DNA of 64,000 nucleotides, from contig JADPRS010000006.1 of NCBI GenBank assembly GCA_015686845.1, forward strand, positions 1 to 64,000. The letters run 5' to 3'. This DNA comes from Lutibacter sp. B2 (GTDB lineage: Bacteria > Bacillota > Clostridia > Peptostreptococcales > Thermotaleaceae). Of the stretch, positions 1 to 64,000 are shown in pieces (position 1 is the stretch's first letter; every line of letters starts with the position of its first letter). The notes below the pieces were generated by a model. The model made no database searches. It was not told the origin of the DNA and was given only the letters and a program-made list of their open reading frames with translations. Position numbers and translations under genes: made by a program.

Positions 1-1
1 A

Positions 2-43
2 GACTATAGTGAGCATGTTCCTGGTACAGGTGATAAATTTTAA
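2..43 (+). CDS. 3' end of an upstream ICE gene (partial)
   Basis: An open frame enters from the left edge and ends with residues DYSEHVPGTGDKF and a TAA at 41-43. A terminator-like hairpin follows. Only 13 residues are visible, so the family cannot be named. From its position it is probably the previous gene of the conjugation module. Confidence 0.45.
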   Translation, partial: DYSEHVPGTGDKF

Positions 44-73
44 TCAGTAAAAAAATAATAGGATGGTGTAGAT

Positions 74-102
74 GACAGTTTCTTAATTGAAGCTGTCTTT
101 TT
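74..102 (+). terminator. Intrinsic terminator after the partial gene
   Basis: GACAGTTTC and GAAGCTGTC form a 9-bp stem with one G-U pair, followed by a T run. It separates the partial upstream gene from the surface protein that starts at 125. Confidence 0.6.
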
Positions 103-124
103 GTATGCAAAGGAGTGTGAAATA

Positions 125-2140
125 TTGAAAATATTTAAAAAAATTATATGGATGATTGTTGTACTTGCGCTTACATTTAATTCAATTACAGTATTTGCAG
201 AGGATAATGCAGATAGTGGTTCAGGGAATACAAATAATGCAGCAAAAGATAAAGGCTTTTATCGTGGAAGTGAGTATATGTACAAGGTTTCAGTATATGT
301 GGGATTGTCTGATAAAGCTGATAAAAAGAGTGATTTATCAAGAGATTGGAAGATTATTGGCAGTAGTCCAATATATATAAAGCCAGCAAGTTTTACTTTG
401 GCAACCAACGCAATGGGTGGTTCAAAAAATAAAGTATCCTATTTAAATGGATCATCTTTGAATGCAATCACAATAAGTGCAGGTATAACTGATAATCCAC
501 CACCAATCCCAATAACCAATGGTGGAAATATCAATTCTGTAAAATCGTATTTTGGCGATACAGAAACATTAAATAATTTTATTGATGCCTTTGCAAGTCA
601 AAAAGGAACAACCAAAGAAGGCTTGGTATCTAATATTAATTTTACTATAAAAGGAGAAACAAAGAGATACCCTGCTGATGAGATATTACCTATCAAAGTA
701 AATGGAGTATATCAAAATAAAGTACCTTGGCTTATAATCTATGAACCTGTTATTATTTCATACCTAAAAGGTAGAAAAAAGGTATTAGCATTTACAGCAA
801 CAGAATATGCATTAGCTCAAAAACGAGGATATTTTAATTTTAAATTCGGTAGTACAGGACAGTATATTTCAGGAATGACACATTCTGATTTACCAAATTC
901 AATTATCTTAGAAGAAAGTTGGTTTGGATATCCTGTAACTTCTGCATTGCCTGACAGAGTTTATTGGAGTGAAGATAGAATTATATCAGGTGGTGGTTGG
1001 GGGATGCGAATGTTAAAAGCAAATGCCACCAATGTAGTGGAGAATGACACTACTTATGATTATGAATATAGAGTCAATACAGATGTAATAACCTCAGTAA
1101 GAATTTATGCAAGTAAAGATATTACTCCTGATAATAGACATAAAAGCGAGTCAACTTACAAAAATCCTAAAAAGAATACAGCTACAGTGACCATGACTGC
1201 TAATGGTTATTCAAAAAGTACAGAAGTCGTTATACCTAGTGGTGGATCTGAATTAGTTTGGATAAAATGGCACACACCATCTACACCTCGAGATGTAGTA
1301 ATCAATGTAAAGGTAACAGGAAATTCAGCAGCTAAAATAGATGGGAAAAGCAGAAGTGCTACTATCACAGGGAAGGTTGTTGATTTAGGCTTAAATCCTC
1401 CACCAAATCCTACAGCTAACGATACGAATAAAGGATTTTTAATTCCAAGTATCCCAGTAAAGGCAGACAAGTCTAGTGCCAATTGGGGAATATACAGTTG
1501 TCGTTGGATACCAAATTGGATATGGTATCCAAAATGGGAATGGGAGAGTAATTGGGTGAAAAAAAGCTATAGGTATCATCATAGTGGTGGTTGCAAAGAG
1601 AATGGAAGTTGCCCTGGTCATCGTAGAACGAAGTGGGTTGATCGAGGGAAATGGGTAGATAATGGACGATGGGTAGATGAAGGTAACTGGAAGTATGATT
1701 TTACCAATTATAAAGCAACTCTTTCAGCCAATATAAATCTTTATCCTGATAGCAAAGCTCCTACTGCAAGAAGTAATACAATGAAATCTGGCTATGGCGT
1801 TAATATTGATGTTTCAACAAATCCTTATTCTAATGCACCAAGTAGTCATATTACCTATGCACAAAATGTCATCTCATATTTTCCAGAGTTTAATTATCAA
1901 AGCTATTGGCGTTTGTTTGATATGATAAGTTATGGAAACTTTGAATTTAAGAAAAATAAGTATTCAACGTATAATAATAGGGCGCATTTTACGCCTATTT
2001 GGTATCCAGATGGTAGATATAAAGTTTATGCAGAAGTAATAGACATGTGGACACCTGATGGAATGCTAAGAGTTAATCTTGATGATGATATAAACATTGA
2101 TGGGAATTTGTATGAAGATTGGCATATTGGTCCGAAATAG
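125..2140 (+). CDS. Secreted Trp-rich ICE surface protein
   Basis: This 671-aa protein starts at a TTG with AAGGAG 10 bases upstream. An upstream in-frame start at 101 would put five or more residues ahead of a clean signal peptide, so I chose 125. The N-terminus (MKIFKKIIWMIVVLALTF, then NSITVFAED) is a signal peptide with an Ala-x-Ala-like cleavage site. The body is beta-rich with no catalytic motif I know. Around residues 460-545 lies a very Trp-rich stretch that includes a three-fold repeat of the type WVDxGxW and a small Cys/His cluster (GGCKENGSC, then HRR). It precedes the membrane peptidase by 11 bases in an apparent conjugation operon. It may be an exported contact or channel protein; it resembles large secreted proteins seen in clostridial ICEs (Athe_2463/DUF5704-like from memory), but I am not sure of the family. 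Confidence 0.7.
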   Translation: MKIFKKIIWMIVVLALTFNSITVFAEDNADSGSGNTNNAAKDKGFYRGSEYMYKVSVYVGLSDKADKKSDLSRDWKIIGSSPIYIKPASFTLATNAMGGSKNKVSYLNGSSLNAITISAGITDNPPPIPITNGGNINSVKSYFGDTETLNNFIDAFASQKGTTKEGLVSNINFTIKGETKRYPADEILPIKVNGVYQNKVPWLIIYEPVIISYLKGRKKVLAFTATEYALAQKRGYFNFKFGSTGQYISGMTHSDLPNSIILEESWFGYPVTSALPDRVYWSEDRIISGGGWGMRMLKANATNVVENDTTYDYEYRVNTDVITSVRIYASKDITPDNRHKSESTYKNPKKNTATVTMTANGYSKSTEVVIPSGGSELVWIKWHTPSTPRDVVINVKVTGNSAAKIDGKSRSATITGKVVDLGLNPPPNPTANDTNKGFLIPSIPVKADKSSANWGIYSCRWIPNWIWYPKWEWESNWVKKSYRYHHSGGCKENGSCPGHRRTKWVDRGKWVDNGRWVDEGNWKYDFTNYKATLSANINLYPDSKAPTARSNTMKSGYGVNIDVSTNPYSNAPSSHITYAQNVISYFPEFNYQSYWRLFDMISYGNFEFKKNKYSTYNNRAHFTPIWYPDGRYKVYAEVIDMWTPDGMLRVNLDDDINIDGNLYEDWHIGPK

Positions 2141-2151
2141 GAGGTGTTCAG

Positions 2152-3387
2152 ATGGCAATAGATCCAGCAACTTTAAAAGTTATAGCAAAAGTTGCCACAA
2201 CAGCAGTTACTGATGAAAGAGCAAGACGGGTTATTCTAATAGCCTGTCTTGTTCCTTTTATAATCATTTTACTTATACTTAGTTCACCATTTGCAATCTT
2301 CTTTTCAATGACAAGCGATGGAACAAATGCAGATGCTATTTCAATATCCGATACAATGGATTCCCTAAAAGAGCAGTTTGAACAAAAAATAAGGGAAGAA
2401 AAGGAAGATGACACGGTAGATGAAGTTCGTACAGTGATTATGGGAAGTGAGGACAATAGCATCATAGACAATTCGGCTGATGTTTTAATAGCTTATTCAG
2501 TGAAATACAATGTTATCAATGAGAATGCGGAGCAGATGGCAATACTAACAGAAGGTCAAATCAATAAATTAAAGAATGTATTTTGGGATATGAATACAAT
2601 CACTTCAGAAATAGAAACCTTTACTGAGAAAAAAACTTATACGACAACAGATAAGAATGGTGAAACAGTAACCAAAACGAAAACCATAACAAAAAAGATA
2701 AAAACAATCTATATTGATTGTTTAACAGCAGAAGAAATAGCATTAGCATATCACTTTGATAAAACACAACAAAGAGTATTAGAAGAAATGAAAAGAAGTG
2801 GATTTGCTGTATTACTTGGCAATAGTAGCATTAATGCCATTTTAGCTAAGGAACAATTAGCAGAAATTAAAGCATATATACCTGATAATTTATCCATAGA
2901 AAGAGAGCAGATTGTAAAAATATCTTATAGCATTGTTGGAAAGGTCAATTACTTTTGGGGAGGTAAAAGTTCATCTATTGGTTGGGATAAAAGATGGGGA
3001 ACACAAATAGAAGTTACTTCAAAAGGCAGTCATACTACAGGAACTAAAAGACCATTTGGACTTGATTGTTCAGGATATATAACATGGGTGTTTATCAATA
3101 TGGGGCTACCTGTTGATACCATTAATGAAATAATTGGACAGGGGACAACGCAGCAATGGAATTTATCAAGTAGTATACCTGAAAGTTTGGCATTGCCTGG
3201 CGATTTAGCTTTTCTTGCAGTTCCTGGAACGAGAAAGGTCAATCATATAGGTATTGTTGTGGGTAAAGATAAGAATGGAAGTTTATTAGTGGCTCATTGT
3301 GCATCAGGAGCTAATAATGTTGTTGTGACAACGGCAAAAAGTGTGGGCTTTATGTATTACAGGCGATCAGCAATTCTAATAGAATAA
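2152..3387 (+). CDS. Membrane-anchored NlpC/P60 (C40) peptidoglycan hydrolase
   Basis: A 411-aa protein starting at ATG 2152 behind GGAGGTG, 11 bases after the previous stop. Residues about 25-52 form one membrane segment (ACLVPFIIILLILSSPF). A charged Lys/Thr-rich middle follows. The C-terminal NlpC/P60 domain has the nucleophile in FGLDCSGYITW (Cys306), the general-base His in NHIGIVVG (His365) and a third polar position near AHCASG. Such enzymes cut cell-wall stem peptides and open the wall locally for the mating channel in Gram-positive ICEs. The lysozyme-like domain found in CwlT-type proteins is not obvious; the middle region (residues 120-270) may be a divergent version. Function is inferred from the domain and its conjugation neighbours. 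Confidence 0.85.
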   Translation: MAIDPATLKVIAKVATTAVTDERARRVILIACLVPFIIILLILSSPFAIFFSMTSDGTNADAISISDTMDSLKEQFEQKIREEKEDDTVDEVRTVIMGSEDNSIIDNSADVLIAYSVKYNVINENAEQMAILTEGQINKLKNVFWDMNTITSEIETFTEKKTYTTTDKNGETVTKTKTITKKIKTIYIDCLTAEEIALAYHFDKTQQRVLEEMKRSGFAVLLGNSSINAILAKEQLAEIKAYIPDNLSIEREQIVKISYSIVGKVNYFWGGKSSSIGWDKRWGTQIEVTSKGSHTTGTKRPFGLDCSGYITWVFINMGLPVDTINEIIGQGTTQQWNLSSSIPESLALPGDLAFLAVPGTRKVNHIGIVVGKDKNGSLLVAHCASGANNVVVTTAKSVGFMYYRRSAILIE

Positions 3388-3409
3388 ACAAAAATGAGGA
3401 GGGATTTAG

Positions 3410-4093
3410 ATGAATCAGATTATACCAATTATAGTCATAGCAATTTGTATTGTTGCAGGGGTTGTAACATTTTTCTTTATAAAAAGAGATAAAAATCAAA
3501 AGCAAACAGAATTAAGCAATGAGCAGATAACAGCTAATGAATTTATAAATGTAAAAGATATTAAAGACCGTTTCCTTTATACAAGGGACGGTCAAATTAT
3601 TATGTATATTAAGATTAATCCAATAAGTATAGATCTGTTTTCAGATACAGAAAAGGATCAGATGTGCAGAGCATTAACAGCCGAATTATCAAGTACACGA
3701 AAACCTTTTAAATTCCTTGCAGTATCAAGACCTGTGGATATTTCACCACTGATTAATGAATATACACAATTACTATCTGAAACCAATGATCAAAAACAAA
3801 AAGAACTACTAAGAAATGAAATGATGGTCATGAGTAACTATGCTATATCTGGTGATGTAGTGGAAAGGCAGTTTTACATTATGCTTTGGGATCAATATCA
3901 AGAGAATATTGAGAAGGATATTTTAAAAGAATGTCGAGAATTTGTAAGCAAATTTGAAAGTGGAAATGTAAGATGTGAAATTTTAAAAGAGAAGGAAATT
4001 GTAAGGCTTTGTAATCTTGTGAATAATCCTGTTTATATACAGGTTGAGGATGGCGAATTTGAAAGGACGATTGCTTTGGTGAAGGAGTATTGA
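3410..4093 (+). CDS. Membrane-anchored conjugal transfer protein, VirB4 partner
   Basis: A 227-aa protein with a strong RBS (GAGGAGGG) 9 bases before the ATG. Residues 3-25 form an N-terminal membrane anchor (IIPIIVIAICIVAGVVTFFF); the rest is a soluble alpha/beta domain (KDRFLYTRDGQIIMYIKI). Proteins of this kind normally lie directly before the VirB4/TraE ATPase in clostridial conjugative elements and resemble the N-terminal part of TraC/VirB4-like proteins. Here 3 kb of foreign DNA separates it from the ATPase at 7083. It ends cleanly, so the insertion lies in the intergenic gap and not in the gene. Confidence 0.6.
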   Translation: MNQIIPIIVIAICIVAGVVTFFFIKRDKNQKQTELSNEQITANEFINVKDIKDRFLYTRDGQIIMYIKINPISIDLFSDTEKDQMCRALTAELSSTRKPFKFLAVSRPVDISPLINEYTQLLSETNDQKQKELLRNEMMVMSNYAISGDVVERQFYIMLWDQYQENIEKDILKECREFVSKFESGNVRCEILKEKEIVRLCNLVNNPVYIQVEDGEFERTIALVKEY

Positions 4094-4709
4094 AAATTTG
4101 TTCAAATCACTGGTAATGTATGGAATTGAGGTGTATTATATAAATTGAGAGTAGAGTGAATATATTGTTTAAAATGTAAAGTTGAAAAAATGAATACTTA
4201 ATTCATGCGTGAAGGGAATACGATAGTTAAACATAATTACTTTTGTAGAGGTGATAGTAAGATAATGATTAACAATACTTTCAATTGAAATTTTGTTAAT
4301 TATGGGATAAATTTAAATTTTTCTAATTGGAATGAATCAGACATTAGGAAAGAATTTATAGCTCCACTTTTAAAAATTGTAGGGTATAGTAAGAAGACTG
4401 TTAATTATAAATTTAGTAAAGGAACTACAGATAAAAAGAAAAAGCTGTTAAATACTATCAAAAAATAACTATTTCTAACAGCACAGTGACTTTCGTTATT
4501 GGAATAGAGCATTGGAAAAATATTGCAGCACATTCAACGGTCTAAGAAAAGAGATGCCTATGGATATTGAAGGTCATTAAGTCAATCCGTTCGTTATATA
4601 AATTTTTATTATTAGCAACAAAAACTGATTCAGTTTTTGCAAGGAGTCTGACCCCTTACAAAGTGTGGAATAGAAATGAATAATTTTTGGTACTAATTAT
4701 TTAAGTAGA
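4094..4709. other. Left flank of the Kiwa insertion: gene debris
   Basis: No intact gene lies here. Two short frames look like fossils: 4289-4468, described separately, and 4479-4580, which encodes FRYWNRALEKYCSTFNG and whose source I do not recognise. An AAAACTGA/TCAGTTTT hairpin at 4620-4638 followed by GTCTGACCCC resembles the ends of REP-associated IS200-like elements, at low confidence. Confidence 0.5.
4289..4468 (+). pseudogene. N-terminal fragment resembling a restriction/modification protein
   Basis: About 59 codons including WNESDIRKEFIAPLLKIVGY, which is like the N-terminal helix typical of HsdR-type and other restriction proteins (E-x-D-I-R-x-x-F-I-x-P-L-L). There is a stop just upstream and no RBS-led start. 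It is read as debris of a former defence locus beside the Kiwa genes. Confidence 0.4.
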
Positions 4710-4739
4710 ATGTTTTTAAGGTGTATGAGGGGGAGAATT

Positions 4740-5654
4740 ATGCCATATAGAAGAACTTTAAGAGAATTACAACAACAATTACTAAATAATGAGAATGATT
4801 TATGGTTATTTTTACAAACGAATAATAATATATATTCATTTAGGAGTGAATTAACAACACAACAACAGGTGGATATAATTCATCCTATATGTGATTACCT
4901 TAATGATAAAGATTATAATCAATATGATGTATTAGAAAGGAGACCTAATACTATTTATTATATTTTAAATGAGATGCAAGAATATCAATCATTAAATAAT
5001 ATAGTAGAGTTAAATCAACATATTGAGAGTGACGAAGTTGCAAGAGCAACTATTAGAACGATTGAAACTGATAAAATTAAAATGATTATATTTAAAAAAG
5101 ATAGATTTTTATTTTTGTATAAGTATAATTCAGGAAAGTTATTTAAGCAGGGGTGGAAAGCTAGATTTAATACTGAAGATGCTGTAGTAGAAAAAGAGGA
5201 TAATGATATATTGGTGCTTTCAAAGACAATACCTGATATTATATTAGATACTAGAGAAAATTTAGCATTTATACTAAATGTTACTCAAGCTGAATACATT
5301 TTGCAAATAGACTCATTATTTATAGGAACATTGAATAATGTTTCCAACAATTTGAGAGAATTTAATTTAATGAGAATAGATACTATTGAAAGGTTTATAA
5401 ATGAAGTATCTGGGAAAAATAATTATATGAGGAAACTTCATAAAATACAAACTACACAATCTTATCAATACTTTTACAATAATATTACTAGAATACCAGA
5501 AGTTTTAAGACAGTATAATTTAAATGTTAATTTTGATGAACAGAATAGATGGATTATATTTGATGAAGAAACAGATGTTGGTGATGTACTACATTTATTT
5601 GCAGATGATTATGTTAGAAGATATATTAGTGAAAGAGATGATGTGATGAAGTAG
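4740..5654 (+). CDS. kwaB: KwaB-like anti-phage protein (DUF4868 type)
   Basis: A 304-aa protein; ATG 4740 is chosen because GAGGGGGA lies 6-13 bases upstream. The layout matches what I know of DUF4868/KwaB: an N-terminal helical part, a central beta-rich part (IKMIIFKKDRFLFLYKY, DIILDTRENLAFILN, YILQIDSLFIGTL) and a C-terminal part with MRKLHKIQ, a VNFDEQNRWIIFDEE strand pair and the ending LHLFADDYVRRYISERDD. Length fits KwaB (about 315 aa). In Kiwa, KwaB works with the membrane protein KwaA; together they detect phage infection at the membrane and block phage DNA processes. A four-TM protein follows 19 bases downstream, as expected for KwaA, although the order is B-A and not the A-B of the E. 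coli locus. The call rests on fold pattern plus pairing. Confidence 0.7.
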   Translation: MPYRRTLRELQQQLLNNENDLWLFLQTNNNIYSFRSELTTQQQVDIIHPICDYLNDKDYNQYDVLERRPNTIYYILNEMQEYQSLNNIVELNQHIESDEVARATIRTIETDKIKMIIFKKDRFLFLYKYNSGKLFKQGWKARFNTEDAVVEKEDNDILVLSKTIPDIILDTRENLAFILNVTQAEYILQIDSLFIGTLNNVSNNLREFNLMRIDTIERFINEVSGKNNYMRKLHKIQTTQSYQYFYNNITRIPEVLRQYNLNVNFDEQNRWIIFDEETDVGDVLHLFADDYVRRYISERDDVMK

Positions 5655-5673
5655 TTGAAAAGGAGGAGTATAC

Positions 5674-6255
5674 ATGCTTCCTAAAGTAGCTCTATCTATA
5701 ACTAGTTTTATTCCTTTATATTCATTGATGCTTTATATGTATTCATATGTATACATATATGAAAATATAGGGCAAAATACAAAAAAGTATATAATATTTA
5801 CGATTGCAGTGATTATAACTATACAATTTATTTGTACTATAGTAGTTAATTTCTATATAAAAAGTAAAGAATCTTTAACAATCTCGGAAAATGAGATTAC
5901 ATTTAACAATATTAAGGAAGATAAAAAAGCATATGTAGATTATATGATGACATATTTACTACCATTATTAACATTTGATTTAGACAAGGTAAATGGGTTT
6001 TATATACTATATACAAATATATTAATAATGATATTTATAATTATCAATGCAAGGGCAGAAAATTTTAATTTCAATATTTTTCTATGGATAAAGGGATATT
6101 CTATTTATAAAGGTACAAATATTGACGTATGTGACAAAATTTTACTAATAAAGAAAAAAAATTTTTCTAATATTAGAGCTAATTATACTAAATATAAGTT
6201 CGTATCTTTTGGGGGAGGTAATGATATTTACTTATGTAAAAAATATAGTGAATAA
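5674..6255 (+). CDS. kwaA: KwaA-like four-TM anti-phage membrane protein
   Basis: A 193-aa membrane protein with AAAAGGAGGA just before its ATG, 19 bases after kwaB. Hydrophobic segments lie at about residues 5-27, 38-60, 90-105 and 110-128. The conserved-looking patch YMMTYLLPLLTFD and the later FNIFLWIKGYSIYKG match my memory of KwaA relatives (Y-x-x-Y-x-L-P-x-x-x-F, then N-x-x-L-x-x-x-GY-x-x-Y). A soluble tail of about 55 residues follows. It would sit in the cell membrane and hold KwaB. No enzymatic motif is seen. Base composition is even more AT-rich than the conjugation genes, which fits separate acquisition. Confidence 0.68.
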   Translation: MLPKVALSITSFIPLYSLMLYMYSYVYIYENIGQNTKKYIIFTIAVIITIQFICTIVVNFYIKSKESLTISENEITFNNIKEDKKAYVDYMMTYLLPLLTFDLDKVNGFYILYTNILIMIFIIINARAENFNFNIFLWIKGYSIYKGTNIDVCDKILLIKKKNFSNIRANYTKYKFVSFGGGNDIYLCKKYSE

Positions 6256-6418
6256 TGTATAAAAAACCGCACTTGCAATTGATTAGATTTTAGTCGAAAA
6301 TTAGGATAAAGTGTTAATTTTTAGATGTATAATAGTATATCATTATACGATTAATTTCTAATTATCCATAGTATAGAAGGGGATACAGGGATAGGTTCGT
6401 TGTCCCTTAGGATACATT

Positions 6419-6611
6419 TCATTTCTTCCACACTCTTTTTTTCAGTCGATAAAATGTATTCCTTTTCAAGTCAAGTAGTTCTATAGCTTTCGTCCCTGTT
6501 ATTTCTATAGTTGCGAATTTGTTTGTAAGCAGCTTCCCAATTCTCAGGGAAGTTTATTTTCTTGCGGAATTTATATTTTGATGTGTCTTTAGGTAAAAGT
6601 AAAATAATCAT
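6419..6611 (-). pseudogene. C-terminal remnant of a small serine recombinase (resolvase)
   Basis: Read on the minus strand, the first frame gives LPKDTSKYKFRKKINFPENW. After a frameshift comes EITGTKAIELLDLKRNTFYR. The last part is the helix-turn-helix at the end of clostridial resolvases (GxTKAxxLLxLKRxTFYR). The catalytic domain is missing. It marks past movement of this cargo block. Confidence 0.6.
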
Positions 6612-6719
6612 TAACTGTCCCCAATTTTTTTTAGTTTTTTACTATTTGACACATGTCAAACCCTTGACTTAGGATAGCAACAAATCAGTATCATAAAGAA
6701 TACAATTTGATGGGGATAT

Positions 6720-6757
6720 ATGTAAATATTTTCTAGAATATATTTACATGGTATAAT
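6720..6757 (+). promoter_or_regulatory. 30-bp near-palindrome abutting a TATAAT box
   Basis: Arms ATGTAAATAT and ATATTTACAT surround a TTCTAGAA centre; 28 of the 30 bases are symmetric (6720-6749). TATAAT follows at 6752-6757. This looks like a repressor operator overlapping the promoter spacer of the truncated gene at 6838. The -35 box is weak. No cognate regulator is identified. Confidence 0.45.
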
Positions 6758-6837
6758 GTGGATTGGTTTATGTTGATTATGGTAGTATGATGTGAAGTTT
6801 GCAGTGTGTGGAAACAATGTTTAAATAAAAAAGTAAA

Positions 6838-7023
6838 ATGAATTACATGATAAGGAGTTTGAAAATATTTCAGGTGAATGCTGGAGATTGCATGAGTATT
6901 AGATATAAAGGCTTAGATGAAAAATATCATAATATCTTTATAGATTGCGGGTATAGTGGAACGTTTAATAAAACATTAAATAAAGAGCTAATAATTATTA
7001 TCTATAAAATTGCAAGAAAATAA
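6838..7023 (+). pseudogene. Truncated ComEC/metallo-beta-lactamase-like protein (N-terminus only)
   Basis: Only 61 residues: MNYMIRSLKIFQVNAGDCMS, then IRYKGLDEKYHNIFIDCGYSG. The opening (LKIFQVNAGDCxSIR, then NIFIDCG) is typical of the first beta strands of ComEC-type metallo-beta-lactamase-fold hydrolases, which are usually 300-400 aa and often found in defence loci. The metal-binding HxHxDH motif is missing because the frame ends at about residue 60. ICE backbone sequence resumes right after it, so the right edge of the insertion cut this gene. Confidence 0.55.
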
Positions 7024-7028
7024 TGTTT

Positions 7029-7055
7029 AACCACAGCTCATTCGTTGTGGTTTTT
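7029..7055 (+). terminator. Hairpin with T run before virB4
   Basis: AACCACA and TGTGGTT form a 7-bp stem over a 10-base loop, followed by a T run. It lies just after the truncated gene and before the virB4 RBS. It may stop cargo transcription from running into virB4. Confidence 0.55.
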
Positions 7056-7082
7056 CTATGCTCAAAAGGAGGAAACACAAAA

Positions 7083-8909
7083 ATGAAAAAACAACAAGAA
7101 CAATCAAAAATCAACAATTCCTTACTCAACATCATCACCCCAATAGGACTAGAAATTAAAAGAAATAGCCTAATCATCGGAGAAAACACAGGCAGAGTCT
7201 ATGGTATAGTCAAATATCCTCAAAAAGTGGACTTTGGTTGGTTATCAAAAATAACAAACATCCCTGGAACAGTAGTTAGCATTACTTTTATACCTATAGA
7301 CAATGGTGAATTTATATCAGGACTTTCAAGAAGTGTTATTCAACACCGAAGTGCAGCCGAAACAGCGAAAGATCCATTATCACAACAAAGAGCAGAAAGA
7401 GCAGCTGTTGACGGTGAAAAGATCATGCTACAAATTGATCAACATGGGGAAACGGTTGGAACAATAATTATTACTATTATGGTTATGGCAAGAGAGGAAA
7501 CAACATTTAACAAGATATGCAGAAAAACTGAAAGCGTTATTGCCACTAGTAAATGCAAAATACGAGTCATGGCTAATTTACAAGAGCAATCATTTAAAAG
7601 TGTATCTCCTTACCATACTCTTGATGAATCCATAGAAGAAGTATTGAAAAGAATTATTCCAATGAGTAGCTATGTAGGTGGTTTTCCATTTTCCTCTAGT
7701 GGATACAATGACGGAACTGGCTATTATTTTGGTCGTGATAATGGTGGTGGATTGGTAATTCTCGATCCATGGAAAAGAGGCAATGACAGAACGAATACTA
7801 ACTTTACCATCATGGGAGTAGCAGGCGTGGGCAAGAGCACCGTTGTAAAACATATTGCATTATCAGAGTATATGAAAGGAACTAAAATTATCTTTATAGA
7901 TCCTGAACGTGAAATGAGGGAGCTTTGTGAAGCATTAGATGGTGATTGGATTAATGCAGGCGGTGGAAGTAATGGCAGAATCAATCCACTTCAAATACGT
8001 CCAACACCTGTTGATGATGACGACAAGTATTATCAAGATGATGGAAATGGAATGGGGGATATGGCAATATATATTAAGAATTTAGACATATTCTTCAGCT
8101 TATATATTCCATCCTTATCAGATAAACAAAAAGCGATACTAAAAGGTATTGTAATAGAACTGTATAATAACTTTGGTATTACATGGGATACTGATATAAA
8201 TACATTATCAAGCGAAGACTTCCCGATATTCGCAGACCTTTATAAATTGATACAACAAAAATCTAAGGAAAAAGAAAAAACTATTAAAAATAATGAAGTA
8301 AATGAATATACTGACTTAGCGTTACTATTACAAGATATTGCTCTTGGTAGTGACGCTTTTTTATGGAATGGAAAAAGTACTATAAAAACAAATACAAGAT
8401 GCATATGCTTAGATACTCATGATTTGCAAAATACAAGTGACAATATCAAAAGAACGCAGTATTTTAATCTACTAACATGGTGCTGGCAACAAATGAGCGC
8501 TGATAGGAATGAGCCTGTACTATTAATATGTGATGAAGCCTATCTAATGATAGATCCAAATGTACCACAGTCACTTGTATTTTTAAGAAATGTAGAGAAA
8601 AGAGCAAGGAAATATGAAGCAGGAGTTGCTATCATTTCACATTCTATTGTTGATTTTTTAGATCCTAAAATCAAGATGTATGGACAGGCGCTTTTAGATA
8701 TTCCATGTTTTAAGATCCTTATGGGGTGTGATGGTAAAAACTTAATTGAAACGAAGGAGCTATATAACCTTACAGATGCAGAGGAAGAGCTTTTAGCACG
8801 GAAAAAACGTGGAAATGCTCTTGTGATGATTGGATCAAAGAGACTTCATGTGAACTTTGAAATACCAGAATACAAGTTTAAATTTATGGGAAAAGCAGGG
8901 GGAAGATAA
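7083..8909 (+). CDS. VirB4/TraE-type conjugation ATPase
   Basis: A 608-aa protein from ATG 7083 (RBS AAAGGAGG at 7065-7072). The N-terminal 200 residues form the VirB4 N-domain (LSRSVIQHRSAAETAKDPLS). The C-terminal motor has Walker A GVAGVGKST at about residues 244-252 and Walker B VLLICDEAYLMID at about 481-493, then a RNVEKRARKYEAG helix and a typical VirB4 ending. It is the ATPase that powers the type IV secretion mating channel and works at the inner face of the membrane. The 227-aa protein at 3410 is probably its original upstream neighbour. All catalytic motifs look intact. Confidence 0.9.
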   Translation: MKKQQEQSKINNSLLNIITPIGLEIKRNSLIIGENTGRVYGIVKYPQKVDFGWLSKITNIPGTVVSITFIPIDNGEFISGLSRSVIQHRSAAETAKDPLSQQRAERAAVDGEKIMLQIDQHGETVGTIIITIMVMAREETTFNKICRKTESVIATSKCKIRVMANLQEQSFKSVSPYHTLDESIEEVLKRIIPMSSYVGGFPFSSSGYNDGTGYYFGRDNGGGLVILDPWKRGNDRTNTNFTIMGVAGVGKSTVVKHIALSEYMKGTKIIFIDPEREMRELCEALDGDWINAGGGSNGRINPLQIRPTPVDDDDKYYQDDGNGMGDMAIYIKNLDIFFSLYIPSLSDKQKAILKGIVIELYNNFGITWDTDINTLSSEDFPIFADLYKLIQQKSKEKEKTIKNNEVNEYTDLALLLQDIALGSDAFLWNGKSTIKTNTRCICLDTHDLQNTSDNIKRTQYFNLLTWCWQQMSADRNEPVLLICDEAYLMIDPNVPQSLVFLRNVEKRARKYEAGVAIISHSIVDFLDPKIKMYGQALLDIPCFKILMGCDGKNLIETKELYNLTDAEEELLARKKRGNALVMIGSKRLHVNFEIPEYKFKFMGKAGGR

Positions 8910-8928
8910 TATTTTATAAAACAATCTC

Positions 8929-8958
8929 AAAGGCACTCAATAATTTGGGTGCCTTTTG
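8929..8958 (+). terminator. Hairpin after virB4
   Basis: AAAGGCACTC and GGGTGCCTTT pair with one mismatch and an 8-base loop. The T tract is short (CCTTTTG), so termination may be partial; the next small gene starts only 23 bases later. Confidence 0.45.
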
Positions 8959-8980
8959 AACTTTAGAGGGAGGAATAATC

Positions 8981-9145
8981 TTGAAAAAGAAATTGCTAAT
9001 AGAGTTAAGCATATATGTAGTGCTTGTAGTAATCGGCATAATACTTCTATTTACCTATGAACCAAAAGAAAAAGAGATTATCATACCGCAAGATTTTAAA
9101 ATAGAAATGGGAAGAGGTGCAAGCAATGCTACTGTATATTTCTAG
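8981..9145 (+). CDS. Small single-span membrane protein
   Basis: A 54-aa frame from TTG 8981 with GAGGGAGGA 6 bases upstream. MKKKLLIELSIYVVLVVIGI, then ILLFTYEP, is a single membrane segment, followed by a short acidic/basic tail. Its end overlaps the start of the ParA-like gene by 20 bases, so the two are probably translationally coupled. It looks like a small SAF/CpaB-like N-terminus, but it is too short to assign. Confidence 0.6.
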   Translation: MKKKLLIELSIYVVLVVIGIILLFTYEPKEKEIIIPQDFKIEMGRGASNATVYF

Positions 9146-10145
9146 TAACGAAAACATAGGTATATTTGATTTTTTATCTAACGAACATGGCATGGTAATT
9201 AAAAATCTATCAGGCTCTTTCAGTCTAAATCAGTTTGTTATACATGATATGAGAAGCTTAAATCATTATTCTTACTTTGCTATTGATTTAAAAGCACTTA
9301 AAGATACTGAAGATGAAATCATCGAAGCTATTATTGCTTTTAAAAGTATGTTCTCCTCAAGGGTAATCTTATATATTGAGGATATTAAAAACAATGAGAG
9401 ACTCATAGAGCAGTTAATAGAGCACGGGATTTATAACATCATATCAGCGGATACAGTAGATGATTTAAAAGAAGAAATACAAAGAACTATAAGTGATATA
9501 GGAATAAGTAAAAGGGATATTAAACTGAAATTAAATAAAACATACGGTACTGAGAATTGCTACATTCCTGAATATTATTTCGAGAACAAAGATATTAAAA
9601 TAGCTGTAACTGGTGTATCACATAAAGTCGGAACAACTACAATTGCAATGAACTTATGTAATTATCTTGCAGGCATTGGAGCAAGTGTATGTTATATAGA
9701 GGCTAATAATAATGGTCATATTCAAAAATTACCAAGTGTGTATTTAGGTATGACAGTTAAAAGTGATTGTATTATCTATAATGGTGTAAAATATCTATCT
9801 TTAAATTCCCATAGTGATGAAGAATATCACTTTGTCATTTATGACATGGGGGTAATTGAAAGAAAAACTATTAAAGCCATTAAGAATAATTTTGATGTAT
9901 CAATCACTTGTGCTACCGCTAAACCGTATGAAATAGGTGCATATGATAAAGCCATTGATTTACTTGATGATGTGAGAGTCCATACAATATTTTCATTTGT
10001 TCAGGATAATGCAAAAACCAAATTACAAGAACAATATGGGAATGTGCTTTTTTCAGAATACACACCTGATTTATTTGATAGCGAAAAGAATAAAGACATT
10101 TGGGACCAGATTTTAGATAAATATATTACTAAAAATACGATATAA
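9126..10145 (+). CDS. ParA/MinD-like ATPase of the ICE, divergent Walker A
   Basis: A 339-aa protein; ATG 9126 fits the AGAGGTG RBS better than the GTG at 9117. The first 140 residues form a receiver-like alpha/beta domain (FAIDLKALKDTEDEIIEAII, then SRVILYIED). The second half is a SIMIBI-class NTPase: IAVTGVSHKVGTTTIAMNLC is a deviant Walker A with the signature Lys and GTT, followed by ASVCYIEAN and FVIYDMGVIER. This layout is like CpaE/TadZ-type ATPases, which position machinery at the membrane. In an ICE it may place the element or the mating apparatus. A decayed second copy of its C-terminus lies downstream at 10566-10789. Confidence 0.65.
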   Translation: MLLYISSNENIGIFDFLSNEHGMVIKNLSGSFSLNQFVIHDMRSLNHYSYFAIDLKALKDTEDEIIEAIIAFKSMFSSRVILYIEDIKNNERLIEQLIEHGIYNIISADTVDDLKEEIQRTISDIGISKRDIKLKLNKTYGTENCYIPEYYFENKDIKIAVTGVSHKVGTTTIAMNLCNYLAGIGASVCYIEANNNGHIQKLPSVYLGMTVKSDCIIYNGVKYLSLNSHSDEEYHFVIYDMGVIERKTIKAIKNNFDVSITCATAKPYEIGAYDKAIDLLDDVRVHTIFSFVQDNAKTKLQEQYGNVLFSEYTPDLFDSEKNKDIWDQILDKYITKNTI

Positions 10146-10158
10146 AGGAGATATTGTA

Positions 10159-10566
10159 ATGATAAAATGGGAAGTGATAAATGCAGTATATAAGTCTGAT
10201 CTTACAAAAAGGGCAACACTTGTTGTCTTTTATTTAATTAATAGAGCTAATAAGGAGATGACATGTTTCCCAGGTGTTAAGACCATTGCAAAAGAATGTA
10301 ATATGAGTACTAGGACTGTTCAAAGAGCGTTGAATGATATTGTAGAAACAGGCTTTCTAAAAAAAGAAAGTCGATTTCATAAACAAGGGGGTCAACGCTC
10401 TAATCTTTATACACTAACAATAGTAGAAAAAGATTGTGATAATCCTCCTAATGATACAGTTACATTTAATAGTTATGTGAATGACAAAGTAGATAATAAA
10501 AAAGAAGAAAGTGTAGAAGAAATAGAAAGTAATAATGAGGATATTTCATCAAAAGGATTTAGTTAA
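10159..10566 (+). CDS. HTH_36-type DNA-binding protein, copy 1
   Basis: A 135-aa protein with AAAGGAGA before its ATG, 13 bases after the ATPase gene. Residues 8-95 form a winged helix-turn-helix of HTH_36 type: FYLINRANKEMTCFPGVKTI, then AKECNMSTRTVQRALNDIVE, then GFLKKESRF, as found in replication initiator-like and ICE regulatory proteins. The C-terminal 40 residues are acidic and low in complexity. The 10813 gene encodes a close paralogue. It probably binds DNA for replication or control of the element. Confidence 0.72.
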   Translation: MIKWEVINAVYKSDLTKRATLVVFYLINRANKEMTCFPGVKTIAKECNMSTRTVQRALNDIVETGFLKKESRFHKQGGQRSNLYTLTIVEKDCDNPPNDTVTFNSYVNDKVDNKKEESVEEIESNNEDISSKGFS

Positions 10567-10789
10567 TGAAAAGATTTATAACATAATCACAGCTACTACT
10601 ATATCAGAATTAAATATAAGTAGCTTATTTTCTTCTTGCACAGAGATAGGAAGAACAGATTTAAAGAAATCAGTAGAAAATGAAAATATTAAAGCTTACT
10701 TTGTAGACTATTTGCCAAACCTGTTTGATGGAAAAGTAAATGAAAAGATATTTAAGGAGATATTACAGGAATATATCATTGAAATTTAA
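10566..10789 (+). pseudogene. C-terminal remnant of a second ParA-like ATPase
   Basis: The frame IYNIITATTISELNISSLFS, then ...AYFVDYLPNLFDGKVNEKIF, then KEILQEYI aligns with the end of the ATPase at 9126 (LFSEYTPDLFDSEKNKDIWD, then QILDKYI). The ATP-binding part is gone. Together with the second HTH gene it shows that an ATPase-HTH pair was duplicated in tandem and the second ATPase then decayed. Confidence 0.65.
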
Positions 10790-10812
10790 GAAATGAAGGA
10801 GGAGGTTTTTCA

Positions 10813-11412
10813 ATGAAGAAATATGAGGTATTAGAGCAAGTATATAAATCAAATTTACCAAGTAGAGCAAAGCAGGTGATGTTTTATCTTATCAATAGAG
10901 CTAATAGTGAGGGAACTTGTTTCCCTTCCATTAAAACCACAGCTAGCGATTGTGGAGTATCTACAAGAACAATTCAAAGAACAATGCAGGTTCTTTTAGA
11001 ATCTGGCTTTATAAAGAAAGACAGTCGCTTTAGAGAAAAAGGGTCTCAAACTTCTAATTTATATACATTACAATATCCGTCAGTAGTTAATAATGTTGAT
11101 GAGAAAAAGGTTAAATCAGAAGCCAAGAAGGTTGAATTAAACGAAGAAGAAATGGAAACAGTGAGCTTTGAGGATTGTAAAAAAGATGAAGAAATTACAG
11201 AAAATATTGTTGATACCAGTACTGATTGTACAATCAAGAAAAGTGAAAATTTAAATACTAAATTAACTTGCGAGGGTGACACTTCTTTCATACCGATAGA
11301 ATGTCACTCTAATTTTATGAAATCACATAAGGTGAAAAATGAATTTAGCTTAAATTTAGAACTAGTAAATCATAAATGTCACGGAGAGAGTGACGTTTTG
11401 TATCCCCCTTGA
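10813..11412 (+). CDS. HTH_36-type DNA-binding protein, copy 2
   Basis: A 199-aa paralogue of the 10159 product, with AAGGAGGAGG upstream of its ATG. The N-terminal 90 residues match copy 1 closely (SNLPSRAKQVMFYLINRANS, then TCFPSIKTTASDCGVSTRTI, then GFIKKDSRF). The C-terminal 100 residues are unrelated, acidic and then richer in polar residues. The gene ends at a TGA at 11410-11412, next to transposon debris, so its original tail could have been altered. Confidence 0.7.
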   Translation: MKKYEVLEQVYKSNLPSRAKQVMFYLINRANSEGTCFPSIKTTASDCGVSTRTIQRTMQVLLESGFIKKDSRFREKGSQTSNLYTLQYPSVVNNVDEKKVKSEAKKVELNEEEMETVSFEDCKKDEEITENIVDTSTDCTIKKSENLNTKLTCEGDTSFIPIECHSNFMKSHKVKNEFSLNLELVNHKCHGESDVLYPP

Positions 11413-11550
11413 ACTATACAGTTTAATAGTAATAGGGATATTGAAAGATAAGTATTATATAGAGTAAATATAAAAAAAGTCTTTATCAATATCGATATAC
11501 CATTTAGTGATCTATCAGAAAAGAACACAGACCAAAGTTACAGTGTATAA

Positions 11551-11691
11551 TTTAGTACAGAAGAAATGTTGAAGAGGCAGACAAAATATATTTTTGTTGC
11601 AGCAAAAATTATCAAGACAGTTCGCTATGTGATTATGAAAATGTCGTTTAACTATCCATATAAAGAGGTATATACGAAATGTGTAAAGTAG
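11551..11691 (+). pseudogene. Transposase C-terminal fragment (IS4-superfamily-like)
   Basis: The frame reads KRQTKYIFVAAKIIKTVRYV, then IMKMSFNYPYKEVY. That matches the usual end of clostridial DDE transposases (IFxxAGKIxKxxRYxxxKLSxxYPYKE). The catalytic part is absent. Confidence 0.55.
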
Positions 11692-11920
11692 AATTTACTG
11701 AACTATCTATAATTTTAGGCATTTGCGGTACTTAATCCTTTAAGTAATTAGAGGTTTTAAAGATTATGCATCATTTTAATTTGTAAATATATGTTTGTCT
11801 TTTTACTTGAAAAAATAATGAAAAGAAGGTGGCTTATATGGTAAAATGTAACAGCAAGACACTAGATTTTTCATAAAATTAATTTGTAGTTAGAAGAAAA
11901 ATAATTGACGTGGAATTTAG

Positions 11921-12031
11921 GTAGGTGTTACTTCTGTTATACGAGATTTGTCTATTGCACCTGAATCTTATACTACAATGATGCACTTTTTTTATGTTCA
12001 TTTATCGAATATAAAAGTGTTAACTAACTAA
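11921..12031 (+). pseudogene. Transposase N-terminal fragment
   Basis: The frame VGVTSVIRDLSIAPESYTTM, then MHFFYVHLSN, is like the start of IS4-superfamily transposases, which bear a VGVTSVIRxLxxxPxxYxxMLHFF segment. A stop lies immediately upstream and TAA closes it at 12029. It may come from the same family as the C-terminal piece 230 bases upstream. Confidence 0.5.
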
Positions 12032-12215
12032 TGGAAAGCCATACCTAAACTCAATAGGTATACTAAAAAGAGAGTAGGTAAAACCTTTGTTTCGCGAGGA
12101 TCTACAGGCTTCTTAAGTAAACGAACTTTTAACTGTCTAGTATTATAGTATGAAATTTAATAAAAAAGTTTATAGATATGAATACAATTTTTATATTGTT
12201 TTAGGAGGGAATTTA

Positions 12216-13832
12216 GTGACAGAGATATTTATAAAACATAACCCATATAAAATAGAAACTGAATTTAAAATTGATGGAGAAGAGATTTATTCTGATAGCA
12301 GATTATTAATTTTTAAAAAAGAAAAACTAGATTTATGGATAAATGAATTAATTACAGTATTAGAAAATGAATTAAATGAAGATAGCTTTAAACTTATTTT
12401 TAACGGAGTAGATATACATTATAAAAAGATAAAAGAATTATGCAAATATCATAACAGTAAAAGTGCAGATATAAAGTTAGAATATATTCCGGCAAAGAAG
12501 ATAGAAGATAAGTTAAAAGATATTAAAAATCTAATTTATTTTATACAACAAGGAGAATTTGAAGAATTAAAAATACAAGATATACAACAAAGTTTTAATA
12601 AGGTAATAAGTTGTGTAGATATAAATAAGGATACTTGTATAGATAATGTAAGAGCGATGGTACAGCGTATTGCACAAATTATTCAAGAAGAAACACAAGA
12701 TATGCTTCAACTTTCAGAACATATCGGTAAAGATGCTAAAGAAAAATTAAAATATACACAAAATAAAATAGAAAATATATTAGTAGAAAAACAAGAAATA
12801 GATAATCAAATGATTCAAAAAAATAATTTATGTAGTATACAAAAATTTCAACATAATATTCAATTTATTGAACAAAGAACTAATCAAGAAATAGAGAATG
12901 AAAAACAAAAACTAAATAATGAAGTATTAAAAATGAAAGAACTTTTTAATAAAGAATATCCTCATATTACATATACTCATCCTTCGCAAATTGAAGAACA
13001 TATAATTCAAGAAATGGTGCAATATATTATCAATATAGTAGAGCGAAGAATGTCTAATATGATGCTAAAATTTGAAAAAGGTATAAATGATATGATTACA
13101 ATTTGTAAAAGTTCACTACAATATAATCTTCAAAATGAGAAAGAAAAAGTTTTGGAAAATTTCCAAGTGGGAATTAGAGAATGGGAAAATTATATTCAAG
13201 ATATTCAAAATGAAAATCAGAAAAAAACTGAATTAATACAACAAAAAATAGATGTTTTATTATTAGATAAAGAAAAAACTAAATATAATCAATACATTCA
13301 AAATAAACAAGTTAACTTATCTAAACAAGATAAAATATTAAAAAAGATAGAGAAACTTAAAAAAGAAGCTGATCAAAATATAGAGAATAATAACAAGCAA
13401 ATGCAAAAAGATATTTATTATGCCAAAGAAAAATATGAAAAAATCATACAAAATATGAAATTAGAGTTTCAACAAAAAATACAAGTTATGAGTGAAAAAC
13501 CTCAGCAACAGATAGATGAACTTATTTGTAATTTAAAAACATACATATCTAGTCCCTATATTTGTATGAGTATTTCTTTGAAAATAAATGATATATTGAA
13601 AAATCTCATATCACAAATTGAAGAAAAGTTGGGGCATTATATAAACCCTTTACTACAATATGCAGAAAGTTGTTTAACAGAATTTTTTAATAAGTATATA
13701 TTATCGTCGGAATCTTTTGTGGAAAATACAAAAAATATTATTCAAAATAAAGTATATATTGAGGAAATACAAGAGAGATTAGAAACGGTAAGTTTGTACC
13801 CAAAAATATTATTAAATGTATTAGAATTGTAA
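12216..13832 (+). CDS. Large coiled-coil protein of the HerA-toxin cluster
   Basis: A 538-aa protein from GTG 12216, chosen for the RBS AGGAGGG at 12203-12209. Residues 1-120 look like a compact alpha/beta domain (FIKHNPYKIETEFKIDGEEI). Residues 130-460 are a long Gln/Glu/Lys-rich coiled coil (QNKIENILVEKQEIDNQMIQ). There is no signal peptide and no clear membrane segment. The ATPase gene starts 33 bases downstream, so both are probably one operon. Its length and heptad-rich body suggest a scaffold or dynamin-like accessory, but no GTPase motif is visible. Family not recognised. Confidence 0.6.
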   Translation: MTEIFIKHNPYKIETEFKIDGEEIYSDSRLLIFKKEKLDLWINELITVLENELNEDSFKLIFNGVDIHYKKIKELCKYHNSKSADIKLEYIPAKKIEDKLKDIKNLIYFIQQGEFEELKIQDIQQSFNKVISCVDINKDTCIDNVRAMVQRIAQIIQEETQDMLQLSEHIGKDAKEKLKYTQNKIENILVEKQEIDNQMIQKNNLCSIQKFQHNIQFIEQRTNQEIENEKQKLNNEVLKMKELFNKEYPHITYTHPSQIEEHIIQEMVQYIINIVERRMSNMMLKFEKGINDMITICKSSLQYNLQNEKEKVLENFQVGIREWENYIQDIQNENQKKTELIQQKIDVLLLDKEKTKYNQYIQNKQVNLSKQDKILKKIEKLKKEADQNIENNNKQMQKDIYYAKEKYEKIIQNMKLEFQQKIQVMSEKPQQQIDELICNLKTYISSPYICMSISLKINDILKNLISQIEEKLGHYINPLLQYAESCLTEFFNKYILSSESFVENTKNIIQNKVYIEEIQERLETVSLYPKILLNVLEL

Positions 13833-13865
13833 GAGGAAATACAATAAAAGAAAAGAGGGGTTTTG

Positions 13866-16800
13866 TTGAACAAATTAGAAATAAAAAAAGAAAATAATTT
13901 GATACAAAGCTTTGAGTTGGCACAAAATTTTGTAAGAAAAAATTATCTGATAAATTTAACAGATTACGATGTAGTTTCAATTCCTAATGAAATTAAAGAT
14001 TTAACTATTAGAGATAATATAAGATTATTTAAAATAAATAAAATAGTTTATGATAAAAATGAAAATAGCATAGATAAATTATCCAACGTTTATAATGCTT
14101 TAGGAAATATAAATGGATCATTAGTTGTAATCATAAATAGTGATGGAAACAATACAGATATGTACATAGGAACAAGAGTAAATTCTAAAAATAAAGGAAT
14201 AAACTCTGCAAAAGAAGCACTAGAAAAAAGTTTTAAAGGAAATTTTCCTGGAAGTGAAATAGAAAATTTAAAAAATTCTAAAATAGAAAACCTAGTAGAA
14301 GAGATAATGAATCCCGAAATAAGAGAAAGTAACAAAGTTATATCTTGTGTATCAGGAATTCCTTCTTTAAAAGATAATAATAAAGATAAATTTGTTCAAG
14401 GAATAGAAAAATTAGTAGATGCTATGAAAGGCGAAAAGTTTTCAGCTGTATTTATAGCAGATCCAATAGATAATTTTAGTATTGAAGATATAAAGTTAGG
14501 ATATGAAAGTTTATATTCAAGCTTAGTGCCTTTTGGAAGTACAGAATGTGATTTTAGTATAACAAGTAGTGAACAAGTAACACAAGGAATAACAAAAGGT
14601 ATAACTAATACTATAAATGAAAGTTTAACAAAAACACAAAGCCATACGACTGCTGTTACATCTTCTCAAAGCCATGGACAAAATAGAGCAAATACAAAAA
14701 GTCCAACAGGAATTTCGGGATTAGTAGGAATTGGATTAGGTGCACTATTTGGGCCTTTAGGTGCACTAATTGGTGGAGGTATTGGTTCAGGATTAAGTAG
14801 TATGATTGGAAGTTCAACGAATGGAGATAATACTACTTTTTCAACTACTGAGAATAATGCTAATACTCAAGCAATGTCAAAGCAAAGAGGAATTTCTAAA
14901 TCAGATTCTATTCAAGAAAATAAAGCAGTAGCTTCAACGTTGGGAAGTTCTGAAAGTTTACATATAAAATATGAAAATAAAACTATCAAAGGATTATTAG
15001 AAAAAATTGATGAACAATTAAAAAGAATTAGTGACTCAGAAAACTTTGGAATGTGGAATTGTGCTTGCTATTTTATAGCAAATGATGTTCAAACTTCTAA
15101 TGTAGCAGCAAGTACTTTTAAAGCACTTATGAGAGGTGAAAATTCTTGTATTGAAAATTCTTTTATAAATACTTGGGATAACAACAATAAAAGTAATTTA
15201 ATAGAAGTTTCAAAATACATAGAAAAATTAAGCCACCCTATAATAAATCTAAATGTGGATACTGGAATGAATCTTCCAAATGTAACTCCAACTTCTTTAG
15301 TAAGTGGAAAAGAGCTACCTATCCAATTTGGATTACCTAGAAAATCTATAAGTGGGGTTCCAGTTATAGATATGGTTGAGTTTGGTAGAAATATAATAAC
15401 TTATAGTGACAATTCTAACAATGAAAAAATAAACGTGGGAAAAATTTTTCATATGAGTAATATTGAAAATACAGATGTTGAAATAGATTTAAACAGTCTT
15501 TCTATGCATACATTCATAACTGGATCTACAGGATCAGGCAAATCTAATACAATTTATAAAATATTAAGTGAACTAAATAAAAAGAATGTTAATTTCTTAG
15601 TTATTGAGCCAGCAAAAGGCGAATATAAAGAAGTTTTTGGTGGAAGAGAAGATGTTTATGTATTTGGAACTAATTCAAAATATAGTGATTTTTTAAAGAT
15701 TAATCCTTTTAAATTTCCTGAGGATATTCATGTTTTAGAACATATTGATAGACTGATAGAAATATTTAATGCTTGTTGGCCTATGTATGCAGCTATGCCA
15801 GCAGTTTTAAAAGAAGCAATTGAAATGGCTTATGAAATAACAGGGTGGGATTTAGATTATTCAATGAATATAAATGAAATTTGTACATATCCAACATTTA
15901 AAGATTTACTAGATACACTTTCTATTGTTATAAATAAATCTAGTTATTCACAAGAATTAAAAAGTAATTATTCAGGAGCACTTATAACAAGAATAAAATC
16001 TCTTACAAATGGATTATTAGGAAGAATATTTACTGATAATGAAATAGATAATGAAATTTTATTTGATGAAAATGTAATTGTAGATTTAAGCAGAATTGGA
16101 TCTGTAGAAACAAAATCACTAATTACAGGGATTATATTTATAAAGTTACAAGAATATAGATTTTCTAATAACTCAGGTCAAAACTCAAATTTAAAACATG
16201 TAACTGTTTTAGAAGAGGCACATAACCTTTTAAGAAGAACTTCATTTGATCAAAATCAAGAAGGCGCTAATCTTCAAGGAAAATCTGTTGAAATGATATC
16301 TAATTCCATTGCTGAGATGAGAACGTATGGAGAAGGATTTATTATATCAGATCAAGCTCCTAATTTATTAGATCAGTCAGTGATAAGAAATACTAATACA
16401 AAAATAATATTAAGACTACCTGAGGAATTAGACAGGCAAACAGTTGGAAAATCCGCTAATTTAAATGAAGATCAAATTTGTGAAATACCAAAATTGAAAA
16501 CAGGAGTAGGAGTAGTATATCAAAATAATTGGATGCAGCCAGTTCTATGTAAGATTGATGAATTTATTGAAAAAATACCTTTGGTGTATAATAAAGATTT
16601 AAAATCAGAAATTGAATACAACAAAAAAATGATAGGAAATTTAATGAAGTTACTTTTAAACACTAGAGTAATAGAAGAAAATAAAATAGATTTACAATCT
16701 ATTAATTTAGAAAAAATTAAGTATTGGTTAAAAGGATTAACAATAAAAAATGACCTGAAAAATATTTTAGAAAAAGATTTACAAAGACTTGAATTAGAAA

Positions 16801-17120
16801 AAAACATGAACTTATGGGAACAAGAAAACTTTGAGTTGTTATCACAAACAGTAAGTGAATTTATAGATAAAGATAAGTTGATAAGATTTGCTAGGAAGTC
16901 AAATGATTTTTCTCGGTGGAATGAAAAATTTTTAATGGGACTTAGAAAATATGTAGATCTAGATGAAAAAGAAGAATATGAAAAAGCTCTTATTCAGTGT
17001 TTAATTAGACAAAAGGTAGTAGAAGATGAAACATTTAAAGAGTTTTATTTTAAATGGGTTGAAAAAAATAGAGTAGATGGGAGTAAGTTTAATGATAGAA
17101 TCTACAGCACTATTTTTTAA
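13866..17120 (+). CDS. HerA/FtsK-superfamily ATPase with a membrane-insertion-like glycine segment
   Basis: A 1084-aa protein from TTG 13866 (RBS AGAGGGG). The N-terminal 230 residues are alpha/beta (GSLVVIINSDGNNTDMYIGT). At about 280-310 a Gly-rich hydrophobic segment (GLVGIGLGALFGPLGALIGG) sits between Ser/Thr-rich stretches and could insert in a membrane. The motor has Walker A TGSTGSGKSNT at about 551-561 and Walker B VTVLEEAHNLLRR near 777, followed by IAEMRTYGEGFIISDQAPNL, the typical HerA continuation with a conserved Gln. The C-terminal 170 residues are helical. HerA/FtsK/VirD4 motors pump DNA or protein. The nuclease toxin gene overlaps its last 29 bases, suggesting that the two products are made together and that the ATPase could deliver, process or control the toxin. 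The mechanism is inference. Confidence 0.8.
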   Translation: MNKLEIKKENNLIQSFELAQNFVRKNYLINLTDYDVVSIPNEIKDLTIRDNIRLFKINKIVYDKNENSIDKLSNVYNALGNINGSLVVIINSDGNNTDMYIGTRVNSKNKGINSAKEALEKSFKGNFPGSEIENLKNSKIENLVEEIMNPEIRESNKVISCVSGIPSLKDNNKDKFVQGIEKLVDAMKGEKFSAVFIADPIDNFSIEDIKLGYESLYSSLVPFGSTECDFSITSSEQVTQGITKGITNTINESLTKTQSHTTAVTSSQSHGQNRANTKSPTGISGLVGIGLGALFGPLGALIGGGIGSGLSSMIGSSTNGDNTTFSTTENNANTQAMSKQRGISKSDSIQENKAVASTLGSSESLHIKYENKTIKGLLEKIDEQLKRISDSENFGMWNCACYFIANDVQTSNVAASTFKALMRGENSCIENSFINTWDNNNKSNLIEVSKYIEKLSHPIINLNVDTGMNLPNVTPTSLVSGKELPIQFGLPRKSISGVPVIDMVEFGRNIITYSDNSNNEKINVGKIFHMSNIENTDVEIDLNSLSMHTFITGSTGSGKSNTIYKILSELNKKNVNFLVIEPAKGEYKEVFGGREDVYVFGTNSKYSDFLKINPFKFPEDIHVLEHIDRLIEIFNACWPMYAAMPAVLKEAIEMAYEITGWDLDYSMNINEICTYPTFKDLLDTLSIVINKSSYSQELKSNYSGALITRIKSLTNGLLGRIFTDNEIDNEILFDENVIVDLSRIGSVETKSLITGIIFIKLQEYRFSNNSGQNSNLKHVTVLEEAHNLLRRTSFDQNQEGANLQGKSVEMISNSIAEMRTYGEGFIISDQAPNLLDQSVIRNTNTKIILRLPEELDRQTVGKSANLNEDQICEIPKLKTGVGVVYQNNWMQPVLCKIDEFIEKIPLVYNKDLKSEIEYNKKMIGNLMKLLLNTRVIEENKIDLQSINLEKIKYWLKGLTIKNDLKNILEKDLQRLELEKNMNLWEQENFELLSQTVSEFIDKDKLIRFARKSNDFSRWNEKFLMGLRKYVDLDEKEEYEKALIQCLIRQKVVEDETFKEFYFKWVEKNRVDGSKFNDRIYSTIF

Positions 17121-17646
17121 AGAAGTGGGAAAAGAGGGATTAAGAAAGAATTCTTTTGATTTACCAAGCTTTGCAGATAAAATTGAATTAGAAAAAATTA
17201 ATAGTTTCGAAGAATCTGATAAACCATTGTATGAAGAGTGCAGAAATGAGGAATTAAAAGGAGAAAAGCATCCATTGACTAGCATTGATTTTGAAAGAAA
17301 AATGATAGAATTACCCAATGGAAGAGAAATAATAGGAGTTTTTCCAGAGTTTGATACTTCTTTTGAAATGAAAATAGATGAAGTTTTATATCAAGAATCA
17401 GATAAAAAACAATTTGATATAGCTAACGAGAAACTAAAACAAACTGTAGAAAAGGATGCAGAGTTAAGAAATAAATTTACAGAAGAGCAGATAGAACAAA
17501 TACTAGAGGGAGAAACACCAGATGGGTATACATGGCATCATAGTGAAGAATCTGGTGTTATGCAATTAGTAGATTCACAGATTCATGCAAAAACAGGACA
17601 TACAGGAGGAAGATTTATATGGGGAGGAGGAAGTGAGAATAGATAA
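17092..17646 (+). CDS. HNH/Endo VII-superfamily nuclease toxin, WHH motif
   Basis: A 184-aa protein. ATG 17092 follows GGGAG by 8 bases; ATG 17077 is possible. Both overlap the ATPase stop at 17118-17120. The C-terminal toxin domain shows DGYTWHHSEESGVMQLVDSQ, then IHAKTGHTGGRFIWGGG: the TWHH...MQLV...H...GHTGG pattern of WHH-type HNH nucleases in polymorphic toxins (W148, H149, H150). Upstream, NGREIIGVFPEFDTSFE is the usual lead-in of this family. There is no signal peptide, LXG or other known export domain. It would cut nucleic acid in a target cell or in the host. A SUKH immunity protein follows 27 bases later, as usual for toxin-immunity pairs. Confidence 0.85.
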   Translation: MIESTALFFKEVGKEGLRKNSFDLPSFADKIELEKINSFEESDKPLYEECRNEELKGEKHPLTSIDFERKMIELPNGREIIGVFPEFDTSFEMKIDEVLYQESDKKQFDIANEKLKQTVEKDAELRNKFTEEQIEQILEGETPDGYTWHHSEESGVMQLVDSQIHAKTGHTGGRFIWGGGSENR

Positions 17647-17673
17647 AATTAATTAAGAAAGAAGGTGTTAGTG

Positions 17674-18102
17674 GTGAATAACAAAATTGAGTGGAAATTT
17701 GTAAAAGACAAACCTAGTTTAGAAGACATTAATAATGTGGAAAATAAGTTTAATGTAAAATTGCCTTTAGATTATATAGAGTGTATTAAAGAAAAAAATG
17801 GTGGTAGACCAAGACCAAAAACATTTGACTTTGATGAACATAAGGAAATGGTTTTCAGTTCATTACTTAGTATAATGGAAAAAGATAAGGAAAATGTTAT
17901 AGATGTTTATGAATGGATTAAAGATAGATTACCTGATAATACATATCCATTTGCAAAGGATTCGTTTGGAAATTACATATGCTTTAAGTATGAAGAAGAA
18001 AATACATATATTGTATTTTGGGATCATGAAAAGTCAAATAAAGAAGAATCTAATAAATTTATTTGTGAAACATTTGAAGAATTTTTAAATAAATCATATT
18101 AA
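17674..18102 (+). CDS. SMI1/KNR4 (SUKH) family immunity protein
   Basis: A 142-aa protein from GTG 17674 (RBS AAGAAGGTG). The N-terminus has the SUKH signature: DINNVENKFNVKLPLDYIEC, then KEKNGGRP, which corresponds to I-x-x-x-E-x-x-x-x-x-x-L-P-x-x-Y-x-x-x-x-x-x-x-N-G-G. Near the end come PFAKDSFGNYICFKYE and YIVFWDHE, the usual F-G-x-D-x-x-G-x-Y-x-x-F and V-x-x-W-x-H-E positions. SUKH proteins bind and block partner nuclease toxins. Position right after the WHH nuclease makes it the likely antidote. Confidence 0.88.
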   Translation: MNNKIEWKFVKDKPSLEDINNVENKFNVKLPLDYIECIKEKNGGRPRPKTFDFDEHKEMVFSSLLSIMEKDKENVIDVYEWIKDRLPDNTYPFAKDSFGNYICFKYEEENTYIVFWDHEKSNKEESNKFICETFEEFLNKSY

Positions 18103-18120
18103 TATTTAAATTTAATGAAG

Positions 18121-18158
18121 AGACTTAGATGTTAAAAAGCAATCTAAGTCTTTAACTT
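18121..18158 (+). terminator. Terminator after the toxin-immunity operon
   Basis: AGACTTAGAT and ATCTAAGTCT form a perfect 10-bp stem with an 11-base loop, followed by TTTAACTTTTT. It ends the operon that starts at 12216. Confidence 0.7.
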
Positions 18159-18289
18159 TTTAAGCTTTTCAAGATAGTTGAGTAACAAAAAATTAGAATA
18201 TCTATTAGATAGTGTTAGTATATAAGTGTGGACACGAAAAGTTTACCACGATAAAATATCTTTAAATATGAAAGGTGAGTGTTAAGCAA

Positions 18290-18549
18290 ATGTAAAAAAA
18301 TGGGATTCGATACTCTGATGAATTCAAACAACAAATCTTTGATCTCTATCATGCTGGTACATCAGCACTAGAATTGAGTCGTGAATATGGCGTATCAACT
18401 GTAACGATCTACAAATGGATTAAAGCTCTTTCTCCTATTAAGGTTTCAAAGGAAGAAACAATGACTGCGAAAAAATATCAGGCAATGAAAAAACGCATTG
18501 CACAGCTTGAAATGGAGAATGAAATCTTAAAAAAAAAGCTACCGTCATA
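18290..18549 (+). pseudogene. IS3 orfA (HTH), nonsense at codon 2
   Basis: The frame KNGIRYSDEFKQQIFDLYHA, then GTSALELSREYGVSTVTIYK, then WIKALSP is the helix-turn-helix of an IS3-type orfA, and MKKRIAQLEMENEILKKK is its leucine zipper. The start reads ATG TAA, so the natural start is directly stopped. The frame runs into an A-rich slippery stretch (orfA/orfB frameshift site), where the intron has inserted. Confidence 0.75.
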
Positions 18550-19114
18550 GTGTGTTACCAGTAGTCAACTAAGTTGACTTAACTGTGTAAGAGATGAGGG
18601 TGGGCCCCTCAAAATTGCCATGCAGGTGGAGGTTTTAAATCATCCTAAGGTGCTATTGTCAAAAGCAATGGTATTGAGCGTTAGGGAAAAGGCTAACTAG
18701 AGTTAGTCAGATGAGTGCTATGAAGATGAATGAAAATGAACCACTGATGACGCTTCGAAATGCTCAGATACTATCAAAAGCAAGTTGGTATGGCTGCTTG
18801 TGAAAAGACTTAGAGGAAACCTGTTTACTGTCGAAGTGGTAGTCGGAGTAAAGGTGGAATGAGTATAGCATAGGCTCTTATATGGAACGTGAAAACCTAC
18901 GATTCTGATGTTAAGGGAAAACTACAAGTAGTCAGAAGCTATAAGAGTGATAGTACCAATGCAGAATATAGGGGCGGAACAATTCGTAGTAGTGAATAAG
19001 TTCCTGTAATGGGAATGGAGCAAAGGGATTGTATTATCCAGTTTTAAGAAAATAGGTAACCATTTTTGGGAGGAACTAAATGACGAAAACAAAACCATTT
19101 AATATCACGCAAAT

Positions 19115-20326
19115 ATGATATTACAAGCATATAAACTTGTAAAAGATAACAAAGGTGCTGGTGGTATTGATGAAGTTAGTTTGGACATATTTGATAGAGA
19201 TTGGAAAAACAACTTATATAAAATATGGAATAGGATGGCTTCAGGTACATACTTTCCACCACCTGTAAAAGCAGTTCCAATACCTAAGAAAAGCGGTGGA
19301 ACAAGGATATTAGGAATACCTACAATAGAAGATAGAATTGCGCAAATGGTAGTGAAACTAAGTATAGAAAAAAATATTGAAACATGTTTTCACCAAGACT
19401 CATATGGTTATAGACCTAATAAGTCAACCTTAGATGCTATAGAAATAACTAGAAATAGATGTTGGAAATATAATTGGGTACTTGAGTTTGATAGTATAGG
19501 ATTGTTTGATAATATCAATCATGATTTATTAATGAGGACAGTAGAAAAACATTCTAAAAATTCATGGGAAATACTTTATATTAAAAGATGGATTGTCGCG
19601 CCCATAGTATTTCAAGATGGACGATTAGAAGAAAGAATAAGAGGGGTGCCACAAGGTGGTGCCATTAGTCCCCTACTTGCTAATTTATTCTTACATTATG
19701 TTTTTGATTGTTGGATGACCCAAAATTATGCTAATAATCCATGGTGTAGATATGCTGATGATGCAATAATACATTGTAAATCGCATAAACAAGCGAAATT
19801 CATCAAAGATAAACTTAATGAACGGATGCAAAGTTGTGGATTAGAATTACACGCAACGAAAACCAAGATTGTTTATTGCAAAGATAGTAATCGAAAAGAG
19901 TATTATGAAAACTGTAATTTTACTTTCTTAGGCTATGAGTTTAGACCAAGAAAGGCAAAAGGTAAGAAAGGGGTAGTATTTACAAGCTTTTTACCAGCAA
20001 TTAGTAGTAATGCGAAGAAATCGATAAGGCAATCTATTAAAGAATGGCGCCTGTTATGGATGACGAATCAAAATTTGATAGACATTGCTAAAAGATACAA
20101 TTCAGTTATTCAAGGATGCCTTAATTATTATGGTAAATATGGAAGGAAAGAATTGGTGAAAGTATTGGAGCATGTTAATAAACATCTCTGTCAATGGTTT
20201 AGAAGAAAGTACAAAAGTTATAAACGTAAGAAAGAATTAACGAGAAAAGTTATGACTTCTATAGCAATAAGAGAACAAAATATGTTTGCACATTGGAAGG
20301 TAGGTATAACAAAGATGGTTGGATAA
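19115..20326 (+). CDS. Group II intron reverse transcriptase/maturase
   Basis: 403 aa as read. RT motifs: PIPKKSGGTRILGIPTIEDR, then IAQMVVK; DSYGYRPNKSTLDAI; FDSIGLFDNINHDLL (catalytic Asp); GVPQGGAISPLLANLFL; the YADD box in CRYADDAIIH (about residue 212); TFLGYEFRPRKAK. The C-terminal maturase part (GCLNYYGKYGRKELVKVLEH) is present and I see no HNH endonuclease domain. The likely original start is ATG 19081 (MTKTKPFNIT), but that frame hits a TGA near 19117; a one- or two-base indel separates it from the RT frame. The protein may thus be made only from ATG 19115, lacking about 11 residues, or not at all. Confidence 0.85.
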   Translation: MILQAYKLVKDNKGAGGIDEVSLDIFDRDWKNNLYKIWNRMASGTYFPPPVKAVPIPKKSGGTRILGIPTIEDRIAQMVVKLSIEKNIETCFHQDSYGYRPNKSTLDAIEITRNRCWKYNWVLEFDSIGLFDNINHDLLMRTVEKHSKNSWEILYIKRWIVAPIVFQDGRLEERIRGVPQGGAISPLLANLFLHYVFDCWMTQNYANNPWCRYADDAIIHCKSHKQAKFIKDKLNERMQSCGLELHATKTKIVYCKDSNRKEYYENCNFTFLGYEFRPRKAKGKKGVVFTSFLPAISSNAKKSIRQSIKEWRLLWMTNQNLIDIAKRYNSVIQGCLNYYGKYGRKELVKVLEHVNKHLCQWFRRKYKSYKRKKELTRKVMTSIAIREQNMFAHWKVGITKMVG

Positions 20327-20329
20327 TAA

Positions 20330-20401
20330 GAGCCGTATGACGCGAGAGTGTCACGTACGGTTCTGTGAGAGGATTGGGTCAAAGTCCCTTTCCTACTCGA
20401 C
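20330..20401 (+). ncRNA. Group II intron domains V and VI
   Basis: Domain V is a 34-base hairpin with the AGC catalytic triad at 20331-20333 and a terminal GAGA-type loop. Domain VI (20364-20401) has pairing GAGGATTGGG/CCCTTTCCT with a bulged A seven bases from the 3' end, the expected branch point. Both look intact. Confidence 0.85.
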
Positions 20402-20956
20402 TTCGCAAGAAAACAGTAGATGAAATTGTACAATGCATTAATAAATATCAACATAAATATACGGTGAAACTTATATGTAAAGCCTTAAAGTTCTCTAGAA
20501 GTACCTACGCTCTATTTAGAGTGCCTTCAAAGAGACAACTAGAAGCTCAAAAATTAAAAGCAGAGATCAAAGCAATCTACTTAGAAAGTAAAAAACGTTA
20601 TGGGGCTCCTAAAATCCAAAAGGTTCTAGAAAGTATAGGTAAAATATACAAGTCTTAAGAGAGTACAACGTTTTATGACTTCTATGGAGCTTCGTTCTAT
20701 TGTTGTAAAGAAATATCGGCATTACTCTTCAAAAACAAATATTTTAGATCGAGAAAACATATTGAATCAAGACTTTAAAAGCTCTACAATCAATGAAAAA
20801 TGGTGTACAGATATCACATATATACATACGATAAAAGACGGATGGACTTATCTTGCTTCTGTAATGGATATCTATAACAAAAATATTATAGGGTATGCTT
20901 ACGGCAAATCCATGACAGCAGAATTAGCTTTGAAAGCAGTTTTAGGGGCAGCATAA
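20402..20956 (+). pseudogene. IS3 orfB (DDE transposase), frameshifted and truncated
   Basis: First part: KKTVDEIVQCINKYQHKYTV, then KAEIKAIYLESKKRYGAPKI. A frameshift near 20655 follows, then SMELRSIVVKKYRHYSSKTN and INEKWCTDITYIHTIKDGWT, then YLASVMDIYNKNIIGYA. The first catalytic Asp (TDITYI) is present. The second Asp and the Glu are gone because the frame ends at 20956 just before the right inverted repeat. A missing A near 20410 also breaks the join with orfA. The transposase is inactive. Confidence 0.8.
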
Positions 20957-20987
20957 ATAGTTAAACTTTCTGTGTCTACTCTATTGA

Positions 20988-21212
20988 CATAAGTCCAATG
21001 TTCTAAAAAAAGAAAATGCTTTTGTTGAAACTAAAATGGGTGGAAATACTATTAAAAATGATATTAAGACGTGTTTAAATATAATAAAAGATGAACCGTA
21101 TTTTGGGAATTTATTAATAGATTTAGCAAAAAATATCAATAAATCCGATAAACTTTATAAAATAGTAGATGAAAAAATAAAAGAATTTAAAAATGAAAGT
21201 GAAGATCAATAA
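20988..21212 (+). pseudogene. C-terminal fragment of a gene cut by the IS3 element
   Basis: The open frame runs straight out of the IS end: ENAFVETKMGGNTIKNDIKT, then IIKDEPYFGNLLIDLAKNIN, then a Lys/Glu-rich end and TAA. There is no start or RBS. It is probably the tail of a gene whose front was lost. Family unknown. The region 21213-21479 after it has no gene that I can support. Confidence 0.5.
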
Positions 21213-21479
21213 TAATCTATTTAACTCTAAACGAGCAAAATAGTAGTAGTTTCTAAAGAAACATAGTGCAGATAAAGGCTTTTAATGTTTTGGATACTAC
21301 AAAGGCTTTTTCAGACCATGAAAAAACTATAATAGTATTATCAATATCATTCTAAGGCTGCTTAGTATCTATATATCCAGTATTTTGAATTGTTTGATTT
21401 GCTCATTTATAGTTAAGTGTATTATTAATTAAGTGAAAATGAAATTCAAGGAAAAATGATGAATTTAAAACTAAAATCA

Positions 21480-21508
21480 TTGTAAAGTTATATTAAAAAT
21501 AATATAAT
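21480..21508 (+). promoter_or_regulatory. Promoter of the DUF499 operon
   Basis: TTGTAA (21480-21485), 17-base spacer, TATAAT (21503-21508). The first gene starts 50 bases further. Very AT-rich surroundings; good match to a housekeeping promoter. Confidence 0.6.
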
Positions 21509-21558
21509 TCTAATATAAATAAAATATAAAATTAATATAAAGAAAGGTGGACGTTTAT

Positions 21559-21786
21559 TTGGAATTTAAAATGTTTTATAAGAGCCAAGTAGAAGTTGCG
21601 ACTGCTTTATGTGAATTAATTGATTTGTATTGGGATAATAAAATTAAAGAACAGTTTATGATAGAAAATATTAAAAAGATAGTTGAGAACAATAAAGATA
21701 AGGTATTTAAAGATAATGTATATACATCTGTGGTTAAACAGAAATGTGGGAAAAGAAGATTAGATATAATTAGTAAAATAATTTGA
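21559..21786 (+). CDS. Small TIGR04540-like protein
   Basis: A 75-aa protein from TTG 21559 (RBS AAAGGTGGA; a GTG at 21547 lies inside the RBS). The sequence FYKSQVEVATALCELIDLYW, then ENIKKIVENNKDKVFKDNVY, fits what I recall of TIGR04540, a small family that often precedes DUF499 genes. It is all helical and basic at the end, with no catalytic motif. It could be a small regulatory or assembly subunit of the defence operon. Confidence 0.6.
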   Translation: MEFKMFYKSQVEVATALCELIDLYWDNKIKEQFMIENIKKIVENNKDKVFKDNVYTSVVKQKCGKRRLDIISKII

Positions 21787-21817
21787 GCATTTGAAAGTAA
21801 TTAGGGGGATGGGATTG

Positions 21818-24800
21818 ATGAAAACATTATTTGAACTATGCAAACCTAGAAAAAGTGTATTCAGTGAAACTACTAGAGAAGATGTATTGAACTTATCAGA
21901 TTTAATTGAAAATAAAATAAATCCAAATAATTTCTTTGATGAAAACTTCATAACGCAAGGTATGAATATTTTATTTGAAGCTGGATTTAAAAGATTTAAA
22001 AGACAAAGCTCGACAGGGGTAATTAAGTTAACACAAGCAATGGGTGGAGGAAAAACTCATAATATGTTAGCTTTAGGATTACTTGCAAAACATCCTGAGT
22101 TCAGAGAAAGAATAATAGGAAATGGATATAAGAACGATTATTTAGGAGCAATTAAGGTAGTTGTTTTTACAGGTAGAGAAAGTGATGCCCCTTATGGAAT
22201 ATGGGGTTCTATTGCAGAACAATTAGGAAAGAAGGACATATTCAAAGATTACTATTCTCCACTCGCTGCACCAGGAGAAAATGCTTGGATTAGATTACTT
22301 CAAGGAGAACCTTTATTAATACTTTTAGATGAATTACCACCTTATTTAGAAAATGCAAAATCAAAAATGATAGGTAATTCAGATTTATCTGTAGTAACTA
22401 CAACAGCATTATCTAATCTATTTTCAGCTTTAGGTAAAGAACAACTTTCTAATGTATCTCTTGTTATATCTGACCTTAAAGCAACTTATGAATCAGGTAG
22501 TGAATTATTACAATCAACTTTCAAAGAACTTGAAAATGAAGTTAATCGTTCTGCATTAAACGTTGAACCAGTAGGTAGTTCATCAGATGAAGTATATCAC
22601 ATATTAAAAAAAAGATTGTTCGAAAAACTTCCACAAGAAAATGAAATAAATACTGTTGCAATAGCATATAAAAATGCAGTTAATGAAGCAAAACAGATGG
22701 GTCTTACTAATGTATCAGCTGATAAATTATATACAACCGCTAAGGATTCTTACCCATTTCATCCATCAATAAAGGATTTATATGCTAGATTTAAAGAAAA
22801 TCCAGGATTTCAACAAACACGTGGATTAATTAGATTAATGAGACAAATAGTTGCGCAACTATACTCAGGGGATGAGTGTAGATCTAAACAAAAATACATG
22901 GTTAATGTTTTTGACTTTGATTTAAATGATAGAAATATGTTAACTACAATAACTCAAATTAAACAGTCTTTAACTAATGCCATATCTCATGATATAACAT
23001 CTAGCGGTAAGGCTGTAGCAGAACAAATAGATAGTGTTTATGGGCAAAATATAGTTAAAGATGTTGCGAAATTAATTTTAGTTGCATCATTAGCTGATGT
23101 ACCGCATGCATTATTAGGATTATCTTTATCAGAAATAATTGGAGATTTATGTGAACCAGATAAGGATATTACAGGAATAAAGAAAGCTTTAGAAGAGTTT
23201 GAAATGAAAGCTTGGTACTTAGATCACGATAAAGATGGTAGAGTATTTTTCAAAAATACAAAGAATATGATTGCAGAAATGTACTCCTTAGTGGACTCTT
23301 ATAGTAATGAAAAAGCAAAGAAAGAATTGAAAAAATTCTTAAAGGAAAAATTTGAACCTTCTATTAAGGATTGTTATCAAGAATTACAAGTGTTCCCTGC
23401 TATTGATGAAATTAATCTATCAGTAGATAAGGTAACATTAACTATATTTGAACCTTATAGTGGAACGGGGCTTCATCCTGAGTTAAATAAGTTTTATGAA
23501 TCAACATCATATAAAAACAGAGTAATGTTTTTATCAGGTCAAAGAGATACAATGAATAGACTTTATACAGCAGCAAAAGAACTAAAGGCAATAGAAACTA
23601 TACTAGCTAATATGGACGATGAAAAAGTATCAAAGGCTAATCAACAATATCAAATTGCTATGGATACACAAACAAAGAAAGTAATCGCAGTTTTAGAAAG
23701 TGCTAGACAAACTTTTGTAACGTTATACTTTCCAAATAAAAAAGGGATAACTAGTGCCGATTTTTCAATGCAATTTAAAGGAAATAACTATAATGGTGAA
23801 GAACAAATAAGATTAATTTTAAAGGAAAAACAGAAGTTTATTGATGATATTTCTGGAAATTCTCTTGTAGGAAAATGTGAACAAAGATTATTCACAAGAA
23901 AAGAAATGATGTGGAATGAAATTAAAGAAAGAGCTGCTACTAATATAGTTTGGCAATGGCATCATCCAAAAGCTTTAGAAACAATAAAAGATGAATGTAC
24001 TAAGAAAGACATATGGAGAGAGCATGGTGGATATGTAGAAAAAGGACCGTTTGAAAAAGATCCAACAGATGTTAGGGTACAAAAAATAAGAAGTAATAAT
24101 GAAACTGGGGAAGCTACTCTTAAAATTATACCTGTTTTTGGAGATAAAATATATTATGAAGTTGGTGGAGTTGCTACAACTGCATCTTTAGAAGTGGAAG
24201 ATTTTAATAACTTTAAAACTAACGAAATAGAGCTTTCATTCATATGTGTAGATAGTACAGATGATCATCCGGCAGGAAAAGCTATGACATGGAAAGATGA
24301 TGTGAAAGTAAGATATAAATTAAGAGATGTTGCTAATGGAAAAATGCTAAAGCTTGAGTCACACCCACATGTTACTATTAAGTATACAACAGATGGTTCA
24401 AACCCAAAAGAAAATGGGGGTATTTACTATGATGAAGTAGAAATTCCTGATGACACTACATTTATACAAATAGTAGCACAATATAATGAACACTATTTTG
24501 ATGTAGAAACAATAAAAATAGATAAAAAGAAAAAAAGTGGTATAAACATAGATAGTGTAAAGCCACTAAAACTATATAAGTGTATTAACTGTAATGATAC
24601 TAATGCTACTTACTCAGATATTAAATTATTAAAGAAATATAATGCAAAGATAAAAGATATAGCACTTCAAATTTTAAAAGATGGAGAAGAGGGATGGATA
24701 GATTTATCTATAGATAATAGTACAGTTGTTGATTCAGAAAAATTGGAACAAACTATAGATACTTTGAAAACATCTTTTATGGGTGATAGTAGAACTAATA

Positions 24801-24913
24801 TTACATTAGAGTATAATACTATTGAATTTAACAAAGGAGAAGAATTCTTAGATTGGGTGAATGAAAAAGAGTTAAGTTTATCAGAATTTAATGAAAGTGA
24901 GATAATACAATAA
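21818..24913 (+). CDS. DUF499 ATPase of a DNA-modification defence operon
   Basis: A 1031-aa protein from ATG 21818 (RBS TAGGGGGAT). The start MKTLFELCKPRKSVF is typical of DUF499. Walker A appears as LTQAMGGGKTHNMLALGLLA at about residues 68-87 and Walker B as PLLILLDELPPYLE near 165. The middle carries a winged-helix-like region, and the C-terminal 300 residues are beta-rich with Ig-like strands (VTIKYTTDGSNPKENGGIYY). DUF499 proteins are linked in many genomes to DUF3780 and DUF1156 and are predicted defence ATPases. Its stop overlaps the DUF3780 start by one base (TAATG), so they are translationally coupled. Confidence 0.85.
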   Translation: MKTLFELCKPRKSVFSETTREDVLNLSDLIENKINPNNFFDENFITQGMNILFEAGFKRFKRQSSTGVIKLTQAMGGGKTHNMLALGLLAKHPEFRERIIGNGYKNDYLGAIKVVVFTGRESDAPYGIWGSIAEQLGKKDIFKDYYSPLAAPGENAWIRLLQGEPLLILLDELPPYLENAKSKMIGNSDLSVVTTTALSNLFSALGKEQLSNVSLVISDLKATYESGSELLQSTFKELENEVNRSALNVEPVGSSSDEVYHILKKRLFEKLPQENEINTVAIAYKNAVNEAKQMGLTNVSADKLYTTAKDSYPFHPSIKDLYARFKENPGFQQTRGLIRLMRQIVAQLYSGDECRSKQKYMVNVFDFDLNDRNMLTTITQIKQSLTNAISHDITSSGKAVAEQIDSVYGQNIVKDVAKLILVASLADVPHALLGLSLSEIIGDLCEPDKDITGIKKALEEFEMKAWYLDHDKDGRVFFKNTKNMIAEMYSLVDSYSNEKAKKELKKFLKEKFEPSIKDCYQELQVFPAIDEINLSVDKVTLTIFEPYSGTGLHPELNKFYESTSYKNRVMFLSGQRDTMNRLYTAAKELKAIETILANMDDEKVSKANQQYQIAMDTQTKKVIAVLESARQTFVTLYFPNKKGITSADFSMQFKGNNYNGEEQIRLILKEKQKFIDDISGNSLVGKCEQRLFTRKEMMWNEIKERAATNIVWQWHHPKALETIKDECTKKDIWREHGGYVEKGPFEKDPTDVRVQKIRSNNETGEATLKIIPVFGDKIYYEVGGVATTASLEVEDFNNFKTNEIELSFICVDSTDDHPAGKAMTWKDDVKVRYKLRDVANGKMLKLESHPHVTIKYTTDGSNPKENGGIYYDEVEIPDDTTFIQIVAQYNEHYFDVETIKIDKKKKSGINIDSVKPLKLYKCINCNDTNATYSDIKLLKKYNAKIKDIALQILKDGEEGWIDLSIDNSTVVDSEKLEQTIDTLKTSFMGDSRTNITLEYNTIEFNKGEEFLDWVNEKELSLSEFNESEIIQ

Positions 24914-25482
24914 TGGCAGAAAAAAAATCAGCACTTGGATTTGGCTTTATTCCTGAAGAAACGAACCATCATTTCTTAGTCTTTATACCAAAGACTAAGG
25001 ATGGTAATATCACAATTTATGAAAGATTTGATTGGCATAATAATAGTGATGTACAAAAGATAGATGAATCAAGAGATAGAGCTAAAGCGCAAATATCAAA
25101 ACACAAATGGAAGCTTATAGAGGAAACTCTTAAGTTAGAATTTAATAATAGATTAAAGCAACACAATACAATCGTTGGAAGATGGAAGTTAGGACAAGTT
25201 CCCGTAGAAAGGTTACTAGGAAAAGAGATGCTACTTCTAGTATGGGCAATAGAAGATTCTGATCCATCAGTAATACCTATCGCTATTAGAAATTGGCTAG
25301 GGCTTACTCCGGAGGAACGTTGGTGGTTGTTTACAATGACTAACGCTAGCACAGGTGGTTTATATGACAAAAAAGGATGGAGAAAAGCTATTAGATATGC
25401 TTTGTCAGAAAATCCTATAGAAGAAAAGAATAAACAAGCTTCATTATTTGAAACATTATTTGAAAACAAATTGAAAGATTAA
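24913..25482 (+). CDS. DUF3780 protein of the defence operon
   Basis: A 189-aa protein beginning in a TAATG overlap with the DUF499 gene. MAEKKSALGFGFIPEETNHH, then FLVFIPK, and later GRWKLGQVPVERLLGKEMLL and WAIEDSDPSVIPIAIRNWLG, then LTPEERWWLF, are features I associate with DUF3780. No catalytic residues are known. It probably forms a complex with the DUF499 ATPase or the methylase. Confidence comes as much from gene order as from sequence. Confidence 0.8.
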   Translation: MAEKKSALGFGFIPEETNHHFLVFIPKTKDGNITIYERFDWHNNSDVQKIDESRDRAKAQISKHKWKLIEETLKLEFNNRLKQHNTIVGRWKLGQVPVERLLGKEMLLLVWAIEDSDPSVIPIAIRNWLGLTPEERWWLFTMTNASTGGLYDKKGWRKAIRYALSENPIEEKNKQASLFETLFENKLKD

Positions 25483-25493
25483 GGAGAAAATTT

Positions 25494-28436
25494 ATGTCTT
25501 ATGATAAATCATTTATAGAAGTACAATTTCCAGTATCTAAAATTTCAAAAGAAAGCTATAAGGAAAGAAAAGCTGGAAGTAATCAAACATTAACAGGACT
25601 TGGAAAATGGTGGGGGAGAAAACCACTAATATTAGTAAGAGCTACAATAATAGCAGCTCTTTTACCTGCAACTAATAACCCCAAAAAAGACAGAAAAATA
25701 TTTTTAAAGATATTATCTATGGATGATAGAGGATTAGAACAACGAAAAAACAAGCCTATATCAACAAAAGATTTATTATCTAATGCAACAGCTAAAGAAA
25801 AAGAGTTTTATTTTGTATATGATAATGGAGATTATATGGCAAAGTATAATCAAGGAATTAAAAAAGAAGATAAAGCTAAATTGCAGCTTAGTGTATTCAA
25901 TAGATTCTCTTATGATGCAAAACTTAAATATTGTTTAAGATCGGAACAAATAAATAATGATGCAGTTTATGATTGGAATATAATTAATGAACATTTAGGG
26001 ACTAATGCTAATAGTTTACAAGAACTTATTAAAGAATTAGGAGTAAAAAGGTTTGGAAACGAACCTAGAGTAGGAGATTGTTTTGCTGGAGGCGGAAGTA
26101 TTCCTTTTGAAGCAGGAAGAATAGGGTGTCAAGTAAGTGCATCTGATTTAAATCCTATAGCAGGACTATTAAATTGGGCTAACCTGAATATATTAACAAA
26201 ACAATCGTCAGATGCAGATAATTTAAATAAATTTCAAGAAAAAATTTATGATGAGTTGATAAAGATAATTGAAAACTTTAAAATCGAAGAAAATGAATTA
26301 GGATGGAAAGCTAAAACCTATCTATATTGCAATGAAACGATATGTCCAGAATGTGGTGTAAAGGTTCCACTTTTACCGTCAATGGTTATCAGTAAAAAAT
26401 ATAGAGTTATAGCAGAACTGGAATACTGTGACTTCAATAATAATTTCGAAATAAACATTAAATCTGGCGCAAGTAATAAACAAATATCAGAATGTGAAGG
26501 AAATAATACTATTGGCAAGCAAGGGCTTATGTGTCCTAATTGTAAAACAACAACAGGTATAAGCGTTATAAGAAAAGATAAAAAAGAAAATGGCATAACA
26601 AAATATGGATTAAGAATGTGGGAAAAACAACAAATTACTCCTATAGAGATAGACACTTTTCAAGAACGGTTATATTGTATTAAATATTTCGAGAAGTTTA
26701 ATAATAAAAGCTGGGAAGAGATAATAAAGAAAAATCCAGCTACGGTAGATAGCGTTTACGGTAAATCTCATTATGTAAAACCTACTGAAATGGATATGGA
26801 TAGGGAAAGAAAAGTTGTGGAAATTATTAAAGAAAGAATTAATATTTGGCAGGAGAAGGGTTACATACCTGATAGTCTTATTGAAGAAGGATCGAAAACA
26901 AATGAACCAATAAGAACAAGAGGGTGGAAGTATTGGCATCATTTGTTTAATCATAGACAGCTATTAACTAATGGTCTTTTCTCAGAAATATCTGATAGAT
27001 TATCAAAAACAAAGGAAGAAAAAGTTATTTCATTATTGTCTATCAATAAATGTGCAGATTTTAATTCAAGAATTGGAACTTGGGATGCAGGTAGGGACTA
27101 TGGGGTAAATGTATTTTTAAATCAAGCACTAAATGCAACATATAATTATCCAGTAAAAACATGTTTATCTCTTTATAATTTATGGATGAACAGTATTCAA
27201 GGTTTAAATATTAAAATTGATTCAAATGTACATATTGCTGATGCAAGAAAAATAAAAAATAAAGTTGACTTATGGATAACAGACCCACCATATGCTGATG
27301 CAATAAATTATCATGAGCTTTCTGAATTTTTTTTAGCATGGGATAAAAAACGAATACAAGAAATATTTGATGATTGGTATTCAGATTCTAAAAGAGTTTT
27401 AGCTGTAAAAGGGATAGGAGAAACTTTTAACAATAGTATGGTGGAGGTATATTCAAATTTAAACAAAAACATGTCAGATAATGGTATGCAAATAGTTATG
27501 TTTACTCATTCTGATGTTAAAGTTTGGGCAGAACTTGCGATGATACTTTGGTCATCAAGATTGCAAGTTACAGCAGCTTGGAATATTTCAACTGAAACAG
27601 AATCAGGTGGATTAAAAAATGGTAACTATGTAAAAGGAACAGTTATTTTAATACTAAGAAAACAAAGTTCAGATGAAACTGTTTATTTAGATGAATTATA
27701 TGCAGAAATAGAAGATGAAGTAAAATATCAAATTGATTCTATGAGAACATTAGATGATAAAGAAGATCCTAATTTTAGTGATCCAGATTATTTATTAGCA
27801 GCTTATGCAGCATCATTAAAGATTTTGACATCCTACAAAAATATTGAAGATATTGATGTGAAATATGAACTTTCAAAGGCTAGAAATACTAGTGAAGTAT
27901 CTCCAATAGAAAATATAATCAATCAAGCTGTCAAAATAGCTTATGATTATTTAATACCAAGTGAGTTTGATAGTTTTATATGGAAGTCTCTTATACCAGA
28001 AGAGAGATTATATTTAAAAGGCATAGAGCTGGAGAAGCACAACTTATATCAATTATCAGCTTATCAAGAGTTAGCTCGGGGTTTTGGTGTTGGAGAATAT
28101 ACAACAATATTAGCTAGTACAAAAGCTAATACAGCAAGACTAAAGACTCCTAAAGAGTTTGCTATGAAGAACTTAAATGATAGTTCTACTTTCGGTAATT
28201 CATTACTTAGAAATATACTAGTAGCAATTCATTTAGGATTAAAAGAAGAGGATACATCTAAGGGTAGAAATTGGTTGAAGACAGAGGTTGCAGATTACTG
28301 GAGTAAGAGAAGTAGTATTATAGAAATATTAAATTATTTATCTAAAGCAGAGTATATAGATAACATGGATCATTGGAAAGAATGTGCTCATGAAGCATTT
28401 ATACTTAAAAATCTTGTAGAGAATGATAATATTTAG
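25494..28436 (+). CDS. DUF1156 adenine-specific DNA methylase
   Basis: A 980-aa protein, RBS AAGGAGAA. The N-terminal DUF1156 signature is FPVSKISKESYKERKAG, then GLGKWWGRKPLILVRATIIA. SAM-binding motif I is CFAGGGSIPFEAGRIG at about 195-210, and ASDLNPIAGLLNWANL follows. Two zinc-ribbon-like CxxC pairs (CPECG and CPNCK) lie at about 283-350. Catalytic motif IV is DPPYADAINYHELSEFFLAW near 597, as in N6-adenine methylases with a DPPY box. It likely methylates host DNA to mark self for the accompanying helicase. It is much longer than a plain methylase, with a helical C-terminal third. Confidence 0.9.
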   Translation: MSYDKSFIEVQFPVSKISKESYKERKAGSNQTLTGLGKWWGRKPLILVRATIIAALLPATNNPKKDRKIFLKILSMDDRGLEQRKNKPISTKDLLSNATAKEKEFYFVYDNGDYMAKYNQGIKKEDKAKLQLSVFNRFSYDAKLKYCLRSEQINNDAVYDWNIINEHLGTNANSLQELIKELGVKRFGNEPRVGDCFAGGGSIPFEAGRIGCQVSASDLNPIAGLLNWANLNILTKQSSDADNLNKFQEKIYDELIKIIENFKIEENELGWKAKTYLYCNETICPECGVKVPLLPSMVISKKYRVIAELEYCDFNNNFEINIKSGASNKQISECEGNNTIGKQGLMCPNCKTTTGISVIRKDKKENGITKYGLRMWEKQQITPIEIDTFQERLYCIKYFEKFNNKSWEEIIKKNPATVDSVYGKSHYVKPTEMDMDRERKVVEIIKERINIWQEKGYIPDSLIEEGSKTNEPIRTRGWKYWHHLFNHRQLLTNGLFSEISDRLSKTKEEKVISLLSINKCADFNSRIGTWDAGRDYGVNVFLNQALNATYNYPVKTCLSLYNLWMNSIQGLNIKIDSNVHIADARKIKNKVDLWITDPPYADAINYHELSEFFLAWDKKRIQEIFDDWYSDSKRVLAVKGIGETFNNSMVEVYSNLNKNMSDNGMQIVMFTHSDVKVWAELAMILWSSRLQVTAAWNISTETESGGLKNGNYVKGTVILILRKQSSDETVYLDELYAEIEDEVKYQIDSMRTLDDKEDPNFSDPDYLLAAYAASLKILTSYKNIEDIDVKYELSKARNTSEVSPIENIINQAVKIAYDYLIPSEFDSFIWKSLIPEERLYLKGIELEKHNLYQLSAYQELARGFGVGEYTTILASTKANTARLKTPKEFAMKNLNDSSTFGNSLLRNILVAIHLGLKEEDTSKGRNWLKTEVADYWSKRSSIIEILNYLSKAEYIDNMDHWKECAHEAFILKNLVENDNI

Positions 28437-28456
28437 AAATAAATGGGGGAGTTAGT

Positions 28457-31159
28457 TTGCTAAGAAGATATTCTTCAAGAAGAGAAAAACTAAACAAATC
28501 CTTCCTAAACAATAAACTAAGAGGAGCTAAAGCCTATGACAGAATAGCCGGGTACTTTAGCTCCTCTATTTTAGAATTAGCAAGTGAAGAACTTGAAATC
28601 CTGGAAGGTAAAATAAGAGTTGTATGCAATTCTGATTTAAATAAAGAAGATGTAATGACAGCTACACTAGCTAAAAATGTTATGAGAAAAGAATGGTGTG
28701 AATTTAAGCCAGAAGAAATTCCTTTTACATCCTCTAATAGATTAGAGAAACTATACAACTTATTAAAAGATAAAAAATTACAAGTTAAAGTTTTACCTAA
28801 TGAATATTTTGGTTTAATTCATGGAAAGGCAGGAGTTATAACTTTAAAAGATGATTCAAAAACTTCTTTTATAGGAAGTATTAATGAGACTTTTTCAGCT
28901 TGGAAATTAAACTATGAATTATTATGGGAAGATGATTCAGAAGATACAATTAAATGGGTTCAAGAAGAATTTGATGCGCTTTGGAATAGTCCTTTTGCAG
29001 TACCACTTTCAGATTTTATTATTGAGGATATAGATAGAATATCCAATAGAACAAAAATATCAACAGTAAAAAATTGGAAAGAAGAATCAGATCCAGCATC
29101 TGTAATAGTTGAATCGCCTGTTTATAGAAAAGAATGTGGTTTATGGGAACATCAAAAATATTTTGTAAACCTTGTTTTTAATGCTCATAAAAAATCCTAT
29201 GGGGCTAGGTATATACTAGCTGATATGGTTGGACTAGGAAAGACAATACAGTTAGCAGCATCAGCACAATTAATGGCTTTATACGGTGATAAACCTATAT
29301 TAATAATTGTTCCTAAAACCCTTATGTGGCAATGGCAGGAAGAAATGAATACCTTATTAGATATGCCCTCAGCAGTTTGGACTGGTAGAGAGTGGATTGA
29401 TGAAAATGGATTAAAGTATCCATCAGATGGTTCTAAGTCAATAAAGAAATGTCCAAGAAAAGTTGGTATTATATCTCAGGGATTAATAACAGCAAACTCT
29501 GAATGTATAGAACACCTATTAGGAATGGATTTTGAATGTATTATTGTAGATGAATGTCATAGAGCTAGAAGAAAAAATTTAGGTGAAGGAAAAGAAAATG
29601 ATAAACCACAACCTAATAATTTATTAGATTTTTTGCTTAATATATCATGCAATACTAAAAGCATGCTTTTAGCTACAGCTACACCAGTTCAAATGTACCC
29701 AATAGAGAGTTGGGATTTGCTTAATATATTATCTCAGAAGAATTCAAGTGTTTTAGGGGATAGGTTTAGCAAGTGGAGAACTAATTCTAAAAAGGCATTA
29801 GACTTAGTAATGGGAAGAGATGAACTAGACAGATTTAGCTTAGATAATTGGGAGTGGGTAAGAAATCCATTTCCAGTTAAAGAAGAGGATATGATGACTT
29901 TTGGAAGAATAAGAAGAAAACTAAATATGAGTGACGAAGATTTTGTTATTAATCCAGACGTATTGAAAACTTTAAGAGGCACTCCAGAGGAAAGAAAGAT
30001 TGGGCGTATTATTGAGGGCGGATTTATAGAAAAACATAATCCTTTTATAAGATATATTGTTAGAAGAACAAGAGATTTCTTAGAGAATGAAATTGACCCA
30101 GAAACTAATGAGCCTTATTTAAAAAAAGTAGAAGTAAAACTATTAGGTGAAAATGATAATGAAGCTATTTCATTACCTCTTTATCTTCAAGAAGCATATT
30201 TATATGCTGAAGAGTTCTCTAAATTACTATCTCAAAGAGTAAAAGGTGGGGGATTTATAAAGACACTACTGCTAAAGAGAGTTGGAAGTACAATGATTGC
30301 AGGTGAATCTACGGCTAAGAAGATGTTGCAGTGGGGAGTTATAGCTGATGAGGAAGATGATGATGACAATTCAAATGGTGATAAGGAAGATGGAATAAAG
30401 GACTTAACAGATGAAGAAAGAGAATGCCTTGAAAAATTCATAAAAACACTTGAAATAAATAAAGAAAAAGATCCTAAATATCAATTAGTATACGATTTGT
30501 TAGTCAAAGAAAATTGGAAAGAAAAAGGCTGTATTATATTTTCTCAATATTTTGATTCAGCATATTGGGTTGCAGAAAGTTTATCTAAAGATATTAAAGG
30601 TGAACAAATAGGAATATATGCTGGTGGAGATAAATCAGGAATAATTACTGATGGAATTTATACTAAAAAGACAAAAGAAGAAATAAAAGCTATGGTAAAA
30701 AGGTATGAGATAAAGATACTATTAGGAACAGATGCAGCTTCTGAGGGGCTTAATCTTCAAACCTTAGGAACACTTATAAATCTCGATTTACCATGGAATC
30801 CAACAAGATTGGAACAAAGAAAGGGACGTATCCAAAGAATAGGACAAGTAAATGATTTAGTTTATCTATACAATATGAGGTATAAAGATTCCGTTGAAGA
30901 TAGAGTACACTCAATGCTATCAGAGAGATTAGAACATATCCATCATATGTTTGGTCAAATACCAGATGTCCTTGAAGATGTATGGATTCAAGTAGCACTA
31001 GACGATATAGAACAAGCAAATAAAATCATTGATGAAGTACCAAAAAGTCATCCATTTAAGTTGAAATATGAAAAAGGTGTAGGTAAAGTAGATTGGGAAA
31101 GCTGCACTAAGATATTGGATAATAAAGAAAAGAAAAAATACTTGATGGAATCTTGGTAA
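28457..31159 (+). CDS. PLD-like nuclease fused to an SNF2-type helicase
   Basis: A 900-aa protein from TTG 28457 (RBS GGGGGAG). Residues 1-190 form a phospholipase D-like nuclease domain: HGKAGVI with FIGSINETFSAWKLNYELLW is one HKD-type half site. The helicase follows: Walker A ADMVGLGKTIQLA at about 255-267, DECH box IIVDECHRARR near 364, motif III ATATPVQ, and C-terminal motifs LLGTDAASEGLNLQ and PWNPTRLEQRKGRIQRIGQ. An acidic insertion (EEDDDDNSNGDKEDG) lies at about 635. This is the probable effector that acts on unmodified DNA. It is the last gene of the operon, 20 bases after the methylase. Confidence 0.9.
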   Translation: MLRRYSSRREKLNKSFLNNKLRGAKAYDRIAGYFSSSILELASEELEILEGKIRVVCNSDLNKEDVMTATLAKNVMRKEWCEFKPEEIPFTSSNRLEKLYNLLKDKKLQVKVLPNEYFGLIHGKAGVITLKDDSKTSFIGSINETFSAWKLNYELLWEDDSEDTIKWVQEEFDALWNSPFAVPLSDFIIEDIDRISNRTKISTVKNWKEESDPASVIVESPVYRKECGLWEHQKYFVNLVFNAHKKSYGARYILADMVGLGKTIQLAASAQLMALYGDKPILIIVPKTLMWQWQEEMNTLLDMPSAVWTGREWIDENGLKYPSDGSKSIKKCPRKVGIISQGLITANSECIEHLLGMDFECIIVDECHRARRKNLGEGKENDKPQPNNLLDFLLNISCNTKSMLLATATPVQMYPIESWDLLNILSQKNSSVLGDRFSKWRTNSKKALDLVMGRDELDRFSLDNWEWVRNPFPVKEEDMMTFGRIRRKLNMSDEDFVINPDVLKTLRGTPEERKIGRIIEGGFIEKHNPFIRYIVRRTRDFLENEIDPETNEPYLKKVEVKLLGENDNEAISLPLYLQEAYLYAEEFSKLLSQRVKGGGFIKTLLLKRVGSTMIAGESTAKKMLQWGVIADEEDDDDNSNGDKEDGIKDLTDEERECLEKFIKTLEINKEKDPKYQLVYDLLVKENWKEKGCIIFSQYFDSAYWVAESLSKDIKGEQIGIYAGGDKSGIITDGIYTKKTKEEIKAMVKRYEIKILLGTDAASEGLNLQTLGTLINLDLPWNPTRLEQRKGRIQRIGQVNDLVYLYNMRYKDSVEDRVHSMLSERLEHIHHMFGQIPDVLEDVWIQVALDDIEQANKIIDEVPKSHPFKLKYEKGVGKVDWESCTKILDNKEKKKYLMESW

Positions 31160-31168
31160 AAAAGTAAT

Positions 31169-31200
31169 AACCACCTATTTAATAACAGTCGGTGGTTTTC
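31169..31200 (+). terminator. Terminator of the DUF499 operon
   Basis: AACCACC and GGTGGTT pair over a 15-base loop, followed by TTTTCTTT. It lies 10 bases after the helicase stop. Confidence 0.65.
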
Positions 31201-31990
31201 TTTCATATATTGCCTAAAAAATTAGCCTGTAGTAACTAAAAACCATTCACGTTCTTTCTAGTTTTTTGAAGGACTCCGAGGATGTTTGCAGTTACCTTAC
31301 AGAAAATAAAATTAACGTTAGTGAATTATGCTTTCTGTTGCTAAAAAAGATGGAATAATAGGCGCGCAATATACAAGAAAAACAGGAGGTAGACCATACG
31401 CTAAAGAGATTACTAAGGAAGCAATAGCAGGGCAAGAATCTAAAATAAAAATAGGTAGAACTGTTAAAAAAATTAGATGCTAAAGAAAGACAGGATATTC
31501 AAAAAAATAAGAAGCTTAAATGTAGTGGAATTTTCAAATTAATTAGAGAGGTTATTGAAAAATATAGCTTTAAAAATGTAATGGGTTACTTATGCGAATT
31601 AGTAGAAGTATTTAGATCAGGCTATTGCAATTACATTAATTTAGGAGATATTAACTTCTCGTTTTTCATACTCAAATGAATTTCTAGTGTTGAGTTATTA
31701 TAACCTTCCTCATACAAAGTTCTTTTTTATGGAATATTAGATAAATTTCCAACTGTTAATATAGTAATAGTTCTGTGTATTAACATTTCAGCTTCATTTT
31801 GTACCTTTGAGAACAAATTTATTTTTGCGGAAGATATAATAACATTTGTATCATTGGTATCAGTGATTAAGTAATCAACTGTTACATATAAATATATCAG
31901 CACAATGAGGGGAAATAATGCTTGACACTACTAAATCTCACCTAATTGCATAATATACTCCAATATAGTTCAACATAATCTTAAGAGTAA
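31201..31990. other. Gap with an IS3-like remnant
   Basis: Between the defence operon and the signalling operon there is no intact gene. A transposase fragment is at 31455-31679. Before it (31330-31450), short frames such as RKTGGRPYAKEITKEAIAGQ may be the same remnant in other frames. 31690-31900 has a weak minus-strand frame without known similarity. Confidence 0.5.
31455..31679 (+). pseudogene. IS3-family transposase fragment
   Basis: The frame VELLKKLDAKERQDIQKNKK, then IFKLIREVIEKYSFKNVMGY, then LCELVEVFRSGYCNYI matches the junction of IS3 orfA and the start of orfB (xIKExxxKYxxxxLCxLxxVSRSGYYNYL). Both ends are lost. Confidence 0.55.
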
Positions 31991-32019
31991 TTGTATACGT
32001 AGAACTTAAAATATAAAAT
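31991..32019 (+). promoter_or_regulatory. Promoter of the hydrolase-kinase-regulator operon
   Basis: TTGTAT (31991-31996), 17-base spacer, TAAAAT (32014-32019). The first gene starts 40 bases downstream. Confidence 0.5.
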
Positions 32020-32058
32020 TATTAGTTAAATGATAATATTCATTTAGGATGTGGTATT

Positions 32059-33036
32059 TTGAGAAAAGTAATATCAAATATAGCAGATAGCTATGGTTTA
32101 CATAGTCTTCATAGAGAATATAGTGAAAATGATCAGTTTAAGTATGTGGAAGAGGAAGTTACTAAACTTAATAGTGATTTTTTGAAATTTTATAATAAAC
32201 CAATTTTACCGAAAATATATTTTGAAAAAGATAAGATGGAAAATAGTTATGAGAAGGGGGTATTAAAATTTCTAAGTCAAGTGGATAATGGAATCAGCAA
32301 TAAGCATGCTATATTTTACTATAGCAAGTGTACAGTTACAGACAAGCATATAAATATTATTTTTGTACATGGTTGGAGAGCAAAGGTTTTAAATAGATTA
32401 GAGAAAGTATTTTTAGATAGTTTTATTGAAAAAAACTATAACGTGTACAGATATGTTTTACCCTTTCATATGGAAAGATCTCCAAATACATCTCTTTATA
32501 GCGGGGAATATTTTGTAAGTGCAGACGTAAGCAGAACTTTAAAATCTGTGCAGCAATCTGTAAGCGATATTAGAGCTTTGATAAGTTATATTAAAGCTGT
32601 AGAAAAAGGAAAAGTCATAATTATTGGTTTGAGTTTAGGTGGAATAGTTACTAATTTACTATGTGAAGTTGAAGAAAATATTGACGTACTAATATCTTTG
32701 TTTTATGGTAATAATCTATCATTTACAGTTTTTGAAACCGAGGCAGGGAAGTACATAAAAAAAGATTTCTCGGGAAATAATTTTAGTTACAGCTTATTAA
32801 GTAAGAGTTGGGAAGTTATCAATCCATGCTTAAGGAAGCCCATATTAGACATTGATAAAATACTTCTTGTATCTGGTGAATATGACAAATATGTTTTGAA
32901 TAAAGATACTGATGGGTTATGGGAAAAATGGGGAAGACCAGAAAGATACAAGTATAGTTGTGGTCATTCTGGAATTGTACTTTCCAAAGATAGAATTAAA
33001 AATGATGTTTTGAAATTTATTGATAAGAGAGTGTAG
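32059..33036 (+). CDS. Alpha/beta hydrolase linked to a two-component system
   Basis: A 325-aa protein from TTG 32059 (RBS AGGATG). The hydrolase core is clear: oxyanion strand NIIFVHGWRAK, nucleophile elbow IIGLSLGGIV with Ser192, a likely acid in VSGEYDKYV and the catalytic His in CGHSGIVLS near the C-terminus. There is no signal peptide, so it acts in the cytosol. The kinase gene begins 4 bases after its stop. Such a tight link to a sensor kinase suggests that it makes or destroys a small acyl or ester signal for that kinase, but the substrate cannot be read from sequence. Confidence 0.75.
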   Translation: MRKVISNIADSYGLHSLHREYSENDQFKYVEEEVTKLNSDFLKFYNKPILPKIYFEKDKMENSYEKGVLKFLSQVDNGISNKHAIFYYSKCTVTDKHINIIFVHGWRAKVLNRLEKVFLDSFIEKNYNVYRYVLPFHMERSPNTSLYSGEYFVSADVSRTLKSVQQSVSDIRALISYIKAVEKGKVIIIGLSLGGIVTNLLCEVEENIDVLISLFYGNNLSFTVFETEAGKYIKKDFSGNNFSYSLLSKSWEVINPCLRKPILDIDKILLVSGEYDKYVLNKDTDGLWEKWGRPERYKYSCGHSGIVLSKDRIKNDVLKFIDKRV

Positions 33037-33040
33037 TAGT

Positions 33041-34864
33041 ATGTTAATTGCATGGTTATTATTATGGACATGGACGGTTATCTTGATTATAAAAGATTAT
33101 AAAACTGAATCAACTATATGGATGTCGGCAGTTACTTTTTTTACAGGATTGGGGGCTTTTACTGTAGTTTTTGAAGAAATCATTATGAAATATTTTATAG
33201 TTGAATATGGTATTAGCCAAGGAACTATACGTTTAATATATTCTATAAATGCTATCATTATGGCTGTTGTATACAGCAGTACACCTTATTGTATGCTACT
33301 TTATGGATTATCTTATGCAAAGATAATCCATAAAGATAAAAGGAAAATAATATATACTTTATTATTGATACCTTTAGTTTTGCATTTTATATTTTTGCCA
33401 ATAAAGAGTAGTTATTTGAAAACACCTGAAGAATTGATATTATATTTTAGACAATTAGCAATATGGACTGTTCCATATATGGCGGGCGGAATTTTATTCT
33501 TAGTGTATTCCTACATTAAGGAGAAATCTTATATGATGAAAAGGTATAAGCTTTTAACTATAATTATAGTTGTTCCTTGTTTTAGCTATACGATTTTATC
33601 GAATGTTATATTGAGAGCCTTTGGCTTTGAAAATAACTGGAGATATTTTGCTATATTAATTCCTATACAATTTATGGGCTTTTTATATTTTGCATTTAAA
33701 TATGGAATTTTAGGTGTTAGATTAAAATTTCATAGATATAAGTTTGCATTTGAAAATATACTTGAATTTGTATCAGATTCAATCATTACTTTGGATGAAA
33801 GTCTTAATGTTATAGAATTTAATAAAGAGTTTATAAAAAATTTTTTATTAGAAAGCAGAAAATATAAAAATCTCAATGAAATCATAGGTTCTAGTAGAAT
33901 ATCTAAACATAAAAATAGCTTAATAAATATAATAAATGATTCGAAAAATAAGGACATTAAAAGTATGGAAATATTTATAAAGACTAAAGGCGAGGTCAAA
34001 TATTTTCAAGTGCAGGCAAATCCAATAATATTAAATAGCGAATATCTTGGTGCAGTACTTGTATTTAAAGATATTACTGTTTATAAGAAAAATTTGGAAC
34101 TTATTAAGCAAAATCAATTTCAACTTATTGAAAAAGAACGGCTCTTATCTTTAAGTCAATTAATAGGGGGTGTAGCACATAATCTGAAAACGCCTTTAAT
34201 GAGTTCCGCTGGAGGTATACAGATCATTAAGAGAGATACAGCGAAGATCTATGAATATGTACAAAAAAATTGTAGCGAGGTTATTGATATAACAAAATCA
34301 GTAGATGAAATTAATGATTGGCAGCAGAGGATAACTGAATATTTAGTATATATGTCTGATGTAATAACCGCAGTAAAAGGGCAGGTAACAGAATATAGTG
34401 AAATAGCAGAAGGTTATTTTTCTATAAAAGAACTTGAAGAAAAAATCACATTATTAATGGCTTTTGAAATTAAGAAAAGTAAATGTGTATTTGTTAAAAA
34501 ATTAGATGTTGATCTAGGACAAAAAATTGAAGGAGATATTAATTCCCTTGTACAAGTTTTAAATAATCTTATAACGAATGCGATAGAAGGGAGCAAAGAG
34601 GGAAATATAATAACTTTTGGTGCCTATAAAGAGGAGAAGAAAGTGATCTTTTACATAATGAATTTTGGACAGAAAATCTCTGAGGAAATTCAAAGAAAAA
34701 TATTTAATAAAATGGTTACTACAAAAGGTAAAAATGGAACTGGACTTGGATTATATATATCTAAATCAATAATAAAAGTGAGATTTAATGGTGATATATA
34801 CTTTGAGACTAATGATAAAGAAACAACTTTTTTTGTTAAAATACCATTAATAGAGGAGGCATGA
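33041..34864 (+). CDS. Multi-TM sensor histidine kinase with PAS domain
   Basis: A 607-aa protein from ATG 33041, overlapping no other start. The first 230 residues hold seven to eight membrane helices (MLIAWLLLWTWTVILIIK at the very start; YFAILIPIQFMGFLYFAFKY last), like receptor-type kinases for hydrophobic or peptide signals. A PAS domain follows (FVSDSIITLDESLNVIEFNK, then GAVLVFKDITVYKK). HisKA: LIGGVAHNLKTPLMSSAGGI with His380; the usual HELK/HEIR is HNLK here. HATPase: N box LNNLITNAIEGS and G box GTGLGLYISKS. The gene ends two bases before the regulator gene. It should phosphorylate the next protein. Confidence 0.9.
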   Translation: MLIAWLLLWTWTVILIIKDYKTESTIWMSAVTFFTGLGAFTVVFEEIIMKYFIVEYGISQGTIRLIYSINAIIMAVVYSSTPYCMLLYGLSYAKIIHKDKRKIIYTLLLIPLVLHFIFLPIKSSYLKTPEELILYFRQLAIWTVPYMAGGILFLVYSYIKEKSYMMKRYKLLTIIIVVPCFSYTILSNVILRAFGFENNWRYFAILIPIQFMGFLYFAFKYGILGVRLKFHRYKFAFENILEFVSDSIITLDESLNVIEFNKEFIKNFLLESRKYKNLNEIIGSSRISKHKNSLINIINDSKNKDIKSMEIFIKTKGEVKYFQVQANPIILNSEYLGAVLVFKDITVYKKNLELIKQNQFQLIEKERLLSLSQLIGGVAHNLKTPLMSSAGGIQIIKRDTAKIYEYVQKNCSEVIDITKSVDEINDWQQRITEYLVYMSDVITAVKGQVTEYSEIAEGYFSIKELEEKITLLMAFEIKKSKCVFVKKLDVDLGQKIEGDINSLVQVLNNLITNAIEGSKEGNIITFGAYKEEKKVIFYIMNFGQKISEEIQRKIFNKMVTTKGKNGTGLGLYISKSIIKVRFNGDIYFETNDKETTFFVKIPLIEEA

Positions 34865-34865
34865 T

Positions 34866-35495
34866 ATGGATAAAAGCGGTATAAGGATAATGATTATAGA
34901 TGATGATTCTGGAATAATTGATTCTATAAAAAGTTTTATGGAAGATAAATATTATATTGAGGGATTTACAAGCTCTAGGGAAGGATTGAACCGATTACGT
35001 AAGGAAGTGTTTGATATATTAATCTTAGATTATTATATAGATGAGCTTAACGGGAGTGAGGTAATAAATGAAATAAGAAAATATAATAATGATATATATA
35101 TATTACTTCTTACTGGTTATGGTGAAGAAGTACCTGGTATGAAGTCTTTGGAAACATTAAAAATACAAAATTATTATGAAAAAAGTGCTGATTTTGAAAA
35201 GTTAATAATATTTATAGAAGGTATTATTAAGTCATTAGAATTTTTTAATAGAGTAAAGTATACAATAAGTGAAAGACTAAAGAAATTAAGAAAATTGAAT
35301 AATTTAAGCCAGGATGATGTTGCTAAATATTTAGGGATACAAAGAACAACTATTTCACAGTATGAATCTGGTGACTTGATTCCCCCAACTTTGAATGTCA
35401 TAAAATTAGCTAGATTATATAACGTTACTACAGACTACATTCTTTGTTATGAACTCAATATAGGAAAAATTAATATTCCAATTTTAAAAAAATAG
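34866..35495 (+). CDS. Response regulator with XRE/Cro-type HTH output
   Basis: A 209-aa protein. Receiver: IMIIDDDSGIIDSIKSFMED, phospho-acceptor Asp55 in ILILDYYIDELNGSEV, and LLLTGYGEE with the conserved Thr. A linker of about 20 residues follows. The C-terminal domain is a Cro/C1-type HTH: ERLKKLRKLNNLSQDDVAKY, then LGIQRTTISQYESGDLIPPT. Most response regulators have OmpR, LuxR, LytTR or Fis outputs; a phage-repressor-type HTH is uncommon and suggests phosphorylation-controlled repression, possibly of ICE promoters such as the one at 35821. RBS GAGGAGG overlaps the end of the kinase gene. Confidence 0.9.
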   Translation: MDKSGIRIMIIDDDSGIIDSIKSFMEDKYYIEGFTSSREGLNRLRKEVFDILILDYYIDELNGSEVINEIRKYNNDIYILLLTGYGEEVPGMKSLETLKIQNYYEKSADFEKLIIFIEGIIKSLEFFNRVKYTISERLKKLRKLNNLSQDDVAKYLGIQRTTISQYESGDLIPPTLNVIKLARLYNVTTDYILCYELNIGKINIPILKK

Positions 35496-35525
35496 ATTGT
35501 ATAGATTATACAGTCTATTTTTTTG
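35485..35525 (+). terminator. Terminator of the signalling operon
   Basis: AAAATAGATTGTAT pairs with ATACAGTCTATTTT around a short loop (one G-U pair), followed by T7. It overlaps the stop codon of the regulator gene. Confidence 0.6.
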
Positions 35526-35966
35526 CTATGTTAGACATTATTTATAATACATGCATATAAAATTAGAATGCCTATTCAAGACCAGTCAATATGTTATTCT
35601 TTCTAAACTTTTCTAAAACTCCAGCCAAAATTAATTAATAAAAATCATGTTATTTCTTATCAAATATAAAACATATTAATATTAGAATGCACTTATCTAT
35701 TTGATATTTACCTATATTTCACATCTGATCATCTTATAAATATATATTTTTACTTAATACAACATAAATTAAGAAATTTGTATATTACCATATATGTCTA
35801 AAATAGCCGTTTTCTAACCATTGATGTGTTATTATAACTAACATATAATATAAATATGTTAGTTACAAAGACATATGTGCTGATTTAATTTTGATAAAAT
35901 GAAAGAAATTCAAAGTAAAGAAAGCTATACCGATCACAATATTACTAGAGGAGGAGTTAAGCGAAT
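35526..35966. other. Intergenic control region before the ArpU-like gene
   Basis: Very AT-rich, no gene. It holds the promoter/operator at 35821-35865. The part before it, 35526-35820, shows no feature I can defend. Confidence 0.5.
35821..35865 (+). promoter_or_regulatory. Promoter with a 12-bp inverted-repeat operator over its -10 box
   Basis: TTGATG (35821-35826), 17-base spacer, TATAAT (35844-35849). A perfect inverted repeat, TAACTAACATAT (35835-35846) and ATATGTTAGTTA (35854-35865), covers the -10 box with a 7-base centre. A dimeric repressor bound here would shut the promoter. The nearest candidate regulators are the XRE-type response regulator upstream and the ArpU-like protein downstream. 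Confidence 0.65.
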
Positions 35967-36452
35967 ATGAAAAGAAATTTAACTTTTGATAAAGAAAAAG
36001 CTTATCATAAAACAAAGCTACTTCTTAAAATATACAGAGATGTTATATGGAGTGTTGAAGATAGGGTAGCAGAACTTGAATCGGAATATTATGAAATGGG
36101 CAGTAATAGTTTAGTCGAAGCATTAGATTATTTAGATGATTATGATCCTAATATAAACAAAAAAGAACTTGAAGAGGAACTATGTTCTATTTTTAAAAGT
36201 AAATTTCTTATTGAAATTGTAGAAAAAGCTTTGTTCAAAGTTAAGAAGTACCCTGATTATGGTGAAATTTATTTTGAAATTATTTATAAACAATACATTC
36301 AAAAAAATAAGTATCCTGAAAAGTATATTATTCAAGTTTTAAATTGTGAAAGAACCACCTTTTATAAGAGAAAGAAAGAAGCTATAAAGATAATGGGAGT
36401 AGCATTATGGGGATATGTTTTACCAGAACTCAAAGGAGTATGGGTGCATTAA
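35967..36452 (+). CDS. ArpU/RinA-like phage-type transcriptional regulator
   Basis: A 161-aa protein, RBS GAGGAGG. The C-terminal half reads KYPDYGEIYFEIIYKQYI, then CERTTFYKRKKEAIKIMGVA, then LWGYVLPE; the pattern xYPxxGxxYxxIL and SRxTFYRxKKEAIxxxGxxLWG is that of ArpU-like regulators, which act like a region-4 sigma fragment and switch on late genes in phages. Its operator-controlled promoter suggests that it is a switch for ICE excision or transfer. A strong terminator follows 100 bases later. Confidence 0.65.
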   Translation: MKRNLTFDKEKAYHKTKLLLKIYRDVIWSVEDRVAELESEYYEMGSNSLVEALDYLDDYDPNINKKELEEELCSIFKSKFLIEIVEKALFKVKKYPDYGEIYFEIIYKQYIQKNKYPEKYIIQVLNCERTTFYKRKKEAIKIMGVALWGYVLPELKGVWVH

Positions 36453-36555
36453 TTTGAATTAGATATGAACTAAAAGTGAACAAAGTATCTACAAAAAAAG
36501 TACTGTATGTGAATTATTTAAATGCTACACTATTTATAGTGGGAAGTTCTATACT

Positions 36556-36621
36556 AAAAAGCCCCGATTATCAATCCTTATTTTCAAATAAGGATTGATA
36601 ATCGGGGCTTTTTTTTATAAT
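36556..36621 (+). terminator. Strong terminator, 28-bp perfect stem
   Basis: The arms start AAAAAGCCCCGATTATCAAT (36556-36583) and mirror exactly at 36586-36613, with only TC at the centre; a T run follows. With the A run on the left it can work in both directions. It isolates the ArpU-like gene from the sigma region. Confidence 0.85.
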
Positions 36622-36633
36622 CAGAATTCTCAG

Positions 36634-36661
36634 TTGTTCAATTAAATAACAGGTCTATAAA
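36634..36661 (+). promoter_or_regulatory. Promoter of the sigma-like gene
   Basis: TTGTTC (36634-36639), 16-base spacer, TATAAA (36656-36661). Transcription would start near 36668, at the foot of the next hairpin. Confidence 0.45.
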
Positions 36662-36666
36662 ATGGG

Positions 36667-36697
36667 GCACAAGATTTTATCTTGTGTCTTTTTTTAT
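36667..36697 (+). terminator. Early hairpin with T run in the sigma leader
   Basis: GCACAAGA and TCTTGTGT pair around TTTTA, followed by CTTTTTTT. If the promoter at 36634 is used, this lies at the very 5' end of the transcript and could abort most transcripts or protect the 5' end. Confidence 0.6.
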
Positions 36698-36722
36698 TAC
36701 CAATTTTAAGGAGATGACGAGA

Positions 36723-36761
36723 ATGAAGAAGTATCTAATTCATTTTACACGTGCTCCATAA
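36723..36761 (+). CDS. 12-aa leader peptide MKKYLIHFTRAP
   Basis: A 12-codon frame with a strong RBS (AAGGAG at 36708-36713, 9 bases before the ATG). It ends in Arg-Ala-Pro directly before the stop. The stop codon touches the 5' arm of the helix that masks the sigma-gene RBS, so a ribosome held at the end of this peptide would open that helix. This is the layout of translational attenuators such as erm and cat leaders. Whether RAP causes stalling is inference; related RAPP/RAGP motifs are known arrest sequences. Confidence 0.6.
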   Translation: MKKYLIHFTRAP

Positions 36762-36807
36762 CCTTCAAATTTGAATGTTAGTAACGAAAAAAATCAAATT
36801 TGGAGGT
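36761..36807 (+). promoter_or_regulatory. RBS-sequestering helix in front of the sigma-like gene
   Basis: CCTTCAAATTTGA (36762-36774) pairs with TCAAATTTGGAGG (36794-36806): 13 pairs with one G-U, plus A36761-T107 (36807) as a fourteenth. The right arm contains the whole TGGAGG RBS of the sigma-like gene. The loop is 19 bases. Translation would be off unless the helix is opened, for example by a ribosome on the leader peptide. Confidence 0.65.
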
Positions 36808-36814
36808 AGAGATA

Positions 36815-37252
36815 ATGAGTAAATTAAAAGATGAACAAGTAGATAAAAGAAAGAATTTTTTTATTCCGATAGATGGGAAACTATATGAAACAAGCGAAGA
36901 AATCTATAGGAATTATTATAGAATGGATAGACGTGAACGTTATTTAGAAGAACGTAGTAGAAAACATGAATTATCCTATGAGGCTTTAACAGATGTAGAT
37001 TATCCAATTGAAGAAAAGATGGTTGATCAACCAGAGGGTATTGAGGATGAAGTCATAACATCCATATTAATTGAAAAAATACTTTTGGTAATTTCACAAT
37101 TATCAGAAGAAGAAAAACAGCTCATTCAGGAGCTGTTTTTTTGTGGGAAAAGTGAAGTTGCATTAGCAAAAGAAATAGGTATTGCAAGGACAACGATTCA
37201 ATCACGAAAATATAAAATTCTCTCAAAAATAAAAAAACTGCTAAAAAATTAA
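36815..37252 (+). CDS. ICE sigma-70-like factor (region 4 HTH)
   Basis: A 145-aa protein from ATG 36815, RBS TGGAGG at 36801-36806. The N-terminal part (FFIPIDGKLYETSEEIYRNY, then YRMDRRERYLEERSRKHELS) is typical of the small sigma-like proteins of Tn916/Tn1549-type ICEs. The C-terminus has the region-4 HTH: LSEEEKQLIQELFFCGKSEV, then ALAKEIGIARTTIQSRKYKI. Region 2 is absent, so it may act as an activator-like partial sigma factor. It likely controls genes for excision or conjugation. Its translation appears to be gated by the attenuator just upstream. Confidence 0.8.
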   Translation: MSKLKDEQVDKRKNFFIPIDGKLYETSEEIYRNYYRMDRRERYLEERSRKHELSYEALTDVDYPIEEKMVDQPEGIEDEVITSILIEKILLVISQLSEEEKQLIQELFFCGKSEVALAKEIGIARTTIQSRKYKILSKIKKLLKN

Positions 37253-37261
37253 AAAAAGTTT

Positions 37262-37668
37262 CGGCATCCCCCCCTCATTTTTCGGCTTAAGAAGTGAGGA
37301 GGTATTTCTCATCCTCGTGTTCTTTGATAAATAGCAGAAATTTTTATTCTGCTTATACCCAATATTTTAGGTACGTTACCTTGCGACCGAAAGGAAAGCG
37401 ACATAAACAGATACGCTGAGACTGTTAATAACAAGAGCGAAAAATATCTGGTTTTAAATTATCTAATGGTATAGATAATTCGCCATAATCCGCAAGGGGA
37501 AATTAGAACGATACTTCTGTCAAGTCCTAACTCACAAATGGATGGCAGCTCGCACAGAACGTGACGAGAGAATACAGCCTTAGCCTGGAAGCCAATGGCT
37601 TTGGTTGATTTTATGAGGTCACTAACCAATGACCGCCTAAAATATTGCCCTATATTATAGGGGTACAA
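37262..37668 (+). ncRNA. Candidate structured RNA or DNA region, ICE-conserved type
   Basis: This non-coding stretch is visibly less AT-rich than its surroundings and contains several short stems: CCTCA/TGAGG near 37277-37305, AGCAGAA/TTCTGCT near 37334-37353, AATTATCTA/TAGATAATT near 37457-37481, GGTCA/TGACC near 37616-37634 and CCCTATA/TATAGGG near 37648-37662. No long frame is present. Similar gaps after the sigma gene occur in related ICEs as far as I recall. It could be an untranslated regulatory RNA, a replication or transfer origin, or something new. I cannot assign an RNA class. Confidence 0.35.
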
Positions 37669-37670
37669 AG

Positions 37671-37784
37671 ATGATTAGAAATTTTAAAGCCAATATAAAA
37701 ATACTTAACAGCAGAATCATAATGCAAATCAGGATATTATCATTAATATTTTGCCTTATGATTTTGCTGTTAAGTGAAAAATAA
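37671..37784 (+). CDS. Possible 37-aa membrane peptide over a long hairpin
   Basis: MIRNFKANIKILNSRIIMQI, then RILSLIFCLMILLLSEK, with AGGGG 6 bases upstream. It is basic then hydrophobic, like a small membrane peptide. However, the same bases form the 25-bp inverted repeat at 37704-37774, so the frame may be a by-product of the hairpin. It precedes the helicase gene by 34 bases. Confidence 0.35.
   Translation: MIRNFKANIKILNSRIIMQIRILSLIFCLMILLLSEK
37704..37774 (+). repeat. 25-bp imperfect inverted repeat before the helicase gene
   Basis: The left arm (37704-37728, starting CTTAACAGCAGAATCATAA) and right arm (37750-37774) match at 23 of 25 positions, with a 21-base loop. No T run follows, so it is not a plain terminator. 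It could be an origin hairpin or a translation control element for the DinG-like helicase. Confidence 0.6.
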
Positions 37785-37818
37785 TCAACCAAGTTGATTG
37801 AAAGTAGAGGAGAAAAAA

Positions 37819-40089
37819 ATGGATAGCATACGAATAAGTTACAACACAGACGTAGTTGTAAAAAAGTTAAAAGGATTAGGTTGGATACTTGATAGTGCAA
37901 CAGGAGTATTCATGATTAAGGATTGTATTTTAATTCAGGACTATACAGGCAAAACGTACACATATAGAGTTATAAATTTTATGAGTGGAGAAAAACAATA
38001 CTTATTCCATAGAAAGAATAAAGTAACTCATGATGATTATGAAGCTATTGCTGCAAAAATAATGGTATTACCATTTTATAATATGAAACATTCTAAAGAT
38101 GGAATGCAGATGATTGATTATATATTTAAAGATGTATTTCCTAAGTATGGATATAAAGTTAGAGAGGAGCAAGTTAACCTTTCGAAGCATATGTTTAATG
38201 CTATGAAAGAAGAAAAGATTTTAATGAGCGATATTGCAGTTGGTTTGGGGAAAACTCATGCTTATCTTGTAGCAGCTATTGTATATAATATTTTTGCTAG
38301 AAAAAGTACTGGAATAAAGCAAATGCCAATTATTGTATCAACATCAAGCATAGAACTTCAAAGAGCAATTATTCGTGATTATATTCCCGAAATATCCAAA
38401 ATGCTATATGAAAATGGAATTATATCCATGTCGGTCACTTGTGTTTTAAGAAAAGGCAAAGAAAATTATCTTTGTGAAAATAGATTGATTGATTACTTTA
38501 ATACACTAGATTCAAATAGGAAAAGAGCTAGTGAGTACAGCGCATTAAAAAGACTAACTGGAAGTATGGATATTGATTTAGATGAAGTTAAAGATATAAG
38601 CAATTATGATAAACGAAAGATTTGTGTGAACAGTGCAAACTGTTTTAACTGCAAGAAATACCGAAGTTGTCGTTATCAAAAATTTATGATAAATGCTAGA
38701 AAGTCACGTTATCATTTTCAAATCTGTAATCATAATTATTATCTAGCAGATATTCTAAAGCGAAAAAAAGGATTCGTATCATTGCTTCCTGAGTATAAGA
38801 CGGTAATTGTAGATGAAGCTCATAAATTAACAGGAGCAGCTCAGCAGATGTATGGTGTGTTTATTAAACAAAATGAAGTAAATAGTTTAATGAAAAAGGC
38901 GGTTTCAAAAAACGTAAAAACCAAGATAAAGAAAATCAGTAATAGATTATGTAATGAAACTATTACTTACAATAATTTATTTTTTGAAGAACTAATACAT
39001 CAGATACCTAAAAATTTATATAGTGAGGATATTGAAAAATTTGATACGTTAATTACTTCGAGAGCAAATGTGTTTTTAAAAATACTATTAGAAAATCTTG
39101 GAGAATTATTGAAAATCATGCCATATAAAGATAGAAAATTGTTATCTGATATAAAAAGAACAATAGAAGATATGAAGGTATTTACACGTAGTGATATTAT
39201 CTACTGGATTGAAAAACCTATTGCAAAGGAACAAAGCATTTTATTTTCAATACCCAAAACACTTAGTAAAGAAATGAGCAAAGATCTTTGGTACTTGGAT
39301 AGGTCAATGCTATTAACATCAGGAACGATTGCTGTTGATGGGGATTTTCATTATATAAAAAAAGAATTAGGACTAAATCTTGTAAATAGAAATAAAATCT
39401 TAGAGATTAGTAAGTCATCACCGTTTAATTTTAAGGAAAACTGCATGATATATGTTGCGGATAATATTCCTTTTCCGAATAGTAATGATGAAAAATACAT
39501 TAAAAGGGTTACTGAAGAAATTTATAAATTGATTAAAGCTTCAAATGGACATGCTCTTGTTTTATTTACATCATATAAACCACTTCGGAAGGTATATAAA
39601 AAATTATCGGAACAGATAACAGATATACCACTTATTGAAATGAGTAGAGGTAGAAATAACGCTGTATTGGAATTTAAAAATAGTGAAAAGGGTGTATTAT
39701 TTGCAACAGGTAGTATGTGGGAAGGCGTTAATATTCCTGGAGACATATTATCGCACTTAATTATTGTAAAATTGCCATTTCCTATACCTGATCCAATTAG
39801 TGAATATGAAAAAACACTTTATGATTCTACAGATAAATATAGGAATTCGGTACTTATTCCTAAAATGTTAATAAAATTGAGACAAGGAGTAGGCAGGCTT
39901 ATAAGAAGTGAAACAGATACAGGTGTTGTTTCTATACTTGATGTAAGAGCAAGTGAAAAAGGAAAATACCATAATGCAGTGATAAATGCACTTCCAAAGT
40001 GTAAAGTTACAAAAGCGTTAGGAGATATAACAACATTCATTCAGGAAAAGAAAGATCCTGAGTATTTTTTGGCATTAGACAATCATTAA
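37819..40089 (+). CDS. DinG/XPD-like superfamily 2 helicase of the ICE
   Basis: A 756-aa protein from ATG 37819 (RBS GAGGAG). Walker A DIAVGLGKTHAYLVAA at about 137-152; four Cys in CVNSANCFNCKKYRSC (about 272-287), like the iron-sulfur site of DinG/XPD; DEAH box TVIVDEAHKLTG at about 330; motif III LLTSGTIAVDGDFHY; C-terminal motifs GHALVLFTSYKPLRKV, TGSMWEGVNIPGD and RQGVGRLIRSETDTGVVSIL. It unwinds DNA 5' to 3' and in an ICE may help replication or transfer of the single strand. All motor motifs are intact. Confidence 0.88.
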   Translation: MDSIRISYNTDVVVKKLKGLGWILDSATGVFMIKDCILIQDYTGKTYTYRVINFMSGEKQYLFHRKNKVTHDDYEAIAAKIMVLPFYNMKHSKDGMQMIDYIFKDVFPKYGYKVREEQVNLSKHMFNAMKEEKILMSDIAVGLGKTHAYLVAAIVYNIFARKSTGIKQMPIIVSTSSIELQRAIIRDYIPEISKMLYENGIISMSVTCVLRKGKENYLCENRLIDYFNTLDSNRKRASEYSALKRLTGSMDIDLDEVKDISNYDKRKICVNSANCFNCKKYRSCRYQKFMINARKSRYHFQICNHNYYLADILKRKKGFVSLLPEYKTVIVDEAHKLTGAAQQMYGVFIKQNEVNSLMKKAVSKNVKTKIKKISNRLCNETITYNNLFFEELIHQIPKNLYSEDIEKFDTLITSRANVFLKILLENLGELLKIMPYKDRKLLSDIKRTIEDMKVFTRSDIIYWIEKPIAKEQSILFSIPKTLSKEMSKDLWYLDRSMLLTSGTIAVDGDFHYIKKELGLNLVNRNKILEISKSSPFNFKENCMIYVADNIPFPNSNDEKYIKRVTEEIYKLIKASNGHALVLFTSYKPLRKVYKKLSEQITDIPLIEMSRGRNNAVLEFKNSEKGVLFATGSMWEGVNIPGDILSHLIIVKLPFPIPDPISEYEKTLYDSTDKYRNSVLIPKMLIKLRQGVGRLIRSETDTGVVSILDVRASEKGKYHNAVINALPKCKVTKALGDITTFIQEKKDPEYFLALDNH

Positions 40090-40131
40090 AGAGCATATAT
40101 TTAAATAATCCAAAATATAGGGGTTGTTAAT

Positions 40132-40350
40132 ATGAAAGATAATTTAGGTAAGAAAACATCGTTAATAGATATAAAGGATATTGACATAAATGAAGATCTA
40201 CAACCAAGTGAACGGATACAAGATTTTATAAAAAGTGTAAAAAATCCATACCTTTTTAAATGTGAGGGTATGATAGTTGAATCGGTTTTTAGCACCTGCA
40301 ATCATACTCTTACAGACAGACTAAAACAATATTTTAGGATAGTAGAATAA
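40132..40350 (+). CDS. Small ICE protein (DUF6870-like)
   Basis: A 72-aa protein. SERIQDFIKSVKNPYLFKCE, then VESVFSTCNHTLTDRLKQYF, resembles a small family common in Tn916/Tn1549-like elements (ERIxxFIxxIxNPYxFxxxxxxVxxxFxxxxxTLxDRLxxYL). Function unknown. It lies between the helicase and recombinase genes. Confidence 0.55.
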   Translation: MKDNLGKKTSLIDIKDIDINEDLQPSERIQDFIKSVKNPYLFKCEGMIVESVFSTCNHTLTDRLKQYFRIVE

Positions 40351-40468
40351 AAAGTAAAAAAAATCTAACGATAACTGGTCATTTAAATAAAAATATTATA
40401 TTTTAGTCATAGGGCTAAATTAAAAATAACTATCCTATGTTACTGGGAAAAATATAGGAGGTTTTTTT

Positions 40469-42157
40469 ATGCAAAGAAATATTGAATATAATGCGGCGAT
40501 ATATATACGTCTTTCTAAAGATGATGGAAATAAAAAAGAAAGTAATAGCGTAGTCAACCAAAGAGAGCTAATACATGCTTTTTTAAAAAATGATCCTGCT
40601 ATTAAGGTGGTTACAGAAAAAGTTGACGACGGATATACTGGTATAAATTATGATAGACCAGCGTTTGAAGAAATGATGAATCTCGTAAATACAGGAGAAG
40701 TGAATTGTATTATTGTAAAGGATTTATCCAGATTGGGACGTGATTATTTAGAAACTGGAAGGTATATAGAAAAAGTTTTTCCACTCTTGTCAGTGAGATT
40801 TATTGCTATAAATGATAGTTATGATAGTATAAAAAATACTTCTAGCACAGACAGTATTATGATTCCTTTTAAAAATCTAATCAACGATTCTTACAGTAGA
40901 GATATTTCTACAAAAGTGAGAAGTAGTATTTTAGTTAGGCAAAAAAAGGGTGATTACACAGGATCTTTTCCCCTTTATGGTTATGTGAAATCTAAAGAAG
41001 ATAAAAGAAAGCTTACGATAGACGATTTTGCAGCTGATGTTGTAAGAGATATATATAAGATGAGAATTGAAGGATATAGTATAGGGAAAATAGCAGATAT
41101 TCTTAATAATAATGGTATATTATCACCATATGAATATAAACAGATGTTAGGTTTTTCTTATAAAAATCCTTTTAAAGTAAATAAAATAGCAAAATGGTCA
41201 GCTGGTACGGTTGAAAGAATACTAAAAAATGAAATGTATACAGGTGTAATGGTACAAGGGAAAAGTGGGCGAATTAATTATAAACTTAAAAAGCTTGTAA
41301 ATAAACCAGAAGACCAATGGATACGTGTAGAAGATACACATGATGCTATTATTTTAAAAGAAAGCTTTAATCTTGTTCGTGAAATCTCAAAACTAGATAC
41401 TCGTAGAAGCGAAGGTAATGATGTGGTGTATCCTTTTTCAGGTGTTTTATACTGTGATAGTTGTAAAAATACTATGGTTAGAAAAATTGTCAGAAGTAAA
41501 GGCAAAGAATATGTTTATTATATTTGTTCTACATATAAAACAGATAAAAATAAATGTACTAACCATAGAATAAGCGATAAAGCATTGAAAAAAACTGTTC
41601 TAGCGGTAATAAAAAATCAAATAGAGCTGATTGTTAAGCTAGATGAATTATTAAAGCATATAGAAAAAATGCCACTTAACAACACAAGATATGAAAAAGT
41701 AGATAGAAGAATAGTTTCTAAAATGGAAGAACTGGAAAAGTATAATAAGCTAAGAGCAGGGCTATACGAGGATTTTAAAGCTGGTATTATAACCAAATCT
41801 GATTATATGGAAATGAAAACTGATTTTGAAATAAGATGTAATGAGATAGAAGAAAAATTATTAGATCTTGAAAACCGTGCAAATGAATTAATAACGAGTA
41901 AAGGTAAAAGTGAATGGATTACAAAATTTACTCAGACTAAAAATATTACAGAAATTACGAGACCTATTGTGGTGTCATTGATTGAAAAGATAGTAGTAGT
42001 AGATAAAAAGAAGATTATCATACATTTTAGGTTTCAAGATGAATATAAAGATGCTATAAATTATGTAGAGAATGCCTTAAAACATACCAAAAGCAGTAAA
42101 GGTATAGACAATAAACTAAACAATATAAAGGGTGGTGTTGAGCGTGGCACGTATTAG
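40469..42157 (+). CDS. Large serine recombinase 1 of 3
   Basis: A 562-aa protein, RBS AGGAGG. Catalytic domain: AAIYIRLSKDDG with the nucleophile Ser, DGYTGINYDRPAFEEMM, and IIVKDLSRLGRDYLETGRYI. Recombinase domain: IYKMRIEGYSIGKIADILNN. Zinc ribbon: CDSCKNTMVR and YYICSTYKTDKNKCTNHRI. A long coiled coil follows. Such enzymes integrate and excise ICEs at short att sites. It overlaps recombinase 2 by 14 bases, and the three genes form one transcription unit. Confidence 0.92.
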   Translation: MQRNIEYNAAIYIRLSKDDGNKKESNSVVNQRELIHAFLKNDPAIKVVTEKVDDGYTGINYDRPAFEEMMNLVNTGEVNCIIVKDLSRLGRDYLETGRYIEKVFPLLSVRFIAINDSYDSIKNTSSTDSIMIPFKNLINDSYSRDISTKVRSSILVRQKKGDYTGSFPLYGYVKSKEDKRKLTIDDFAADVVRDIYKMRIEGYSIGKIADILNNNGILSPYEYKQMLGFSYKNPFKVNKIAKWSAGTVERILKNEMYTGVMVQGKSGRINYKLKKLVNKPEDQWIRVEDTHDAIILKESFNLVREISKLDTRRSEGNDVVYPFSGVLYCDSCKNTMVRKIVRSKGKEYVYYICSTYKTDKNKCTNHRISDKALKKTVLAVIKNQIELIVKLDELLKHIEKMPLNNTRYEKVDRRIVSKMEELEKYNKLRAGLYEDFKAGIITKSDYMEMKTDFEIRCNEIEEKLLDLENRANELITSKGKSEWITKFTQTKNITEITRPIVVSLIEKIVVVDKKKIIIHFRFQDEYKDAINYVENALKHTKSSKGIDNKLNNIKGGVERGTY

Positions 42158-43766
42158 TAGAAAAAATGTAAAACAATCTAACATCACTCTTAAGTATAAT
42201 GTAGGTATTTATGCAAGGCTTTCTATAGAAGATAATGTAACTGGTGGCGATTCTATAGAAAATCAGATTCATATTCTAAAAAACTATATAGAAAAAAATG
42301 AACAACTTATCTTTAAAAAAACTTATATAGATAATGGGTTTTCAGGAACTAATTTTGATAGAGATGCTTTTAATAATCTAATAGAAGATGTAAAAAAAGG
42401 CGTAATCAATACAATTGTTGTAAAAGATTTATCAAGATTTGGTAGAAATTATATTGAATCAGGACATTATATTGAAAAGATTTTTCCTAATATAGGTGTA
42501 AGATTTATTGCTGTTAATGATAATTTTGATAGTCTCAATATAAAAGATAATCAGGATCTAGAAATTGCCTTAAAATCAATTATTAATGATAGCTATGCAA
42601 AAGATATTTCTAAGAAAATATGCACAGCATTAGATGCAAAGAAAAAAAACGGCAAGTTTTTAGGTAAGTACGCACCATATGGATATAAAAAATCAGCTAA
42701 AAACAAATATATACTTGAAGTCAATGAAGAAACAAAAGATGTTGTTACAATGATTTTTGATCTAAGGCTTAAGGGAATGGGTGTGACTGCTATTGCTCAT
42801 AAGCTTAATAATCTTAATATCCCATCTCAGTATAGATATTTATGGGAGAAGGGTTTAAGAGGTAGTAAGGACGTAGAAGAAAAAGCAATGTGGCGAGGTT
42901 CTTCTGTAAAGAGTTTATTAGAAAATCCTAATTATATAGGTGCAATTATCGGGCGTCAATATGATACGGCACTATATAAAGGTAGGCAACATAATAAAAG
43001 AAAACTAGAGCAGATTAACATAATAAAAAACATGCATGAACCTATAATAGATGAAGAACTATTTTATAAAGTACAGAGTATGAGTAATGGAAACGGAAAA
43101 GAAAAAGCAATAGAAAATAAGGACAACATATTAAAAGGTATGATTATTTGCGGTACATGTAGTGGTAAATTACAGAAAGATAGTGGCTATAAAAAGGTTA
43201 GGGAGAAAGAAAAGGCATATACATTCTACTGTCCTAAAAAATATATCAAAGACGGTGGTTGTAATTTTACTGGTATTAAAGAAGATAAGCTTAAAGATAT
43301 CATTTTTAAAAATCTTAGGTTACAGATTAATATTCTTCTAGATGAAAAAAAGTATAAAGAAACTTACATTAATTCACCACAGTATAAAAGGGAACTGTCT
43401 CATTTAGAAAGTAAAAGATCTAAATTAATAGGTGAGAAAAATAAAATCAAAATGCTAAAAGAAGATACTTATAAGGATTTAAAATCGGGATTATTGTCAT
43501 TTAGTGGATATGAATTTGTAACGAAAAAGTATGAAAAAGAGTATAGCTTATTACTACAACAAATTGATCAATTAAAAGTTGATAAAAACAGTTTATTAGA
43601 AACGTTAAAAAATTCTGCTGTTAATAATACTATTCGTTTTAAAGATGAGACTAATTTAACTAGAGAAATGCTTGTATCACTTATTCATAGCATAACTGTT
43701 ACAGAAAATAAAGTTGTTATAAAGTATAAATTTAAAGATGAATATAAGATTTTTCTTGGGGTGTAG
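42144..43766 (+). CDS. Large serine recombinase 2 of 3
   Basis: A 540-aa protein from GTG 42144 (RBS AGGGTGGTG). Catalytic motifs: VGIYARLSIEDN, DNGFSGTNFDRDAFNNLI, TIVVKDLSRFGRNYIESGHY. Zinc ribbon: CGTCSGKLQKDSG with FYCPKKYIKDGGCNF. The coiled coil follows. All catalytic residues are in place. It is paralogous to genes 1 and 3, but not a recent copy. Confidence 0.92.
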   Translation: MARISRKNVKQSNITLKYNVGIYARLSIEDNVTGGDSIENQIHILKNYIEKNEQLIFKKTYIDNGFSGTNFDRDAFNNLIEDVKKGVINTIVVKDLSRFGRNYIESGHYIEKIFPNIGVRFIAVNDNFDSLNIKDNQDLEIALKSIINDSYAKDISKKICTALDAKKKNGKFLGKYAPYGYKKSAKNKYILEVNEETKDVVTMIFDLRLKGMGVTAIAHKLNNLNIPSQYRYLWEKGLRGSKDVEEKAMWRGSSVKSLLENPNYIGAIIGRQYDTALYKGRQHNKRKLEQINIIKNMHEPIIDEELFYKVQSMSNGNGKEKAIENKDNILKGMIICGTCSGKLQKDSGYKKVREKEKAYTFYCPKKYIKDGGCNFTGIKEDKLKDIIFKNLRLQINILLDEKKYKETYINSPQYKRELSHLESKRSKLIGEKNKIKMLKEDTYKDLKSGLLSFSGYEFVTKKYEKEYSLLLQQIDQLKVDKNSLLETLKNSAVNNTIRFKDETNLTREMLVSLIHSITVTENKVVIKYKFKDEYKIFLGV

Positions 43767-43769
43767 CTT

Positions 43770-45329
43770 ATGAATAAAGATTATGTTATTGGTGTGTACC
43801 TTAGAATTTCATCAGAAGACATAAAAATTTCAGATTGTGATAGTAATAGTATAGTATCTCAAAGAGAAAGAATAAATGACTATATATTAAGTCATGAAGA
43901 GCTTAAAGAAGCATCTCTTAAAGAATATGTAGATGACGGAATAAGTGGGACAAATTTTGAAAGAGAAGCTGTTAGTACGTTAATAGAAGATGCTAAAAAT
44001 GGTTTGATTAATTGTGTAATAGTAAAAGATTTTTCGAGATTTGGGCGTAATTATATAGAAACAGGCACCTACATTGATAAAATTTTTCCCTTCTTAGGTA
44101 TCCGTTTTATTTCTGTTAATGATAATTATGATAGTGGAAAATTATCTAGCCACACAGGCGGTATTGACGTTGCTTTTAAGAATATGATCCATGATTTTTA
44201 CTCAAAAGATTTATCTAAGAAGATTATAAGCGCAAAGAGAGCTAATGCAGAAAAAGGAAACCATATGACAGCTTATGCTCCATATGGTTTTGTTAAAAAC
44301 AAGGATAAAAAGCTGGTTGCTGATATTGAAAGTGCTGATGTTGTTAGAAGAATTTTTACCATGAGGTTAAATGGTGAAACCCAAACAGATATTGCAAGAA
44401 TCCTTAATACAGAAGGTGTATCGTCTCCACTAATGCTAAGAAAGAAAAGAAAGGATAAGTTTCCATGTAATAAATCAAATGATATAACATACTGGAGAGG
44501 ATCTAGAATACAAGCAATCCTAAAAGACAGAAGGTACGTAGGGGATGCTGTTTATGGAAAAGTTAAGAGAGCTGAAATAGGTAGCAAGAAAGATGTAAAA
44601 GTACCTGAAAGCCAATGGATTGTCGTAGAAAATGCACATGAAGGAATTGTAAGTCGTGAAGATTTTGAAAAGGTGCAAAGCATGTTTAAACATTACTCTA
44701 AAGGTAGACAAAAGAATATGGAACTGTTTACATCTAAAATCAAGTGTGCTGATTGTAATCATACTTTAATAACCAAGGTGTACAATAATAAATCAGGTAA
44801 AACAGTAAGATATGTTTGTAATACCAAAAGCAGTGTAAGTGTATATAAATGTATTAATAAGCAGATAGATGAAATGATTATTTCTAAAGTGATACTTACT
44901 ATGTTACAGAAATTTAGTCTATTAGTAGATGATGTAAGTCAGGTCAATCGAGGCAAGAAAGATAGTATACAGGAATATGAAAAAGATATTAAAGGCTATA
45001 AAAACACCTTGAAAATGCTACAAAATAAAAAGTTCGATAACTATAAGGCATATAAAGCTGGTAGCATTTCACTTGAAGTATTCAAAAAAGAGAAAAGTGG
45101 ATACGAAAAAAGAGAAAGTGAAATAAATGGTCAGATAGATGTTCTTGAAGAAAAAATGAAGCTATTACGATCTAATGTGGAAGATACTGAGGATACTATT
45201 AAAGACTTTACAAAACTTTCGCCCTTTAATAAACTCACAAGAGAGATGGTAAACATATTTATTGACCAGATTGAAATAGACCATATGGGTAAAATGACCG
45301 TTGTTTGGAATTTTGAAGATGTCTTTTAG
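43770..45329 (+). CDS. Large serine recombinase 3 of 3
   Basis: A 519-aa protein starting 3 bases after recombinase 2. Catalytic motifs: IGVYLRISSEDIK, DDGISGTNFEREAVSTLI, CVIVKDFSRFGRNYIETGTY. Zinc ribbon: CADCNHTLITKV with RYVCNTKSSVSVYKCINKQI. It completes a recombinase triplet of the kind known from some Firmicute ICEs. In such elements the triplet lies near one end, so an att site is expected close by to the right. Confidence 0.92.
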   Translation: MNKDYVIGVYLRISSEDIKISDCDSNSIVSQRERINDYILSHEELKEASLKEYVDDGISGTNFEREAVSTLIEDAKNGLINCVIVKDFSRFGRNYIETGTYIDKIFPFLGIRFISVNDNYDSGKLSSHTGGIDVAFKNMIHDFYSKDLSKKIISAKRANAEKGNHMTAYAPYGFVKNKDKKLVADIESADVVRRIFTMRLNGETQTDIARILNTEGVSSPLMLRKKRKDKFPCNKSNDITYWRGSRIQAILKDRRYVGDAVYGKVKRAEIGSKKDVKVPESQWIVVENAHEGIVSREDFEKVQSMFKHYSKGRQKNMELFTSKIKCADCNHTLITKVYNNKSGKTVRYVCNTKSSVSVYKCINKQIDEMIISKVILTMLQKFSLLVDDVSQVNRGKKDSIQEYEKDIKGYKNTLKMLQNKKFDNYKAYKAGSISLEVFKKEKSGYEKRESEINGQIDVLEEKMKLLRSNVEDTEDTIKDFTKLSPFNKLTREMVNIFIDQIEIDHMGKMTVVWNFEDVF

Positions 45330-45395
45330 GCAATACTTGAATGTAGGATAATCTTATTTTAGTTTTCAAAACCATAGTTTAACTTTGAAGAATAT

Positions 45396-45403
45396 GGTAT
45401 ACT
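45396..45403 (+). promoter_or_regulatory. Extended -10 promoter of the DUF3990 pair
   Basis: TGGTATACT is an extended -10 (TGnTATACT). The -35 region is poor. The first gene starts 29 bases later behind AGGAGG. Confidence 0.4.
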
Positions 45404-45431
45404 ACAGGTAATTTAGGAGGTGCTTATTACA

Positions 45432-45890
45432 ATGGGAATTTATCATGGTAGTGGAGAGATAATACAATTTCCAGAAATTAGAATAGGAAGATATACCAAA
45501 GATTTTTCGTGGGGATTTTACTGTACAAATAACATAGAACAGGCTGAAAAGTGGGCTAAAAAAAATAGAAAAAAGCCAACACTAAATATATATGAATATA
45601 CACAGAATAAAGATTTAAAGATATTAAAATTCGAGAAAATGACAGATGAATGGTTAGATTTTATAGCTAAGTGTAGAGGCGGATTTATTCATGAGTACGA
45701 TATTGTAGAAGGACCTATGGCTGATGATACGGTTTGGAATTATGTACAAGATTATTTTTCGGGAGATATTTCTAGAGAAGTATTTTGGCATTTAGCCAAA
45801 TTTAAATACCCTACACATCAAATTAGTTTCCATACATTAAAAGCACTATCTTGTTTAAAGTTCGAGAGGAGTGAATTTTTAAATGAGTAA
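45432..45890 (+). CDS. DUF3990 protein, possible ADP-ribosyltransferase-fold toxin
   Basis: A 152-aa protein from ATG 45432 (RBS TTAGGAGG). MGIYHGSGEIIQFPEIRIGR, then DFSWGFYCTNNIEQAEKWAK, is the DUF3990 signature (YHGS...DFGxGFYxTxxxxxAxxWA). DUF3990 is thought to have an ADP-ribosyltransferase-like fold with the first His in YHGS. These proteins often pair with DUF3791-type small proteins in toxin-antitoxin-like couples. The gene overlaps the next by 8 bases. Toxin activity is inferred only. Confidence 0.7.
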   Translation: MGIYHGSGEIIQFPEIRIGRYTKDFSWGFYCTNNIEQAEKWAKKNRKKPTLNIYEYTQNKDLKILKFEKMTDEWLDFIAKCRGGFIHEYDIVEGPMADDTVWNYVQDYFSGDISREVFWHLAKFKYPTHQISFHTLKALSCLKFERSEFLNE

Positions 45891-46326
45891 AGACGAAAAA
45901 AATGATCTGGTATATGTATGTAGTGTTATTGAGTATATTGCTAGAGTTACAAAGAATAAAGTAGCTGATATTGTGAAGATACTTGGTAAGAAAGAGCTAG
46001 AGAGACAACTGGATTTAGCAGAAGTAAATCACTGCTTATCCTTTGAACAAGTTTCAGATGAGATTATAGAGGAATACGGTATTAAGCAAGGAGAATTTGA
46101 TTCTGTTGGCAACTGCATATATAAAGTGCCTAGTCATATAGCCATAGGAAAAGATTATCAAAGGCTTATTGAGGACGTATCAAATGGAAAGAGTATTGTA
46201 GATACATTATATGAAGTTATGACATCATTTATATCAGAAGAAATCTCTAATTATAACTCTTCGCTATATTATAGCAGCAGAGAATATCTGAAAGCTTGTT
46301 ATGAAGCTGGAATGATATTAGACTAA
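45883..46326 (+). CDS. Partner of the DUF3990 protein (possible antitoxin)
   Basis: A 147-aa protein overlapping the DUF3990 gene by 8 bases (translational coupling). The N-terminus YVCSVIEYIARVTKNKVADI, then VKILGKKEL, recalls DUF3791-like proteins (FxVxCIExxAxxxxxxxxxV). The C-terminal 60 residues are helical. It may neutralise the DUF3990 product. A good terminator follows. Confidence 0.55.
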   Translation: MSKDEKNDLVYVCSVIEYIARVTKNKVADIVKILGKKELERQLDLAEVNHCLSFEQVSDEIIEEYGIKQGEFDSVGNCIYKVPSHIAIGKDYQRLIEDVSNGKSIVDTLYEVMTSFISEEISNYNSSLYYSSREYLKACYEAGMILD

Positions 46327-46337
46327 CAAAACCATTT

Positions 46338-46371
46338 ATTCAGGTGGAATGATCCCCTGAATATTTTTTTT
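46338..46371 (+). terminator. Terminator of the DUF3990 pair
   Basis: ATTCAGG and CCTGAAT pair over an 11-base loop, followed by ATTTTTTTT. Confidence 0.75.
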
Positions 46372-46470
46372 AGCCCTTACTTGACTGTAGGGTATGTATC
46401 TAGAATAGAAAAAAGAGCAATAAAAAAACTAAGTAAAGCATTTGATTCAAAAAATACGATTGATGATTAG
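46372..46470 (+). pseudogene. 3' gene fragment, possible interrupted ICE target gene
   Basis: An open frame without a start runs from the terminator to TAG: GYVSRIEKRAIKKLSKAFDS, then KNTIDD. It is coding-like and basic. If the ICE inserted in a gene, this would be that gene's tail at attR. The other half is outside the window, so this is only a suggestion. Confidence 0.3.
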
Positions 46471-46474
46471 AAAT

Positions 46475-46526
46475 AACATAATAACACCTACTATTCTTAA
46501 GTAAGAATAGTAGGTGTTATTATGTT
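46475..46526. terminator. 25-bp perfect hairpin
   Basis: Left arm 46475-46499 (ending ACTATTCTTA) and right arm 46502-46526 mirror exactly, with a 2-base centre. The T run is weak. It may work as a bidirectional terminator between the ICE and the chromosome. Confidence 0.6.
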
Positions 46527-46690
46527 TAATATGATTTTAAAAACCATTATATTTATAGCATAGTACAAACTGAAAACATCATACCTTGTAATGGAGGCGG
46601 AGATATATAATTATATTAAAATTTATTCCGAGTAGTAAAATAATATAGAAGTAAATTTATTTTTAAATAATATGTAAAGGAGAAGATTTA

Positions 46691-46942
46691 ATGAATAAAG
46701 AAATTATAACTTTCTTAAAACAAATCAATGAAACATTAAAAAATATAGATTATACCTTGAAAATAATTTATAAAAAAGAATTACCTGATCATAGTACATT
46801 AACTAAAATCGAAAAAAAAATTGAAAATCACACAATTAAATCAGAAATAACCAAAGATGAAAATTATATTTTACATGATTGGGAACATGAAATGCCCTAT
46901 GAGGAATTAATGGAAAAATACAAGAATAATAAAAAAATTTAA
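46691..46942 (+). CDS. Small hypothetical protein
   Basis: An 83-aa protein, RBS AAAGGAGAA. The first half is a helix (ITFLKQINETLKNIDYTLKI), the second half is charged and ends HDWEHEMPYEELMEKYKNNK. No signal or membrane segment. Family not recognised. Confidence 0.55.
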   Translation: MNKEIITFLKQINETLKNIDYTLKIIYKKELPDHSTLTKIEKKIENHTIKSEITKDENYILHDWEHEMPYEELMEKYKNNKKI

Positions 46943-46996
46943 AGGATATTTCTTTTCTATGTAGAAATGCAAAAGAAGAAGGAAGGAGACTGAAAA

Positions 46997-47152
46997 ATGA
47001 ACATTACAATAATGGCAGTAATTATGGTAATAGCAGGAATATTAATTGGTGGCGGAATATCCTATTTGATTACTGCTAAAAAAGCAAAAAAACGAAAACA
47101 ACAATTCCAAAATGAAAAGAAAGAAAAAAAGAATAAGAAAAAAAAGAAATAA
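46997..47152 (+). CDS. Small membrane protein with a Lys-rich tail
   Basis: A 51-aa protein, RBS AAGGAGA. Residues 2-27 form one membrane helix with a glycine patch (MVIAGILIGGGISYLI); the tail is almost all Lys, Glu and Gln. The glycine-rich anchor plus basic tail resembles a small membrane adaptor. It ends at a terminator. Function unknown. Confidence 0.55.
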   Translation: MNITIMAVIMVIAGILIGGGISYLITAKKAKKRKQQFQNEKKEKKNKKKKK

Positions 47153-47168
47153 AAAATCAAAAATTTTG

Positions 47169-47190
47169 GAGCCCATGGGCTCTTTTTTAT
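47169..47190 (+). terminator. Terminator GAGCCCATGGGCTC
   Basis: A 14-base perfect palindrome followed by TTTTTTA, 16 bases after the small membrane protein gene. Confidence 0.8.
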
Positions 47191-47287
47191 TTAGTTTAAT
47201 GAACAAAGGGAATAAAACCTATTAAAAAGAGGAATAATAAAAAAATATAACTTTAGATAAACTACTGCAAAGGAGAATATCATTTGT

Positions 47288-47443
47288 ATGATGGTAATAA
47301 ATTTAGAGACACTAATGAAAAAACAAGAAAAACAATTTTATAAATTGTGCGATTTTCATGATTACAGAGCTACTAAAATCGCTTTCACAATAGCTGAACG
47401 ATGGAATCGCATTAGAAAAGTGGTTGAATATCAAAAAAAATAA
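47288..47443 (+). CDS. 51-aa hypothetical protein
   Basis: Starts at ATG 47288 with AAAGGAG about 13 bases upstream (slightly long spacing). The protein is helical and polar, with FYKLCDFHDYRATKIAFTIA, then ERWNRIRKVVEY. It resembles small regulators of sporulating Firmicutes in size only. Family not recognised. Confidence 0.45.
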   Translation: MMVINLETLMKKQEKQFYKLCDFHDYRATKIAFTIAERWNRIRKVVEYQKK

Positions 47444-47525
47444 TTATGCTGATCATCTATAAATAACATATATAAAGGTTATACTATAACTGTGCTGATA
47501 TTCTTATATTAGGAGGTTTTATAAA

Positions 47526-47675
47526 ATGGGAACATCTGATATCAAATTATCTGAAGTGAAAATAACCGATATATTATCTGAATACGGTAACAATGATTTA
47601 AAATCAAAAAAAGATATAAAGCCAAGCAAAGAAAAAGAAAAGGAATGGGTTCCTGAAAAAAATTCAATGATATAA
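47526..47675 (+). CDS. 49-aa hypothetical protein
   Basis: A strong RBS (TTAGGAGG) 10 bases before ATG 47526. MGTSDIKLSEVKITDILSEY is followed by a Lys-rich end (KPSKEKEKEWVPEK). Soluble, low complexity. It ends just before a terminator, which supports it as a real transcript. Function unknown. Confidence 0.5.
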   Translation: MGTSDIKLSEVKITDILSEYGNNDLKSKKDIKPSKEKEKEWVPEKNSMI

Positions 47676-47683
47676 AAATATTT

Positions 47684-47712
47684 AAAAAACACTCAGAAAT
47701 GAGTGTTTTTTA
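47684..47712 (+). terminator. Terminator before capA
   Basis: AAAAAACACTCA and TGAGTGTTTTTT pair perfectly around a GAAA loop. The A and T runs make it bidirectional in form. Confidence 0.8.
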
Positions 47713-47721
47713 AATATAGAT

Positions 47722-47750
47722 TTGTTTATATTCAAAAAAAATGGTATAAT
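47722..47750 (+). promoter_or_regulatory. Promoter of the CapA-family gene
   Basis: TTGTTT (47722-47727), 17-base spacer, TATAAT (47745-47750). The gene starts 46 bases further. Confidence 0.55.
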
Positions 47751-47795
47751 TTGTTTATTATTAATAGATTATATAAATAGGTGGGATTAGAATAG

Positions 47796-49085
47796 ATGAG
47801 AAAAAAACCCAACGCTATATTTATCACAATTTTCACTATATGTATCATTATATTCGTATGCATCAATGATTCTAGCAAAGCAGATATACAAACTATCGCT
47901 ATAGAAAATCCGGAAAATATAGTTAAAGAAAAAAATACTGTAGATTCAACTTCAATACAAATCTTAGCAGTTGGAGATATCATGGTACATGGTCCACAAT
48001 TAAGAGCTCAGTACGATACCACTACACAAGAATACGACTTTTTGAATAATTTTCAATTTGTTAAGCCTTATATCCAAAGAGCAGATGTAGCAGTATGTAA
48101 TTTGGAAACTACTTTTGGAGGAAATGACAAAAAATATTCTAGTTTTCCTAGATTTAATACGCCGGATTCTTTGGTACATGCATTAAAAGATACTGGATTG
48201 GATGTTATTGCTACAGCTAATAATCATTGTCTTGATACAGGTGCGGATGGTGTAATTCGAACCAATCAGATCGTAAAAAATGCAGGGTTAGACGTAATCG
48301 GTACAACGATCAATGAAAATGAGGAACCATTTGTTATTAAAAATATAAAAGGTATAAAAGTAGGTTTTATTTCTTATACTTATGAAACTCGTCCATATGG
48401 TAAATATAAAACTTTAAATGGATTAAAAATACCTACATCATTTGAAAAAAATATTAATACCTTTAACTATGATCATTTAGATCAAGAATTGCAAAAAATG
48501 CATATGAATATTAATGCAATGAAAGAAAAAGGAGCAGAACTAATTATCTTCTATGTCCATTGGGGAAATGAATACCATCGTAATCCTAATGCTTATCAAA
48601 AAAAGATGGCCAAAGCATTAGCAAACTTTGATGTAGATCTTATCTTTGGAAGTCATCCTCATGTGGTACAACCTATTGAGTTTATAGAGTCAGATACAGG
48701 AAAAAAGGTTATGGTAGTTTATTCAATGGGGAATTTTTTATCGAATCAAAGATACGAAATTATGAAAAATAGATATACAGAAGATGGAATCATGATCAAT
48801 GCAACTTTTATGAAAACATTTGAAAATAATAAAGTTACATTAAAAGAAGTAACATACATCCCTACTTGGGTACATAAATATTTGAAAAATGGTAGAAGAG
48901 TATATGAAATACTACCTCTTACTGATGCCTTGAACAATCATGAAATGTATCAGTTACTAGATAAAAACAGTTTGTGGCGAGCAGAAAATTCACAAAAAAA
49001 TACATGTATGCAAATGGAATCCGTTCCATATGAAAAAATAAAACTTTCTCCTACTTTTTTAAATATGGAACAAAATGGTAAATAA
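47796..49085 (+). CDS. CapA-family metallophosphatase-fold protein
   Basis: A 429-aa protein, RBS AGGTGGG. Residues 5-24 are a signal anchor (NAIFITIFTICIIIFVCI). The domain begins with ILAVGDIMVHGPQLR and continues CNLETTFGG, VIATANNHCLDTGADGVIRT, FYVHWGNEYHRNPN, LIFGSHPHVVQPIE and VVYSMGNFLSNQ: all blocks of the PGA_cap (CapA) family, related to calcineurin-like phosphoesterases. Family members take part in poly-gamma-glutamate or capsule handling, or act as surface lipoprotein-like hydrolases. No capB/capC genes lie nearby, so a stand-alone surface role is more likely. It is single-gene, with its own promoter. Confidence 0.9.
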   Translation: MRKKPNAIFITIFTICIIIFVCINDSSKADIQTIAIENPENIVKEKNTVDSTSIQILAVGDIMVHGPQLRAQYDTTTQEYDFLNNFQFVKPYIQRADVAVCNLETTFGGNDKKYSSFPRFNTPDSLVHALKDTGLDVIATANNHCLDTGADGVIRTNQIVKNAGLDVIGTTINENEEPFVIKNIKGIKVGFISYTYETRPYGKYKTLNGLKIPTSFEKNINTFNYDHLDQELQKMHMNINAMKEKGAELIIFYVHWGNEYHRNPNAYQKKMAKALANFDVDLIFGSHPHVVQPIEFIESDTGKKVMVVYSMGNFLSNQRYEIMKNRYTEDGIMINATFMKTFENNKVTLKEVTYIPTWVHKYLKNGRRVYEILPLTDALNNHEMYQLLDKNSLWRAENSQKNTCMQMESVPYEKIKLSPTFLNMEQNGK

Positions 49086-49102
49086 CAACGTATAACATAT
49101 TA

Positions 49103-49131
49103 TAGACAAAATAGTATTTTATGTATATAAT
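49103..49131 (+). promoter_or_regulatory. Promoter of the type IV pilus operon
   Basis: TAGACA (49103-49108), 17-base spacer, TATAAT (49126-49131). The transcript would start about 49138 and include the riboswitch. Confidence 0.65.
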
Positions 49132-49164
49132 ATAATCATAGTAAAGAGGAATTTTGTCCTAATA

Positions 49165-49255
49165 AAATAGTAGAATATAGAACAGATGAAACACGGATAT
49201 ATTTGGACGCCTATGCCGTGGGGATGTAGTGGTGTAACCGGCTAGCTCTAAATAG
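49165..49255 (+). promoter_or_regulatory. c-di-GMP-II riboswitch aptamer
   Basis: The 5' part (GATGAAACACGGATATATTTGG, shown here in pieces: GATGAAACACGG at 49184-49195 and ATATATTTGG) and the 3' part (GTAGTGGTGTAACCGGCTAG at 49226-49245) match the core of class II c-di-GMP aptamers (GATGAA..GGTTTAAATTGGG and TAGTGCAACCGACC). Loop length and spacing are right for a pseudoknot of about 85 bases. The P1 pairing is weaker than in known examples. In clostridia such aptamers control type IV pilus operons. Confidence 0.8.
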
Positions 49256-49270
49256 AGTTAGCTTTTTTAT
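49241..49270 (+). terminator. Riboswitch expression platform terminator
   Basis: GCTAGCTCTA and TAGAGTTAGC form a 10-bp stem (one G-U) followed by TTTTTTA. Its left arm overlaps the 3' strand of the aptamer (ACCGGCTAG), so ligand binding and terminator formation exclude one another. That predicts an ON switch: c-di-GMP permits read-through into pilB. Confidence 0.8.
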
Positions 49271-49326
49271 TTATATTGATATAAAATATAATAAAATAAA
49301 ATATAAAACAAAAAAGGTGAGTGTTT

Positions 49327-51006
49327 ATGACACAAAAGAAAAAGAGACTCGGAGATTTGCTTACAAACGCTGGTTATATTACATCAGAACAATTAAATGA
49401 AGCATTAAAAATCCAAAGAGCTTCTGGAAAGAAACTAGGAGAAGTTTTGATTGATGAAGGCTTTGTACAGGAACAGCAAATGATAGAAGTTCTAGAGTTT
49501 CAATTGGGCATTCCACATATGGATATAGAAAAATACTATATAGATCCAGAAATCCCGAGATTAATAAGTGAAAATTTAGCCAAAAGACATATGTTAGTAC
49601 CTATCAGAATAGACAAAAATAAATTAGTTGTAGCAATGGCTGATCCTCTTAATATTTTTGCTATGGACGATGTGAAAATTGCAACAAATTTAGAAGTGTC
49701 ACCTGTAATTGCATCAAGACAAGACATTTTAAATGTGATTGATAGATATTATGGAAAAGAAAGTGCAGAAAAGGCTGTTGAAGATTTTAGAAGTCAATAT
49801 GATGTTGAAGACATTTCAAATTTAGATGAAGAAGTTCTTCATGAAATAAATAATGCACCTGTTGTGAGATTGATTAATTCTATTATCAGACAAGCAGTAA
49901 AAGCAAAAGCTAGTGATATACACATAGAACCTTTTGAAAGTAGTATAAGAGTACGATTTAGAATGGATGGACAATTGCAAGAAATTATGTCACCAGAAAA
50001 ATCTACTCATTCTGCAATTGTAACTAGAATCAAGATTATGGGGAAAATGAATATTGCTGAAAAGAGAATACCACAAGATGGTAGGGTTGAAACAAATATA
50101 GATGGAAAAGAAATTGATTTGCGTATTTCAATATTACCTACGGTTTATGGTGAAAAAATTGTTATTCGATTGTTAGATAGAAGCAATTTCTTTATGACCA
50201 AAACTCAATTGGGATTCACAAAAAGAAATCTAGAAATTTTTGATAAAGTGATTCAAAATCCTAATGGTCTTATATTAGTTACAGGACCAACGGGTAGTGG
50301 TAAAACCACCACTTTATATACCGTTCTTAGAGAATTGAATCAATTAGAGAAAAATATTATAACCGTAGAAGATCCAGTAGAATATAGATTACATGGTATT
50401 AATCAAGTGCAAGTAAATACAAAGGCAGATATGACCTTTGCAAATGCTCTAAGATCTATATTAAGACAGGACCCCGATATTATCATGATTGGAGAAATTC
50501 GTGATTCAGAAACTGCTCAAATAGCTATTCGAGCATCTATTACTGGTCATCTTGTTCTAAGTACCATGCATACCAATGACTCACCTTCAACGATCGTACG
50601 TCTTATGGATATGGGCGTTGAACCTTATCTAGCTTCTTCCGCAGTAGTGGGTGTAATTGCTCAAAGATTAGTACGAAAAATTTGTAACGATTGTAAAAAA
50701 CCATATATACCAAATACTGCTGAAAAACAATTGTTAAATATTACGGATAATGATGTATTATATAAAGGTGAAGGGTGTAGTTATTGTAATGGGACAGGCT
50801 ATAAAGGAAGGATCGCTATTCATGAGATTATGTCTGTAACAAAAGATTTAAGGATCAGTATGAATAAAAATAAAAGTATAGATACTTTAAGAAAAATTGC
50901 CATAGAGCAAGGTATGGTTACGTTGAAAGAAAGTTGTACCGAATTTGTAGTAGAAGGTATTACAACAATAGAAGAATTAGCAAGGGTAACATATAGCTTG
51001 GATTAG
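49327..51006 (+). CDS. pilB: PilB, type IV pilus extension ATPase with MshEN domain
   Basis: A 559-aa protein from ATG 49327 (RBS AGGTGAG). The N-terminal MshEN/T2SSE_N domain has RLGDLLTNAGYITSEQLNEA, then LKIQ, and the second half KLGEVLIDEGFVQEQQMIEV, then LEFQ: the RLGxxLxxxGxIxxxxLxxALxxQ pattern that binds c-di-GMP in MshE. Motor: Walker A GPTGSGKTT (about 319-327), Asp box ITVEDPVEYRL, Walker B PDIIMIGEIRDSETAQI, then His box HTNDSPSTIVRL. Zinc site: CNDCKK and CSYCNGTGY. It powers pilus polymerisation at the membrane. c-di-GMP could act on it directly as well as through the riboswitch. Confidence 0.95.
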   Translation: MTQKKKRLGDLLTNAGYITSEQLNEALKIQRASGKKLGEVLIDEGFVQEQQMIEVLEFQLGIPHMDIEKYYIDPEIPRLISENLAKRHMLVPIRIDKNKLVVAMADPLNIFAMDDVKIATNLEVSPVIASRQDILNVIDRYYGKESAEKAVEDFRSQYDVEDISNLDEEVLHEINNAPVVRLINSIIRQAVKAKASDIHIEPFESSIRVRFRMDGQLQEIMSPEKSTHSAIVTRIKIMGKMNIAEKRIPQDGRVETNIDGKEIDLRISILPTVYGEKIVIRLLDRSNFFMTKTQLGFTKRNLEIFDKVIQNPNGLILVTGPTGSGKTTTLYTVLRELNQLEKNIITVEDPVEYRLHGINQVQVNTKADMTFANALRSILRQDPDIIMIGEIRDSETAQIAIRASITGHLVLSTMHTNDSPSTIVRLMDMGVEPYLASSAVVGVIAQRLVRKICNDCKKPYIPNTAEKQLLNITDNDVLYKGEGCSYCNGTGYKGRIAIHEIMSVTKDLRISMNKNKSIDTLRKIAIEQGMVTLKESCTEFVVEGITTIEELARVTYSLD

Positions 51007-51016
51007 GTGGTGTAGA

Positions 51017-52069
51017 ATGAATATATTGAATTTATTAAAACAAGCAATCGAAGCAGATGCATCTGATTTACATATTACAGTGGCGATGCCACCTGTAATA
51101 AGGGTTAATGGAAAACTGGAAAGACTTGAAGAAAAATCATTAACCGCTCAAGATACCACTAGTTTAGTCCGTGAACTACTAACAGAACAACTGTTTGTAG
51201 ATTTAAATGAAAAAGGAGAAATAGATTTATCTTTTTCTTATCCAGGACTAGGAAGATTTAGAGTAAATGTATATAAACAAAGAGGTAGTTATGGAATGGC
51301 AATAAGAACTGTAGCACCTACCGTTCCTACCATCGATGAACTTGGGCTACCGCCTATTATAAAAGAGTTGGCTTCTAAAAAAAGGGGACTTGTATTAGTG
51401 ACAGGGCCAACGGGTAGTGGTAAGTCTACAACCCTAGCATCCATGATTGACTATATTAATAAAGAAAGAAACTGTCATATTTTAACCCTTGAAGATCCAA
51501 TTGAGTACTTACATAAACATAATAAAAGTATCGTAAACCAAAGAGAAATAGGGAATGACTCTGATAGTTTTTCTAATGCATTAAGAGCGGCACTAAGACA
51601 GGATCCAGATGTAATACTTGTTGGAGAGATGAGAGATTTAGAAACAATTAAAATAGCCATTACGGCAGCAGAAACAGGACACTTAGTACTTTCTACCTTG
51701 CATACAATAGGCGCTGCAAAAACAATCGATCGTATTATTGATGTTTTTCCAGCACATCAACAACAACAGATAAAAGTGCAATTATCTGCAGTACTAGAAG
51801 GAATCATTTCACAACAATTATTAGAAAAAAGCGATGGACAAGGTCGTGTAGCAGCATTAGAGATTATGATCGCAACATCTGCTATAAGAAATCTTATTAG
51901 AGAAGGAAAAACCCATCAACTTCAAACTAATATTCAAACTGGTAGTAAATATGGTATGGAAACCATGGATAATGCACTGCTTAAATTATACAATCAGATG
52001 CTTATTGACAAAAAAACAGCATTAACCTATGCAATAGACCGTGACAGTTTAGCCAATTATATTAGATAA
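51017..52069 (+). CDS. pilT: PilT, pilus retraction ATPase
   Basis: A 350-aa protein, RBS AGGTGGTG, 10 bases after pilB. The start ILNLLKQAIEADASDLHITV is typical of PilT. Walker A GPTGSGKST at about 128-136, Asp box LTLEDPIEYLH, Walker B PDVILVGEMRDLETIKIAIT, His box STLHTIGAAKTIDRII, and the C-terminal IREGKTHQLQTNIQTG, close to the AIREGK motif needed for retraction. Length is normal. It depolymerises pili and drives twitching. Confidence 0.95.
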   Translation: MNILNLLKQAIEADASDLHITVAMPPVIRVNGKLERLEEKSLTAQDTTSLVRELLTEQLFVDLNEKGEIDLSFSYPGLGRFRVNVYKQRGSYGMAIRTVAPTVPTIDELGLPPIIKELASKKRGLVLVTGPTGSGKSTTLASMIDYINKERNCHILTLEDPIEYLHKHNKSIVNQREIGNDSDSFSNALRAALRQDPDVILVGEMRDLETIKIAITAAETGHLVLSTLHTIGAAKTIDRIIDVFPAHQQQQIKVQLSAVLEGIISQQLLEKSDGQGRVAALEIMIATSAIRNLIREGKTHQLQTNIQTGSKYGMETMDNALLKLYNQMLIDKKTALTYAIDRDSLANYIR

Positions 52070-52095
52070 TAAATACATAAAAAAGGGGTGAGTAA

Positions 52096-53304
52096 ATGCC
52101 CATTTACAAATATAAAGCCATTAGTAACACTGGTGAAAAATTAGAAGGAACTTATACAGCAAAAGCAAAAGACGAAGTTCTCAGTATGATCAGGCAAAAT
52201 CAAAGTATGCCCATCAGTGTTGAAGAAGTCATAGAAGGAAAAGATGTATCCACTTTGAACTTTTTTAACAAAGTGAAGATGAAAGATATTGCCATATTTT
52301 GTAGACAATTTTATGCAATGCTTAATGCAGGGGTTACAATACTCAATTGTTTGGATATATTAAGACTTCAAACAGAAAATAAAAAACTAAAAAAGGTTGT
52401 AGCAGAATCTTATGAGGATGTACAAAAGGGATTGACCTTTTCTGAATCTCTAAAAAAACATAGAGAGATTTTTCCGGATTTATTAATCAATATGGTAGAA
52501 GCAGGAGAAGTCAGTGGTACATTAGATACAATCATGGAGCGTATGGCTGTTCATTATGAAAAAGAAAACAAGATTACCAATAAGGTAAAGGGAGCCATGA
52601 TTTATCCTCTGATCTTGAGTATTGTATCAATTCTTGTAGTTGTATTCTTACTTACATTCGTAATGCCTACCTTTATAGGTATGTTTGAAGGCAGTGGTGT
52701 AGAGCTACCACTACCTACGAGGATTTTGCTGACCATCAGTGGGAGTATCACCCAGTACTGGTATATAATTATTGTTGTTTTAATTGTGTTAATTGGTGGT
52801 ATAAAGAGATATATAGGGACAGACAAAGGACAATTTTTGATAGACCATATAAAATTTAGAATTCCCATTGTAAAGGGAACAACACAAAAGGTCATTACCT
52901 CTAGATTTACAAGGACACTATCTACATTATTGTCAAGTGGTATCCCCTTGATTCAGTCATTAGATATTGTTTCAAGGATTGTTGGAAATGTCATTGTAGA
53001 GAAGGGAATTTTAAATGCAATAGAAGAAGTAAGAAAGGGCGTAGATTTAGCAACGCCGATTAAAAAGATAGGTGTTTTCCCACCTATGGTAGATTCTATG
53101 ATTCGCATTGGAGAAGAATCCGGATCATTAGATGATATATTAGATAAAACAGCCAATTTTTATGATGAAGAGGTGGAAGTAGCCATTCAAAAGATGACTA
53201 CCATGATAGAACCTCTTATGATTGTAGTGATGGCAGTAGTCATTGGAGCAATTGTAATTGCTATGATGCTTCCAATGTTTGATATGATGAATACAATTCA
53301 ATAG
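52096..53304 (+). CDS. pilC: PilC, pilus inner-membrane platform protein
   Basis: A 402-aa protein, RBS AAGGGGTGAG. It starts PIYKYKAISNTGEKLEGTYT, the usual PilC/GspF opening. Two T2SSF domains (about 65-190 and 265-390) repeat FCRQFYAMLNAGVTILNCLD and FTRTLSTLLSSGIPLIQSLD. Membrane helices lie near 168-192, 215-237 and 372-396. It forms the cytoplasmic-membrane base that PilB and PilT turn. Confidence 0.95.
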   Translation: MPIYKYKAISNTGEKLEGTYTAKAKDEVLSMIRQNQSMPISVEEVIEGKDVSTLNFFNKVKMKDIAIFCRQFYAMLNAGVTILNCLDILRLQTENKKLKKVVAESYEDVQKGLTFSESLKKHREIFPDLLINMVEAGEVSGTLDTIMERMAVHYEKENKITNKVKGAMIYPLILSIVSILVVVFLLTFVMPTFIGMFEGSGVELPLPTRILLTISGSITQYWYIIIVVLIVLIGGIKRYIGTDKGQFLIDHIKFRIPIVKGTTQKVITSRFTRTLSTLLSSGIPLIQSLDIVSRIVGNVIVEKGILNAIEEVRKGVDLATPIKKIGVFPPMVDSMIRIGEESGSLDDILDKTANFYDEEVEVAIQKMTTMIEPLMIVVMAVVIGAIVIAMMLPMFDMMNTIQ

Positions 53305-53406
53305 GTATTATTTAAAAGCAGGATACTATTTGAAAGGAGGGTTGGGGGATAAAGGTCTTATTTTCTGGTTTATCATATAAATTAAATGTTAAAAGGAGAG
53401 AAAAAA

Positions 53407-53853
53407 ATGATAGGAAAAATTAATAAGAAGTTGAGAAATAGGAAAGGTTTTACTTTAATTGAGTTGATTGTTGTTATTGCTATTCTGGGAATTTTAGCAG
53501 GAATTGCAATTCCTAGGTTATCAGGATTCCAAGAAAAAGCAAAAATATCTGCAGATGTGGCAACGCTTGCGACCATTGAAAGATCAATCGCAATAGGAGT
53601 TGCAGATGGAAGTTTAATACCAGAACCAAGTAAAACAACAGGTACAGTTATTGCAACTGCTAATGCTAACGGAGCAATCACTTTTAGTGGAACAGCAGTA
53701 AAGGCAAGTGATACAGTTAGTGGTGTAATGAGTACTTTAATAGGTGATAACCCTGTTTTTAAAAAATCATCACATGCAGGAATAGTAATAACATGGACTA
53801 TAGCTGACGATGGTAAAATCACAAAAGTAGTTACTGTGAAATCATGGGAATAA
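53407..53853 (+). CDS. pilA: Major pilin PilA
   Basis: A 148-aa prepilin from ATG 53407 (RBS AAAGGAG). The leader MIGKINKKLRNRKG is cut by PilD before FTLIELIVVIAILGILAGIA, the type III signal with Glu5 of the mature protein. The C-terminal domain is Thr/Ala/Gly/Val-rich (TTGTVIATANANGAITFSGT), with no cysteine. It lies just before its peptidase gene. Because it has a full operon context and a typical length, it is the likely main pilus subunit. Confidence 0.92.
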   Translation: MIGKINKKLRNRKGFTLIELIVVIAILGILAGIAIPRLSGFQEKAKISADVATLATIERSIAIGVADGSLIPEPSKTTGTVIATANANGAITFSGTAVKASDTVSGVMSTLIGDNPVFKKSSHAGIVITWTIADDGKITKVVTVKSWE

Positions 53854-53944
53854 AAAACTAGTGACTTCATTTCACAGAATTTCACAGGTGCCTGCACTTA
53901 ACTTATTTAAGTAAATGATTTAATCAAAAACAAGGGGGAACAAA

Positions 53945-54694
53945 ATGATATATCTAATATTAACCATAGGCTTATTAATAGGATCATTTTTAAACGTATG
54001 CATCTATCGCATACCAGAAAATGAATCTATTGCCTATCCCCCTTCCCATTGCCCCAAGTGCAATACATCTTTAAAATCGTTAGATTTAATTCCAATATTT
54101 AGTTATTTATTCAACAAAGGAAAATGTAGATATTGTAGGGAACCTATTGCCCTGCAATATCCCATTGTTGAATTGTTAAATGGAATCATATATTTATTAT
54201 TATATCTAAAATATGGAATTACGATACATTTTATAAAATATGCAATCCTAGCAAGTCTATTAATCGTAATATCCTTTATAGATTACAAACTACAAATAAT
54301 ACCTGATGAATGCAACCTATTTGGACTTATTGTGTCAGGTATTTTTCTTATATGTAGCAACTTTAGCTTTGCTTCATTAACAGACGCATTTGTAGGATTA
54401 TTAGTAGGCGGGGGTATATTTTTATTGATTGCACTCATTACAGGCGCTATGGGTGGGGGAGACATTAAATTAATAGGTGTTTTAGGATTTTTCTTTGGAT
54501 GGAAACATATTCTTTTGATTACACTACTATCCTTTGTGATCGGTGCAATCATTTCAATATGTTTACTAATATCAAAGTTGAAAGGTAGAAAAGATGCCAT
54601 AGCCTTTGGCCCTTTTATAGCAATAGCAACGTTAGTAACAATATTCTATAAAGCAGAAATCATTGATTGGTATCTAACTCTGGTCATTGGATGA
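53945..54694 (+). CDS. pilD: PilD prepilin peptidase/methyltransferase
   Basis: A 249-aa membrane protein, RBS AAGGGGGA. The N-terminal domain has two CxxC pairs (CPKCNTSLKSLDLIPIFSYL, then GKCRYCREPI) that bind zinc. The two catalytic Asp lie in FIDYKLQIIPDECN (about 109) and GGGDIKLIG (about 175). Eight hydrophobic segments are visible. It cleaves and N-methylates all prepilins encoded nearby. Confidence 0.95.
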   Translation: MIYLILTIGLLIGSFLNVCIYRIPENESIAYPPSHCPKCNTSLKSLDLIPIFSYLFNKGKCRYCREPIALQYPIVELLNGIIYLLLYLKYGITIHFIKYAILASLLIVISFIDYKLQIIPDECNLFGLIVSGIFLICSNFSFASLTDAFVGLLVGGGIFLLIALITGAMGGGDIKLIGVLGFFFGWKHILLITLLSFVIGAIISICLLISKLKGRKDAIAFGPFIAIATLVTIFYKAEIIDWYLTLVIG

Positions 54695-54749
54695 AAATTA
54701 AATTTATATTAATGATAACGCTAGATAATATAGTATCGAGGTGAATACT

Positions 54750-55808
54750 TTGTTTAAAAAAAATATGATATCAATAGATATAGGAACTTATACAACCAAA
54801 ATTGTGATTGGAAAAATGAAAAACAAGAACATCATCATTGATGATGCTTTTATGGTATCTACACCACCAGAATCCTATGAGGATGGACAAATAAAGAACT
54901 TAGAAGTACTAAAAAAAGTCATACATAATGCTTTAATTACAAATAAAGTTAAAGAAAAACAAATGATATGTACGCTACAAAGTACAAAGACCATTACAAG
55001 AGAACTGATTTTACCTTATGTAAAAGAAGATGAATTAGAATCTATGGTTTATTTTGAGATCGAACAATACTTACCTATAAGATTAGACGAATATGCAGTT
55101 GAATATAAGATATTAGAAGAATTTGAAGAGAATGATATTAAAAAACTAAGAGTCCTTGTAGCAGCACTACCGAAAGAAATGGTAGAAAATCACTTGAAAT
55201 TAATAAATGGTTTAAATTTAAAACCCATTGCATTAGATATTCATTCAAATACAAATGCAAAAGCTTTTAGTAATGAAATTACTATTAATAATGAAATTTA
55301 TAGTTTGGATAAAACCATTACATTGATAGATTTAGGATATGAATATATAAATATTACAATTATTGACAAAGGGATTATTCGATTTAATCGATTGATCCAT
55401 CAAGGAGGAAAGGATATTGATACAAATATTGCAAATTCCTTTAACCTTTCTTTAAATGATGCAGAAGAAAGAAAAATGGAACATGCCAATTTAGATGCAT
55501 TAAATGAAGACTCTACCTCTATAACCCTTTTGAATGAATCTGTCAAAATGACAATAGATATGTGGATTCGAGAGATACAAAGAATATTTCAATATTATAC
55601 CAGTCGTTCTAGAGAGAATCGAATTGATGAAATATATTTACATGGAGGAAGTTCCAATATTCAAAACGTTTCGAAATATATTCATGCAAATACAAATATC
55701 CCTACTTTTAAGATTGACAAAATAAGTAATATACAGCTTATAAAAATGACGGAAGACATCAATCTAGAAAATTACTTAAATGCTTGTACAGCATTAATAA
55801 GAAGGTAG
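54750..55808 (+). CDS. pilM: PilM, actin-like pilus assembly ATPase
   Basis: A 352-aa protein from TTG 54750 (RBS GAGGTG; a GTG at 54741 lies inside the RBS). Phosphate-1 loop: ISIDIGTYTTKIVIGK. Phosphate-2: TITLIDLGYEYINITIIDKG. Adenosine motif: IYLHGGSSNIQNVSKYI. This is the FtsA-like PilM that binds the N-terminus of PilN in the cytoplasm. Full length. Confidence 0.9.
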   Translation: MFKKNMISIDIGTYTTKIVIGKMKNKNIIIDDAFMVSTPPESYEDGQIKNLEVLKKVIHNALITNKVKEKQMICTLQSTKTITRELILPYVKEDELESMVYFEIEQYLPIRLDEYAVEYKILEEFEENDIKKLRVLVAALPKEMVENHLKLINGLNLKPIALDIHSNTNAKAFSNEITINNEIYSLDKTITLIDLGYEYINITIIDKGIIRFNRLIHQGGKDIDTNIANSFNLSLNDAEERKMEHANLDALNEDSTSITLLNESVKMTIDMWIREIQRIFQYYTSRSRENRIDEIYLHGGSSNIQNVSKYIHANTNIPTFKIDKISNIQLIKMTEDINLENYLNACTALIRR

Positions 55809-55818
55809 GTGATCATAG

Positions 55819-56394
55819 ATGAGAGATTTTAATTTCTTTTCGCCATATGTAGATGAAAAAAAGACCGTTAAGAAAAAAAATATGTATGTAGTAATTATTA
55901 TAATGTTTATAGTAATTAGCGTTGGTGGGGTAACAACTACGAATATTTTAATAGAAAAACAATTACAAAAAGAACTATTATCTATGCAAAAACTACTTAC
56001 TGACAAGGAAATAAAAGATAAATTAAACGATATAGACGAGAAAAAAAGGAAAATTGAAGTACTAACCAAGTATCATGAAATTGCAGGAAAAATTAATCAA
56101 CAAATAAATAACATTGATGTAATTAACAGCACTTTGCTAGAAAATATTTCATCTTCCTTACCACAGAAGATATTTATTCAGGGTATGGCTATTAACCATA
56201 AAGTGTTATCCATCCAAGGGGTATCAAGTAATCGAGTAGCCATTGCTGAATTTGAATACAATCTTAAACAAATCAATATCTTTTATGATGTTCATGTAAA
56301 TATGATTAATAATGAATCGATGGATAATACAAATAAACAATTTAGTATAGAATGTACCTTCTTTAAGGATGTGAAAAATCATGAAACTGACTAA
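55819..56394 (+). CDS. pilN: PilN-like bitopic membrane protein
   Basis: A 191-aa protein with the order cytoplasmic tail (MRDFNFFSPYVDEKKTVKKK), one membrane segment (about 25-47, VVIIIMFIVISVGGVTTTNI), coiled coil and a small alpha/beta domain. The FNFFSPY motif near the start is the PilM-binding type (xxINLLPxR) in a clostridial form. It overlaps the next gene by 14 bases. The call rests on layout and position between pilM and pilO. Confidence 0.8.
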   Translation: MRDFNFFSPYVDEKKTVKKKNMYVVIIIMFIVISVGGVTTTNILIEKQLQKELLSMQKLLTDKEIKDKLNDIDEKKRKIEVLTKYHEIAGKINQQINNIDVINSTLLENISSSLPQKIFIQGMAINHKVLSIQGVSSNRVAIAEFEYNLKQINIFYDVHVNMINNESMDNTNKQFSIECTFFKDVKNHETD

Positions 56395-57616
56395 AAGAGA
56401 ACAAAAACTTATTATTTTTTTAGGAATAGTTGTATTTATTTTTGTTTATTACCAATTTGTATTAAATCCCCAAATGAATAGAATACATCAATTGAAAGAA
56501 CAAATAGCAACATTAGGTGGAAAAGTAGATTATAAAAAAGTCAAAATCAAATCTTATGAAAAGGTAGAAAAGGATTATAAAATTGCAAACATCAAAAATA
56601 ATTATGCTACCAAAAGATTTTTTCCTTTTATTAAACAAGAAAAGTCTATTACTATTTTAAATGATATGATAGATAAAACAGGGCTTGAAGTCTCAAATAT
56701 AGCATTTTCAAAAACAGAAATTAGTGAAATAGAAAAAAGAGAACAGGAAAAAGAGGAAGAAAATTATCCCCTAAGAACATTAGTTACTTCTTATTATAAA
56801 AAAAATAGTAATTCTGATAAAAAAGAAAAGGTTGAAGAACAAGCAGAGAATAAAGAACAAGTAGAAAAAATGAGTGTTAATATTAGTTTCACAAGTGAGT
56901 ATGACACCATGATGTCATTTATCAAAGAAATTGAATCTTTTGATAAAAAGCTTCTTATAAAAAATGTAACCTTAGCAAGTAATGATGAGAATTTGATGAC
57001 AGGAAATATTATGTTAGATTTTTATGCTTTACCTAAATTTCATATTGAAGACGAAGAATATTTTAAATGGGATCATGAGGCGGAATATGGAAGAAAAGAT
57101 CCTTTTATTCCTTTTGATGGATACGAATACCCTACAGATGATATAATGCAAAACAATAAAAAAGAAGAAGGTTCTACGAATACTAATAAAATACTAAAAA
57201 AAAGATATGATTTTTATATTGGAGTCCATCCCATTACTGCAGATATTCCCTCTATAATTATTGGACAAGCCAATGATCCTCAGGCAAAAACATATGTATA
57301 TGCTGATAATCCCAATATTGAAAATGTTGAATTTCAGCTATTAAAAAAAGACAATAAATATTACTATAAATATAAAACGCAACAAGAAAACTATCCACAG
57401 AATTATGAAAATTCCATGATAGAATTTGAACCAAATGAAAAAGAAGTTATATTATTTATAGTAAGCAGTAAACGTAAAGATGACAATGATAACAGTGGAA
57501 TTAATCTGTCTATTACGAATAACTCAGATTTACAATTAAAAGTTAGAGTAGAGCATGATGATCCTAATAGACCAAGGGTAATCATTAAAAAAGAAGGAAA
57601 AGTCATTACTAATTAA
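56381..57616 (+). CDS. pilO: PilO-like protein with PilP-like tail motif
   Basis: A 411-aa protein, overlapping pilN. A short tail, one membrane segment (about 8-27, LIIFLGIVVFIFVYYQFVL), a coiled coil and a ferredoxin-like part (VNISFTSEYDTMMSFIKEIE), as in PilO. Unlike PilO (about 200 aa), it is doubled in length. Residue 240 onward has YGRKDPFIPFDGYEYP, like the RDPFxP motif of PilP, then a beta-rich C-terminal domain. It may combine PilO and PilP roles in this secretin-less Gram-positive machine. That is inference. Confidence 0.75.
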   Translation: MKLTKREQKLIIFLGIVVFIFVYYQFVLNPQMNRIHQLKEQIATLGGKVDYKKVKIKSYEKVEKDYKIANIKNNYATKRFFPFIKQEKSITILNDMIDKTGLEVSNIAFSKTEISEIEKREQEKEEENYPLRTLVTSYYKKNSNSDKKEKVEEQAENKEQVEKMSVNISFTSEYDTMMSFIKEIESFDKKLLIKNVTLASNDENLMTGNIMLDFYALPKFHIEDEEYFKWDHEAEYGRKDPFIPFDGYEYPTDDIMQNNKKEEGSTNTNKILKKRYDFYIGVHPITADIPSIIIGQANDPQAKTYVYADNPNIENVEFQLLKKDNKYYYKYKTQQENYPQNYENSMIEFEPNEKEVILFIVSSKRKDDNDNSGINLSITNNSDLQLKVRVEHDDPNRPRVIIKKEGKVITN

Positions 57617-57635
57617 ACTATCTGGAGGAATAGAT

Positions 57636-58466
57636 GTGTTTAATCTATTTAAAAACAAAAAAGGCTTTACATTAATTGAGATTATTGTAAGTATCGCTAT
57701 ATTAGGCATTATAATTGTACCTATTTCTTCACTATTTGTTACTTCAGTGCGTATGAACAAACAATCTGAAGAAATGATGATGGCAAGTCAAAAGGCACAG
57801 CAAATTATTGAAGCTTTAAGATCTGATGAAAAACTTAAGGCTGATCCTAACGAAGAACTTAAGGTTGACCCTAACGAAGATAAAAGCTTAAATTATGAGG
57901 GATATAAGATATCAAATGAACAATCGAATGAGGATAAAGAATATTATGCAATCATTACACTAGAAGAGGATGAAGAATACAAAGCGAAAACATATTATTT
58001 TGATGGTGAAAAACGTAGAAAAGATCCTAATATACCTACTATAGATACAAGTATAGATTCGGTTATTCAGATAAATGTAAAAAATACTATCACTATTAAC
58101 GGTAATAAAGTAACAGTTGGTGAAAAAAAAAACATGGGAGAACCTGTTAAAATACGTGTTGAATGCTATGGCAGTGCAAATATATCTTTTGAAGTAAAGA
58201 ATGAACTGAGTGATAATTCAATGTATGATCATGATGATGAAGTGCATCTTCATATAGTAAAAATTATTAAGGATGGAAAAGTAAGTAACAGCAATGTTAC
58301 TGTAAAAAGCTTAAAAGGAAAAGTGTTTGATATTTCAAATATTTATTATAAGGAAGGTATGCCTTCTGAACAAAATCAATTGAATCAAATTACAGTAAAA
58401 ATATCAAGGGATGATGATGATGAAAATGAGCTTATTGAAATTAGAACCCTTAAGAAAAAAGAATAA
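57636..58466 (+). CDS. Minor prepilin, PilV-like
   Basis: A 276-aa prepilin from GTG 57636 (RBS GGAGG). Leader MFNLFKNKKG is followed by FTLIEIIVSIAILGIIIVPI, a clear type III signal. A short repeat (LKADPNEE, then LKVDPNED) lies at about 67-83, followed by a beta-rich body with acid-rich stretches. It probably caps or primes the pilus with the next two genes. It overlaps the following gene by 44 bases or more. Confidence 0.85.
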   Translation: MFNLFKNKKGFTLIEIIVSIAILGIIIVPISSLFVTSVRMNKQSEEMMMASQKAQQIIEALRSDEKLKADPNEELKVDPNEDKSLNYEGYKISNEQSNEDKEYYAIITLEEDEEYKAKTYYFDGEKRRKDPNIPTIDTSIDSVIQINVKNTITINGNKVTVGEKKNMGEPVKIRVECYGSANISFEVKNELSDNSMYDHDDEVHLHIVKIIKDGKVSNSNVTVKSLKGKVFDISNIYYKEGMPSEQNQLNQITVKISRDDDDENELIEIRTLKKKE

Positions 58467-60621
58467 AAATATTTGTGAGTTATTAAAAAAGCAAGATGGG
58501 TCAACATTAGTAATGGTTTTAATTTATATGACTATATTATCCATGTTAGGAATTACTATACTATCAGTAAGTCTAACAAATATGAAGATGAAACTAGTGG
58601 ATCAAAAAGTGAAAAAATCTTTTTATGGTGCCGAAGCAGGGATAGAAGAAGCTCATGCGAGAATTGAAAAGCAAGTAAAAGAAGCTATTGATTATGGAGA
58701 TAAGGTAGTAGAAAAAAATCTTGAATATTTAAAAGAACATGACTATACGTATGAAAGTAAGAAGTATAAAGATGAAGAAGGAATTATTCAACAAGAGGAA
58801 TTAAAAGATGATATGGGAACGTGGTTTGAAGAAGCATATAAAGAATTCTTAAATAGTAAAGTTACACCAAAAGATATCTCAATATTAGATATTGATGATA
58901 AGAGTTATGAGTATAATTATTTAATTGATATTCTTGCAGCAAATAATTACCAGTTTAGAAATATAGTCACTATTAACGAAGATGATATTACTAAATTTAG
59001 TGAAAGTAGTAATACTTTTGATATTATTGTTCATTCTCAAAATTCATCAAGTGATGATATAAAAAAACAAATATCAAAAAAGTTTTCTATTAAAATCCCT
59101 AAATATAATCCTACTACAGACGAAACCGTTGATGAATCCTATTATAAACCTGTATATGTTAGTCGCGATACGAAATATTTATATAATCTAGATATGATTG
59201 AAGCTAGTGGTTTTACAGATAATGCAGTTACTGCAAAAGGAGATATTATTCTTGAGGAAGGTGCAAAAGTTACTATTCATGATGGACATGTTTATGCGAA
59301 AGGAAATATAATTGAAAAAGAATCAACAGAAGAAAAAAAAGGAAATCTTACAGTAAATGGTAACACCATGACTCAAAAGGATATTCTAACAGACGGTGCT
59401 TATACGAGTATGAATTTCAATGGTGATGTATATTGTAAAACACTTAAAATCAGTGAAAATTCTTCTCATTCATCTTTACAAGTGGGAACTAAAGCAGATA
59501 ATATAAATCAAAAGTTTCGAGTTTTTACAGAAGATGATTTAGAGCTAAATGGCGATAATTCTAGTATAGAAATTTATGGAAGCTATTATGGGTTTACAGA
59601 TGGTAGTCTAGAGACTACAGACTCTGATGATGAAAGTAGTGCGATTGTTATCAATAGTAAAGATATTGGAAAAGGATCAACATTGACTATTACTGGTGAA
59701 GAATCTTCTAACAATGAATTTACTGATGGGATTATTATTGGAGGAACGGCCTATCTGAATTTTACCAATAAACCATATCAAACAGGTGAGAGTGTTGCAA
59801 TACATGGGAATTATTTAGGTTACACAAAAGGAATATTAAACTTAAACAATGAGATTTTTAGCATAGATAAATATAACTATGCATTTAAAGATTACAATTT
59901 CAGTGAATATAATTATGTTGACGCAAAAGGTAACAAAATTAATATTGATTTAGCAGATACATATAATGATAGTAAAACTACATTATATGCAAAAGATAAA
60001 GGACGAATATTAGGGAAACTAAGTGAAACTAAACCTTTTACTATTCAAACTGGAGGAAAAAATGGAATTGATTTAGGTACAGATACTATAATATATGCTA
60101 CAGGGGCTTATATAACAAAAGATAAAATGAAAGCAGATAAAATTGCATATGGCGATTATGGTACTCTAAAATACGATTTGAAAAATGAATATGATACTAA
60201 GACCACTGATAAAGATATATCATATTCTTCTGAATTTATCAAAGATGAGGCTACCATAAATAAAGAGGACAATGCAATTTGTTATATTAATAATAATGAC
60301 GTTGCAATTGTTGGTGAAAATGGAAGTGCTCCTAAAGGAATAAGTAATGTATATCGTGTAGGATCTAACTTTAATAGTAATAATATTAAAGGAATTATTA
60401 TAACTGATGGTAATGTATATATATCAGGGGAGGTTACTTTTAGAGGGATCATTGCTGCAAAAGGGAACATTATATTTACTGACAACAATCAAAAAAATAT
60501 TTATTTAGACAATAAGGTTGAGATTAAAAAGATTGAAGAAGTAGTAGGGATATCTAATGATGTGAACACATACAGTAAATATTCTAGTTTAATCGAAACC
60601 TCTTCTTGGAAAACTGAATAA
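58423..60621 (+). CDS. Large PilX-like minor pilus protein
   Basis: About 732 aa; several ATGs sit in a row at 58411-58423 and I chose 58423 for the AAGGGA RBS. Near the N-terminus QDGSTLVMVLIYMTILSMLG, then ITILSVSLTNMKMK, is the PilX_N type hydrophobic helix, followed by AEAGIEEAHARIEK. The large C-terminal region has repeating strands (DIILEEGAKVTIHDGHVYAK; SVAIHGNYLGYTKGILNLNN; GNVYISGEVTFRGIIAAKGN) that read like a beta-helix. Such big minor pilins may form a tip adhesin. It is about four times the length of PilX in proteobacteria. Confidence 0.75.
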   Translation, partial: KMSLLKLEPLRKKNKNICELLKKQDGSTLVMVLIYMTILSMLGITILSVSLTNMKMKLVDQKVKKSFYGAEAGIEEAHARIEKQVKEAIDYGDKVVEKNLEYLKEHDYTYESKKYKDEEGIIQQEELKDDMGTWFEEAYKEFLNSKVTPKDISILDIDDKSYEYNYLIDILAANNYQFRNIVTINEDDITKFSESSNTFDIIVHSQNSSSDDIKKQISKKFSIKIPKYNPTTDETVDESYYKPVYVSRDTKYLYNLDMIEASGFTDNAVTAKGDIILEEGAKVTIHDGHVYAKGNIIEKESTEEKKGNLTVNGNTMTQKDILTDGAYTSMNFNGDVYCKTLKISENSSHSSLQVGTKADNINQKFRVFTEDDLELNGDNSSIEIYGSYYGFTDGSLETTDSDDESSAIVINSKDIGKGSTLTITGEESSNNEFTDGIIIGGTAYLNFTNKPYQTGESVAIHGNYLGYTKGILNLNNEIFSIDKYNYAFKDYNFSEYNYVDAKGNKINIDLADTYNDSKTTLYAKDKGRILGKLSETKPFTIQTGGKNGIDLGTDTIIYATGAYITKDKMKADKIAYGDYGTLKYDLKNEYDTKTTDKDISYSSEFIKDEATINKEDNAICYINNNDVAIVGENGSAPKGISNVYRVGSNFNSNNIKGIIITDGNVYISGEVTFRGIIAAKGNIIFTDNNQKNIYLDNKVEIKKIEEVVGISNDVNTYSKYSSLIETSSWKTE

Positions 60622-60665
60622 TGTTAATAGAATAGACTCAGAAAGGAGTAGTGTGAAGTGGAAAT

Positions 60666-61163
60666 ATGAAAAATATAAAGAAAAATAATCAAGGCTTTAC
60701 GTTGGTAGAATTATTAGTTGTATTAGGCATTATGGGAATAATCATTAGTGCAATGTTTTCATTTTTCCTATCTAATTATAAAACATTTTATCGAGCAGAT
60801 GATCAAGTTGAAGCTCAATATGAAGCACAGATAGCTACGAATAAATTAATAGATAATGTAATTGATGCACAAAAGATTGCTTTAGTTCAGCCAACTATTG
60901 AAGATGATCAGTGGCATAATATTAATAAAATAATTTTTAAAAAAGGGTTTGTAAATAATAAAGAAAAAGAATGGATTCTCACCACAGATGAATATGATTT
61001 AAATATTATACAATTTCAAATCAAGCTATTAGGTCCTTCAAGCTATAGTAAGGGCAATTATGAAGCATGTAAAGGGATTGCCATAAAAATCACTAGTAAA
61101 GTAAATGATGCTGAAGTAGATATGAAGAATGAAGTATATTTTAGAAATTGGAAAAAGCCTTAG
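60666..61163 (+). CDS. Minor prepilin, PilW-like
   Basis: A 165-aa prepilin. Leader MKNIKKNNQG, then FTLVELLVVLGIMGIIISAM, a type III signal with Glu5. The RBS (GAAAGGAG) is unusually far from the ATG at about 20 bases, so translation may be low or depend on coupling. The C-terminal domain ends EVYFRNWKKP, like other type-2 minor pilins. Confidence 0.85.
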   Translation: MKNIKKNNQGFTLVELLVVLGIMGIIISAMFSFFLSNYKTFYRADDQVEAQYEAQIATNKLIDNVIDAQKIALVQPTIEDDQWHNINKIIFKKGFVNNKEKEWILTTDEYDLNIIQFQIKLLGPSSYSKGNYEACKGIAIKITSKVNDAEVDMKNEVYFRNWKKP

Positions 61164-61236
61164 AGGTAGATTGAAACTTGATGATTTTCGCTATAAGCTA
61201 CAATCAGAATAATTATTAAAAAGGTAGGTGGAGATA

Positions 61237-62352
61237 TTGAAAAAAATGATAAGTAATGTTTTGCTAGCTTGTATACTTGTTTTAACTATTTTTAATAGTA
61301 ATGTTTATGCTCAATACAATTCTAAACCAAGTAATTGGGCTAACGAACAGGTTTATAAAGCTATATCGAAAAATTTAGTACCTAATGAAATGCAAGGTAA
61401 TTATAATAAACCTATTACAAGAACTGAATATACACTATTAGCTTTAAAATTACTTGAGGCTAATGGCGATGAAATTATAATCAAGAACAAAGAACCATTT
61501 TCAGATATATCAACTAGTGGATATAGAGATGAATTAATCAAAGCATATAATGCAGGTATTACAAAAGGATATGAAGATGGAACGTTTAAGCCTAATAATA
61601 AAATAAAAAGAGAAGAAATTGCAGTACTTATAGTAAATCTTTTGAAGCAATTAAATCAAAATATTAAAATAGAAGTAAAGAATAACTATAATTATGTAGA
61701 TAAAGATATAATCAGTAATTGGGCTAAAAATTCTATTGACTATTGTTATGATAATGATATTTTAAGTGGGGTAAGTAAACTGGAAATAAATCCGAAAGGA
61801 AATGCAACAATAGAGCAATCGATTATTCTACTTTATAGATTATATAATATAAAAGATACAGTTAATACTGTTACAAATAATTCGAAAATCGAAGCTGAAT
61901 ACTACATGAATGGAGAAAAAGTAACCATTGATGATCAAACGATTAATGATTTTCTTAATAATTATGATACTAAAATTATCAATATACTTAAAAAATCTCT
62001 AAAAAATGAAAATATTGTGTTAAGTGATATTAGAAATGAAAGTGTGACGATAGCTCTTAAAGATATAGGAATGATAAATATTAATAAATCAAATGATCAA
62101 GTAACCATAAATTCTTATGTATCTAAAATAGACAATGATTTATATCAATCTGTATATATTCAATTATTAGATGTATTTAGTGATTCGTCTAAAACAAAAC
62201 AAGTATTTGAAAAAATAATAACAAAACTTGAAACAGATGAAGAAATTGATTTGAAAGAAAAAATAGGAGAGCAGGGTGAATTCAAAGCTAAGTCAATGAG
62301 GATTAATAATAATTCATTTAAATATATTATTGATTATAGAAATAATATATAG
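61237..62352 (+). CDS. SLH-domain surface protein of the pilus operon
   Basis: A 371-aa protein from TTG 61237 (RBS AGGTGG). Signal peptide MKKMISNVLLACILVLTIFN, then SNVYAQ. Three SLH motifs follow at about 30-75, 88-140 and 150-210: ITRTEYTLLALKLLE; FSDISTSGYRDELIKAYNAG, then ITKGYEDGTFKPNNKIKREE; WAKNSIDYCYDNDILSG. They bind secondary cell-wall polymer. The last 160 residues form an unrecognised domain. It may hold pilus parts to the wall. Confidence 0.88.
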   Translation: MKKMISNVLLACILVLTIFNSNVYAQYNSKPSNWANEQVYKAISKNLVPNEMQGNYNKPITRTEYTLLALKLLEANGDEIIIKNKEPFSDISTSGYRDELIKAYNAGITKGYEDGTFKPNNKIKREEIAVLIVNLLKQLNQNIKIEVKNNYNYVDKDIISNWAKNSIDYCYDNDILSGVSKLEINPKGNATIEQSIILLYRLYNIKDTVNTVTNNSKIEAEYYMNGEKVTIDDQTINDFLNNYDTKIINILKKSLKNENIVLSDIRNESVTIALKDIGMININKSNDQVTINSYVSKIDNDLYQSVYIQLLDVFSDSSKTKQVFEKIITKLETDEEIDLKEKIGEQGEFKAKSMRINNNSFKYIIDYRNNI

Positions 62353-62403
62353 AATGTATATAGTTATGTATTTTGCGTTGCTAAAATGAGAGGAGGGTAA
62401 TTA

Positions 62404-64000
62404 ATGAAGAACAAATTATTAAAAAAGATTCTTTGTATAAAATTAGTCATATTACTGTGCATAGGTATGATGATGCCATACTTGAGCTATGCTGCTATAG
62501 ATATGAAAGCCCCAGTAAATATGGTAAGAGAATGTACCAATAATCAAGTATTAAAGAATGAAGTCTTTACTGTGAATTATAAATTTCAACCTCAGCCAAT
62601 TCCGGTTGAAAATATTATTCCAGAGACATATTTAAAGGAAAAAGATATTGTTATAGTAATGGATACATCTGGAAGTATGGACTATAACTTAAATGGAAGT
62701 ACAAGAATGTCTGTTGCAAAAAATGCTGCAAAATTATTTGTAGACAATTTAAAAGATGATGAAAGAGTGAATATAGCATTAGTAGATTATGATAATTTAG
62801 CTCATAGTAAAACTATTAACGGTAACGAATTTGTTAACATAAAGGAAGAAAATAATTATTCGAGTATTAATAATGTGATTGAATCGTTTACCCCAGATGG
62901 TGGAACAAATATAGGCGATGGATTAAGAAGAGGTTATTATTTACTGAAAAACAGGGATAATGATTCGAAAAAATATATAATACTTCTTACAGATGGAGAA
63001 CCCACATATCATAGTTATAAGGAAGAGTGGATAACAAAACAGGTAACGAAATGGAGATGGCGTTGGAGATGGGAATGGAACGGAAATAGCTACTACAAAA
63101 AAAATTATAAAGAATATTACGAAGAACCTTATCAAGAATATAATAAAAAACATTATTTAAATGATGGTTATCCTGATGGTTATGAAGGTGGAGGCCATTA
63201 TGCAACAGATGAAGATATAGAATATTCTTGTAAAGTAGCAGAAGATTTAATAGTAAATGGAGGAGAAAATATTAATTCTTTTATGATTGCTTTTACTAAT
63301 GATTCAAATGCTAATATTTTAGAAAATATTGCTGATAACGCAAATGGCTATTACAAAAAAGCTCTTACTGCAGAATCTATAAATGAAGTTTATGAACAAC
63401 TATCAGAACAAATTGCCAGTGATTTACCTATACATGGTATAAATTTCCAAGAAATATTTAATGAAGGACTAGAAATAGTTAGTGTACCAGAAGGGATGAA
63501 AATCAACGGTCAAACTGTTACCGGGGATATTGGTAGTATTAATTATAATTTGAATGATAAGGGGACATTTTTTGAAGCAGAACCGTTTGAGTTTTCCATT
63601 ACTTTAAAATCTAATAATACTGGTACTTATATTTTAGGAGAAAATAATAGTTCGTCTATATCCTATACAGATATTGATGGAACAGAAAATACAGTTGGGT
63701 ATTTCAACAGTTCTAAAATATCAGTTTATGAAAATGACCCTCCAGAAATTAGTGCAAATATCACAAATAGTATTGATAATCAAAATAACTATAATTTAAA
63801 CTTCCGTATAAATGAAGCAGCTTCAGAAATAAAAGTATTAAATGCAAATGATCATGAATTATGGACTGGTAGTAGTACTTCTGAGGATTCCTTTCATGTT
63901 TCTTTAAATAAGAACGATTTAATTGGTAATTATATTAAAATAATTGCAGTGGATCAATATAACAATGAAGTTAGCGAGTATGTACCATTAATACATATTA
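62404..64000 (+). CDS. VWA-domain secreted adhesin (partial, runs off the window)
   Basis: 532 residues are visible from ATG 62404 (RBS GAGGAGGG); the frame is open at the edge. Signal peptide: IKLVILLCIGMMMPYLSYA. The VWA domain has the MIDAS site: DIVIVMDTSGSMDYN, FTPDGGTNIGDGL and YIILLTDGEPTYHS. An insertion after TDGEP is rich in Trp, Tyr and Lys (KWRWRWRWEWNGNSYY). Ig-like strands follow (PPEISANITN). VWA proteins at pilus tips, such as PilY1-like ones, bind host or surface ligands. As the last visible gene it probably belongs to the same operon. Confidence 0.85.
   Translation, partial: MKNKLLKKILCIKLVILLCIGMMMPYLSYAAIDMKAPVNMVRECTNNQVLKNEVFTVNYKFQPQPIPVENIIPETYLKEKDIVIVMDTSGSMDYNLNGSTRMSVAKNAAKLFVDNLKDDERVNIALVDYDNLAHSKTINGNEFVNIKEENNYSSINNVIESFTPDGGTNIGDGLRRGYYLLKNRDNDSKKYIILLTDGEPTYHSYKEEWITKQVTKWRWRWRWEWNGNSYYKKNYKEYYEEPYQEYNKKHYLNDGYPDGYEGGGHYATDEDIEYSCKVAEDLIVNGGENINSFMIAFTNDSNANILENIADNANGYYKKALTAESINEVYEQLSEQIASDLPIHGINFQEIFNEGLEIVSVPEGMKINGQTVTGDIGSINYNLNDKGTFFEAEPFEFSITLKSNNTGTYILGENNSSSISYTDIDGTENTVGYFNSSKISVYENDPPEISANITNSIDNQNNYNLNFRINEAASEIKVLNANDHELWTGSSTSEDSFHVSLNKNDLIGNYIKIIAVDQYNNEVSEYVPLIHI

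Follow-up and report, generated by a model that had tools for sequence, protein, structure and literature searches.

Upstream of a gene for a sigma-like regulator in Lutibacter sp. B2 lies a 12-codon leader that ends in Arg-Ala-Pro-stop and abuts an RNA helix of 14 bp, in which the Shine-Dalgarno (SD) sequence of the regulator gene is buried. The best explanation for this arrangement is a translational attenuator driven by ribosome arrest at the last proline/stop codon of the leader, since conservation at the peptide level coincides exactly with the point at which a ribosome would sit over the 5′ arm of the helix; the probability of this reading is estimated at roughly 75%. The anatomy of the region, the conservation of peptide end and helix and the burial of the SD all support it, as does the release of the SD predicted by a folding model, and the recurrence of the module on a second and a third sigma family is counted in its favour.

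If the reading is correct, mobile genetic elements would join the systems governed by arrest peptides. Across many loci suited to comparison, the leaders would provide natural minimal arrest-peptide candidates that stall after approximately 12 amino acids. It would also become possible to test, via the leader codons, the old question of which signals activate integrative elements. Table 1 lists the features of the region; the window is the whole stretch of 64,000 nucleotides that was analysed, and all positions refer to it.

Table 1. Features of the leader and regulator region in the window
Feature	Positions	Strand	Basis and remarks
Likely promoter of the leader-sigma mRNA	36455-36531	+	11-bp phased direct repeats (~36455-36520), then -10-like TACACT (36526-36531)
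T1, strong terminator-like hairpin between promoter and leader	36561-36616	+	Similar in relatives (by eye)
T2, second terminator-like hairpin, immediately upstream of the leader RBS	36664-36697	+	Similar hairpin in relatives
Leader SD AAGGAG	36708-36713	+	Read from sequence
12-aa leader MKKYLIHFTRAP-stop	36723-36761	+	Proposed termination-arrest peptide; ATG at 36723, TAA at 36759-36761; end and length conserved in relatives
5′ arm (anti-SD) CCTTCAAATTTGA	36762-36774	+	Starts directly after the stop codon; folding, covariation
3′ arm TCAAATTTGGAGG	36794-36806	+	Contains GGAGG of the sigma SD (36802-36806); folding, covariation
Sigma-70 region-4-like regulator, 145 aa	36815-37252	+	ATG at 36815; profile matches, AlphaFold model, PDB matches

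The leader and the SD-sequestering helix

The attenuator layout proposed in the initial annotation, with the leader abutting the helix and the sigma SD lying inside the 3′ arm, is confirmed by coordinates and folding. The 14 pairs include one G-U pair, and the helix is closed by A36761-U36807. The minimum free energy from stop codon to ATG is -15.3 kcal/mol, and a 301-nt region is more stable than expected from shuffled sequences (z = -4.3), none of 100 shuffles being equally stable. The leader had also been credited with a strong ribosome-binding site (RBS): the AAGGAG motif is indeed present, but this SD is itself predicted to be partly paired.

In the window the sigma SD is unpaired with a probability of 0.007. 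The median over 56 loci is 0.004, whereas 247 control genes give 0.42. With the footprint of a stalled ribosome blocked in the folding model, the predicted value for the window becomes 0.69 and the median over the same 56 loci 0.36. Many loci show only partial release in the model, and several of the L020-L032 type none; these stay closed, apparently because a different segment upstream can take the place of the blocked arm. Folding model and covariation thus point to an upstream ORF (uORF) whose stall would open an SD-sequestering stem.

The sigma-like regulator

The downstream gene had been annotated as a sigma factor, a designation that holds for region 4 and has been softened to 'sigma-like'. 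The Pfam profile for sigma-70 region 4 (PF04545) is matched with E = 2.9e-5 and 23.9 bits, just under the cut-off of 24.1, and the ECF superfamily model TIGR02937 with a sub-threshold 37.7 bits against 42.9; no match to region 2 is found in the protein with Pfam. The AlphaFold model is confident in the C-terminal half and of low confidence in the N-terminal half (block pLDDT 37-76). The best PDB matches of the confident half are sigma region 4 structures, with TM-scores of 0.73-0.81 when normalised to isolated region-4 chains and E-values of about 1e-3 or weaker. The protein therefore carries the -35 binding helix-turn-helix of region 4 that characterizes the sigma-70 family, and it is the sub-threshold scores and the uncertain N-terminal half that counsel the more cautious name.

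Conservation of the leader end

Relatives of the sigma-like protein were gathered by whole-genome searches and a scan of genome contigs, and the same arrangement is present upstream of nearly all of them. The closest relatives (~42-66% identity) are preceded by RBS-led short leaders whose first eight residues are variable and which end R/H-G/A/Y/S-P-stop or K-x-P-stop; 15 of the 22 leaders of this P-stop class are exactly 12 aa long. Examples from the same place include MVTKYVQPIRGP-stop, MVTKYVWPIRGP-stop, MIDHKSILIRGP-stop, MRDHKSILIHGP-stop and MVNTYYVLIRGP-stop, and further MNQGYVSWIRGP-stop, MCQFFFVVIHSP-stop, MTYTDFVFIRGP-stop, MKRWEPYNTHYP-stop and (GTG)KRLFWYYIRYP-stop. Another subset ends in WxxxIAxYP-stop with a conserved tryptophan. 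Most of the more distant relatives display R-S/A/G-P-P, mostly with a cysteine before it. The comparison with RAPP/RGPP arrest motifs drawn in the initial annotation is therefore borne out: distant relatives carry RSPP, RAPP or RGPP at the place where near ones carry RGP-stop, RYP-stop or HGP-stop. The leader of the window is the sole RAP-stop among those found, and its arginine is preceded by threonine and not by the isoleucine common in this position.

In the RxPP class the codons vary and the residues are fixed: six arginine codons, at least five of the six serine codons plus alanine and glycine, and four proline codons at both positions are in use. The amino-acid entropy is 0 at R, P and P, compared with 1.2-3.1 bits in shifted frames. 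Upstream of the motif, its reading frame contains no stop codon over at least 30 codons in 50 of 51 loci, compared with 2 and 8 loci for the shifted frames. The motif therefore seems to be part of a longer leader, whose start codon is often ambiguous.

Located 35-60 nt before the gene, the motif is found in 57 of the 68 distinct sigma loci but in only 6 of the 312 genes from the same DNA that served as controls. These counts are descriptive, as dereplication of the loci was based on sequence and does not make them independent in phylogenetic terms; two of the six motif-bearing controls are other sigma-like genes. This enrichment of layout and peptide motif, together with SD burial (0.004-0.007 against 0.42), excludes chance as the origin of the arrangement. 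Follow-up of the two sigma-like controls revealed a second sigma family (MVRINLRDYYPFY...), with RSPP or RAPP leaders in most members, and a third, with leaders MTYKWLAYIAKYP-stop or MFYTVWQCQIAEYP-stop.

The helix is conserved alongside the peptide. Since the MAFFT alignment of the helix region is not structure-aware, the SD served as the reference for the register in which pairs were counted. At the 15 positions surrounding it, 92% of cells in the P-stop class form standard pairs, and 55 cells are compensatory, with both sides changed. The pairing register was taken from the fold of each locus, which favours structure, so that the fairer control is the crossing of 5′ and 3′ arms between loci, which gives 69% paired cells; a slid partner gives 40-59%. 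In the RxPP class 79% of cells are paired, and the SD lies outside the local fold in eight loci. The conserved leader end and the compensatory changes that the initial annotation had asked to see in related elements are thus both present.

Pattern searches yielded little beyond the loci already collected. The exact leader, sought as degenerate DNA in the genome contigs, gave no match because its N-terminal residues are not conserved. With the sigma protein as query, one scan of IMG/VR returned nothing and another a single fragment. An IRGP-stop plus SD pattern had 21 matches in IMG/VR, taken as chance, none of them representing a short leader with an RBS in front of a sigma gene; in 348 genomes it matched in five, one match being the known L045 locus. 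WxxxIAxYP-stop had eight matches in the 348 genomes, three of them known sigma loci and the other five devoid of the architecture.

Among loci L020-L032 and L034, several possess an extra SD-led uORF upstream in addition to a minimal MPRCRSPP-type leader, and such minimal leaders have an SD able to pair with the anti-SD. The reading frame of the motif continues in frame into the sigma gene in L034 and others.

Proposed mechanism and alternatives

By default the SD of the sigma-like gene would be locked in the helix. A ribosome on the leader would come to a halt once Pro12 occupies the P site and the stop codon the A site, owing to the peptide end R-A-P (R-G-P, R-Y-P or H-G-P in relatives); by covering approximately 11 nt of the 5′ arm, its footprint would open the helix and allow the sigma gene to be translated. 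Prompt release would allow the helix to close and switch the gene off. Candidate modulators of the arrest are release factors, EF-P or ABC-F activity, a drug or a metabolite, and the regulator would serve the transfer or maintenance of the element. Arrest in the leader had been raised in the initial annotation, and the idea gains support from the conserved peptide end, published arrest motifs and the modelled release of the SD; the leader of the window would presumably be a Pro-stop version. The further suggestions of the annotation, that antibiotics or ribosome stress might be sensed and transfer triggered, are more conjectural. RAPP-like cores require a supporting N-terminal segment (PMC12992588), and the little that a 12-aa chain would offer in this respect weighs against the proposal. 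So do the incomplete modelled release in many loci, the unique RAP-stop end without the usual isoleucine, the partly paired SD of the leader and the two terminator-like hairpins ahead of it.

The layout is equally that of an erm/cat-type attenuator, in which the ribosome would stall only in the presence of a ribosome-binding antibiotic and the element would answer by making its regulator. The short leader and the single SD-sequestering helix in cis are cat-like, a small residue (A/G/S) is common before the last proline, and some relatives reside in elements with tet(O) or tet(40), or near erm(B). Drug dependence appears nonetheless unlikely: the core that is conserved is one known from intrinsic arrest motifs, a single drug context would not accommodate RYP-stop and IAKYP-stop, and no recognised drug-resistance gene is found near the sigma gene of the window, whose place downstream of the leader would in erm/cat systems be taken by a resistance gene for the sensed drug. 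Somewhat harder still to credit is translational coupling without arrest, whereby termination at the foot of the helix would lead to re-initiation at the sigma SD or leave the helix briefly open. The stop codon at the helix base and the near-constant stop-to-ATG spacing of the P-stop class (48-53 nt) would suit it, but it leaves unexplained both the peptide-level conservation of R-x-P-stop and R-x-PP in the face of codon change and the elongation version, in which no stop codon follows the motif.

A metabolite sensor resembling TnaC, with a free amino acid or other ligand blocking release at Pro-stop, is improbable. Leaders of the WxxxIAxYP-stop subset do recall the tryptophan and terminal proline of TnaC; the leader of the window and most 12-aa leaders, however, contain no tryptophan, the RxPP class has no such residue and no ligand is known. 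That the RNA hairpin alone matters and the peptide is incidental has very little to recommend it, even if the helix is strongly conserved and the CCTCC anti-SD encodes Pro-Pro in one frame. Arginine and serine/alanine codons vary synonymously outside the anti-SD, Pro-Pro is encoded by CCG-CC and CCA-CC among others, the reading frame stays open upstream and P-stop leaders retain their length and RBS; this codon variation and frame openness led to the rejection of CCTCC as the sole cause of Pro-Pro. A SecM-like export sensor is also unlikely for the leader of the window, as a chain of 12 aa is too short for the translocon.

Going beyond arrest at Pro-stop in a single element, a portable switch can be envisaged, which would consist of an R-x-P-stop, WxxxIAxYP-stop or R-S/A-P-P leader plus the anti-SD helix, would sit on sigma-like regulators of Bacillota mobile elements and would read the host translation machinery, coupling it to mobility. 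The states read might comprise release-factor capacity, EF-P/ABC-F capacity and ribosome-bound drugs. This generalization is speculative and, on present indications, doubtful.

Relation to known arrest systems

The closer parallel, judged by comparison of motifs and layout, is with intrinsic RAPP and Pro-stop arrest peptides rather than with erm/cat. The arrest motifs themselves, R-A/S/G-P-P and NAP-stop/NSP-stop, are known already; no report on arrest leaders of mobile-element sigma genes was found in open-licence papers. RAPP and RGPP arrest strongly and RSPP is partially permissive (PMC12992588). In the RxPP relatives, as in ApdA, ApdP and the Streptomyces lividans set, a small uORF bears the R-A/G/S-P-P core close to its end, and the downstream gene would likewise be under arrest control; in S. 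lividans two RAPP peptides precede ECF sigma genes (PMC12992588). Known peptides of this type, in contrast, are longer and mostly secretory or membrane peptides, whereas the present ones precede sigma genes of Bacillota mobile elements, and the leader of the window has a stop codon where the second proline would be. RAPP/RGPP uORFs are reported to be missing from many Gram-positives, including Bacillota (PMC12992588). Their apparent absence may reflect ORFs too short for annotation.

NSP-stop and NAP-stop leaders, located upstream of secA/secDF, arrest while the A site is occupied by the stop codon (PMC10987492). The Pro-stop leaders studied here, as proposed, would share the proline in the P site, and they also lie upstream of the regulated gene and, in the RAP/RGP/HGP/HSP-stop members, have a small residue before proline; they differ in the downstream gene, in being much shorter and in having R/H instead of N, and RYP/HYP/KYP-stop members bear tyrosine in place of the small residue. 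In the SecM and secDF2 systems, uORF arrest opens an SD-sequestering stem (PMC10987492), as is modelled here. SecM ends in RAGP and, unlike a leader of 12 aa, is a secreted monitoring substrate able to reach the translocon. The likeness to cat/erm, where a stalled ribosome also unmasks the SD, is a functional analogy only. TnaC acts through Rho-dependent attenuation and free tryptophan. It shares the last-residue proline and the proposed termination-type arrest with the present leaders, and the tryptophan with a subset of them, and differs in that the leaders here act, if at all, on an SD helix.

Putative upstream transcription signals

The likely promoter lies upstream of T1 and T2, with a transcription start expected at about 36540. 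If it is activator-dependent, a property that its phased repeats fit, the leader would be only the last of several controls. The self-match at a lag of 11 has p = 0.005 in the window and is equalled in none of 1000 shuffles in loci L073 and L076. Alignment by eye and pattern reveals GTACTG...TAnnnT in many relatives. A 161-aa ORF (35967-36452) adjoins the phased repeats and has counterparts in L073 and L078; the repeats are perhaps binding sites of its product. With two terminator-like hairpins before the leader, another control may dominate; the tandem arrangement of T1 and T2, which has its like in relatives, points to antitermination or a short RNA. In Rfam, T1 matched CopA and microRNA families, which was taken as chance.

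Genomic surroundings

The window also encodes a VirB4/TraG-like ATPase, an NlpC/P60 protein and three adjacent large serine recombinases, a repertoire consistent with an integrative element. The recombinase genes occupy positions 40469-45329; the first was assigned by Pfam and the other two were judged by sequence. Genes for DUF499, DUF3780, a DUF1156 methyltransferase and a PLD-SNF2 helicase (21791-31159) form a candidate defence system according to PADLOC. Other genes in the window encode a KwaB-like protein (4710-5654), a protein with a colicin-type DNase domain (17077-17646) and a group II intron reverse transcriptase (19115-20326).

In the plasmid records L035 and L036, the sigma-like protein WP_000241709.1 is encoded beside tet(O) or tet(O/32/O)-tet(40), with a CRSPP leader. 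A c-di-GMP-I riboswitch precedes the sigma gene in two relatives (L051:982-1071 and L107:848-937), in which the RSPP leader is also present. A dinG RNA (RF03082) at 37507-37612, scoring 44.0 bits against a gathering threshold of 46.9, is located between the sigma-like gene and a gene for a DinG/YoaA-like helicase. In relatives a dinG RNA (L045, L048, L066) or a pemK RNA (L006, L010, L020, L051, L107, L109) lies a few hundred nucleotides downstream of the sigma gene.
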